Source: Planctomycetota bacterium (GTDB lineage: Bacteria > Planctomycetota > Phycisphaerae > Sedimentisphaerales > Anaerobacaceae). From it: 38,307 nt of DNA. Positions within the stretch are counted from its first letter, which is position 1. Every line of letters begins with the position of its first letter. Below the pieces are notes generated by a model that saw nothing but the letters and a program-made list of their open reading frames with translations, did not search any database and had not been told where the DNA came from. Shown piece after piece: positions 1 to 38,307 of this stretch. The position numbers and the translations under genes were made by a program. The stretch spans positions 1-38,307 of the forward strand of contig JADFMM010000025.1 in assembly GCA_022563885.1 (NCBI GenBank), read 5' to 3'.

Positions 1-285
1 CGGTTTTGGCTTGGTGCATTTCCCGGTCACATTCCCGATCGTTGTCGCTGTCGTAATCGTAATCGAAACAGTGAATAGGGGCAATTAGGGGTATCGATTA
101 CGACAACGACAAGCGCTACGCTGATTACGACCACGAGGAATGGTACACGGGCTGGCACCTAAGCGAGAACGATATTGAACCAAGCCGAAGTTTTGGGGGC
201 GAGTTCTACCCAAAAACCGCCCAATTTATGTTACACTTCCACCATGTTTTCGCTTTGGCCATATCCGAAGCAGAGGCCCCATGAT
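1..285. other. Intergenic lead-in with imperfect inverted repeat
   Basis: No gene is supported here. A TTG-initiated extension of the next reading frame runs back to 175, but it has no signal peptide and no ribosome binding site, so I leave it out. The stretch is rich in the word GATTACGA and its complement TCGTAATC. Positions 50-66 and 94-110 are complementary at 15 of 17 bases and could fold into a stem. Similar GATTAC/GTAATC words occur in other gaps of this window, so this may be a member of a dispersed intergenic repeat family and not a promoter element. Confidence 0.5.
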
Positions 286-2826
286 ATGACGTGCACGCGC
301 TTCCTGGCGGTGACTTCCCTCCAAGTCGTCACACTGTGCTCGTTGGCAGTGGGCGACAGTCACGCAGCGGATTTTCCCTCCGCGGTGATTCAGGTCTTCG
401 AAGCATCCTGTTTCGACTGTCACGACCCGGACACGAAGAAGGGCGGGCTCGACCTCACCTCCTTGAAATACGAGCCGACGGACATCGAGAATTTCAAGCG
501 CTGGATCCTCATTCACGACCGCGTCGCCGCCGGCGAGATGCCTCCCAAGAAGAAATCGCGACCGACTGTCGACGAATTGACCGCATTTGCGACTCGTCTA
601 TCCGCGCTGCTCATCGAGTCCGACCGGCAACGTGTCCGACCGGAAGGGCGGGCGACCCAGCGCCGGCTCAATCGCTATGAGTATGAAGAGACGCTACGCG
701 ATCTGCTGTCGTTACCCACCCTGGCCGTCAAGGGCTTTCTCCCCGAGGACGGCCTCGCCCACGGATTCAACAAGATCGGCGACGCGCTCGACGTGTCACA
801 CGTTCAGTTGGCACGCTATCTGAGCGCGGCGGAATTCGCCCTACGTTCGGCCTTGGCGCCCCAGGCCGATCCGCCTGTCACCAGCACGAATCGATATTAC
901 ACCTGGGAGCAACGGGGATTCTGGGGCAAGATCAAGCTGGGAGGGCCTCTGGAACGCCGCACCTTCCCGGTCGTTGATCTGGAACTGCAGACCGAGATCA
1001 TGGCTCAGAAACGCCCACGTCGACCCGAGGGGCGGACGGCGGAGCAGAAGGAACGCGAGTCCATGGTGCTCGTCGTGAGCACCTATGAGCCGACGGAGAT
1101 CCGTTTTGATGGATTTCGCGCCCCCCTGTCCGGACGGTATCGGCTGAGGCTCTGCGCCAACAGCATCTGGGTGGCCAAGGACTACCGGAGTGTCTCGCGG
1201 GGGCGCCGTAATGAACCCATCACGATGTACTCCGACACCTCGCCGCGAATTCTCCGCAAATTGGGAAGCTTCGACGTGGGACCCGAACCCACCATCCGCG
1301 AACTGGACGTCTGGTTGCTCAAGGGTGAAACGATCCGTCCGGATGCGGCTCGCTTTTTTCGTTCGCGTCCCCCCCACAACGGCAATCCCTTCATGACGGA
1401 GGAAGGCATGCCGGGCGTTGCCTTCCGGTGGTTGGAAGTCGAGGGTCCGATCGTCGATGAATGGCCCCCGCCCGGGCACAAGACCCTGTTCGGCGATCTC
1501 GCGCTCCGTGATGCCGACGGCAGTGTCGAGGTCATCTCCGATTCCCCCGCTGCGGACGCCCGGACGCTGCTTGCGCGTTTCCTGACGAAGGCCTACCGCC
1601 GGCCGGTCGAGGCCGGCGAAGTCGAACGCTTTGCAAACATCGTCGCCGACGCACGGGCTGAGGGATATTCATGGACGGATGCCATGATCGCGGCCTACAC
1701 GGGCGTCCTGTGCTCTCCCCGTTTTCTCTATTTCCAGGCAGGTCCCGGCAAACTCGACGCATTCGCGCTGGCGGAACGGCTTTCCTATTTCTTGTGGAAC
1801 ACGCGGCCGGATGACGAGTTGCGATCTATGGCAAACTCAAGCCGACTCGGCCAATCGGGCATTCTGCACGGTCAGGTCGAACGCATGTTGAACGACCCGC
1901 GTTCTCGACAGTTCGTAGATGCCTTCCTCGACTACTGGCTCGACCTGCGCTTTGTCGCCAGCACGGCGCCGAACACAGAACTCTATCCCGACTACCAACT
2001 GGACGACCTATTGGTAGAATCCATGATCGAGGAAACGGAGTCCTTCTTCGGCCACCTCATCAAAGAGAACCTCGGCACCGTAAACTTGATCGATTCCGAA
2101 TTCGCCATGCTCAACGAACGACTGGCCACACACTACGCAGTGAGCGGCGTAAAGGGCGTCGATATTCGAGCGGTTGCCCTGGCGTCGTCCAGCGTCAGGG
2201 GTGGTTTGCTGACGCAGGCCAGCATTCTAAAAGTCACCGCCAACGGCACCACGACCTCCCCGGTCAAACGGGGCGCCTGGATCATGGATCGCATCCTGGG
2301 AATGCCGCCGCCCCCGCCGCCGCCCGGCGTGCCCGCGGTCGAGCCCGATACCCGCGGGGCCACCACTATTCGCGAACAACTGGCCAAGCATCGAAACCAG
2401 AGATCCTGCAACGTATGTCACCGTAAGATCGATCCGGCCGGTTTCGCCCTGGAGAGTTTTGACGTCATGGGGGGATGGCGCGAGCGGTATCGATCGCTGG
2501 GCGAAGGCGAAAAGGTCGAGGGCATCGGACACAACGGCATTCGGTATCGGTTTTCACTTGGCCCCGGCATCGACCCCAGCGGCGTGCTGCCCGACGACAG
2601 ATCCTTTTCCAACATCATCGAACTCAAGGCCCTGCTGGCCCGCGACGAAGCCCTGCTGGCCCGCAACCTGGTGCGGCAACTCATCATCTACGCCACCGGT
2701 GCCCCCATCGGGTTCTCCGACCGCCAGGCGATCGAAAAGATCCTTGCAGACAGCCGCTCCAACGGCTACGGTATTAGGAGCCTTATCCACAATATCGTGC
2801 AGAGCCCGCTGTTTTTGAACAGATGA
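286..2826 (+). CDS. DUF1592-family multi-domain c-type cytochrome (PSCyt1/DUF1587/DUF1595/DUF1592/DUF1588/DUF1585)
   Basis: An exported 846-residue protein typical of Planctomycetota and relatives. I chose ATG 286 because it follows an AGAGG box at 272-276 and begins a good Sec signal peptide ([15 protein letters not shown]..., cleaved near SHA-ADF). ATG 244 is an alternative. A heme-binding motif C42-F-D-C45-H46 opens the PSCyt1 domain, followed by an MPPK segment. A DUF1587 region ([16 protein letters not shown]) comes next, then DUF1595 and DUF1592 ([16 protein letters not shown]), DUF1588 with VKRGAWI, a polyproline run and a second C708-N-V-C711-H712, and DUF1585 at the end. These families are linked to periplasmic redox chemistry, but substrates are unknown. 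The stop codon overlaps the start of the DUF1552 gene (ATGA), so the two are probably translated together. Confidence 0.9.
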
Positions 2827-4199
2827 TCGAGGTTCCCATTATGGCAAAACACCCCTCTTGTCGAGCACATTTGGCCCCCTCCATCGTCACGCGGTCGGCA
2901 CTGTCCCGGCGTAGATTTCTGCGGGGAGCCGGCGTCGCACTCACACTGCCACTCTTGGACGCCATGCGCCCTGCCTTCGCGGAGGTGGCAAAGTCCGGGG
3001 CCTCTCCCGAAGCGGCCGCGACGCCGCGTCGCATGTTCGCGATTTGCAACAACCTCGGTCTGCTGCCGGACGAGTTCTTTCCCACCACCGCCGGCCGAGA
3101 CTACCAGCTCTCCCCATATCTCGAGACACTGCAACGCCATCGCAACGACTTCACCGTGTTTAGCGGCGTCTGGCATCCCGATGTCGACGGCGGACACCCC
3201 GCGGATAACTGCTTTCTCACGGCCGCGCCCCACCCGGGCCGCGGCGGATTTCGCAACACCATCTCCCTCGATCAATACATCGGCGAACAGATTGGGCCGC
3301 TCACCCGCTTTCCCTCCTTGAGCCTGGGCGTCAACGTGCAAAAGGGCATGCGAAGTCTCTCGTGGACGCCGTCCGGCGTGCTGATCCCCTGCGAAGAGAG
3401 TGTCGCCGGCGTCTTCAAGCGGCTGTTCGTCCAGGGCACCCCGGAGGAGACCGCGGCGCAGCTCAGGAAGCTCAAGCTGGGTCACAGCATACTCGACGCC
3501 GTCGGCGGCCAGGCGAAGTCACTCCAGCGGGACATCGGTCCCCGTGACAGAGAACGACTCGATCAGTACTTCACCAGCGTCCGTGAACTCGAAAAGCGTA
3601 TGATCATGTCACGCGAGTGGGAACAGAAGGCAAAGCCCCGGGTCAGCGTACCCATGCCCCTCGACCCGGAGCATCCGAAGGCCTACATGGAGAAGGTCCG
3701 CCTCATGTATGACATGGCCCGGCTGGCCTTCGAGACCGACTCCACCCGATCCATCGCGCTGCTGCTCGACGGCGTAAATTCCCCGGCGATCGACGTCGAG
3801 GGCATCGAGATCACCGACGGCTATCACAACCTCTCACACCATGGCAAGAGAGAAAAGAAACTCGCGCAACTGCGTGCGATTGACCAATGGCACATGCGGC
3901 TCCTGGATGATCTGTTCACACAACTCAAAGCCGTGCAAGAGGACAACGACACCCTGCTGGACCGCACCATGATCCTGTACGGCACCAACCTCGGCAACGC
4001 GAACACGCACGTGACCACCAATCTTCCCACGCTCTTCGCCGGCGGCGGATTCAAGCATGGCCAACACCTGGCCTTCGACCGCGAGAACAACTACCCGCTT
4101 CCCAACCTCTTCGTCTCCATGCTCCAGCGCATGGGATTCGAAACCGATCGCTTCGCCTCCAGCACGGGGACGATGCGCGGGCTGGAGATGGTGGGGTGA
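2823..4199 (+). CDS. DUF1552 protein with Tat signal, partner of the upstream DUF1592 cytochrome
   Basis: A 458-residue protein of the DUF1552 family. The N-terminus carries a twin-arginine signal, [10 protein letters not shown] followed by [11 protein letters not shown], so it should leave the cytoplasm folded through the Tat system. The first ATG (2823) overlaps the TGA of the preceding gene. A second ATG at 2841 would shorten it by six residues and cannot be excluded. Family features include the ICNNLG segment after the signal and a C-terminal stretch [13 protein letters not shown] with LPTLFAGGG, recalling the alkaline-phosphatase/sulfatase-like fold of the DUF1501/DUF1552 group. DUF1592 and DUF1552 genes are usually neighbours in PVC genomes, and a second such pair lies at 19.6-24.4 kb. 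The biochemical role is not established. Confidence 0.9.
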
Positions 4200-4541
4200 A
4201 ACAGTGGCTAGTGGCTGGTGAAGAGTGAATAGTGAAGAATGAAAAGTAGTCGGTAGGTTTGTCGTCCGTGATCTAGGACCTGCTCTCCGCGATCAGTAGC
4301 CGGAGCCACTGACTCGCTGTTTCCCATCGCCTTTATCGGGGATTTCCTTGTCCCTTTAACACCGACCTTTTATGCTGTGTTATGCTGGTGACAGACAGAG
4401 AGAAGACTACGAACGAGACACTTCGGCAGTCGGAAATCCGAATTGTCGACAAGTGGATGTAGCAACGAAGGAATCCCGTCCGCAGTGTGACGGGCAATTC
4501 CATTCTCGCGATGACCGACTTTGGGGGTGGAGGACCTGAGT
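4200..4541. other. Intergenic region with AGTG-rich tract and hairpin
   Basis: No gene is supported. Immediately after the DUF1552 stop, 4203-4250 is a run of AGTGGCTAGTGG/AGTGAATAGTGAAG-like words, a simple degenerate repeat similar in position to the ATCAGT-rich tracts after other stops in this window. At 4471-4500 a stem can form: CCCGTC (4475-4480) pairs with GACGGG (4489-4494), extended by GAAT/ATTC. This lies about 40 bases upstream of the next start, so it could be a 5' leader structure of the GLUG gene. It lacks the U-run of an intrinsic terminator. Confidence 0.4.
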
Positions 4542-5639
4542 ATGGTGCCAGACAGACCGCGCCGAAACCGGCGCATGATCCCTTACCTGATTCTGCTTGG
4601 TCTTGTTTGCCTCCCTAGCTATGCGCAGTACAGCGGTGGAACCGGCACGCCCGAGGATGCCTACCAGATTGCCACGGCTCAGGACTTGGTGGACCTGGGC
4701 GACAATCCCAATGATTATGACAAACATTTCATTCTCACCGCGGAAATTGATTTGTCTGGATATACATTCAATCAGGCAATTATTGCCCCGGATACAGAGC
4801 CGAGCTCACCAGGTTTCTTTCACGGGACCGTGTTCTCCGGATCATTCGACGGAAATGGCCATAGCATCTTAAATTTGGTGATAACCGGGAGAGCTTACCT
4901 GGGTCTATTTGGACAGATCGGTTCGCAAGCCAAAGCCAGCAACCTAGGCATCGTGGACGTGAACGTGATCAGTATCGGTGCGGATCACGACAACATCGGT
5001 GGGCTTGTTGGAGAAAACTTTGGCAGTGTGGTCAACTGTTACAGTAGCGGCACCGTCACAGGAGAAGCATATGTCGGCGGCCTCGTGGGCGTGAATAGCG
5101 GCAGCATCCGCACGAGCTTCAGCACCGGCACAGTCATTGGAGGTCTTGCCGGCGGCCTCGTGGGATATAGCTGGGGCGGGACCATCACCGCGAGCTATAG
5201 CACCGGCACCGTCACTGGAGTGAGCGATGTCGGCGGCCTCGTAGGCAGCAATAGTGGCAGCATCACCACGAGCTACAGCACTGGCAATGTCACAGGAAAC
5301 GGTGGTGTCGGTGGTCTTGTGGGCATTAGCTTCGACAGTATCACCGCGAGCTACAGTACGGGCTCAGTTACAGGATTTGATGATGTCGGCGGTCTCGTGG
5401 GCAGCGACTGGTTTGGCACGGGCGTTGTTACCTCAAGTTTCTGGGACAGGGAGGCATCTGCGCGGGGCGGTAGCGATGGCGGCACTGGACTAACCACGGT
5501 CCTGATGCAGGATCTTGACACATTCCTTAAGGCAGGGTGGGACTTCATGAACGAAAACGAAAATGGCACCGAGGACATCTGGTGGATACTCGACGGCCAA
5601 GACTATCCACGATTGTGGTGGGAGCTTGATGAACCTTAA
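4542..5639 (+). CDS. Secreted GLUG-repeat protein
   Basis: A 365-residue exported protein. ATG 4542 is preceded by GGAGG at 4528-4532; a TTG 21 bases upstream is unlikely. The N-terminus has basic residues (RPRRNRR), a hydrophobic stretch and a likely cleavage site after PSYA. The mature start (GTGTPEDAYQIATAQDL) is the classic opening of GLUG-motif proteins, which fold as right-handed beta-helices. Six GGLVG cores spaced about 24-26 residues apart follow (roughly residues 153-288), alternating with SYSTGTVTG-like strands. The C-terminal WWILDGQDYPRLWWE is the usual closing motif. No dockerin or sorting signal is visible after it. GLUG proteins are surface-exposed or secreted and are often adhesin-like; a specific ligand cannot be named. 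Confidence 0.85.
   Translation: MVPDRPRRNRRMIPYLILLGLVCLPSYAQYSGGTGTPEDAYQIATAQDLVDLGDNPNDYDKHFILTAEIDLSGYTFNQAIIAPDTEPSSPGFFHGTVFSGSFDGNGHSILNLVITGRAYLGLFGQIGSQAKASNLGIVDVNVISIGADHDNIGGLVGENFGSVVNCYSSGTVTGEAYVGGLVGVNSGSIRTSFSTGTVIGGLAGGLVGYSWGGTITASYSTGTVTGVSDVGGLVGSNSGSITTSYSTGNVTGNGGVGGLVGISFDSITASYSTGSVTGFDDVGGLVGSDWFGTGVVTSSFWDREASARGGSDGGTGLTTVLMQDLDTFLKAGWDFMNENENGTEDIWWILDGQDYPRLWWELDEP
4998..5403 (+). repeat. GLUG-coding tandem DNA repeat
   Basis: Imperfect tandem units of roughly 72-78 bases encode the GLUG repeats. Each unit has a GGCGGCCTCGTGGG-like core followed by AGCATCACC..GAGCTACAGCAC. The copies at about 5150-5400 are especially similar in DNA, which makes slippage or recombination, and hence copy-number variation between strains, plausible. 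Confidence 0.7.
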
Positions 5640-5958
5640 GGGGGCATCCTGGCGGCAATTCCGGTGTCAGTTTGAGACTGCGACCCTTGCTTCAGGGACG
5701 ATTCATGGCGCCCTTATTGATACGGAGAGTTATCTTTAGGTCGTGAGTCAGAACAATCCATCTCAACTCGGTTCGCTCAAAGCGCTAGCCACCCGCACGC
5801 CTGCAAGCAGGATGCCACTGTGACGAAAGATAACCCTCGGCGATTGCGTTTCTCAGCCGCCTTTGATATAGTTGTCACTGTATGGAGACCGCCGAGACGC
5901 GCGGGAATACCAGCGTGTCCAGTATCAGCCCGTCTCTTCGATATTAAGGAGAAAGAGT
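5640..5958. other. Intergenic region upstream of toxin-antitoxin pair
   Basis: No coding region is supported. GTTATCTTT (5729-5737) and AAAGATAAC (5826-5834) are exact 9-base inverted copies about 90 bases apart; their meaning is unclear. An AAGGAG box lies at 5946-5951, just before the DUF433 start. The promoter of the toxin-antitoxin pair should be here, but no convincing -35/-10 pair could be fixed by eye. Confidence 0.4.
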
Positions 5959-6192
5959 ATGAACTGGCGAGATCGAATCATGTCGGACCCTAACGTCTGT
6001 CACGGCAAGCCGTGCATCAAAGGGTCCCGGGTGATGGTTTCGGTAATCATTGACAATCTGGCCACGGGCGAGAGTCACGAGACCATCATGCGAGGTTACA
6101 ACGTCGAGGAAGAAGACATTCATGCAGCTCTGCACTACGTCGCAGACCTTGCTCGAGATCGCGTCGTCGTACTCCCCAGCGGAGACGCGTGA
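5959..6192 (+). CDS. DUF433 antitoxin of a VapBC-like pair
   Basis: A 77-residue protein of the DUF433 family. The start at 5959 follows AAGGAG at 5946-5951; the upstream in-frame extension to 5872 lacks a binding site and looks non-coding. The sequence has the family plan: MNWRDRIMSDPNVCHGKP, then CIKGSRVMVSVIIDNLA and a C-terminal helix DIHAALHYVADLARD. These are winged-helix-like DNA-binding proteins usually encoded directly before a DUF5615 PIN-like protein, as here. The stop overlaps the next start (GTGA), so toxin and antitoxin are translationally coupled. The antitoxin role is inferred from family and context. Confidence 0.88.
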   Translation: MNWRDRIMSDPNVCHGKPCIKGSRVMVSVIIDNLATGESHETIMRGYNVEEEDIHAALHYVADLARDRVVVLPSGDA

Positions 6193-6566
6193 TTAAGTTT
6201 AAGGTTGATGAGAATCTCCATTCCGATGCTGCTGACTTGCCACGCGATCACGGCCACGATGCACTGACGGTCTTCGACCAGGGACTGCGAGGACAGCCGG
6301 ATTCAGACATCGCCAGCGTCTGCCGGCGCGAGGCACGGACCATCGTGACGCTGGATCTCGACTTCTCGGACATTCGCGTCTATCCACCCGAAGACTATGA
6401 GGGCATCATCGTATTACGATTGAACGACCAGAGCCGAGCGTCCATGCTACAAGGTCTCGGCCGGATCATTCCGCTGTTCGAAAATGAGTCGCTGGCTGGG
6501 CATTTGTGGATCGTTGATGAGCATCAAATCCGCATCCGGGGAGCGAGCCAATCGGGATCGCCATAG
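6189..6566 (+). CDS. DUF5615 PIN-like nuclease, putative toxin
   Basis: A 125-residue protein starting at GTG 6189 within the GTGA overlap with the DUF433 stop. The family signature is clear: an N-terminal KVDENLHSDAA with the D-E-N acidic motif near residue 7, then GHDALTVFDQGLRG and R..ARTIVTLDLDFSD, which supplies further acidic residues of the PIN-like active site. DUF5615 proteins resemble VapC toxins, thought to cut RNA using a metal held by acidic residues. The expected acidic residues appear present, so the gene looks intact. Whether it is toxic in vivo cannot be told from sequence. The last residues (RGASQSGSP) are less family-like. Confidence 0.85.
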   Translation: MIKFKVDENLHSDAADLPRDHGHDALTVFDQGLRGQPDSDIASVCRREARTIVTLDLDFSDIRVYPPEDYEGIIVLRLNDQSRASMLQGLGRIIPLFENESLAGHLWIVDEHQIRIRGASQSGSP

Positions 6567-6624
6567 TAGGGTCTGCTGCGCGTACAGATGGCGTCATTCC
6601 AAATCCAAAATTCGCAATGGACAA

Positions 6625-7308
6625 ATGACTATGAAACGCTCAAGACCGCACAGAGGAAAGCGTGCCCTCCTTTCTGTACTTGTCGTGCTGTTGCTCTTCG
6701 TTCCCGTCGCCCTGCCCCTGCCCTTGGTCGGGCGAGTCGACGATTTTCAGGATGGCACAACGATGGCGTGGGCAGGAGGGCAGCCTGCCTATACAACGCC
6801 GATGCCTGTGCCCGAAGGCGGTCCGCAGGGTGAGAATGACGGGTTCTTGCACGTGAGTGTCGATGGTTTTCACCTGGGGACGAAAAACTCGAGTCTCAGT
6901 TGGACCGGTGACTACCTGAGCGGGGGTGTGACCGCCATCGAAATGGATCTGGTGCATCTGGCCGAGAATCCGGATTTGCGAGTTCGACTCTTGTTGTTCG
7001 GTCCCGGCGGTGCGTTCGCCACGCGACTCCATTTCCTGCCGGCGTCTCGGGAACAGGGCAGTTGGACCCATGCCTTCTTCAGCCTCAAGGCTGCCGATTT
7101 AACCTATTTGTCGAGAGGAACCGGGGTGGTGGAGGATACTCTGCGTCAGGTCACGACCCTGCTGATCCGTCACGACCAGGAGACGCCCTCGCTGCCGGGC
7201 ACCCATCCACCGCACATCGTGGCCTCCACTGGCATCGACAATATCAGGGCCGTGCTTCGCCCCTATGATGTCGCCTGGACCTTCGCGGCACCAAGCTCGC
7301 AATCCTAA
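6625..7308 (+). CDS. Secreted jelly-roll-like (laminin-B-type) protein
   Basis: A 227-residue protein. I place the start at ATG 6625 (ATG 6631 is equally possible) because the basic KRSRPHRGKR followed by LLSVLVVLLLFVPVALPL forms a signal peptide. The longer reading frame back to 6484 overlaps the DUF5615 gene and is not family-like. The mature region opens with VDDFQDGTTMAWAGG and continues with NDGFLHVSVDGF, WTGDYLSGGVTAIEMDLVHL, RVRLLLFGPGG and a closing TGIDNIRAV. This layout matches a family of secreted beta-sandwich proteins in PVC bacteria and cyanobacteria that often carry a PEP-CTERM tail. No such tail is visible here: the chain stops soon after the DNIRA strand. Possible ligands are carbohydrate or calcium, but none can be assigned. 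Confidence 0.6.
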   Translation: MTMKRSRPHRGKRALLSVLVVLLLFVPVALPLPLVGRVDDFQDGTTMAWAGGQPAYTTPMPVPEGGPQGENDGFLHVSVDGFHLGTKNSSLSWTGDYLSGGVTAIEMDLVHLAENPDLRVRLLLFGPGGAFATRLHFLPASREQGSWTHAFFSLKAADLTYLSRGTGVVEDTLRQVTTLLIRHDQETPSLPGTHPPHIVASTGIDNIRAVLRPYDVAWTFAAPSSQS

Positions 7309-7312
7309 TAGA

Positions 7313-7495
7313 CTCGAGGCCACCGATGGGTTCGAAGCGGACAGGCATCTGGTAGGGAGCGAAGATCCCACATGGATGCTGCATCTGTGGAAACGCTATC
7401 AGGTCATCGTGCCCGGCTATGCGACACATCCCTTTGAAATCATCGCCCAGGGTCCGGATCCGAGCACCGATACGGTCCTCTTGTCGGTCCCTTAA
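7313..7495 (+). pseudogene. Cupredoxin-like domain fragment
   Basis: Directly after the jelly-roll gene, in the +1 frame, an open stretch encodes ATDGFEADRHLVGSEDPTW followed by KRYQVIVPGYATHPFEIIA and DTVLLSVP. The pattern YQVxVPxYxxHPFEIIAxG, then DTVLLS, resembles the copper-site region of small cupredoxin-like secreted proteins. There is no start codon with a binding site, no signal peptide and no C-terminal half, so it looks like a remnant. Its frame overlaps the end of the upstream gene. A frameshifted C-terminal extension of that gene is possible but less likely, because the upstream protein already has its normal family ending. The final TAA overlaps the stop of the reverse-strand prepilin-like gene. 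Confidence 0.35.
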
Positions 7496-8370
7496 TACAC
7501 CGGCGAGTACTTTGGCCCGTAGCCCAACTTGCCCCAGATGGCCTTTTGCATCTTGTACAAATCCTGGTAGTCCGCCTCGGATTCAGGCTGCATCTGGTGC
7601 AAATCGCGTGCACTGCGGCCGGGAATAGCGGCTTTCTTGCCGTAGTCCAGTGTTTTCTTGCCGAAGTACTTCCAGTAGTCAGAGTGCCCATCTGCGAACG
7701 ACACATTCGTCCCGTCTCCGTGCCGCACAAAGGGTGGGTCCCACCAGCGGTCATTCACGTAATGGGTCGCATAGCTGTCGGGCGTAATCCGTCCTTCATC
7801 CAAGAACACTATCCTCAGGGCTGGGGCAGGGGACCTGATGTCCGTTCTCTTCTTGATCCAGAGTACCGTGCTGCCTACTCTCGTACCGACGTTGCCGTTG
7901 GAAGTGCCAGTCCTGGGGATGCCATTCATGGAATCGGTGATGGTATAGGTCCGCATCTCTCCACGCATACCCGTCGGGCATCGGTACAGCTTCTCCTTAC
8001 CGGTATAGGTGAATAAGGCACCGGCTCGAATAGCCTGTTTTTGCATCTCCTCGGGCAGATTGGTGCCCTCCCAAAAATCGTCGATATCGTCGCCCGTCCA
8101 GTATTTCTCACCATCGTGATGACCCCCTCTAGGTGTAGGTGCCAGGCCGTCTGCACCGTTTGCCGCCTCACCGTTGACGATTCTTTCGTCATTGTCATTC
8201 GCATACATGTCCCAGGCAAGCTGTAGCTGCTTCAGATTGCTGAGGCAAACCGCACGCTGACCCTGCTCCCTGGCCTTAGTCAGAGCGGGCATCAACACAG
8301 CCATTAGTATGGCGATAATGGAAATGACGACCAGGAGTTCTATCAGGGTAAATGCTTCTCGCCTTCTCAT
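7492..8370 (-). CDS. Prepilin-type (pseudopilin-like) protein with H-x9-DG tail
   Basis: A 292-residue protein with a type IV prepilin cleavage/methylation signal, [18 protein letters not shown], and the F/T/L/I/E pattern recognised by prepilin peptidase. The inner ATG at 8370 is favoured because a GGAG box sits 7 bases before it; ATG 8376 would be only one base from the box. After the hydrophobic helix comes the planctomycete-style segment [20 protein letters not shown]. The C-terminal [14 protein letters not shown] gives the H-x9-DG motif typical of these paralogs. Such proteins are numerous in Planctomycetota and may form pseudopili or surface filaments; individual roles are unknown. It is the only sizeable reverse-strand gene in the first 33 kb and is divergent from the sulfatase downstream. 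Confidence 0.88.
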
Positions 8371-8754
8371 AATCATACTCCTTCACTGCTGAAATGGATG
8401 AGAATACTGGAACCTCGATTGCACATGCAGTCGTCAGTATACCACAGGGATCTGACGAATCAAGAGAGGAAAAGGCCCCGCAACTGTTGCATGTGCCGCG
8501 ACTGTGATCATTTGATCCAGAATACCCGTCTGGGGCGCCGGCGGGTGCAGTGATGACGGGGACCGGCCGCGATTGCATTTGTCGGTCGCCGCGGGTAGGG
8601 TGATCGCTGTCAGCCGCCAGGAGATCGCCGAGGCCCGGGGATACGCCGGGGTCTACGGTCCCCCTCGGTCTCTTGTGCGGGGTAGAGCCGACCTGGGCAA
8701 CTAACAAATAGACAGGCAAAACAACGGCAAAAAAGGCCATCGGAGGATCAATAA
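8371..8754. other. Divergent intergenic region
   Basis: This 384-base gap separates the reverse prepilin-like gene from the forward sulfatase gene and must hold both promoters. The sulfatase has a good GGAGG at 8742-8746. A reverse reading frame across 8740-8381 begins with a hydrophobic MAFFAVVLPVYLLVAQVG, but it has no binding site, matches no family I know, and runs out of frame into the prepilin gene. I do not annotate it. Confidence 0.45.
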
Positions 8755-10152
8755 ATGAAGACGTCCACTGAACGCAAGGCCTCCCTCATTCCCGACAATG
8801 TGTTGCTTGTTCTACTGGTCGTTCTCGTGCCCCGGTCTCTGCAGGCCGCCGAGTTGCCGAACATCGTCGTGTTCATCTCCGACGATTTGGGCCGGCTGGA
8901 GACATCGATTCACGGCTCGAAAGAGGTGCGGACCCCGACCATGGACAGGCTCGCTGCGGCCGGCATGACCTTTGACAACGCCTATGTGGCCTCGCCGAGT
9001 TGCTGTCCCAATCGCTATTCGTTGCTGACCGGCCTCATGCCGGCGCGGCACGGGGCCCACCCCAACCACAGCCAACCGAAGACGGGCACGCGTTTTCTCA
9101 TGCCCCTCTTGCAGGCCATGGGGTATCACATCGCCTCCTTCGGCAAGGTGGCCCACGGCCGGCGTGCCTTTGCGGGCTGTGACTACAACTCACCGCAAGC
9201 GCGAGAGATGTCCAAGCATGTGCGGGCTCACTTTGCAGACCAAGAGCGAGACGGACCCATTTGTCTCATGGTCGGTGACCGTCGCCCGCATGTGGCCTGG
9301 AGCAAGGAAAGCACCTATGATCCCCGGCGTGTGAGCCTGCCCTCTCATTTCATCGATACGCCGGAAACGCGCGAGCATTGGGCCCGCTACCTCACGGACA
9401 TTACCGGCATGGATGAAGAGCTGGGTCGGATCTACGACTTCGCCAAGAGACGATTCGGCGAGAACTTCATCTTCCTCTTCACCAGCGACCATGGAGGCCA
9501 ATGGCCCTTGGGCAAGTGGAATCTCTATGACTCCGGGACGCGTATCCCCCTTGTTGTCGTCTGGCCCGGCCATATCGTAGCGGGGCAGCGCACGGATGCC
9601 ATGGTGAGTTGGGTGGACATCCTGCCGACGCTCATCGACCTGGCGGGCGGCGATGCTCCCGGGGACATCGATGGTAAATCCTTCGCCCCCGTACTGCTGG
9701 GGAAGACAAAAGCGCACCGAGACAAGATTTTTACCACGCACACGGGGGACGGGGCGATGAATATTTTCCCCATCCGTAGCGTACGCATGGGCCAATACAA
9801 GTACATCCACAATCTACGGCCGGATGCCTGGCACACCAATCATTCCGACCGTCACCGAAAAGATGGCGCCGGCGCCTACTGGGATTCCTGGGACGAAGCC
9901 GCCAAATCCGACCCGCGCGCCGCTGCCATGGTCAAGCGCTACTACACTCGTCCGGAATTTGAACTGTTCGATTTGGACCGGGACCCCTTCGAACTCGACA
10001 ATCTGGCCGGGGACTCGGCTTACCAGAAGAAGCTTGCGAAACTGAGAAGCGCCCTGGCGAGCTGGACTACGTCCCAGGACGATGAGTTGCTCCCGCATAG
10101 AGATCCATACCTCACATCGGAACCTTTGCCCGACATGCGGCGTTCAAGATAA
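8755..10152 (+). CDS. Secreted formylglycine sulfatase (heparan-N-sulfatase-like group)
   Basis: A 465-residue arylsulfatase-superfamily enzyme exported by a Sec signal (VLLVLLVVLVPRSLQAAE). The start at 8755 has GGAGG eight bases upstream. Metal-binding aspartates lie in VFISDDLG. The sulfatase signature reads C83-C-P-N-R87-YSLL-TG, so C83 should be converted to formylglycine by a maturase encoded elsewhere. FGKVAHG, FTSDHGGQWPLGKWNLYD and the closing FELFDLDRDPFELDNLA are typical. The KWNLYDSGTRIPLVV segment resembles the sulfamidase-like branch (N-sulfoglucosamine sulfohydrolase), but substrate cannot be fixed from this. A DUF3179 lipoprotein gene follows after 67 bases. Confidence 0.88.
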   Translation: MKTSTERKASLIPDNVLLVLLVVLVPRSLQAAELPNIVVFISDDLGRLETSIHGSKEVRTPTMDRLAAAGMTFDNAYVASPSCCPNRYSLLTGLMPARHGAHPNHSQPKTGTRFLMPLLQAMGYHIASFGKVAHGRRAFAGCDYNSPQAREMSKHVRAHFADQERDGPICLMVGDRRPHVAWSKESTYDPRRVSLPSHFIDTPETREHWARYLTDITGMDEELGRIYDFAKRRFGENFIFLFTSDHGGQWPLGKWNLYDSGTRIPLVVVWPGHIVAGQRTDAMVSWVDILPTLIDLAGGDAPGDIDGKSFAPVLLGKTKAHRDKIFTTHTGDGAMNIFPIRSVRMGQYKYIHNLRPDAWHTNHSDRHRKDGAGAYWDSWDEAAKSDPRAAAMVKRYYTRPEFELFDLDRDPFELDNLAGDSAYQKKLAKLRSALASWTTSQDDELLPHRDPYLTSEPLPDMRRSR

Positions 10153-10219
10153 GGCAAGGGTGCGTCTCAACTGTTGGTTACACTCGACTGCTAACCTTGT
10201 CAGAAACCGGGAACGTCGC

Positions 10220-11098
10220 ATGAAACCCTTCATGGCCACGTCGTCACTGATTTTTCGCCAGCGGGCGGTCCTGTTGCTATCGGTCCTGTTGCTGGGGCTC
10301 ACCAGTGCCGGTTGTTCATCGAAGGACGATGGAAAGGAACATCGTGCGACGCGGAAGAGCCGAAAGTTCTTCAAGCAGGGGGACGCCACCTATCTCTGGG
10401 GTGGCGATGACCCGACTCAGCATTTTCGGGTGGACAACCTCATTCTCGATCCGAATCAGTTCCACTATCGGCTCGGAAGAGAATTTTTTTCCGCCCTCCT
10501 TGTCCCTGAGTTCACCTCGGCCGCCGAGACGGATCGCTGGTTGACCGACGGCAGTTTCGTGCTCGGACTGCAGGTGGGAGAGGAGGTCAAGGCCTACCCC
10601 CTCGACCTGCTCAGAGATCATGAGGTCGTGAACGACGTGGTCGGCGGCGAACCCATCTTTGCGGCCTATTGCGTGCTGGCCGACTTGGGGGCCATCTACC
10701 ATCGTCGCATCGACGGGCGGGTTCACACCTTCGCGTTGAGTGGCTACACCTACTACGATCCGCGGCTTTGGAACGGTCAAGATGGCTTCATCCTGTGGGA
10801 TCGAGAGACGGAGAGCCTCTGGTGGCCCCTGATAGGCAAGGCCGTCTCAGGGCCGCTCCTGCATACGCCGCTGAAGGTCTACAATCAACGTCGGTGGGCG
10901 CAGACGACCTGGGGCTCATGGAAGGCGAACCACCCCAATACCCTGGTGCTGGAACGGGGCCAGGATTTCGAGCGGCCCAAGACCTGGCCGGCCTATGAGA
11001 TCGAGACCCTCGCTACAAAAACCGAAGATAGAGAATCAGAGGTCGGCTTGGCACCACGGTGGGGTGAGAACACCGTGATTGAACCCGACTCCCCTTAG
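10220..11098 (+). CDS. DUF3179 lipoprotein
   Basis: A 292-residue DUF3179 protein. Start 10220 is chosen because it gives a lipoprotein signal ending in the lipobox LTSAGC; the frame is open back to 10082, but that part overlaps the sulfatase gene. ATG 10232 would also keep the lipobox. The family core is present: ILDPNQFHYRLGREFFSALL, DGSFVLGLQVGEEVKAYPLD, DHEVVNDVVGGEPIFAAYC, FALSG and WDRETESLWWPLIGKAVSG. The usual YCPLCG motif has become YCVLAD, keeping the first cysteine (C151) but not the second. DUF3179 function is unknown. It sits between two sulfatase genes and probably shares a transcript with the first. Confidence 0.85.
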   Translation: MKPFMATSSLIFRQRAVLLLSVLLLGLTSAGCSSKDDGKEHRATRKSRKFFKQGDATYLWGGDDPTQHFRVDNLILDPNQFHYRLGREFFSALLVPEFTSAAETDRWLTDGSFVLGLQVGEEVKAYPLDLLRDHEVVNDVVGGEPIFAAYCVLADLGAIYHRRIDGRVHTFALSGYTYYDPRLWNGQDGFILWDRETESLWWPLIGKAVSGPLLHTPLKVYNQRRWAQTTWGSWKANHPNTLVLERGQDFERPKTWPAYEIETLATKTEDRESEVGLAPRWGENTVIEPDSP

Positions 11099-11292
11099 CG
11101 TTGGGGCAAGACAAGAACGCCTTAGTTAGGTAGTCCGCCACTGATCACTGATAGTTGTTTGGCCCTTGCACGGCCCGCTTCCATGGGTTAACCTTCCGGG
11201 CATGGCTTGCTCCCATCAGATTCTTTATCTCGGTCAAGAGGCCAATCTCCCCTTCAAGCCTCGGCCATCAAATTCAAAAGAGAAAGGCTAAG

Positions 11293-12699
11293 ATGGACAA
11301 ACCACGATTTTACCCAATGGCGTGTGTCTGTGTGGCGGCCTGTTGGGCATGTGGTAGCCTGCTGGCTCAATCGGACGCTTCGGGCAGTCGCAGCCCAGAG
11401 ACGCCGCCGAATATCATCATTGTCTTCGCCGACGATCAGGGATATCAGGATCTCGGTTGCTTCGGTTCGCCGAATATCAAGACGCCCAACATCGATCGAC
11501 TGGCTCGCGAGGGGATGCGCTTCACCAGTTTTTACTCGGCCTATTGCGTCTGCTCGGCCTCGCGCGCCGCGCTGATGACAGGATGCTATCAGCCCCGCCT
11601 CAACATGCCGGGCGTCCTCGGACCGCGGTCGAAGGTGGGCCTGCATCCCGATGAGGTGACCATCGCCGATCTGCTCAAGACCAAGGGCTACGCGACTATG
11701 TGCATCGGCAAGTGGCACCTGGGGGACAAGCCGGAAACGCTGCCCACGGCCCAGGGATTCGATCACTATTTCGGCTTGCCCTACAGCAATGACATGGCCC
11801 GCATCAAGGGCTGGGGCAACGGCCCCAAGGATCTCGACAAGATCTGGGCATTGAAGAAATGGGATGTCTACAAGAATGAACTCTACCGGGATGCCACTGT
11901 CGTGGAAGCGCCGGTCAATCAGGTGACTCTGACCGATCGTTATACGGAAGAGGCCGTCCAATTCATACTGAAGAACCGCGACAAACCCTTCTTCCTCTAC
12001 TTCCCGCAGACCATGGTCCATGTGCCGCTCTTTGTCTCGGACGATCGCTATGATCCGGACCCCAACCAGGCCTACCGCCTGACCATGGAACATGTCGATT
12101 GGTCCGTCGGTCAGATACTGGAGACGCTTGATGACCTGAATCTCGCCGACAACACCTGGATCGTCTACACCTCGGACAACGGTCCCTGGTTGAGCAAGAA
12201 ACACCATGGAGGCAGCGCCTTGCCTCTGCGTGCGGGCAAAGGAACGACCTACGATGGTGGGATGCGGGTGCCGAGTGTCATGCGTTGGCCCCAACGAATC
12301 CCGGCCGGCGCCACCTGCGACGAGGTAGCCAGCACGATCGATCTATTGCCGACCATCGCATCGATCGTCGGGGCGGCATTGCCCGACCATCCCATTGATG
12401 GCCTGGATATTGGAGCGCTGCTCAGTGATCCGACCCAACCCTCCCCGCACAGAGAAGCCGGTTTCTTCTACTACAAGAACAACAAGGTGGAAGCCGTTCG
12501 CCAGGGCAAGTGGAAGCTTCGCGTCGCGAGCAAAGAAGGAGTGGAACTCTACGACCTCGATGCAGACATCGGCGAGGCCATTAACCTGGCTGAGTCGCAC
12601 CCTGCGACGGTCGAAGAGCTTCGGGCACTGATTGCCCGCTATGATGCGGATCTAAAGGCCAATACTCGGCCGGTGTGGCGGGCGGCCAAACGGCAGTAA
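11293..12699 (+). CDS. Secreted arylsulfatase
   Basis: A 468-residue formylglycine sulfatase. ATG 11293 follows an AAAGG box and opens a signal peptide (ACVCVAACWACGSLLAQ); the extension to 11155 is not signal-like. The metal site is in IIVFADDQGYQDLGCFG. The activation motif reads C87-S-A-S-R91-AALM-TG, so the middle residue is alanine rather than proline, an allowed variant. GKWHLGD, YTSDNGPW, HHGGSALPLRAGKGTTYDG and the C-terminal KLRVASKEGVELYDLDADI match the arylsulfatase A / GALNS-like branch common in PVC bacteria. Likely substrates are sulfated polysaccharides. It differs clearly in branch from the sulfatase at 8.7 kb, so the two probably act on different sulfate positions. Confidence 0.9.
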   Translation: MDKPRFYPMACVCVAACWACGSLLAQSDASGSRSPETPPNIIIVFADDQGYQDLGCFGSPNIKTPNIDRLAREGMRFTSFYSAYCVCSASRAALMTGCYQPRLNMPGVLGPRSKVGLHPDEVTIADLLKTKGYATMCIGKWHLGDKPETLPTAQGFDHYFGLPYSNDMARIKGWGNGPKDLDKIWALKKWDVYKNELYRDATVVEAPVNQVTLTDRYTEEAVQFILKNRDKPFFLYFPQTMVHVPLFVSDDRYDPDPNQAYRLTMEHVDWSVGQILETLDDLNLADNTWIVYTSDNGPWLSKKHHGGSALPLRAGKGTTYDGGMRVPSVMRWPQRIPAGATCDEVASTIDLLPTIASIVGAALPDHPIDGLDIGALLSDPTQPSPHREAGFFYYKNNKVEAVRQGKWKLRVASKEGVELYDLDADIGEAINLAESHPATVEELRALIARYDADLKANTRPVWRAAKRQ

Positions 12700-12760
12700 T
12701 CAGTCACTTCAATAATCAGTAATCAGTGACTTCCGCCCCCGAATACTGACTACTGATGAC
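12697..12760. repeat. ATCAGT-word intergenic repeat
   Basis: At least four ATCAGT/ACTGAT words, partly as direct repeats of AATCAGTxACTTC, start within the sulfatase stop codon. Related words follow other stops in this window (11141-11152, 31835-31870, 38203-38208). There is no dyad strong enough for an intrinsic terminator. Confidence 0.5.
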
Positions 12761-13037
12761 TTTAAGTCAATGTTAATGAAGGAGTTATGTGGGGATGTTA
12801 TTTGCACGCCACGAGCAACGAAACGCCAGGTCGTCTATATTTGGCTTCATGGATGATTGGGTGCCGCGGTTTTGGGCCGCCACCCGCCGCACTTTTACTC
12901 CGCCCTTCACAAATTACCCAGAAAGGACACATTCTCGGAACCTTCGCTCTTCTCACTACGTTCCTGATGGCATCAACTATCGTAGATGGTCTAGAGTATA
13001 CATGGTCAATAAAAGCGCCTAACCAACGGAGTATGCT
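12700..13037. other. Intergenic region with ATCAGT repeat and a doubtful small ORF
   Basis: Right after the sulfatase stop, 12697-12760 holds repeated ATCAGT words: AATCAGTCACTTC, then TAATCAGTAATCAGTGACTTC, then TACTGACTACTGATGAC. After it, an AAGGAG box (12779-12784) precedes ATG 12795, which opens a 75-codon frame ending at 13022 (MLFARHEQRNARSS...). I recognise no family and it has no signal peptide. An overlapping frame starting at ATG 12787 is equally anonymous. GGAG at 13028-13031 belongs to the DUF3179 gene that follows. Confidence 0.4.
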
Positions 13038-14141
13038 ATGGTTGCCCATCCTCGTTGCTTGACCCTATTGATCGTTTCCCTTGTGCTTCCTGTCTATGCT
13101 CAGGAGGGAGGAGATGCATCGGAACCGACCGAGTTTTCTGTGAATTGTCGCAATTATTTCACCTACGGACAGTTCGACGCGGCTGTTATTAGCGGAGGTC
13201 CACCGCCAGATGGGATTCCTCCAATTGAGCAACCGGGTTACGAAAGCGTTGCCGATGCGAGCGTCTGGCTGGATCCGGAGGATCGGGTATTCGTCGTTGA
13301 ACTCTCAGGTGAGGTGTTGATCATTCCGCAACCCATTATGGTGCGTCACGAAATCGTAAACGGGTCATTCAACGGACGTCCCGGGTCTTTTACCTACTGT
13401 CCCTTGGCCGGGGTAGCCATCGGCTATTACACCGATTTTAGCGACCCCAACACCACCTTTGGCACCTCAGGTAGCCTACTCAATGGGGACCTGGTCATGT
13501 ATGACCGACAATCCTCAAGTTACTGGCCGCAGATCCTCGGTGAGGCAATCAATGGCGATTATCGCGGCGCCAAGCTTGAAGCCTTCCCGGTATACTGGGC
13601 GCAATGGGCACAGGCCGAAGCCGCCTATCCGGATGCCACAGTCCTATCACGTGATTCCGGATTTTCCTCCACGTACAGCTTTGATCCCTATGGCGACTAT
13701 ATCGACGAGAGGGGACACTATTTTAATGAGAGAACCTGGCCGGCGATTATGAATACGGATGATCGTCTCCACCCCAAGCGCCCGGTGATCGGCATCAAAA
13801 CCTCCTGTGGCCGAGCAGCGATCGTCAAGGATCATTTAGGACCTGCGCGACCGGTCTTAAACATAGACGTGGCCAATGCCCCCGTCGTCGCTTTCTATGA
13901 TGCTGCCCTGGGCACAGTGCGCACATTTTCACGCATCCATGGCGATACAGTCTTAGAGTTTGCGCAGAATAATGGCAAAACCGTGGATCAAAACACCGGC
14001 ACCGTGTGGAATCACAAAGGGCAAGCCATTTCCGGCCAATGGAGCGGCGCACAACTAAAGCCGACTGAATCCATGGAGTCCTTTTGGTTTGCCTGGATCG
14101 CCTTCTACCCGGATTCGCTGTTGATAGGGGCCCCAAATTGA
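13038..14141 (+). CDS. DUF3179 protein, secreted
   Basis: A 367-residue protein with GGAG seven to ten bases before ATG 13038 and a Sec signal (CLTLLIVSLVLPVYAQE). The DUF3179 core is more canonical than in the 10.2-kb copy: VADASVWLDPEDRVFVVELSG, VRHEIVNGSFNGRPGSFTYC, GDLVMYDRQSSSYWPQILGEA and YPDATVLSRDSGF. The YCPLAG motif keeps the first cysteine (C121) and lacks the second. Unlike the other copy it has no lipobox, so it should be released to the periplasm or outside. It also has a long insert and a C-terminal extension (about residues 240-367). Function is unknown. It is a clear relative, but not a recent duplicate, of the 10.2-kb protein. Confidence 0.85.
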   Translation: MVAHPRCLTLLIVSLVLPVYAQEGGDASEPTEFSVNCRNYFTYGQFDAAVISGGPPPDGIPPIEQPGYESVADASVWLDPEDRVFVVELSGEVLIIPQPIMVRHEIVNGSFNGRPGSFTYCPLAGVAIGYYTDFSDPNTTFGTSGSLLNGDLVMYDRQSSSYWPQILGEAINGDYRGAKLEAFPVYWAQWAQAEAAYPDATVLSRDSGFSSTYSFDPYGDYIDERGHYFNERTWPAIMNTDDRLHPKRPVIGIKTSCGRAAIVKDHLGPARPVLNIDVANAPVVAFYDAALGTVRTFSRIHGDTVLEFAQNNGKTVDQNTGTVWNHKGQAISGQWSGAQLKPTESMESFWFAWIAFYPDSLLIGAPN

Positions 14142-14247
14142 GGTCTGTCTCGGCTCCCTCCTCTTGGTAACCATAGGTGGGAATAACGGGAACGATTGGA
14201 ACCATAGGGGTCGGTTAAGAGTTTTCATTAAATGGGGAGACATCAAG

Positions 14248-15198
14248 ATGACACGCAGAGCCTTCACGTTAGTTGAATTATTGGTGGTGATCGCCATAAT
14301 CGCGTTGCTAATGGGGCTTCTGATGCCTGCCCTTTCGCGGACGCGTCAGATGGCGTACCGGATGACCTGTGGTACGAACCTAGCGGGCATCGGTAAGGCG
14401 ATGATGGTCTATGCTCACGAAAACGACACCAAGTTGCCCAAGGCGGGGGGACGATCAAATAAATGGGCTGAGTCTATTGCTGATTGGCAGGCCCCGCGAC
14501 GAAAACAGGCCTATGGTCTGAATGGCGAAAAAGGTGGGCAGGGGGTCACGGTGTCCTCGAGTCTGTATCTGCTGGTTAAGTTTAGTGAGGTGACGCCCGG
14601 GCAATTCAACTGCAAAGGCGATGTTGACGTCCGCGAGTTCAAGCTGGCTAACGCCACGGACGTGAAACCGGACCTGAAGCTGACCCAGGCCTGGGACTTT
14701 GGGCCGATGGTGGACGATCAAGAGAATCCTGCCTCCTATGTAAGCTATTCCTACCACGCCCCGTTTGGTCGACACGCCCTCAGCACTGGCCGCGTACCCA
14801 CTATGGCGGTGGCGGGCGATCTGAACCCCTGGCTCATGGAGGGCAGACAGACTGTGGAAGGAAGAACCTGGGGTGATTTCATCCCCGACGAGGGTGACAA
14901 GTATCTCGCCGAGGGCGGTACCGATTTGACCGCACGCATAGGCAACGCGGAGTTACACCGGGGCAGAGGGTCGAACATCCTTTTCTTGGACAGTCACGTT
15001 TCCTTTGAGAAGCGCCCGTGGGTGGGGACGGACCAGGACAATGTCTATACCTTCTCCAGTGGCACGGAGGGGGACTACCGCGGCTTGGTGCCGGATCTAG
15101 TTGACTACCAGGATAGGTTCCTGAAGAGCGATAGAGACTCCTGCTTAATGCAGGATAGTCGCGGACGCAGCTGTGCGGGCGGGCTTTGTTCTTTTTGA
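14248..15198 (+). CDS. Prepilin-type (pseudopilin-like) protein
   Basis: A 316-residue protein. The start at 14248 follows GGGGAG at 14234-14239; upstream in-frame codons are not prepilin-like. The N-terminus MTRRAFTLVELLVVIAIIA is a textbook prepilin peptidase signal. It continues with LLMPALSRTRQMAYRMTCGTNL and GKAMMVYAHENDTKLP, as in planctomycete pseudopilin-like paralogs. Near the C-terminus HRGRGSNILFLDSHVSF is a variant of the usual H-x9-DG block, with DS in place of DG. The last residues carry three cysteines (DSCLMQ...RSCAGGLCSF), which is unusual for the group. It belongs to the same family as the reverse-strand protein at 7.5-8.4 kb. Confidence 0.85.
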   Translation: MTRRAFTLVELLVVIAIIALLMGLLMPALSRTRQMAYRMTCGTNLAGIGKAMMVYAHENDTKLPKAGGRSNKWAESIADWQAPRRKQAYGLNGEKGGQGVTVSSSLYLLVKFSEVTPGQFNCKGDVDVREFKLANATDVKPDLKLTQAWDFGPMVDDQENPASYVSYSYHAPFGRHALSTGRVPTMAVAGDLNPWLMEGRQTVEGRTWGDFIPDEGDKYLAEGGTDLTARIGNAELHRGRGSNILFLDSHVSFEKRPWVGTDQDNVYTFSSGTEGDYRGLVPDLVDYQDRFLKSDRDSCLMQDSRGRSCAGGLCSF

Positions 15199-16053
15199 CC
15201 GTCGAAGCAGATATCGGGAGGGAAATACGAAGGGAAGTATAGGGGAAGTATAGGCGTCGACCCTTAAGAACTAAGTTCTCTGTGTGCCTTGAGTTCTGGC
15301 TGGGCTAGCGTAAGCAAAGAACTTAGATCTTAAGGGCTGGCGCCAGCGATCCGGTGGCCCCAGCGATCCGGCCATCGACGCGATGAGGAACTCAGAGATG
15401 CGAAAGAGGCGGCCAAGGACTGGGCGTAGGCGAGTCGTGTCCTCTGCCGACCGAACAACGGCCCGTACCCATAGCCTCGCGGCGTTCCGCTTATGGCCGG
15501 GTCTTGTCTTTCCGGCCATGAACAGGCGAAAACTGTGGTTGAGGATTGTGAAGTTGCTATAGCGCTGCTCCTCGAGCAGTAGCTCGACGTTAAGCGTCGC
15601 ATCGCCTGACCTTGGCCATCCTCATGATGTCGGCGGGCAGCGATGAAAAAAAGAATTCCGACCAGGCGATGCTATCCATTGCTTTTGCTGCTCAAGCACA
15701 ATGGATTCGGAAACTGGGATGGTCCCCGCTCGCTAGTGGGATCATAGGTTCTGAGAGCCCAGTGCAATCGTACCGGAGCCTTTCTCTCCTGCGTTACTTC
15801 TGTATTCTGCTCGCTTAAGGGACAGTCCCAGGGCTGATTCTACGCATGCTACTTCTAATGCTAGCGTCGCGAGGACCATGTATTCAACGGACAACGTCTT
15901 GGGGTGCGCGCCGTCCAGTCCGAGGAAAACGCCGTGAGCATGGCGCCTCTGTCTTGAATTATACGCTCAGTCCACTGGACCTCGCCCCCATTCCTTGCCA
16001 TAATGAGCGGAACCGCTAGACAACGTTTCGGACTACTAAATCTGGGGACCATC
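15199..16053. other. 855-base gene-poor region
   Basis: No gene can be supported on either strand; the short frames present have stops, no binding sites and no recognisable domain. Visible structure includes a tandem GGGAAGTATA pair at about 15232-15252, the strong inverted repeat at 15261-15336, and a duplicated CAGCGATCCGG word around 15346-15370. A short frame fragment encoding EELRDAKEAAKDWA before a stop (about 15385-15429), and another encoding AKTVVEDCEVAIALLLEQ, suggest decayed coding DNA, but I cannot assign a family. The region separates the sulfatase/DUF3179 block from the cytochrome block. Confidence 0.45.
15261..15336. repeat. 19-base inverted repeat with 38-base loop
   Basis: Positions 15261-15279 (CCCTTAAGAACTAAGTTCT) and 15318-15336 are complementary at 18 of 19 bases. 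The left arm also contains a smaller palindrome, AGAACTAAGTTCT. It starts 62 bases after the stop of the prepilin-like gene. There is no T-run after the right arm, so it is not a standard intrinsic terminator. It could be a miniature element end, a protein-binding site or an RNA hairpin. Confidence 0.7.
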
Positions 16054-19000
16054 ATGATCGAATCGGGCAATGCATTCACAATGGACACGCGATTGAAGGC
16101 AGTGAATTCGAAAAGGTGCATTTACGCATTCTTCTCTCTGCTTCTTGTGCTGTGCACCTCGGGGCCCGGCAACGCCGCGGAGTTCCATTTCGCAAATCAA
16201 ACCATCACGGTGCCGGACGGCTTTGTGGTTGAGCTGATTGCCGAGTCGCCGCTGACTGAGCGTCCCATTACGGCCGATTTCGATGAGCAGGGGCGGCTCT
16301 ATGTGGCGGAATCATCGGGATCCAACGACCCTGTTAAGCAACAACTCAAAGACAGGCCCCATTCCATTCTGCGACTGGAGGATACCGACGGCGACGGTCG
16401 CTTCGATCGGCGGACGGTTTTCGCCGATAGCATGATGTTTCTCGCCGGGACGATGTGGTTGAACGGATCACTCTACGTGACGGCGCCGCCCGCGATCTGG
16501 AAACTGACCGACACGGACGACGACGGTGTGGCCGATCAGCGTGAGGTTTGGTTCAACCCAGGTACCCTGACCGGCTGCGCGAATGATTTGCACGGTCCCT
16601 ACCTCGGCATAGACGGCTGGATCTATTGGTGCAAGGGCGCATTTGCCAAACAGGAGTTGACCCTGACCACCGGCGGTATCTTCAAGACGCGGGCCGCCCA
16701 TATCTTCAGGCGGCATCCCGACGGTGGGGGCGTTGAACCGGTGATGACCGGTGGCATGGACAATCCCGTGGAGGTCGCGTTCTCTGCCGGTGGAGAGCGG
16801 TTCTTTTCATCTACGTTTATCCAACACCCTGGAGGGGGAAAGCGGGACGGCATTCTCCATGCCATCTACGGAGGAACCTACGGTAAGATCCACGATGTCA
16901 TCGATGAACACCCTCGGACCGGCGAGATACTGCCGACCCTCTCTCATTTGGGACCGGCGGCGGCATGCGCCCTGATGCGCTACGAATCGAACGCATTCGG
17001 TGAGGCCTACCGGAACAACCTCTTCTCCTCTTCCTTCAATCTGCAAAAAATCACCCGACACCAACTCATCAAAGAGGGCTCCACCTACCGGACGATCGAT
17101 GAAGATTTTCTCGTTTCGGACAATTCCGATTTTCATCCCACGCACATCATCGAAGATGCCGATGGCAGCTTAATCGTCATCGACACGGGGGGCTGGTACA
17201 AACTGTGTTGCCCCACCTCCCAGCTCTATAAACCCGACGTCTTGGGAGGCATCTACCGCGTCCGACGCATGGACGCGCTGCCGGTGGCCGATCCCCGCGG
17301 GCTTGAGATGCCATGGGCCGGGGCGACTCCAGGAGAACTCGTGCAACGCCTTGCCGATGAGCGAGTCTTCGTGCGCCGCCGTGCGGTCAACGAACTGGGC
17401 AACCGTGGTCGCTCCGCCGTCCCTGCCTTGGCAGCCTCCCTGTCCTTCATGGCCGACCCGACGGCGCGGGTCGCCGCCGTCTGGGCGTTGACAAGGATTG
17501 ACGCCCGGGATGCGCGAGCCGCCGTTGTCACGGCCCTGCAGGACGAAGACGAAACGGTGCGGCAGGCGGCCATTCATTCTGTTGCGCTCTGGCGCGATGG
17601 GCTTGCCGTGAATTCACTGCGGCGGCTCCTGACCCATGCCTCTGCTCACCACCGGCGGGCCTCCGCCGAAGCCTTGGGGCGGATCGGGGATCGTGCCGCC
17701 GTTGCCGCATTGCTGGAATCCGCGGCAACCCCGGTAGATCGCATCCTCGATCATTCCTTCATATACGCTTTGATCGAGTTGAACGACCCTCAGGGCGTTC
17801 GAGTCGGACTAGACTCGAGCAACCCTCATGTGCGCAGGGCGGCGCTCGTCGCCCTTGATCAGATGCCGGGCGCGAAACTGCCTGCCGACCACGTTGTCCC
17901 TCTGCTGACTTCCGATGACCCCATTCTCCGTGACACCGCCCACTGGATCGCGGGGCGACACGATGATTGGGGTGCCGAGTTGGCCGGGTTTTACGCGTCA
18001 CAACTGACCCGCAAGAATCTCTCCCTGGAAGAACGCCAGTCCATCGCGCAACAGATGTCGCGTTTTGTTGGAGATTCGGCTATCCAGCAGGTCATTGCAG
18101 AGGGGCTTGCGGTCGATGTTGAAGCCATCCAGGAGATCTGTCTCCGCACTATTCGTGCAACGCGCATCAAGGAGCTTCCCATTGCCTGGATCGATCCGCT
18201 GGTCGGCGTACTCAAAGGCCGAGGTCCCCTGTTTGAGCTAGGCCTTGCCGCGGCACGTTCGCTGCCGCTCCAGTCGGAGGATTCAGAGGGTCTAATCCAT
18301 CAGCTCCTGAGCATTGCTCACGATTCGCAACACCCTCCCTCGGTTCGATTGGAGGCTCTCGCAGCCGTTCCTGCTAAACGAGTCGAGGTAGATTCAAACC
18401 TGTTCGCATTCCTGACTGATTCGGTCAGACCCGTTCACTCGGTCGCGATGCGAACATCCGCCGCATCGCTTCTCTCGGCAATAGAATTAACGGTTGAACA
18501 GTTGCTGCAATTGACCGAATCGGTCAAGCATGCCGGTCCCCTCGAAGTGAATCTCTTGTTGGCGGCCTTCGAAAAACAGACCAGCGAAGCGCTCGGGCTG
18601 AAACTCGTGGAGTCACTGCGACGGGCTGAGGCCTTCGGGAGCCTGCGAATTGAGTCGATCCAAGCCCGTTTGGCTGATTTTCCGGAATCGGTTCGGGCTC
18701 AGGCGACAGAACTCTATCCACTCCTCGACGAAGACGCCGAGAAGCAGAACGCTCACATTGATCAACTGATGGCAAGCATGAAAGGCGGGGACATCCGCCG
18801 GGGCCAGGCGCTCTTCAACAGCGAGCAGACCGCCTGCAGGACCTGCCATGCCATTGGGTATTTGGGGGGAGAGATCGGCCCCGATCTGACCAGCATCGGC
18901 AAGATTCGCACGGAGCGTGATCTGCTGGAGGCGATCCTCTATCCGAGTTTGAGTTTTGTCCGAAGCTTTGAACCCCTTCGTGTCACCACCATCGAAGAAG

Positions 19001-19209
19001 TCGAGTATAGCGGCCTCGTAAAGAAAGACACGCCAGATGAAATCATTCTGACCACTGGAATCGGCGCGGAAATACGGATTCCTCGTAGCGAGATAAGCGA
19101 AATGTCTCCCGGAACCGTATCCATCATGCCGGATGGACTGGTGGAACCCTTTACCCCACAGCAACTGGCTGATCTGGTCGCTTTTCTAAAAAACACCCGC
19201 TGGAAATGA
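16054..19209 (+). CDS. PVC-type propeller/HEAT-repeat/cytochrome c protein (putative membrane-bound dehydrogenase)
   Basis: A 1051-residue protein of the three-part type found in Planctomycetota and Verrucomicrobiota. ATG 16054 follows GGGGA at 16044-16048; ATG 16081 is an alternative. A Sec signal (IYAFFSLLLVLCTSGPGNAAE) is followed by a six-bladed-propeller dehydrogenase-like domain: GFVVELIAESPL, FDEQGRLYVAESSG, TDGDGRFDRRTVFAD, GIDGWIYW and IDTGGWYKLCCP, about residues 40-410. HEAT-like helical repeats fill about 430-870. A C-terminal cytochrome domain has C928-R-T-C931-H932 and the usual EIGPDLTSIGK, then EYSGLVKKDTPDEIIL, ending with QQLADLVAFLKN. It probably oxidises a periplasmic substrate and passes electrons to the C-terminal heme, but the substrate is unknown. 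The cytochrome gene downstream is about 415 bases away, so it is likely a separate unit. Confidence 0.9.
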   Translation: MIESGNAFTMDTRLKAVNSKRCIYAFFSLLLVLCTSGPGNAAEFHFANQTITVPDGFVVELIAESPLTERPITADFDEQGRLYVAESSGSNDPVKQQLKDRPHSILRLEDTDGDGRFDRRTVFADSMMFLAGTMWLNGSLYVTAPPAIWKLTDTDDDGVADQREVWFNPGTLTGCANDLHGPYLGIDGWIYWCKGAFAKQELTLTTGGIFKTRAAHIFRRHPDGGGVEPVMTGGMDNPVEVAFSAGGERFFSSTFIQHPGGGKRDGILHAIYGGTYGKIHDVIDEHPRTGEILPTLSHLGPAAACALMRYESNAFGEAYRNNLFSSSFNLQKITRHQLIKEGSTYRTIDEDFLVSDNSDFHPTHIIEDADGSLIVIDTGGWYKLCCPTSQLYKPDVLGGIYRVRRMDALPVADPRGLEMPWAGATPGELVQRLADERVFVRRRAVNELGNRGRSAVPALAASLSFMADPTARVAAVWALTRIDARDARAAVVTALQDEDETVRQAAIHSVALWRDGLAVNSLRRLLTHASAHHRRASAEALGRIGDRAAVAALLESAATPVDRILDHSFIYALIELNDPQGVRVGLDSSNPHVRRAALVALDQMPGAKLPADHVVPLLTSDDPILRDTAHWIAGRHDDWGAELAGFYASQLTRKNLSLEERQSIAQQMSRFVGDSAIQQVIAEGLAVDVEAIQEICLRTIRATRIKELPIAWIDPLVGVLKGRGPLFELGLAAARSLPLQSEDSEGLIHQLLSIAHDSQHPPSVRLEALAAVPAKRVEVDSNLFAFLTDSVRPVHSVAMRTSAASLLSAIELTVEQLLQLTESVKHAGPLEVNLLLAAFEKQTSEALGLKLVESLRRAEAFGSLRIESIQARLADFPESVRAQATELYPLLDEDAEKQNAHIDQLMASMKGGDIRRGQALFNSEQTACRTCHAIGYLGGEIGPDLTSIGKIRTERDLLEAILYPSLSFVRSFEPLRVTTIEEVEYSGLVKKDTPDEIILTTGIGAEIRIPRSEISEMSPGTVSIMPDGLVEPFTPQQLADLVAFLKNTRWK

Positions 19210-19625
19210 AGAGATTCGTTTGGGGTAACCGTCACAGGGATACTGTCCGCATTTCCTGGTTCGAGCTTCGCTAGAATTGTATATTCCACCGGAAGGATTG
19301 AAGGGCACGAAGGGCTGCCGCCAATTTGCAACTGCCATCTGCCACAATTAGGATCGTTGGCATCGGCGTCAGCCCTTCCCTATCTTCATTTTCTTCCCGT
19401 GCAATTATCCTTTGAGCGAAGCTCAAATTATGGCAATTTTGTTTTCCTGTAAACGCCTATGCGTTTCGTTTGGGTATTCTACCCTCAGCGTCAAAATGCA
19501 ATCTGATCCTACCTGGCTCCAGTGGTTTTCCCGCTTGATTTGCCAGCGATCGGGGGATAGAATTGGCCTTTTTAGGTACGTAATCAAGATTCATCTCATT
19601 TTGCCCGTACTGGTCAGTGTAAGTG
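19210..19625. other. Intergenic region with hairpin and promoter candidate
   Basis: No gene is supported. A perfect small hairpin lies at 19411-19427, where TTTGAGC and GCTCAAA pair around GAA, followed by a T-rich but interrupted stretch; it could end the upstream transcript. A promoter candidate lies at 19535-19563. A 76-codon frame at 19412-19642 is not recognisable and overlaps the promoter and the next start. Confidence 0.4.
19535..19563 (+). promoter_or_regulatory. Candidate sigma-70-like promoter
   Basis: TTGATT (19535-19540) and TAGAAT (19558-19563) are separated by exactly 17 bases, matching four of six and five of six consensus positions. Transcription would start near 19570, giving a leader of about 55 bases before the DUF1592 start. 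This is consensus matching only, and planctomycete promoters are poorly defined. Confidence 0.35.
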
Positions 19626-22600
19626 ATGATTTCTTTCTCTAGAAATTCCAGACATGACTGTGGGCGCCTTTCGGTGTTCTCTCTTTCCTCTCCCCCCGGT
19701 GATTCGGGTCTCTTCTGCTTGAAGCCGTGCCGTTTGTGGGCCGCGTCGTGGGCAGGGCTGTGTTTTATCTCAGTGTTCGCGGCGTCGGGTCTGGGTACTC
19801 AGTCCCTTGAAATGGAAGGCTCCTTCGACCAGCGTGCCGTTCCCCTCTTCGAGCAATTCTGTTTCAAGTGCCACTCGAGCAAGGGGGCAAAGGGCGACAT
19901 CAACCTGGAATCGCTGGCCGGGAGTGCCCAGTTCGCCGCTGATTTTGGTTCCTGGGAGTTGGTGGTGGCGGCACTGAAGGAAAAGCAAATGCCTCCCGAG
20001 GATGAGCCACAGCCCAGTGGCGTACAGCGTCGGCAACTGGTTCAGCTGCTTGAGGATGCACTGCGGCACACGGTCCAAGAGCAGGCAGGGGATCCCGGCC
20101 GGGTCGTTCTTCGTCGACTGACCAGCGCCGAGTATGCCTATACGATTGAAGATCTCACGGGCTTGAAGCTGGGATTGGAGAAGACCTTCCTCGGCGAAGC
20201 CGTCGGCGGAGAAGGGTTTTCCAATGTCGGTGACGTCCAGTTTATCCAGGATTCGGCGATCGAAAGGTTTCTCGATGCTGCCAAAACAGTGGCATCGCAT
20301 GCGCTGATCGGCGCCGGGCCGATCCAGTTCTACCAGGATCCGGGAAAGACGGGCCAGGAGCTTTCGGCGATCCATCGAATCAAGCGGATCTATCGCGCCC
20401 ATGGTTTCCGGACCGGGGCGGGGGAGGGGGCTGAGGCCTTCGGATTGGAGATGTACCCGAAGGCATTTTACGCCGCGTGGCGCTATCGCTATCGCAATCT
20501 GTTGGGCGAGGAGGACATGACGCTGGCGCAGCTGGCCCATGGCGAAGGCATCTCACCTCACTTCCTCGAACACATCTGGTCCGTCCTCGGTGATGACTTG
20601 CTCTTGTTCCCCGGCCGAGAGGTTGTGGAGGCGTGGCGGGCTCTTCCAGCGCCAAGCGCGAGAGCGCTCCTAACTGAGAAAACTGAGAAACAGGTTCGTG
20701 CCGCGTGCCAGGAGATCTATGTGCTGCTCGCCGGATGGCAACGCGCTCTCGCCGCCAACTCGAAGGACGACGAAGAGGCGCCGGTGTTGAGCGAGGGCGC
20801 TTTCCGACCGACTGTGAATCATGAGTTCAGGGTGCGGGTGAATTGGCCGCGTGATGCGACGGTCGCCTCAATCGAACTCTCCGTCATTCCGGCGGGTGGC
20901 GAGGACAGTCTCAGGCCGGCCATCCTGTGGAAGCAGCCGCGGGTCTTCATGCGATCGGCTCGAAGCGCCGACGACGCAGAAGAAAGGCGTCGGCCGTCGC
21001 CGAAACCCTTAAGAGAAATCGTCTCCGAAGAAACGGCTCGGCGCATGCGGTTCGGGCAGGGCCCGGAGGGATCGAGCATCGAGCCCAACGATTTCATGAC
21101 CGTCGGCGCCGTGACCCTGGCGATCGAGTTTCCCGTGCCGGCCGGCTCGCGCGGTGCGACTCTGGTGGTAGACGCTCAGCTTGATGTTGAAAGGGGCGAC
21201 GATTGTCTGGTCCGATGTGTGATCTCAGACGGCATCGTGGAAGGCGAGACCGTGGCATCGACGGGGGCGTCCTCGGCGCTGCTGGCGAACCCGGAGGGAC
21301 CGCAAATCGATTCGTGGAGGTCGGGCGTCGCCAAGCTGGTGCGGACGCTTCCTCAGGTCTCGCACCGAGAGGCGGCGCCTTCGGATCGCGATCCGATTCC
21401 GCTGCCCTTCGACAACACCTACAACACTCCCGAGCGGAATGCTTTTCACTACATCATCAAGTATCATCGCGACGACGCCTTTCTCACCGAGCATATTCTC
21501 GACGAGGCCACCCGCGATCGGCTCGATCAGGCCTGGACGGATCTGTTGACCGCGTTCGACTATCACGACACCTTCCTGGGTTTCATCGCCAAGAAGTTCG
21601 AGTTTGATCTGGAAGGTCGTAGTGTGGAAACGATCGACGGAGGCTTTGTCGACGGGCTGCCGGATGAAGCGCGGGAATTCGTGCGGCACGTCCTCGAAGA
21701 GTATAGAATGTCCAAGCGCCGCTTGCACGCCGTCCAGCCCAGTCATCTGGACGATGCGGTCGGTTTCGCACGGCAGGCATGGCGGCGACCGTTGAGCCAA
21801 AGGGAGGAGACCCGGCTGAGGTCATTCTATGCGTCCGTCCGCCGGGACCAAGAACTGGGTCACGCGGATGCGATGCGGGCCTTGCTGGCCCGCATCCTGG
21901 TCGCCCCCGCCTTTCTGTACCGGTTGGAGAACCCGCCCGAGGCCGCCGGCATGGTCGCGCTCTCCGATTGGGAACTCGCCAGCCGACTGAGCTATTTCCT
22001 GTGGTCTTCGAAGCCGGATGCGGAACTTCAGCGCGCTGCTGCGGCCGGCGAACTGCGAGACCCGGATCAACTCGCCCTGCAGGTGCGGCGTATGCTGCGC
22101 CATCCGAAGGCCCGCCGTCTGGCGGTGGAGTTCTTCGGTCAGTGGTTCGGGTTCTATCGCTTCGACGAATTCCGCGGGATTGACACGGAGCGCTTCACCG
22201 AATTCAACGATGAATTGAAATCGGCCCTGTACGACGAGGCGATCTCCTTCTTTGAATACATTGTCCGGGAAGGTCGGCCCATCGACGAAGTCCTCTTTGC
22301 CGATTACACCTTCCTGAACGAGCGACTCGCCCGGCACTATGGCATCGAACGGGACTCCGTGTCGGGTAGCGCAGTGGAGCGCGTCGATAACATAGGCCGG
22401 TTCAAACGGGGCGGTGTGCTGCGGCTCGGCGCCATTCTGGCCACGACCTCCGCTCCCCTGCGCACCAGCGCGGTCAAGCGGGGCGATTGGATTACCCGCC
22501 GGGTCCTGGGGACCCCCGTTCCACCGCCCCCCGGCGATGCGGGTTTCATCCCGGCCGATGATGTCCTTGACGATGGCTTGACCGTTCGTGAAAGATTGGA

Positions 22601-23045
22601 GGCCCATCGCAGCGATGCAACCTGCGTCAACTGCCATGCGCGGATCGATCCCCTGGGGTTTGCCTTGGAACACTTCGATCCGCTGGGCCGTTGGCGGGCC
22701 ACCTACCGGGACGGACGGGCCATCGACACGACCGGCGTGCTCAACACCGGCAGGGAGATTTCCGGTCTGGACGACCTGCGTGACTATCTGAAGGAGCAGG
22801 CAGCGTCGTTTCACCGCACCCTCTGTGTGAAGTTACTCGGATACGCATTGGGCCGTGGGGTATTGATTTCCGATCGGCCTCTGTTGGATCAGATGGTGGC
22901 AAGTGTCGTGTCGGACTCACGGTTTTCGAATCTCGTCGAACAGGTCGTCACCAGCACACAATTCCGCAACCAGCGTGGCCGAGATGCCGATTCCCGTGAC
23001 GCCGGCGCGGGTGACGTGGCGTCGTTATTAAGAGGCACAGAATGA
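19626..23045 (+). CDS. Large DUF1592-family multi-domain c-type cytochrome
   Basis: A 1139-residue relative of the protein at 0.3 kb. ATG 19626 is the likely start (GTG 19623 is adjacent); no strong binding site is visible. A hydrophobic stretch, [21 protein letters not shown], should act as signal. The domain order is PSCyt1 with C79-F-K-C82-H83 and [10 protein letters not shown], then DUF1587 ([18 protein letters not shown]). A long insert follows at about 200-600 ([18 protein letters not shown] and beta-rich sequence). Then come DUF1595 ([17 protein letters not shown]), DUF1592 ([17 protein letters not shown]), DUF1588 with [15 protein letters not shown] and C1000-V-N-C1003-H1004, and DUF1585. 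The insert makes it about 290 residues longer than the other copy. Its stop overlaps the DUF1552 start (ATGA), as in the first pair. Confidence 0.9.
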
Positions 23046-24418
23046 TGACATCAGCGGAAGGTTCTCAAGCCGATTTCCCCCTCTCCCGTCGAGGTTTTCT
23101 GCGCGGCGCTGCAGGCGTTTCCCTCACCCTGCCCTGGCTCGAATCGGTGCCGCTGCGCGGTGCAGATGCCGGAAGACCCTTGTCGAAGGGTGAACCGGAA
23201 AGGCCGCCGGTGCGATTTGCCTGCCTCTATTTTTCCAACGGCGTCGAACCCATTCATTGGTGGGCCAAGAAGAGGGGAGAGAAAACGGAAGTCGGTCCCG
23301 GACTGCAGCCCGTGCAGCCCTACCTCGATGACATCATCTTTCTGCGGGGCCTGTATAACGAGCAGGCCGCGCTCCATCAAAGCGTGCACCTTGGGCGCAT
23401 TCCCAATCTTCTCTCGGGCGCCTGGGTCAGCACGCGGCAAAGCGATATCCGGGTCGGCAGGACCATGGATCAAGTGCTGGCTCAGCAGATCGGAGACCAG
23501 ACGCCCGTTCCCAGTCTCATCCTGGGGATCGAGCCGACGGAGCTTCGTCTCGAGGATGGACTGTCCATGCTTTACGGTTCCTGCATCTCCTGGGCCTCCG
23601 AGACCAAGCCCGCGATGAAGGAGATCTATCCGGCGCGGGTCTTCGATCTGCTGATAGGCGACGGCACCGGGCGACGGCTCGACCGCAGCATCCTGGACCA
23701 GGTGTTGACCGATGCCAAGGATCTGCGTAGCAAGATCGCCACGGGCGACCAGCGGAAACTCGACGATTATCTAGAATCGATTCGCGACGTCGAGAAACGC
23801 ATCGAGCATGCGTCTCGCGAAGAACGGCTGGAGGGGTGGCGCCCCTCGCTGACCCGCCCCAATATGACCCGCCCCGCGGATAAGCTGCCTCAGAATATTC
23901 CGGAACATATGAAGTTGATGCTGGACCTCATCGTCCTCGCCTTCCAGATGGACAAGACGCGTGTTGTCACCTGCATGTTGAACAACGATCTCTCGCAGAT
24001 GAATTTCGGTTTTCTGGAAGGGGTCCGAGGCAGCCTCCATCTCGATCTGACGCACAACGGCCGCGATCCCGAACTCGAAGCGATGTACCTGAAGACGAAT
24101 CAGTTCCACACGCAGCAGTTCGCCTACCTCATCGACCGTATGAAGCAAATCGACGAAGGGGCAGGCTCGCTCCTGGACAATTCCATGCTCCTCTTCTGCT
24201 CAAACCTCTTCGACGGCGACCGCCATCAGGCCGATCACATGCCCATGTTGCTCGCCGGACGAGGCGGAGGAACCCTGAAAACGGGACGCATCCTAGACTA
24301 CATGGATAAAGGCGACGACAACCGCCGCGCCTGCAGCCTCTATCTCTCGCTCATGGATCGAATGGGAGTGAACTTACCGCAATTCGGTGACGCCGACCGA
24401 CGCCTGGTCGAGCTTTAA
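23042..24418 (+). CDS. DUF1552 protein with Tat signal, second copy
   Basis: A 458-residue protein, the same length as the copy at 2.8 kb but clearly diverged. The N-terminus has the twin-arginine motif [11 protein letters not shown] followed by [13 protein letters not shown] 23042 overlaps the preceding TGA. Family landmarks include [76 protein letters not shown] and the C-terminal [30 protein letters not shown]. It is expected to work with the DUF1592 cytochrome it overlaps, one partner exported unfolded by Sec and the other folded by Tat. Its molecular activity is not known. Confidence 0.9.
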
Positions 24419-24574
24419 GGTGCGGATATCTTACGTGCAGGCTCCGAACGCAATTGCGAAGGCAACCCAAGTCAAGCACTGCTTCTGCTCCGTGATTTCG
24501 AAAGGGGCTAATGGAATGATGGTGGTTTATGATACTATGCGTGCAGCCGAATTCGAGATCTAAGGACACCAATC

Positions 24575-26881
24575 ATGAAGACTGGATTACCACGAGACTT
24601 GCTACGGATAGGATTGATGATCGTCGTGGGCGTGGCAGGAATCGCCTCGGCGGCTGACAAGACCGGTGCTCGGGTCGCTCGGGTCGCTCCCCTAACCCTG
24701 GAACTCGGGCCTTATGTTCGATATGTCACGCCGACGAGTGCCGAGGTCCATTGGCGCACACGCCAGGCGTGCCCATCCGTTGTCGAGTATGGGCGGGCGG
24801 GACCCGGTGCAAAGCATTCACCGAGCATCGAATTGTCGCTGCAGCACCAGGGTGAAAACAAGCGGCGTTTGACGGATCTCCGGCCCAAGAAGCTCCATGT
24901 CATGACGCTCACCGGCCTGCTGCCCCACGAGGTGTATGCCTACCGGGTGGGGAGTGACGCCCAGGGACAAGGATGGCTGACACCCGTGTATGAATTGGAT
25001 ACCGCTTTGAATTACGCGGTGCCCCCATTGCAGACTGAGGGGACTCCCTTTGCGAATGACACGTTAAATCCGCAGGTACAGGCATTGGCCCGCCAGATCC
25101 TCGCCATGACCGGACTGAGCAAGGGATATTGTCTCGTGTGGGGAATCGCCGACGGGCAGTTGGCCTATGAATTGGCCCGCAACAGCCAATTGATCGTCGT
25201 TGGCGTGGATGCCGACAGGGACCGCGTCTCAAGGGTGAGAAACATCTTGTATCAGGCAGGCGTGTACGGCGAACGCATCACCCTGCATCATGTCTCCAGT
25301 TGGGCAGACGTTCCTTTTCCCAGTCACTTTGCCAATTTGATCGTCTCCGAACGTGCCTTCGCGAATGAAGGCTGTCCCGGCGATGCCCGTGACATGGTTC
25401 GGCTGCTGCAACCGAAGTACGGGACCGCGGTGTTGAGCCGCCGGACCCAGGGGGTAGACCGAATTGGATCTTGGCTGGAAGCCGCATCCTTTGATTTTCT
25501 GGAAGAACAGGACGCCAGGTTTGTCCACTACCGATTCACGAAGCCGCCGCTGCCGGGTACCGGTTCCTGGACCCACCAATATGGCGATGCGGGCAACAGT
25601 GCCAACAGTCATGAGAGTCTGAATGGCGTTTCGGCGACGGGTGAGTTGCAGGTCCAGTGGCTGGGTCACCCGGGGGCCGATTTCGGCATTGATCGCAACC
25701 CGCGTATGCCCGCCCCCCTCGCAGTCAGCGGCAAACTCTTCCACCAGGGCATGAATCGCATGGTGGCCATCGATTCCTACAATGGCGCGATTCTCTGGTC
25801 CTTGGAGATTCCAGATTTGCGGAGGGTCAACTTACCCAGAGATGCCAGCAACTGGTGCGCAGATTCGTCGTCCCTCTATGTTGCAGTTAAAGACAGATGC
25901 TGGGTGCTCGACCACGACCACGGAGACCTCAGACACGTTTTTGCTGTCCCACCAGGCCAAACGGGTGAGGCCTACGACTGGGGCTACGTGGCGCGGGCGG
26001 GCGAGGTATTATTGGGGAGTCAAGTCAAGCCCGGCATGGCCTATACCGGCTTTTGGGGCAAGTTGACCTGGTACGACAAGGCCCGTGGCGCGGGGGCCGG
26101 GAAAGTCTGCAGCGATGGGCTCTTTGGCTATGATGTCGCTTCCAAGAGCCTGCTTTGGAAATACCAGAGAGGCGTCATCATTAATACCACCATTGCGGCG
26201 CAAGAGAATCGATGCTATTTCATCGAGTCCCGAAACAGCGCGCTAAGTCGACAGAAAGACCGCCGGCTGAATGATCCCGATCTTTGGGCCGACCAATTCC
26301 TCGTGTCTCTCGACACCCAGACTGGAGCGATCCAGTGGGAAGTCCCTATTGACACGGCTGATGGAACAATCGTCTTTTTTCTCTCCTGTACAGACCGAAC
26401 GATCGTGGTTGCCTCCTCGGCTGAGGGAAAGTACCACCTCTATGGATTCGAATGCGCCACGGGAAAAATGGCGTGGCAGCAATCCCACAAGTGGACCAGC
26501 GACAACCACAGTGGGCATATGCAGCATCCGGTTCTCTTCGACAAGCGGGTCTACCTGGAGCCCTGCGGCTATGATCTCCTTTCGGGTGAATTGCTCACTT
26601 CCAGTGTGGGACGACACGAGGGGTGTGCGACTTACTGTGGCGTCGGCAATGCCCTTCTGTATCGTGGCGAGTCGCGGCGAATCTCCCTTTGGGATATGGA
26701 GGAGGACAAGGTGTCGAGCTGGTATAATCTCCGTCCCAGTTGTTGGCTCAGTGCCATTGCCGCCGACGGGATGGTGCTGTTGCCCGAAGGCGGTGGTGGC
26801 TGTAGCTGTGGCAATTGGCTGGAGACGTCTCTGGCCTTGCTTCCTGTGAACTCTGTTGGGCCTGCCCAACAAGGGCAGTAG
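24575..26881 (+). CDS. Exported fusion: FN3-like, methyltransferase-like and PQQ-like beta-propeller
   Basis: A 768-residue protein with AAGGA about eight bases before ATG 24575 and a Sec signal (GLMIVVGVAGIASA). Residues about 45-145 form a fibronectin-III-like domain of the purple-acid-phosphatase N-terminal type: GPYVRYVTPTSAEVHWRT, VVEYG, LTGLLPHEVYAYRV. Residues about 160-325 look like a class I SAM-methyltransferase fold: CLVWGIADGQLAYELA, IVVGVDADRDRVSRVRNIL, ITLHHVS, FANLIVSE, LLQPKYGTAVLS. The cofactor loop usually written GCGxGxLA is changed to GIADGQLA, so catalysis is doubtful. From about 390 on there are PQQ/BamB-like blades (LYHLYG..G..W type), ending in the cysteine motif C743-S-C745. 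An exported methyltransferase-like domain on a propeller is unusual. It heads a run of related genes; the next starts after 16 bases. Confidence 0.78.
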   Translation: MKTGLPRDLLRIGLMIVVGVAGIASAADKTGARVARVAPLTLELGPYVRYVTPTSAEVHWRTRQACPSVVEYGRAGPGAKHSPSIELSLQHQGENKRRLTDLRPKKLHVMTLTGLLPHEVYAYRVGSDAQGQGWLTPVYELDTALNYAVPPLQTEGTPFANDTLNPQVQALARQILAMTGLSKGYCLVWGIADGQLAYELARNSQLIVVGVDADRDRVSRVRNILYQAGVYGERITLHHVSSWADVPFPSHFANLIVSERAFANEGCPGDARDMVRLLQPKYGTAVLSRRTQGVDRIGSWLEAASFDFLEEQDARFVHYRFTKPPLPGTGSWTHQYGDAGNSANSHESLNGVSATGELQVQWLGHPGADFGIDRNPRMPAPLAVSGKLFHQGMNRMVAIDSYNGAILWSLEIPDLRRVNLPRDASNWCADSSSLYVAVKDRCWVLDHDHGDLRHVFAVPPGQTGEAYDWGYVARAGEVLLGSQVKPGMAYTGFWGKLTWYDKARGAGAGKVCSDGLFGYDVASKSLLWKYQRGVIINTTIAAQENRCYFIESRNSALSRQKDRRLNDPDLWADQFLVSLDTQTGAIQWEVPIDTADGTIVFFLSCTDRTIVVASSAEGKYHLYGFECATGKMAWQQSHKWTSDNHSGHMQHPVLFDKRVYLEPCGYDLLSGELLTSSVGRHEGCATYCGVGNALLYRGESRRISLWDMEEDKVSSWYNLRPSCWLSAIAADGMVLLPEGGGGCSCGNWLETSLALLPVNSVGPAQQGQ

Positions 26882-26897
26882 GAGATCGGTTCTGATC

Positions 26898-28328
26898 ATG
26901 AGTCGTTGGATGAAGCTATTTGATGTCGTCGCGAAAGCGCTCGCGTGTGTCCTGTTGGTCAGTCTCACACATCCCCTCCTGGGGGAAGATTGGCCGACCT
27001 ACCAGCACGACAATCGAAGGAGCGGTGTGACTGGCGAACAACTCCCGTTTCCCTTGCAGCGAATCTGGCAGACTCGTCCCGTTGCCCCCAAAACCGCATG
27101 GTCCGGTCCGGCCAAATGGGATTCCTATGCCAACATGGTGAACCTCAAGTCCATGCGCAATTTCGATCCGGTGTTTTATACCACGGCCGCGCAAGGCTAC
27201 GCCTATTATGGCAGCTCGATCGATGATGCCGTTCATTGCCTGCAACTCGAGACGGGGCGCGAGGCATGGGTCTTCTTTACCAACGGTCCGGTTCGCCTAC
27301 CCCCTACGTTTTATCAGGGCAGACTACTCTTTGGCTCTGACGACGGATGTGTCTACTGTATCGATGCCCTCTCCGGGCAACAGCACTGGAAGGTCCGCAT
27401 GTCAGATTCGCAGCGCAAGGTCCCTAACAATGGCAAGCTGATTTCAATGTGGCCCTGCCGTACCGGCGTGCTGGTTCAGGGAAATGTCGCCTACTGCGCC
27501 GGCTCCTTGCTGCCCTGGAAAAGCACCTATCTGTTTGCGATCGATGTGGGTACGGGTACCTGGCAGGGTAGCGGTCAGTATAAGAGGACCTATGAGCAGA
27601 TGACCGCTCAGGGGGCCATGTTTGCCTCCGCTGAGCATCTCTACCTATCACAGGGCCGCCAAGCACCCTTGATGTTCGATCTGCAGACCGGGGACCTGCT
27701 TAAGACAGTGGGAAACTCAGGATTTGGAGGCGTGTATGGCCTGCTGGCCGATGATTCAACCTTTGTGCATGGACATGGTCAGAATCATGGTCCTGAGGGA
27801 GCGATGCGTTTCTTTTCAGGGAAAACCCAAGATCAGTTGTTGTCCTATCCCCTGGCAACCTCCATCGTGGTCAACGGCAATAGGATTTACGTCCATGCCG
27901 ATCGCGTCCTTCGGGCGATTGTGCGAGATGAGTACATGCAGCTCCAGGCAGAAAAGACGCAGGCGCAAGCGGATTTGAAAGCAGACAAAAAGAAACTGAA
28001 GCAACTCGAACCGAATCCGTCCCGGCAAGACCAGGCCGCGGAGCTTGAACAACGGATACGAGCCACCACTGAGGAGATCAAACGCATTGACCGACAGATA
28101 CCGTCCTGTTTCTTGTGGACTGTGAACAGTGACTGCCACTTGTCACTCATTCTCACGGGAAGGACCTTGATTGCAGGCGGGGAAGACAAGGTTAATGCCT
28201 ATGACGCACAGTCGGGTCAAGAGATCTGGACGACCCGAGTGTCCGGCAGGGCGTATGGCTTGACGGCATCACAGGGGTGCCTGATTGTCAGTACGGATAG
28301 GGGTCAGATTAGCTGTTTTGGTCAGTAA
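26898..28328 (+). CDS. Exported PQQ-like beta-propeller protein with coiled-coil insert
   Basis: A 476-residue protein starting at ATG 26898 (ATG 26907 is possible), with a signal region ALACVLLVSLTHPLLGED. The mature part opens with DWPTYQHDNRRSGVTGEQLP, the standard start of PQQ-like propellers, and shows repeated blades such as GRLLFGSDDGCVYCIDALSG and RTLIAGGEDKVNAYDAQSG. Residues about 345-400 are highly charged and heptad-like (QAEKTQAQADLKADKKKLKQ and following), a coiled coil inserted between blades. A signature RKVPNNGKLISMWP near residue 179 is repeated in the 28.8-kb protein. It lies 16 bases behind the FN3/methyltransferase-like/propeller gene and is almost certainly in one operon with it. 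Whether it binds PQQ or is a purely structural BamB-like propeller is not clear. Confidence 0.8.
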   Translation: MSRWMKLFDVVAKALACVLLVSLTHPLLGEDWPTYQHDNRRSGVTGEQLPFPLQRIWQTRPVAPKTAWSGPAKWDSYANMVNLKSMRNFDPVFYTTAAQGYAYYGSSIDDAVHCLQLETGREAWVFFTNGPVRLPPTFYQGRLLFGSDDGCVYCIDALSGQQHWKVRMSDSQRKVPNNGKLISMWPCRTGVLVQGNVAYCAGSLLPWKSTYLFAIDVGTGTWQGSGQYKRTYEQMTAQGAMFASAEHLYLSQGRQAPLMFDLQTGDLLKTVGNSGFGGVYGLLADDSTFVHGHGQNHGPEGAMRFFSGKTQDQLLSYPLATSIVVNGNRIYVHADRVLRAIVRDEYMQLQAEKTQAQADLKADKKKLKQLEPNPSRQDQAAELEQRIRATTEEIKRIDRQIPSCFLWTVNSDCHLSLILTGRTLIAGGEDKVNAYDAQSGQEIWTTRVSGRAYGLTASQGCLIVSTDRGQISCFGQ

Positions 28329-28332
28329 AGGA

Positions 28333-28728
28333 ATGAATAGGCCTTTGGAGGAGTGGGGTCACTGGAAATTGGAACGCTTCAGTGGCTACGTCGATTACCA
28401 AAAGACCGTTGAACTCGGTCACCATCAAGGCCGAGTCATCCTGGACCTCGGCGAAGTACATCATCTCGCCCATGTCTGGATCAATGGCGTCGACGTGGGT
28501 AGCCGGCTCTGGCCTCCGTTCGAGTTCGAAATCACCCGGTATCTGCAAACCGGCAGCAATACCGTTAGAGTCCGAGTGGGCAACCTGACCAACAACAACC
28601 ACGGTCAGAACGTCAAATCCGGTCTGTTCGGGCCGGTTCGTATCATACTTGAAGAGCCGGTCGAAGCCCGATCGAATCCTCCGACAGGCTCCTGGATTGA
28701 TCTTGCACGTCTTGAATCTCATAGATAG
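28333..28728 (+). CDS. Orphan glycoside-hydrolase-type sugar-binding domain (possible remnant)
   Basis: A 131-residue frame starting four bases after the propeller gene stop. The AAAGGA before ATG 28333 touches the start, so initiation is uncertain; the frame is open further upstream without a better start. The sequence GYVDYQKTVELG, VILDLGEVHHLAHVWINGVD, GSRLWPPFEFEITRYLQTG and NTVRVRVGNLTNN matches the jelly-roll sugar-binding domain of GH2 and the C-terminus of GH106-type (alpha-L-rhamnosidase) enzymes. There is no signal peptide and no catalytic domain, so it is either a remnant of a lost glycoside hydrolase or a small accessory protein. The frame is intact across the whole domain, which argues against long decay. 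Confidence 0.55.
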   Translation: MNRPLEEWGHWKLERFSGYVDYQKTVELGHHQGRVILDLGEVHHLAHVWINGVDVGSRLWPPFEFEITRYLQTGSNTVRVRVGNLTNNNHGQNVKSGLFGPVRIILEEPVEARSNPPTGSWIDLARLESHR

Positions 28729-28836
28729 CATGGGGCATTGGCTTTGCAAGCGGTTGGCTGTTCTCATGCGACCTTTGTGTGAATAGACCGACCAACCGGG
28801 AGGCAAAACATCAACAAACTCTAAAGGAGACGGCAG

Positions 28837-31830
28837 ATGGTCAGCAAAAAAGGGTACCAGTCTCGTGTGGGTTGTATGTTCTTGGTTCTTGTCAGCGCCG
28901 CGTGGGGGGCGGATGATTCCGCGGTGAAATTCAGGACTACCCTAGACAGGCTCGATATCAAACGAGATATCTGCGTGGTCCTAGGAATGCCGCCGACGGA
29001 ACTGCGACCTTCCCTGCTCGATTTTATCCTCGAAAGAGAGTTGACCGTCTATTTCCAGTCACCCGATAGGGATGAAACGAACACCCTGCGCGAAGCAGCC
29101 GATAGGCGGGGGCTTCTCGGCACACGTATTTTCGTTGAAGAGGGAGATTGGAAGTCCATTGGCCTGGCCACCAACCTTGCGGGCTTGGTGCTGGTTTCGG
29201 CATCTGCCCAGGACAGAGTCACAGACGAAGAACTGCTGCGCGTAGTACACCCCGGAGGCAAGATCATCACGGGTCTCAGAGAGATCACCAAGGCGCGCCC
29301 AAGCGATACCGACAGTTGGAGTCATCCCCATCATGGCCCGGACAATAATCCCCAATCCACCGATCAACGGGCACGCGCGCCCTACCTGACGCAGTTTTTG
29401 GCCGATCCGTTGTTCTGTCCCATGCCGGAAGTCTCGGTGGCCGCCGGAGGCAGGGTCTTTCGGGCCTTCGGGCACATTGCCCACAAGGCCAATCAGAACG
29501 CCATGCTGAATACCTTGATAGGTGTCAACGCGTACAACGGCATGATCCTCTGGCAGCGCAAACTGCAAGAGGGATTCATGATTCATCGCAACACCATGAT
29601 CGCGACACCGGAAACCCTGTACATGGCGGACGCCGAATCCTGTAAGCTGATTGACACGGCAACCGGGAACGTCAAGGGCAGCATCGTCATTCCACCGGGA
29701 GTCGCGGATGGACAGGTGTGGAAGTGGATGGCCATGGAAGAGGGCATACTTTATGCCCTGATTGGAGGGGATGAGGCCTCTATTGAAACGCAGCCCTCGA
29801 ACAGACCGGGCTTGGGCCACTGGCCCTGGGGCATGTGGCAGGGGCACGACTACAAAGATCCCCAGACAAACTTCGGATCAGGACGGACCTTCGTCGCCAT
29901 CGATCCCGGTACCGGTAAGATTCTCTGGAAGTACACAAGTGAAGACTATTGGGACAGTCGAGGCGTCTGCATGAAGGACGGACGGATCTACTGCTACAGT
30001 CCCGAAAAACACCTTGCCTGTCTAGACACCCAAAAGCGAGAGTTGGTCTGGCAAAACTCTGATGCCGATCTCCTCGAGGCGATTGGCAAGCATGGACGCG
30101 CTCAACACTATTTCACCGGCTACGCCACAACCGCCTACATGAAGTGTAACGATGACTACATCTTCTTCGCCGGCCCGCAACGCGATCGGCTCGTGGTGGC
30201 CAGCGCCGAGAATGGATGCCTCCTCTGGCAGAAGCAGGGGGGCAATCTTCAGTTGGTATTGAGGGAGGACGGAGTCTACGCCGCAGGCCCCAAGGGAGCG
30301 GGCGCCATATACGCCTATGAAACCGGAGAGGTCATCGCCCAACTGCCCAATCGTCGCGCCTGCACCCGGGCGACCGGGAGTATCGATAGCGTCTTCTTCA
30401 GAACGCCGGGCGGGACCGTGCGCCTCGATACGGCTTCCAACACGGCACAGCACATCGCGCCGATGCGTCCTCCCTGCCAGGACGGCGTGATCATTTCCGA
30501 CGGACACCTCTACTGGGGTCCCTGGATGTGTGGTTGCCAGTTGTCTCTCTACGGTCACATAGCGCTGGCGCCAGCCGAGAACTTCGATTTTCGACCGGCC
30601 GTGGACGATGCCAGACTGGAGAGGGGCCCAGGTGACGTCGAGTCGGTAGCAGATTTCAACATCGACGCCACAGATTGGACCACCTATCTCGGTAATAACC
30701 AACGCATGCCCCAGACAGACATCACCATTCCGCGCCATGTAGAATTGAAGTGGCAATTTGATTCGTCTACCGCCATGCCGACTGCCCCGGTGGTGGCAGG
30801 CAATACGGTGTTTGTCTGCGATCGCAAGGGTGTGGTCCAGGCGATCGACGCCCAGGGGCAAGAGATATGGAAGGCCTTCACAGGTGGGGCCATCTACTTT
30901 CCGCCGGTTGTCGCACAGGGGAGGGTTTATGTCGGCTCCGCAGACGGGTGGGTGTATGCATTGGAGGCCAAAACGGGGAGACGCTTGTGGCGTTTTAGGG
31001 TCGGCCCTTCGGCGCGTCGGATTCCCGTCTATGGAAAACTCATCTCCACCTGGCCGGTAGCGGGGGGCGTGGTCGTGCAGGATGGCGTGGTATTCGCTGC
31101 CGCGGGCATTGCCCATTACGACGGCACCTATGTCGTTGCTCTGGATGCAGTGACAGGGAAAGTCAAGTGGTATAACGACACATCGGGGACCCTCTCCGAA
31201 AAGGTCAATAGTGGTATCAGTTTGCAGGGCCACCTGTGGATACAAGATAACGAACTCCGTTTCACCGGGGGCGGCGTCTATGAAATGGCCCGCTATGCCT
31301 TGGATACCGGCAAGTGTCTCAACACGCCCCACGAGGGACTCAACTCTAAGTTTCACACCGCGTTTTATGCCTATTTTCCGGAGTACGGGCAATATCCGTC
31401 ACTCCACTATGGATACCCCGACGGCAATCTCCTTCAGTACAATCCGAGCTACGAAGGGAGCCGGCACAGCACCCTGGCGCTCAAGGGACCGATCCTAAAA
31501 TCGGCCGCGAACCAGGCCAAGCCCACAGGGCTTTCGGATCGCCCCAGGGACGGAGCCAGAAGAGCGCCTCAGCGCAACACGCTCTGGCAGGAGGAGCCCG
31601 GCATCCGTTACAAGGGATTTGTAGTGACTTCCGATGTCCTGCTCGCCGCAACCGTCACGAGCACAGACGGCGGGGTCGCCTCCTCCTTGGTGGCGATTCA
31701 GATCGAGGATGGCAAGACGATTTGGCGCCAGGAGTTGCCTGCCCCCGTGGTCAAGGGCGGCATTGCTGTGGACAGCCAGGCACGCATTGTGGTGGCTCTA
31801 GAGAACGGACAAGTTGTTTGTCTGCAGTGA
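28837..31830 (+). CDS. Exported methyltransferase-like domain plus double PQQ-like propeller
   Basis: A 997-residue protein with AAAGGAG before ATG 28837 and a short signal (VGCMFLVLVSAAWGADD). Residues about 45-150 follow the layout of the methyltransferase-like domain at 24.6 kb but are more decayed: ICVVLGMPPTELRPSLLDFI, LTVYFQSPDRDETNTLREAA, GLLGTRIFVEEG, LATNLAGLVLVSA, VVHPGGKIITGL. The glycine-rich SAM loop is gone. A first propeller follows at about 185-590 (IGVNAYNGMILWQRKL, GTGKILWKYTSEDYWDSRG), ending in C565-G-C567. A second propeller at about 615-997 has GRVYVGSADGWVYALEAKTG and the signature RRIPVYGKLISTWP, shared with the 26.9-kb protein. It looks like a composite of the two upstream genes and is the likely core of the cluster. 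Substrate and cofactor are unknown. Confidence 0.78.
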   Translation: MVSKKGYQSRVGCMFLVLVSAAWGADDSAVKFRTTLDRLDIKRDICVVLGMPPTELRPSLLDFILERELTVYFQSPDRDETNTLREAADRRGLLGTRIFVEEGDWKSIGLATNLAGLVLVSASAQDRVTDEELLRVVHPGGKIITGLREITKARPSDTDSWSHPHHGPDNNPQSTDQRARAPYLTQFLADPLFCPMPEVSVAAGGRVFRAFGHIAHKANQNAMLNTLIGVNAYNGMILWQRKLQEGFMIHRNTMIATPETLYMADAESCKLIDTATGNVKGSIVIPPGVADGQVWKWMAMEEGILYALIGGDEASIETQPSNRPGLGHWPWGMWQGHDYKDPQTNFGSGRTFVAIDPGTGKILWKYTSEDYWDSRGVCMKDGRIYCYSPEKHLACLDTQKRELVWQNSDADLLEAIGKHGRAQHYFTGYATTAYMKCNDDYIFFAGPQRDRLVVASAENGCLLWQKQGGNLQLVLREDGVYAAGPKGAGAIYAYETGEVIAQLPNRRACTRATGSIDSVFFRTPGGTVRLDTASNTAQHIAPMRPPCQDGVIISDGHLYWGPWMCGCQLSLYGHIALAPAENFDFRPAVDDARLERGPGDVESVADFNIDATDWTTYLGNNQRMPQTDITIPRHVELKWQFDSSTAMPTAPVVAGNTVFVCDRKGVVQAIDAQGQEIWKAFTGGAIYFPPVVAQGRVYVGSADGWVYALEAKTGRRLWRFRVGPSARRIPVYGKLISTWPVAGGVVVQDGVVFAAAGIAHYDGTYVVALDAVTGKVKWYNDTSGTLSEKVNSGISLQGHLWIQDNELRFTGGGVYEMARYALDTGKCLNTPHEGLNSKFHTAFYAYFPEYGQYPSLHYGYPDGNLLQYNPSYEGSRHSTLALKGPILKSAANQAKPTGLSDRPRDGARRAPQRNTLWQEEPGIRYKGFVVTSDVLLAATVTSTDGGVASSLVAIQIEDGKTIWRQELPAPVVKGGIAVDSQARIVVALENGQVVCLQ

Positions 31831-31928
31831 TCAAGTAATCAGTCCCTAGCCTAATCCGATCGCTGATTACAAAGCCGTTCGAGTCTCGAATGTTTCGCGT
31901 TACCTTGCGCAACTCAAACGAACATGGC

Positions 31929-31958
31929 TGTGCTTGTCAACCGCCAATGGGACCATCG
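31929..31958 (+). repeat. Left terminal inverted repeat of the decayed IS
   Basis: The first 20 bases pair perfectly with 33041-33060. After one mismatch six more bases pair (GGACCA-type), giving 26-27 of 30. Confidence 0.75.
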
Positions 31959-32091
31959 TGATACCTTAACATCATAGCTTATAGGCGTTTAGGCGTCCAT
32001 GACGCCCGTTGGCGTTTTTGCCCCCGCCCCGCTACAATTATGCTCTCAAAGATGGTATTTCTTCACTTTGAAGGAGGATTAAACGAGCGTA

Positions 32092-32844
32092 ATGGACAAG
32101 AACCTCGACATCATCACCTATGCCGTTTCGTTAATCATCAAGGCGGCCATTATGGCCTCGCGATTCTCAGGCAGGGCTCGTAAGCGAAGCCTCAAACGCC
32201 TTGCAACCATGGACGGCGACACCAAAGACAAGGAATGCCTCTTCCTAAAAGACAAGGTCTATCTGCTCGAAATGCAGGTCTCTATTTTTCAGAAGCGAAT
32301 CAAATAGCAGCAGAAAAAGCCCCGCTACACCATGCGGGAACGGTTGTTCATACTCTGGCATATGTCTGTAACTCCACTGGAAGGACCCAGGACTGGATGG
32401 ATCAATAATGCCCTGGAAAGTGCCATTGAAACGCATGGAGCACCCAAACACATTGTCTCAGACCAGGTAAGGGTCTATACGGGAGAGGTCTTTGCGAAAT
32501 TGCTGGAGCAACGGAACATAAAGGCACGTCTGGGAGTTCTAGGAAAAAATGGACCCATTTCAGTCACAGAGAGAGTGATCAAAACCTTAAAATATGAATG
32601 GCTCAAACGTGTGCCGATCATCAAGGACTTTGACCATCTAACCGAGCTGTGTCGTGAGTTTGAGAGCTTGTGTAATACGTGGCGCCCTCACATGGGTTTG
32701 GAAGGCTTTCGGCCTGGTGATGTCTATAACCAAGGAAAGCCAATGAAACCTGATCGTAACTCGAAATCGGTTCCGAGCAATATCGAACGACATCTGTTCC
32801 GCGAGACAAGAGTCACTGGGTATCGCCTGAAAAGTGTTGCCTAG
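32092..32844 (+). pseudogene. Integrase-core (DDE) transposase remnant
   Basis: Two pieces lie in one frame. The first (32092-32307) ends at an in-frame TAG; the frame resumes as QQKKPRYTMRERLFILWHM, the usual start of this transposase type. It then jumps to the second half of the catalytic core: PLEGPRTGWINNALESAIE, HGAPKHIVSDQVRVYTGEVF, ISVTERVIKTLKYEWLKRVP and a closing NTWRPHMGLEGFRPGDVY. The second aspartate (SDQ) and the glutamate (TERVIKTLKYE) of the D-D-E triad are present, but the part carrying the first aspartate is missing. So an internal deletion as well as a stop has killed it. The element ends at the inverted repeats around it. Confidence 0.8.
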
Positions 32845-32952
32845 GTTCCTACCCTGCATATGCCCCCCCCCGGTCTCGTCAACACGGACATGGTCCATCG
32901 ATGAGGCAGTAATCCTGAAAATGTCTGTACAATTCAGGGCTCATTGGCAAGC

Positions 32953-32985
32953 ATCGGGACAACAGACTCACCAATGTTGTCCGAT
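32953..32985. repeat. Hairpin inside the decayed IS
   Basis: ATCGGGACAACA (32953-32964) pairs with TGTTGTCCGAT (32975-32985) with one bulged G and a 10-base loop. It lies between the transposase remnant and the right terminal repeat, so it may be a sub-terminal element or the transposase terminator, although it lacks a T-run. Confidence 0.5.
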
Positions 32986-33030
32986 TTACGAATGTTTCAA
33001 AGAGCCTGCATGCTGTATTATGTGGCGCAG

Positions 33031-33060
33031 CCGTGGTCCGATTGGCGGTTGACAAGCACA
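33031..33060 (-). repeat. Right terminal inverted repeat of the decayed IS
   Basis: Inverted copy of 31929-31958; the outer 20 bases are a perfect match, ending in CA at 33060. Confidence 0.75.
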
Positions 33061-33135
33061 CACGCCACCACATCTCCTTGCGTGTCAACGGCCGCTAGAA
33101 CTCGATAACATTACACTGGCGAAATAAATAATCGA

Positions 33136-33846
33136 TCAGGCTCGGGCATTTTTGACGGTTTCGTAGGCTTCGTTTATCTTTGCGACTTGCTCGTTTGCAA
33201 ATTTCATGAACTCGTCCGGGAGGCCCTTTGAGACGAGCTTGTCGGGATGGAACTGGATGCACTTCTCGCGGTAAACTTTCTTGATTTCAGAATCTGGCAT
33301 CTCCGGTGTGCATTCGAGTGTCGTGTACGCGTCGTCGAGATTGTTTGAGCGGCCTCCCAGCAGGACATCCACCGTGCCCGGTTGCAGTCGGAACGCGTGC
33401 TCCATCTGCTGAAGGATTTCACGCTCGTTGGGGTGGATCACGCCGTCGGCCTGTGCGACAGCATGCAGCGCAGCGATAAAGGTCATGCCGATTTGACGGT
33501 CATACCGAATGGCTGCGGCGAGCTGGTTAATATAGTCGGCGGCGCTATGGTGGTCGTCTATGGCTTGGTGGAAAATATTAATGGCGGCCTCGCGCATTCT
33601 CGGTGTGTACCCGAGTCGGGCGATGATATGCTCAACCGCGTTGATCTCCACCTTGGAGACTACCCCGTCGGTCTTCGCCATTTTGGCCAGACAGCCGAAA
33701 AAAGCCACCTGAATTATCATTGCGGCATTCTGCACGCGTGATATCCCTTTGTCAAACTGATGCCCGAGTCCAACCCCGATTGCCGCACCCCAGGGACCCA
33801 GGAAGGCGCCCAGCACACCGCCAACTAATTTACCTGTCCATGCCAT
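33136..33846 (-). CDS. djlA: DjlA-like co-chaperone (TerB-like plus J domain)
   Basis: A 236-residue protein. The glycine-rich N-terminus (VGGVLGAFLGPWGAAIGVGLG, with GxxxG spacing) resembles the membrane-associated start of DjlA. Residues about 42-155 form a TerB-like helical domain (CLAKMAKTDGVVSKVEINAV, AVAQADGVIHPNEREIL) with acidic metal-binding-like positions repeated in each half. The C-terminus (about 169-235) is a J domain: DAYTTLECTPEMPDSEIKKV, the catalytic H200-P201-D202 and KINEAYETVK. It should stimulate the ATPase of a DnaK. All domains are complete, so this is an intact gene surrounded by transposon debris. No convincing binding site precedes the ATG at 33846 apart from GGA about 12 bases upstream. 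Confidence 0.85.
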   Translation of the reverse strand: MAWTGKLVGGVLGAFLGPWGAAIGVGLGHQFDKGISRVQNAAMIIQVAFFGCLAKMAKTDGVVSKVEINAVEHIIARLGYTPRMREAAINIFHQAIDDHHSAADYINQLAAAIRYDRQIGMTFIAALHAVAQADGVIHPNEREILQQMEHAFRLQPGTVDVLLGGRSNNLDDAYTTLECTPEMPDSEIKKVYREKCIQFHPDKLVSKGLPDEFMKFANEQVAKINEAYETVKNARA

Positions 33847-33916
33847 GCTTAATATTCCAAAAATATATAGTTACCCAGAATTGTGGTCGGTACCATACCA
33901 TTAAATTACTAAAATA

Positions 33917-34336
33917 TCAACCGTCTGTGATCTCTAGAAACAGACTCTTACGGGCACGGTTGTAAGTACCGTTTTCCTTGTAGAAAGCCACCTTCACTAT
34001 CGACAAGAATCTTTGCACCTGTTTCATGTAGGTCCCATCTGGTTGAAGTTTGATAGGAGCATAAAAGACCTTCCTGGTTGAAAGCCCTATAACAAAGAAC
34101 ACTGTACAGCGGATTGGTTTGTGGCGTACAAGAAGCTCAATGGTGAAGAAGTCACAGGCGGCTAGCACGTCCCAATGACTCTTGACAAACTCATGCAAGC
34201 GAGCACCCGTCCCTTTTGTCAGAGGCAGAAGGAATTCGTACTTCCGGTTGCCCTGATTGATCATGGTGCCACCAAAACTGTCGATTTCGGATATGGTCGG
34301 CATATTGAAGGGCTGAACTGTGACCCGGATATTCAA
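33917..34336 (-). pseudogene. Second integrase-core transposase fragment
   Basis: Reverse-strand open stretch of 139 codons. The central part (about 34216-34009) reads KGTGARLHEFVKSHWDVLAA, CDFFTIELLVRHKPIRCTVF, FVIGLSTRKVFYAPI and PDGTYMKQVQRFL. This is the beginning of an integrase catalytic core, with the first catalytic aspartate in ACDFFT. The remaining core with the second aspartate and glutamate is absent, and sequence after QRFL no longer resembles the family. The N-terminal 40 codons are also unlike it. It carries the core half missing from the remnant at 32.3 kb but appears to come from a different transposase. Confidence 0.6.
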
Positions 34337-34354
34337 GCAATTTCCTCGCTTGCG

Positions 34355-34501
34355 AGTCAGGCCCTATTGGGGCAATCATTTCTGGGCTCCAGGCTATTGG
34401 TTGATACGGTCGGCTTGGACCCCGAAATGATCCGTAAGTACGTGCGATACCAGGAGAAAAAAGAGCGTCGTGAAGAGCAGTTGAAATTCAACTTTGAGTA
34501 A
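34355..34501 (+). pseudogene. C-terminal scrap of an IS200/IS605-like transposase
   Basis: The frame ending at 34501 encodes GSRLLVDTVGLDPEMIRKYV followed by RYQEKKERREEQL and KFNFE. The pattern VxTVGxDxEMIRKYVxxQE resembles the last helix of Y1 (IS200/IS605 TnpA) transposases. The catalytic HUH and tyrosine region is not present, and upstream codons in the same frame (from 34175) lie opposite the integrase fragment and are not family-like. A cluster of hairpins directly after the stop is consistent with an IS200/IS605-type right end. The assignment is tentative. Confidence 0.4.
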
Positions 34502-34513
34502 CAAGAGCCCACC

Positions 34514-34560
34514 GGGGCAACTCATTTTGCCCCCTCTGGGGGCTACGTGCAATGCCACGT
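34514..34560. repeat. Cluster of three overlapping hairpins
   Basis: GGGGCAA (34514-34520) pairs with TTGCCCC (34527-34533); GCCCCC pairs with GGGGGC around TCT (34529-34543); ACGTG pairs with CACGT around CAATGC (about 34545-34560). The first two share bases and could be alternative folds. Position just after the IS200-like remnant suggests its right end; a terminator is the alternative. Confidence 0.55.
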
Positions 34561-34601
34561 CCTCTGGGCGTGGTTGTTTACTTTATAACAAATAAACATA
34601 C

Positions 34602-34688
34602 TATAAGTATACTAACGTAAATTAATTTAAACCATCTTCGGGAATAATCTAAATTTGTGCGGCTAGATTAACCGAAAGTATACTTATA
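34602..34688 (+). promoter_or_regulatory. AbiE operator: inverted repeats around the promoter
   Basis: TATAAGTATACT (34602-34613) and AGTATACTTATA (34677-34688) are perfect inverted copies, each built around the palindrome AGTATACT. The second copy ends one base before the antitoxin ATG. AbiEi antitoxins are known to bind two inverted repeats in their own promoter and repress the operon, so these are very likely the operator sites. The AT-rich stretch between them should hold the promoter. No Shine-Dalgarno sequence is visible, so translation may be leaderless or weak. Confidence 0.65.
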
Positions 34689-35444
34689 ATGACAAAAATA
34701 AACCAGCTAATCAGCCAATGGCCAGCAGGCTCCTTGATGACGGCCGTGTATCTTCAGAAACGAGGAATCAGTCCTGCTCTGCGCCGGAGATATGTGGATA
34801 GCAACTGGCTGGAATCCGTGGGCCGGGGCGCTTATAAGCGCCCCGGCGATTCGGTGGACTGGCTGGGGGGAGTTCATACGCTGCAAACGCAACTAAAGAT
34901 GACAGTCCATCCCGGTGGGAAGACAGCCCTGGCCCTCAAGGGATCCTCGCACTTCGTTCCTCTCGGACCGGCCGGAGCCTTCCTCTTTGGGAAACGGGGG
35001 GACCGTCTGCCTAAGTGGTTCACGGAATACCATTGGCCTGAGAAGGTCTTGTACAAACCAACCGCACTATTTGAGGGTGATCTGTCAAAGTATATGACGG
35101 ACCACAAACACAAGGAACTGGGTATCAGGATAGCGAGTCGGGAGTTGGCTTTCCTGGAGATGTTGTACCACCTGCCGGCAAGACAGGGGTTCATGGAAGC
35201 GTTCTCTATCATGGAGAATCTTGCCACTCTACGACCCAAAGTCGTACAAAAGCTCCTGGAAATGTGTCGGTCGGTAAAGGTGAAGCGACTCTTTCTATTC
35301 TTGGCCCAAAGAGCCGAGCATCCATGGTTCAAAAAGCTAAACACAGCCGATCTTGATCTGGGTAAGGGGAAACGCATGATCATCAAGCATGGTGTGCTGG
35401 ACAAAACATATGCGATCACCGTCCCCAAGGAACTGACCGGATGA
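34689..35444 (+). CDS. abiEi: AbiEi-family type IV antitoxin and autorepressor
   Basis: A 251-residue protein of the AbiEi_3 type. The N-terminal part, INQLISQWPAGSLMTAVYLQ, then RGISPALRRRYVDSNWLE and VGRGAYKRPGDSVDW, is the winged-helix DNA-binding region. The rest (GGKTALALKGSSHFVPLG, REKAFLEMLYHLP-like, MENLATLRPKVVQKLLEMC) is the C-terminal antitoxin domain. Family members repress their own operon and neutralise the nucleotidyltransferase toxin without direct contact. The stop overlaps an ATG at 35441 that would be the natural toxin start. The gene is intact and complete. Confidence 0.9.
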   Translation: MTKINQLISQWPAGSLMTAVYLQKRGISPALRRRYVDSNWLESVGRGAYKRPGDSVDWLGGVHTLQTQLKMTVHPGGKTALALKGSSHFVPLGPAGAFLFGKRGDRLPKWFTEYHWPEKVLYKPTALFEGDLSKYMTDHKHKELGIRIASRELAFLEMLYHLPARQGFMEAFSIMENLATLRPKVVQKLLEMCRSVKVKRLFLFLAQRAEHPWFKKLNTADLDLGKGKRMIIKHGVLDKTYAITVPKELTG

Positions 35445-36381
35445 AGGACTCGCCTTTCTTTAAACGGCTGCACTACTGCTCGAAGTGTTACCTTTCATCG
35501 CCAAGCACGAGGTCTTCGCGCTCAAGGGCGGCACGGCGATCAATTTCTTCGTGCGTGACCTACCCCGCTTCTCTGTAGACATAGATCTCACCTACGTACC
35601 CATTACGGATCGTCAGGCCGCCTTGGTCGACATCACTCAACGCCTGAAACAGATCAAGCAGGATCTGGAGAAATTCGCCACATCGGTCGTCCCCAAGTCA
35701 TTGGGTGACACAGACTACTGGAAAGGTCTCGTGGTAACACGACCAGATGCCACCATCAAAATCGAGCCGAACCTGATCATCCGTGGAACGGTCTTTCCGC
35801 CTGAACAGCGAGACTTGTGCCCTAGCGTGGAAGACGCTTTCGAGTGTGCCGTGGATATGCTCTGCCTATCGCAGGCTGATCTATTTGGCGGCAAGATTTG
35901 CGCGGACTTGGATAGGCAGCACCCTCGCGATCTCTATGATGTTCGGCTCCTGTTGCAGGAAGAGGGTTTTGGTGACGATATTCGCAAGGCCTTCGTCGTT
36001 TACCTGATAAGTCACAGTCGCCCCATGGTCGAATTGCTCGATCCACGAAGACAGGATCTGCAACGACTATACGATCAGGAATTCGTCGGCATGGCTTCGG
36101 AACCCGTCCTACTAGAGGAGCTGTTGAAAACACGGGAGGAGCTGGTTGATCTCATCCGGAATCAGCTCACCTTTGATGAAAAACGATTCCTACTCTCCAT
36201 CAAAGAAGGTGAACCGGACTGGGACCTGCTCGGTACCAACGGCATTGCCGATCTTCCCGCTGTCCAATGGAAGCTCCTCAACATCCGCAGAGTGGATCCC
36301 GCGGATCATCGCCAAGCCGTGAGTAAGCTCAAGGCCCTGGGACTACAGAGCGACCCCTTACTCACCACACCCCACGCCTGA
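35441..36381 (+). pseudogene. abiEii: AbiEii-family nucleotidyltransferase toxin, frameshifted near its start
   Basis: The main frame (from GTG 35485, 298 residues) carries the AbiEii nucleotidyltransferase motif LKGGTAINFF...SVDIDLTY, with the G15-G16 and D32-x-D34 pairs. It also has a conserved later block, ADLFGGKICADLDRQHPRDL followed by YDVRLLL, and a C-terminal helical region. The family start MKDSPFFK is encoded from ATG 35441, overlapping the antitoxin stop, but in another frame; the main frame has TAA at 35461. Adding one G at the CGG of 35465-35467 would restore MKDSPFFKRAALLLEVLPFI, so a single-base loss, or a sequencing error, is likely. If real, the toxin loses about 15 residues or is dead. 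Translation from GTG 35485 remains possible, without a clear binding site. Confidence 0.75.
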
Positions 36382-36410
36382 ACCTGGACGTCTCCCAGGA
36401 CTCTAACCAG

Positions 36411-37115
36411 ATGAGCGACTATGACCTCTACCCCGGTCCGCTGGACCCTACAGCCTTGCCCTACCAGCGCCACTCCGCCTCGCCCTATGGTTATGGAATT
36501 GATCTCGCCAGTTGGAGCAACCATCTTTCCAAATTGTCTCTCCATCACGACGTCACCGAATCCCTGGGGCTGGATGCCTCAGCCTATGCGTACTGGGGCT
36601 ATCCCGGACGCAAGGATTTCACTCAATACCGTGCCGGCGACATTGGCGCCGCCGAGCCTCTCGCCCGGGACGAGACCCTCGATCCCACCATCTTCCTGAA
36701 TCTTGGGTTGGAGTGGCGTCCCTGTGCCACCACAAGCCTGCGCATCGACGGCCACAAACTGCTCGGCTGGCTCGATCCCCAATTCGGCGACCGCCAAAGC
36801 TTGCCCACCGTTGGGTCCCCGGACTCGACCGCTTGCATCCCACCGCCATCACGCCGTCCTTGCGGTGTCAATTCAGGTAGCGCTGGTAATACAGGCGTGA
36901 ATGTCCTGGTCGGCTTACTCCCATTTCCCGAGGTCAAAACAGGTCCTCTTCATGGCTTGTCCCGTATCACTGCGAGATTAACACGGGCAGACCTTGCTAG
37001 GAGGCGTAAGTCTGGATATAGTACACGGTCTTTGGTGATCGGGTCGTGTGCCCGACACAACGGATGTCGAAAACGTGAAGGGGCGTGTTTTTCACCTGTA
37101 ACCAGTCGATGGTGA
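36411..37115 (+). pseudogene. C-terminal fragment of an outer-membrane (TonB-dependent-like) receptor
   Basis: The frame has no signal peptide. Its first 130 codons read like the last strands of an outer-membrane receptor: DASAYAYWGYPGRKDFTQY, TIFLNLGLEWRPCATTSLRI and DGHKLLGWLDPQF. The pattern FLNLGxEWRP...LRxDGxxLLGWxD is typical of the final strand pairs of TonB-dependent receptors. After about residue 135 the composition becomes random-looking, with no terminal aromatic residue. I read it as a remnant whose 5' part was lost, perhaps when the AbiE operon arrived. An anonymous intact small protein is less likely. Confidence 0.4.
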
Positions 37116-37390
37116 AGCTGGCGTGAGTAGAGAGATTTCATGATCCAGATTGGCACGAAGCATCGCCCCAAGCCGAGTCCCTCCGCCTACCCTGTCGTAA
37201 CGCGTTCCACCGCATTCAATACTTGCTTCTTTCCGAGTAAATGTGAGACGTTTTGGTCAAGAAACAGCAGTCAATGCTTAAACCCGGGGACTGATCCCTT
37301 ATTAATAATCTGGGTTCGGCGAAGGTCTTTGTTTACTCGACAGGAACCTGTATGAGTGACCCCCTATTCCCTCTAATTAGGAGTTGAACT

Positions 37391-38176
37391 ATGCAAAAGA
37401 GAAAGAGAATGAGTGCTTCCGTAGGTCTATTAGTGATCCTGTGGAGCGGCGCCGCAGTGGTCGCCAGTGAGGGCCGAACGGCCCATATAGGAGAAGGCTG
37501 GGACTATGTGTTTGCCCCTTATGTCTGGCTGGCCGGCTTTGATGCCGACCATGTCACCATAGGCGGGACAACCGCCGCTGGATCGGGCGACATCGGTGAT
37601 ATCGCCGAAAATGTTGAGGGAGGAGCCATGGGCTATTTCTCCGCCCGTAACGGGAAATGGGGCATCTATGTCGAGGCAACCTATGTGTCGCTCTCCACAC
37701 CTGCAACGATTGGTGGCGCGGCCGCAACGTCTGATACGAAGGCCCAGTTTTATGAAGTCGGGGGTCTCTACCGGGTGTCTGAAGGATTCGCTGGCGCGGA
37801 AGGGTTGCCCGTGTCTACCGATCTGTTCTTTGGGGCGCGTTATGTCAACCTGGACGCCAACATTCAGCCCGCCGGCGGTGCCAATGTCCGGGGATATGAA
37901 GACTGGGTTGACCCCATCGTGGGGGCTACCTATCATCGGGACTTCACCACTAATTGCACACTCTCCCTGAGTAGTCATTTCGGCGGCTTTGGAGTTGGTT
38001 CTGACCTCACATGGGGCCTTCGGGCCATGGGTGGCTATCGCATGTCTGACAGTAGCAACTTTTGGCTCGGCTACCGTTATCTGGACATTGACTATGACGA
38101 CGGCGCCGGGGCCAGCAAATTTGTATTTGATGTGGGCCTGAGCGGACCCGTCGTGGGGGCATCCTTTCATTTTTAG
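37391..38176 (+). CDS. Small outer-membrane beta-barrel protein
   Basis: A 261-residue protein with AGGAG at 37379-37383 and ATG 37391. A signal peptide (MSASVGLLVILWSGAAVVAS) is followed by alternating aromatic/glycine strands: WDYVFAPYVWLAGF, GAMGYFSARNGKWGIYVEAT, FYEVGGLYRV, DLFFGARYVNLD, VDPIVGATYHRDF, SLSSHFGGFGVGSDLTWGLR and NFWLGYRYLDIDYDDG. It ends in FHF, the C-terminal phenylalanine recognised by the Bam machinery. The plan fits an 8- to 10-strand barrel of the Omp/porin-like kind common in Gram-negative envelopes. There is no neighbour to suggest a ligand, and no TonB box or plug. Confidence 0.75.
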   Translation: MQKRKRMSASVGLLVILWSGAAVVASEGRTAHIGEGWDYVFAPYVWLAGFDADHVTIGGTTAAGSGDIGDIAENVEGGAMGYFSARNGKWGIYVEATYVSLSTPATIGGAAATSDTKAQFYEVGGLYRVSEGFAGAEGLPVSTDLFFGARYVNLDANIQPAGGANVRGYEDWVDPIVGATYHRDFTTNCTLSLSSHFGGFGVGSDLTWGLRAMGGYRMSDSSNFWLGYRYLDIDYDDGAGASKFVFDVGLSGPVVGASFHF

Positions 38177-38307
38177 CGCTGTCTTGCGGGACATGATCCC
38201 CTCGATAATCAGTATTCGGTAGGCGGTAATCGCTAAGGGGCCGCGCACAAATAAATGAGTCATTTATCGCTCAAATTTGGGTCAGATTAAGTCGCGCCCG
38301 ATTGAGC
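38177..38307. other. Window end with palindrome
   Basis: No gene is seen. A GATAATCAGT word follows the barrel gene after about 25 bases, like the post-stop words elsewhere. At 38251-38267, ATAAATGA and TCATTTAT pair perfectly around one G, a short palindrome that could be a regulator site for a gene beyond the window. Confidence 0.5.

Follow-up and report, generated by a model that had tools for sequence, protein, structure and literature searches.

Three neighboring genes on a contig from a Planctomycetota bacterium raise the question of what the fold of a class I SAM methyltransferase (MTase) is doing in proteins that are predicted to be exported. The genes lie in a stretch of 38,307 nucleotides, here called the window, and their open reading frames were present where a preliminary description of the sequence had placed them: q1 at 24575..26881, q2 at 26898..28328 and q3 at 28837..31830, all on the plus strand, as are the domains described below. 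The gap between q1 and q2 is 17 bp, and these two genes are probably co-transcribed. The gap between q2 and q3 is 509 bp.

The q1 product (768 aa) begins with a Sec-type signal segment at residues 1-27 (24575..24655), which is hydrophobic, has an AxA-like site and is modeled as a helix at residues 7-26. This segment is followed by a domain resembling Fn3 and the N-terminal domain of purple acid phosphatases at residues 41-142 (24695..25000), which is all-beta in the AlphaFold model, then by a class I MTase-like Rossmann domain at residues 164-323 (25064..25543) and by a propeller, propeller A, at residues 326-757 (25550..26845). The q2 product (476 aa from its ATG) had been described as a propeller alone; we found a signal segment and a propeller, and we refer to this stand-alone propeller as propeller B. 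The q3 product (997 aa) contains an MTase-like domain homologous to that of q1 at residues 27-156 (28915..29304), a propeller A at residues 157-600 (29305..30636) and a propeller B homologous to q2 at residues 601-997 (30637..31827). All three proteins passed the Pfam cut-off of 27.6 bits for PQQ_2 (PF13360), with scores of 28.3, 62.6 and 129.5 bits, and q3 matched in four stretches. The order of signal, MTase-like segment and propeller that the preliminary description gave for q1 and q3 was borne out, but the Fn3-like domain of q1 and the second propeller of q3 had been missed, and what was counted as a three-propeller cluster has four propeller domains. An exported unit of an MTase-like domain, propeller A and propeller B is present in two forms in the window, split between q1 and q2 in one and fused in q3 in the other.

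Elsewhere in the window, two PSCyt1/DUF1592-type cytochrome proteins (175-4199 and 19623-24418) each precede a DUF1552 (HXXSHH) protein; this is the usual planctomycete gene pair, here duplicated. At 8755-14141, genes for two sulfatases and two DUF3179 proteins are arranged alternately. An integrase core domain fragment is located downstream of the propeller cluster (32332-32844), and an AbiEi-type antitoxin (Pfam AbiEi_3 and AbiEi_3_N) is encoded at 34689-35444, with the next gene, at 35485, possibly being its partner.

A scan of GTDB genomes identified 38 orthologs of q1 in Planctomycetota, Opitutia/Verrucomicrobiales and Lentisphaerales. In every ortholog locus that reached far enough (37 of 37), q2 directly followed q1. 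The paralogs had two domain orders, MTase-A-B (q3, L026 and L028) and B-MTase-A (L021, L022 and L023), and q1 followed by q2 represents the first of these divided between two genes. In three Phycisphaerae loci (L040, 2758-5760 on the minus strand; also L042 and L046), the q1-q2 pair was adjoined by a protein of ~1000 aa with a match to the middle domain of hydrazine synthase alpha, an F5/8 type C domain and cytochrome c-like motifs.

A hydrophobic segment without charges, together with a plausible Sec-type cleavage site, was present at the N-terminus of each of q1, q2 and q3. The Sec signals claimed for q1 and q3 were predicted for both proteins, and one was predicted for q2 as well. Nor were signal peptides absent from the homologs, as 27 of 37 q1 orthologs were positive under a strict test and about 31 of 37 under a looser one, and those that failed mostly had uncertain starts. 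The proteins used as negatives for the signal test gave 2 positives among 22 ABC ATPases and none among 9 ThiF proteins.

Structure prediction supported the presence of a class I MTase fold in both of the proteins for which it had been claimed. The q1 model (pLDDT 83.8, pTM 0.87, from a 42-sequence alignment) had this fold at residues 164-323, with a pLDDT of about 90. The modeled strands (183-189, 205-212, 235-239, 255-258, 284-290, 309-312 and 316-323) were interspersed with helices, and the order of elements was that of a class I MTase, including the final beta6-beta7 hairpin. Foldseek matched this part of q1 to 3dlc (E 4e-9), RebM, TleD and other SAM MTases, down to E 1e-6, and 3dlc was also found from sequence by the family profile (E 4.6e-4). 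The q1 domain was judged by Foldseek, this profile match and its counterpart in q3; the VIA-align matches listed for q1 were all propellers. The q3 model was weak overall (39.5) because only seven sequences were usable, and its propellers are consequently assigned by homology. Residues 32-150 of that model reached a pLDDT of 55-78, and VIA-align superposed residues 27-156 on many SAM MTases (Z 12-15, rmsd 2.2-2.5 Å, 120-128 residues), including 2o57 (Z 14.8, rmsd 2.5 Å, 125 aligned).

The family HMM also picked up two ordinary MTases, encoded by neighboring genes, whose motifs are intact, and in the genome of the window a relative of 294 residues matched Methyltransf_25 below the cut-off (E 1e-4). 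Together, the models and the profile matches show that the ancestor of the MTase-like domain was a class I SAM methyltransferase. The domain resembles members of that class such as 3dlc and 2o57 in its Rossmann-like seven-strand fold, in its strand order, hairpin included, and in detectable sequence homology. It differs from them in being exported, in being fused to propellers and in having an eroded motif I in nearly all members.

The extent of this erosion was assessed in 90 aligned relatives. The site of motif I reads CLVWGIADGQL in q1 and CVVLGMPPTEL in q3, neither of which fits the SAM-binding motif. Full motif I (D/E-x-G-x-G-x-G) was present in a single relative, L087, and the acidic residue of the motif was kept in two relatives and lost in 88. 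GxGxG was retained by 24 of the 90 and the acid that follows beta2 by 49, and in 72 the beta4 Asp was replaced by Asn. The glycine loop was absent from the Rubripirellula/Rhodopirellula orthologs. L087 (frame +0, 1011 aa) is itself an exported MTase-propeller, with motif I reading DLGCGDG and an acid after beta2. The preliminary description held that an exported copy should not methylate. This is a sound expectation for the family, consistent with the erosion of motif I in 89 of 90 relatives, but it is not proved for every member, L087 being both exported and complete in motif I.

L087, with its signal peptide, and the relatives that retain the glycines or the beta2 acid would fit a reading in which some members still bind SAM or a nucleotide-like ligand outside the cytoplasm (for example released SAM, SAH or an adenylated compound), which they may use for sensing or methylation. 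The loss of the motif I acid in almost all relatives and the missing glycine loop in the Rubripirellula/Rhodopirellula orthologs argue against residual binding, and SAM is not known to reach the periplasm. We consider this reading improbable.

Loss of the motif has not been accompanied by loss of the domain. Omega for the MTase domain was 0.20 in q1 and in q3, a rough value based on few substitutions in comparison with the close relative L033, and R222, Y231-G232 and A253-N254 (q1 numbering) were invariant or nearly so in the orthologs. The MTase-like domain is retained under purifying selection and is not decaying, and because omega was about 0.2 in both genes we favor reuse of the domain over its decay. 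The domain could still be an inert leftover that serves as a spacer or stabilizer of propeller A and has no ligand or partner, the propellers then being generic PQQ-like scaffolds. Its poor conservation (30% mean pairwise identity among q1 orthologs), its variable length among relatives and the lack of any Pfam or NCBIfam model matching it in the window proteins are all compatible with such a role. That the domain is kept in the members examined, in two domain orders, and that selection has preserved it with an invariant R222, Y231-G232 and N254 make the inert role unlikely in our judgment. The proposal in the preliminary description that the fold has been reused outside the cytoplasm thus fits the selection data, and the structural or ligand-binding role that it named is a possible one.

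The preliminary description had overlooked the better-conserved propeller A, its cysteines and the genes linked to the unit. Propeller A is the best-conserved part of the unit, with a mean pairwise identity of 55% among q1 orthologs as compared with 35% for the Fn3 domain, and contains the near-invariant stretches PGADFGxDRNPRMPAP, LFHQGMNRM and HxxHxQH. It also carries a four-cysteine signature (26624..26809 in q1) formed by C684, C723 (in RPSC) and C743 and C745 (in CSC), which are nearly invariant in the orthologs and have equivalents in q3 at C509, C547, C565 and C567. The pattern R[GP]xC...CxC was found in 67 of 96 family frames, in 2 of 134 other long frames and in none of 1920 shuffles. 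The signature cysteines could be merely structural disulfides.

We compared the window proteins with known families that share parts of their architecture. They have the repeat type and fold of BamB/YfgL and PQQ dehydrogenases, along with PQQ_2 matches above the Pfam cut-off, but add the MTase-like and Fn3 domains and the four-cysteine signature. Identity with either family was rejected, as q3 scored 65.1 bits against the NCBIfam cut-off of 480 for PQQ dehydrogenase, and scores for BamB were no higher than 88.6 bits against a cut-off of 285. Residues 52-140 of q1 matched the N-terminal domain of purple acid phosphatases (Pur_ac_phosph_N, PF16656; E 9e-9, above the Pfam cut-off), but the metallophosphatase catalytic domain of these enzymes was not found in q1.

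The best Foldseek match of the q1 propeller was the tetrathionate hydrolase of Acidithiobacillus (6l8a, 7cqy), an extracytoplasmic eight-bladed propeller (PMC10859504). This enzyme, in which Asp325 is the catalytic residue, accounted for the eight best matches of the q1 model (E down to 1.7e-17), with the next propeller at E 1e-7, and q1 has both the PQQ_2-type propeller fold and the export features expected of it. In VIA-align, however, Rv3035 (9p3g; Z 29.0, rmsd 3.1, 337 aligned) was ahead of 7cqy (Z 25.9, rmsd 3.5, 367 aligned), and by sequence the match was weak (E 0.01). The hydrolase also has no MTase-like domain, shares at most 16% identity with q1 and has a cysteine-independent catalysis (PMC10859504). 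We rejected identity with tetrathionate hydrolase and treated the likeness as a fold resemblance only.

If propeller A were nevertheless an enzyme acting on polythionates or related sulfur oxyanions in the manner of tetrathionate hydrolase, the linked genes described below would import and use the released sulfur. The Foldseek ranking is in keeping with this, as are the ModB/ModC-like parts encoded by the linked genes, which resemble sulfate/thiosulfate transporters too. The lead of other propellers in VIA-align, the weak sequence support and a cysteine-independent reaction in the reference enzyme, when the MTase-propeller family is marked by cysteines, all weigh against it, and we regard it as very improbable. 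The window proteins are a variant form of exported PQQ_2-type propellers, and for the proposed system no description was found in open-access papers. No described function for the arrangement was found in Pfam, NCBIfam, PADLOC, the PDB or open-access papers (most subscription papers being outside this scope), in agreement with the preliminary description. A role in anti-phage defence was considered and rejected, as PADLOC matched none of the MTase-propellers or the cysteine protein described below; the ThiF-like protein had generic E1-domain matches only.

In 23 q1 loci the third gene (+2 position) encoded an exported ~390-residue protein with the motif C[KQS]VPVFRYALERW after the signal, a CSC motif later and a C-terminal hydrophobic segment. 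This cysteine protein, exemplified by L171:10626-11897 and encoded in 23 further loci, usually at the +2 position, had no match in Pfam, NCBIfam or the PDB. Genes recurrently found near it encode an FtsX permease, a LolD/MacB-like ATPase, a two-domain ModA-like binding protein, a ModB-like permease, an ABC ATPase and a ThiF/MoeB-like protein. A ThiS/MoaD-like carrier of ~92 residues ending in GG adjoined 9 of 10 ThiF-like genes, against a background of 50 such proteins among 5243 small ORFs. Pairs of a carrier (ending P[IM][SA]GG) and a ThiF/MoeB-like E1 were located beside a two-domain ModA-like protein at L169:888-1157 + 1165-1905 and at L047:14592-15627.

The linked genes have the ModA-, ModB-, ModC-, MoeB/ThiF- and MoaD/ThiS-like components of molybdate/tungstate ABC importers and MoaD/MoeB sulfur-transfer proteins. 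They differ in that the binding protein is fused or paired and has conserved cysteines (C310 and C329, in 9 of 9 ModA-like proteins), and in that they are linked to exported MTase-propellers and an unnamed cysteine protein. Conserved cysteines are, to our knowledge, unusual for an oxyanion binder.

The MTase-propeller was present in 29 of 149 genomes of the phylum, a count of 32 matches minus three that covered the Fn3 part alone. All 24 of the 149 genomes with the cysteine protein and all 26 with the fused or paired ModA-like protein were among these 29 (hypergeometric values of 4e-23 and 5e-26, which ignore phylogeny). The control family DUF1552 occurred in 52 genomes, just 14 of which were within the 29, and chance was rejected as the source of the link. 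A dedicated gene set tends to accompany the MTase-propeller unit in a genome. Four genomes (L034-L037) were exceptions, having q1 and q2 but neither the cysteine protein nor the ModA-like pair. In the genome of the window itself, contig C93 carries the cysteine protein, FtsX and ATPase genes beside a q3-type paralog, and contig C353 carries ThiS-, ThiF-, ModA-, ModB- and ModC-like genes together. These contigs are not that of the window, and for this genome the link is one of content, not of adjacency.

A link of this kind might reflect shared ancestry or lifestyle instead of a common function, given that the hypergeometric test does not correct for phylogeny and that both families are concentrated in certain lineages. 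We think this quite unlikely, as the adjacency of the genes recurs across many families and in a Verrucomicrobiales genome, two-domain ModA-like and MTase-propeller matches are 45 bp apart in G030, the three relatives from the same order have none of the three families, and DUF1552 had no comparable overlap.

For reuse of the fold we propose the following. The MTase-like domain would no longer methylate and would act as a binding or docking module, either as a substrate lid or as a partner contact. Propeller A would use its cysteines and conserved Arg/His residues to do chemistry or bind a ligand, which we suggest with low confidence to be a metal or a sulfur/metal oxyanion species. Handling of the ligand may take place outside the cytoplasm and involve the cysteine-rich CxVPVFRYALERW protein. 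The paired ModA-like binding protein and the ModBC-like transporter may import or sense the ligand, and the ThiF-like E1 with its ThiS/MoaD-like carrier may connect its handling to sulfur activation. To the joint proposal of a binding or docking MTase-like domain, a propeller A that is the working part and membership in a system with the gene set, we give even chances. Any one substrate for the propellers is far less probable than this, and the connection to metal or sulfur chemistry through the ModA- and ThiF-like proteins, which derives from family annotation, is put forward with low confidence. More speculatively still, and with the balance tilted against it, the unit may belong to an undescribed PVC-wide extracytoplasmic system with a four-cysteine metal/sulfur site on the propellers, which would be supplied or serviced by the paired, cysteine-containing ModA-like protein and its ABC importer, the ThiS-ThiF pair, an FtsX/LolD-type transporter and the exported cysteine protein.

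These proteins are a clear and recurring example of a cytoplasmic enzyme fold, dependent on a cofactor, that was relocated outside and selectively kept after its cofactor motif was lost. The near-perfect genome-level link to a specific set of transport and sulfur-transfer genes makes the role of the propellers testable, and offers an initial clue to the function of the many unannotated propellers that PVC bacteria export.

Follow-up and report, generated by a model that had tools for sequence, protein, structure and literature searches.

A four-cysteine signature at the end of PQQ-like propellers encoded in a planctomycete locus and in related bacteria

Two propeller proteins and their gene neighbourhood

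The DNA analysed here (the window) is a stretch of 38,307 nucleotides from a Planctomycetota bacterium, and the propeller genes described below all lie on its + strand. P0001 (24575..26881, 768 amino acids), recognised as an open reading frame with 38 related loci, encodes a propeller protein with four conserved cysteines, and P0002 (28837..31830, 997 amino acids), recognised from its reading frame and domains, encodes a second protein of this type in which a BamB-like propeller is fused after the four-cysteine propeller. The gene next to P0001, P0003 (26898..28328, counted from the first ATG), encodes a BamB-like propeller (Pfam PQQ_2, 61.9 bits). P0001 and P0002 are homologous over about 600 residues at 20% identity (BLASTP, E 8e-13), a stretch that comprises a Rossmann-like domain and the propeller.

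P0001 begins with a putative signal peptide (residues 1-27, 24575..24655, read by eye), followed by an FN3-like (Pur_ac_phosph_N) domain (residues 52-140, 24728..24994; Pfam PF16656, 36.2 bits against a cut-off of 30), a Rossmann/methyltransferase-like domain (approximately residues 166-323, 25070..25543), predicted from the structural model and from its Foldseek matches to methyltransferases, and an eight-bladed propeller (residues 327-759, 25553..26851), assigned from the AlphaFold2 model, fold matches and PQQ_2. The four-cysteine propeller of P0002 spans residues 156-581 (29302..30579), as judged from a profile match and a weaker model. Rossmann-like profile matches precede the propeller in 142 of the 147 family ORFs with enough room for them. 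Judging from the N-termini as read by eye, both P0001 and P0002 are probably exported.

The AlphaFold2 model of P0001, built from 39 sequences, has a mean pLDDT of 81.6 and a pTM of 0.86, and its strands read as eight four-stranded blades, the last of which is closed by the N-terminal strand. For P0002 the model is weaker (mean pLDDT 60.7), and the order of strands and cysteines is repeated in it.

The P0001 clade counts 38 loci, three of them on contigs too short for the downstream gene to be assessed; the other 35 all have a P0003-like gene downstream in the same orientation. Of the 178 scorable ORFs of the family (see below), 114 have a BamB-like propeller in frame with the four-cysteine propeller, 61 before it and 53, as in P0002, after it; the 64 without a fused second propeller comprise 23 that begin at a sequence edge, and the rest belong mostly to the P0001 clade. 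Because they are fused or linked in this way, the four-cysteine propeller and the BamB-like propeller probably work together. The four-cysteine set is absent from the 38 P0003-type sequences inspected, where one column is Cys in 37 sequences and four more in 20-25.

No recognised redox enzyme was seen among the flanking genes common to at least three loci. At 23 of the 38 loci, some of them cut by the 4-kb flank, the P0003-like gene is followed on the same strand by a gene whose product carries, after a probable signal peptide, the motif C-x-[VL]-P-V-F-R-Y-A-L-E-R-W (L016-L047 and, in the window's own genome, L096 on contig C93). In this VPVFRYALERW gene, of which the first V may be L, one Cys is invariant (24 of 24 rows), and all 23 rows that reach the C-x-C contain it. 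In the window's own genome it is followed by a MacB/FtsX-type permease-like gene (L078, by eye). We regard the VPVFRYALERW gene as a lead and not as part of the module considered below.

Elsewhere in the window, two copies of a gene pair (175-4199 and 19623-24418) were recognised, the second by Pfam and the first by eye, in which a gene for a large PSCyt/DUF1592-type protein precedes one for a DUF1552-type protein. Also read by eye were two sulfatase-like ORFs (8755-10152 and 11155-12699) separated by a further ORF, an adjacent ORF pair resembling an AbiEi/AbiEii toxin-antitoxin system (34689-36381) and, just downstream of P0002, a short transposase/integrase-like ORF (32332-32844).

The shared C-x-C motif and the four-cysteine signature

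Both P0001 and P0002 contain exactly one C-x-C, located in GGGCSCGNWLETSLALLP (P0001 residues 740-757, nucleotides 26792-26845) and in PWMCGCQLSLYGHIALAP (P0002 residues 562-579, nucleotides 30520-30573), respectively. The initial annotation had given the motif as 26795-26812, which holds GGCSCG alone and is narrower than the P0001 motif stretch. It had also proposed that the motif occupies an equivalent place at the end of a propeller in both proteins, and this is borne out, as the BLASTP alignment itself overlays the two motifs and as both the P0001 model and the weaker one of P0002 put the motif in the last blade, between its strands B and C. With a Cys frequency of 1.9% in the domain, the chance of a C-x-C falling no more than 3 columns from a given position is about 0.003. 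The conservation of the motif in 176 of the 178 scored relatives far exceeds this expectation, and a chance origin of the shared motif was rejected on both grounds.

The same alignment pairs two further cysteines of P0001 with cysteines of P0002, so that the corresponding sets are C684, C723, C743 and C745 in P0001 and C509, C547, C565 and C567 in P0002. C684 (26624..26626) lies in loop D6-A7 of the model and C723 (26741..26743) in loop D7-A8, and both are Cys without exception, in the 33 representatives that reach the region and in the 178 scored ORFs. C743-S-C745 (26801..26809, the two Cys codons starting at 26801 and 26807) lies in loop B8-C8. In P0002, the BLASTP and family alignments place the equivalents at 30361..30363 (C509, equivalent to C684), 30475..30477 (C547, equivalent to C723) and 30529..30537 (C565-G-C567, equivalent to C743-x-C745).

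The family was assembled from 248 loci, which yielded 205 non-redundant ORFs; 178 of these were scored and 27 were unscorable, being cut-off members or other propellers. All four cysteines are kept in 176 of the 178 scored ORFs, with some bias toward retention possible as the search queries contained the cysteines, and the same number match the spacing C-x33-43-C-x17-20-C-x-C at the end of the eight-bladed propeller. With the two additions from genome G009 described below, the resulting 180 ORFs form 170, 116 and 53 clusters at 95%, 60% and 40% identity, respectively. Of 47 aligned family sequences, 45 reach the region, and in these the columns of C684, C723 and C743 are Cys in 45/45, while the C745 column is non-Cys in four rows as a result of gap shifts, the C-x-C itself being intact there. 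Among 34 representatives with less than 60% mutual identity (median pair identity 28%), 33 extend this far and give the same picture, with Cys throughout in the columns of C684, C723 and C743 and in 30 rows in that of C745, where the departures come from gap placement and the C-x-C is present. Only Trp, Gly and Cys columns are fully invariant among the 34 representatives, and an Arg or Lys precedes the second Cys by three residues in 175 of 176 ORFs.

The cysteines proposed in the initial annotation are therefore conserved in homologs. Its view of the motif as a unit of two cysteines captured a real and conserved C-x-C but missed two members of the set, as the family alignments conserve four. 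The two-cysteine reading was rejected for this reason. C428 and C512 were likewise rejected as members of the site, not being conserved in distant relatives, and so was C442, whose column is Cys in 26 of 34 representatives but which lies on strand C2. Apart from the conserved set, the 34 propeller domains hold 2-9 cysteines each, an odd number in 17 of them, without a bias toward even numbers.

In propellers, the D-A and B-C loops usually share one face. Since all four cysteines lie in loops of these kinds in the model, they would be placed together on one face of the propeller. The near-invariant R374, in loop D8-A1, and R697, the last residue of strand B7 in the model, would lie on the same side. 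Although residues 741-747, the C-x-C loop, belong to the most conserved stretches, their pLDDT is below 50.

Two of the 178 scored ORFs, both from genome G009, keep the equivalents of C684 and C723 and have no C-x-C. A search of 23 genomes of G009's family added two further G009 paralogs in the same state, and the four (L189, L190, L256 and L259) form one clade with a support of 0.999, so that the C-x-C was lost in a single evolutionary event. In L189 and L190, additional cysteines lie between the two that were retained. The reverse case, a C-x-C without the other two cysteines, occurs in none of the 178 scored ORFs. Because the G009 clade lost the C-x-C and retained the other two, this one event in the sequences weakly suggests that the four cysteines behave as two pairs and not as one indivisible site with four ligands.

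One relative of P0001, at 96% identity (L010), comes from a Planctomycetota bacterium, and other family loci come from Phycisphaerae, Rhodopirellula, Opitutia, Verrucomicrobiales and Lentisphaerales. At E 1e-10, matches to the family profile were obtained in 46 of the 246 genomes from the window's phylum and in 12 of the 115 from that of G200 (the Verrucomicrobiales genome that holds L024); in seven of these 12 the matches are partial, reach no further than profile position 381 and may represent ordinary propellers. Within the window's own genome, 12 genes bear the four-cysteine signature, not counting a few unrelated reading frames that also fit the search pattern. This genome also holds two four-cysteine propeller genes split over two frames (L006 and L007, on contigs C52 and C96), which are either broken genes or assembly errors, and a 297-residue ORF (L096, contig C93) with a Rossmann-like part and a propeller start that lacks the signature and resembles an internally deleted paralog.

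Possible chemistry of the site

The redox setting was surveyed in ten hand-picked carrier genomes. DsbD_TM was found in all ten, a DSBA-family protein in three and VKOR in one, the window's own, which has both VKOR and a DSBA-family protein; DsbB was found in none of the ten. The same searches on 14 known genomes, used as controls, were positive for DsbD_TM in 10, for DSBA in 8, for VKOR in 3 and for DsbB in 6. Disulfide oxidases of other kinds are possible in the carrier genomes. DsbD_TM also covers the CcdA-like transporters of cytochrome c maturation, and for this reason its presence does not imply that reductant is delivered to the propellers.

The reading that we favour, with a probability of roughly 0.42, is a thiol/disulfide site made of two pairs with a reactive C-x-C, as suggested by the conserved sequence and the structural model. 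A probably exported eight-bladed PQQ-like propeller would carry the four-cysteine site at blades 7 and 8, with C684 and C723 forming one pair across the adjacent blades and C743-x-C745 forming the second, an exposed and reactive dithiol or disulfide, as measured for some other C-x-C motifs. Such a site could perform thiol-disulfide exchange with a partner or substrate, for which DsbD-type transporters could supply the electrons.

Close behind comes the possibility, to which we give a somewhat lower chance, that the four cysteines bind one Zn, Cu or Fe on the loop face, in a structural or catalytic role. Four nearly invariant cysteines at a fixed spacing, a C-x-C and neighbouring loops in the model would all fit a metal-thiolate site, the Arg or Lys before the second Cys could balance the charge of the cluster, and the scarcity of recognised disulfide oxidases in the ten carrier genomes points the same way. 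An obligatory four-cysteine metal site is nevertheless made somewhat less likely by the G009 clade, whose four members keep only two of the cysteines; in addition, the AlphaFold2 placement of the C-x-C loop is of low confidence, and an all-thiolate metal site is less usual in exported proteins, to which this family probably belongs. That probable export, read by eye, instead suits permanent structural disulfides, in which two bonds would hold blades 7 and 8 together with the closing loop in place and have no chemical role. The position of the cysteines at the ring-closing blade, their pair-wise loss in the G009 clade, the VKOR and DSBA-family protein of the window's own genome and the cysteine-rich cross-linked proteins for which planctomycete envelopes are known also speak for such bonds. 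We nonetheless consider them unlikely: the rarity of VKOR and the absence of DsbB among the carrier genomes tested make them somewhat less likely, the cysteines are better conserved than most of the fold, the C-x-C loop has a low pLDDT, and the varying number of other cysteines per domain does not favour even counts. The initial annotation had offered metal binding or a structural disulfide for the C-x-C; its metal alternative thus survives as a four-cysteine site, ranked second, and its structural disulfide now ranks well below.

Less probable still is another role, such as binding a cofactor or substrate covalently or making a thiol-dependent protein-protein contact, although invariant Arg residues near the same loops and an obligate-looking second propeller would both suit a binding interface. 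Heme attachment was rejected, as CxxCH is absent at the motif (by eye).

If the redox-active two-pair site is combined with the genomic context, one may picture a thiol-redox (or metal-thiolate) module, so far unrecognised, that would act outside the cytoplasm in Planctomycetota and Verrucomicrobiota, in which paired propellers would carry a four-cysteine active site with a C-x-C at the closing blade, receive electrons from DsbD-type transporters and be represented by a dozen paralogs in one genome; as a whole, we hold this picture to be doubtful. The four-cysteine site, being better conserved than most of the fold, offers a testable handle on function, and its signature separates these propellers from others. 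Redox activity of the site would make the propeller an addition to the types of thiol chemistry known outside the cytoplasm, and metal binding would mean a site new to a very common fold.

Comparison with known systems

Pfam and NCBIfam scans of the 34 representatives returned general propeller-type models only (PQQ-like and BamB-like). PQQ_2 (PF13360) matches 34 of 34 at E 0.001 or better, and its gathering threshold of 27.6 bits is exceeded by P0001 (28.3), P0002 (129.5) and P0003 (61.9). The more specific models stay below their cut-offs: BamB TIGR03300 (equivalog cut-off 285.2 bits) gives 88.6 for P0002 and 44.3 for P0003, TIGR03075 (PQQ-dependent alcohol dehydrogenase, subfamily cut-off 480.05 bits) gives 65.1 and 19.2, P0001 being unlisted for both, and TIGR04528 (acido-empty-quinoprotein group A, subfamily cut-off 650 bits) gives 26.1, 57.7 and 25.6 for P0001, P0002 and P0003, respectively. 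A literature search, with most subscription journals outside its scope, returned no recognisable description of a four-cysteine propeller family.

The best 50 matches listed by VIA-align 2 for the P0001 and P0002 models are propellers only, and for P0001 they include Rv3035 (Z 28.8), YxaL (27.6) and BamB (25.2). BamB and PQQ_2 propellers are eight-bladed too, and BamB chains align with P0001 residues 354-757 at Z of about 24-25. Among solved chains, the four-cysteine stretch found no match by sequence in 51 PDB sequences, whose best stretches end at or before profile position 343, whereas the four cysteines occupy profile positions 351, 388, 408 and 410. Tetrathionate hydrolase of Acidithiobacillus ferrooxidans (6l8a, 7cqy) ranks first both in the Foldseek search with the P0001 model (E 9.7e-18) and in the comparison of the family profile with PDB sequences (E 2.4e-17), at about 15% identity. 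It shares with the family a W-T-H-x-Y start, worth only 2.6 bits, but its profile match stops short of the four cysteines.

PQQ-dependent dehydrogenases are eight-bladed as well and have a vicinal Cys-Cys disulfide near the PQQ cofactor. This feature is absent here, since the conserved set is C, C and C-x-C with none adjacent, and the identity of a PQQ enzyme was rejected because the scores are far below the family cut-offs.

Two systems from the literature bear on the proposed chemistry. In DsbI, a disulfide-forming membrane protein of Campylobacter and Helicobacter with a periplasmic beta-propeller, the CXXC is carried not by the propeller but by a loop that the DsbB-like membrane part exposes to the periplasm (PMC4460558). 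CsgC of curli biogenesis has an invariant CxC that joins the BC loop to strand C, with a reduction potential of -139 mV, next to a quoted value of -167 mV for a CGC tripeptide (PMC3173608). The C-x-C of P0001 is similarly situated between strands B and C, but CsgC has an immunoglobulin-like fold, not a propeller, and serves as an analogy only. The redox role of CsgC's own CxC has reportedly been questioned later. Among these systems, the fold of the present family is a known one, that of PQQ-like and BamB-like propellers, and the four-cysteine site on it appears, from the sequences compared, to be new.
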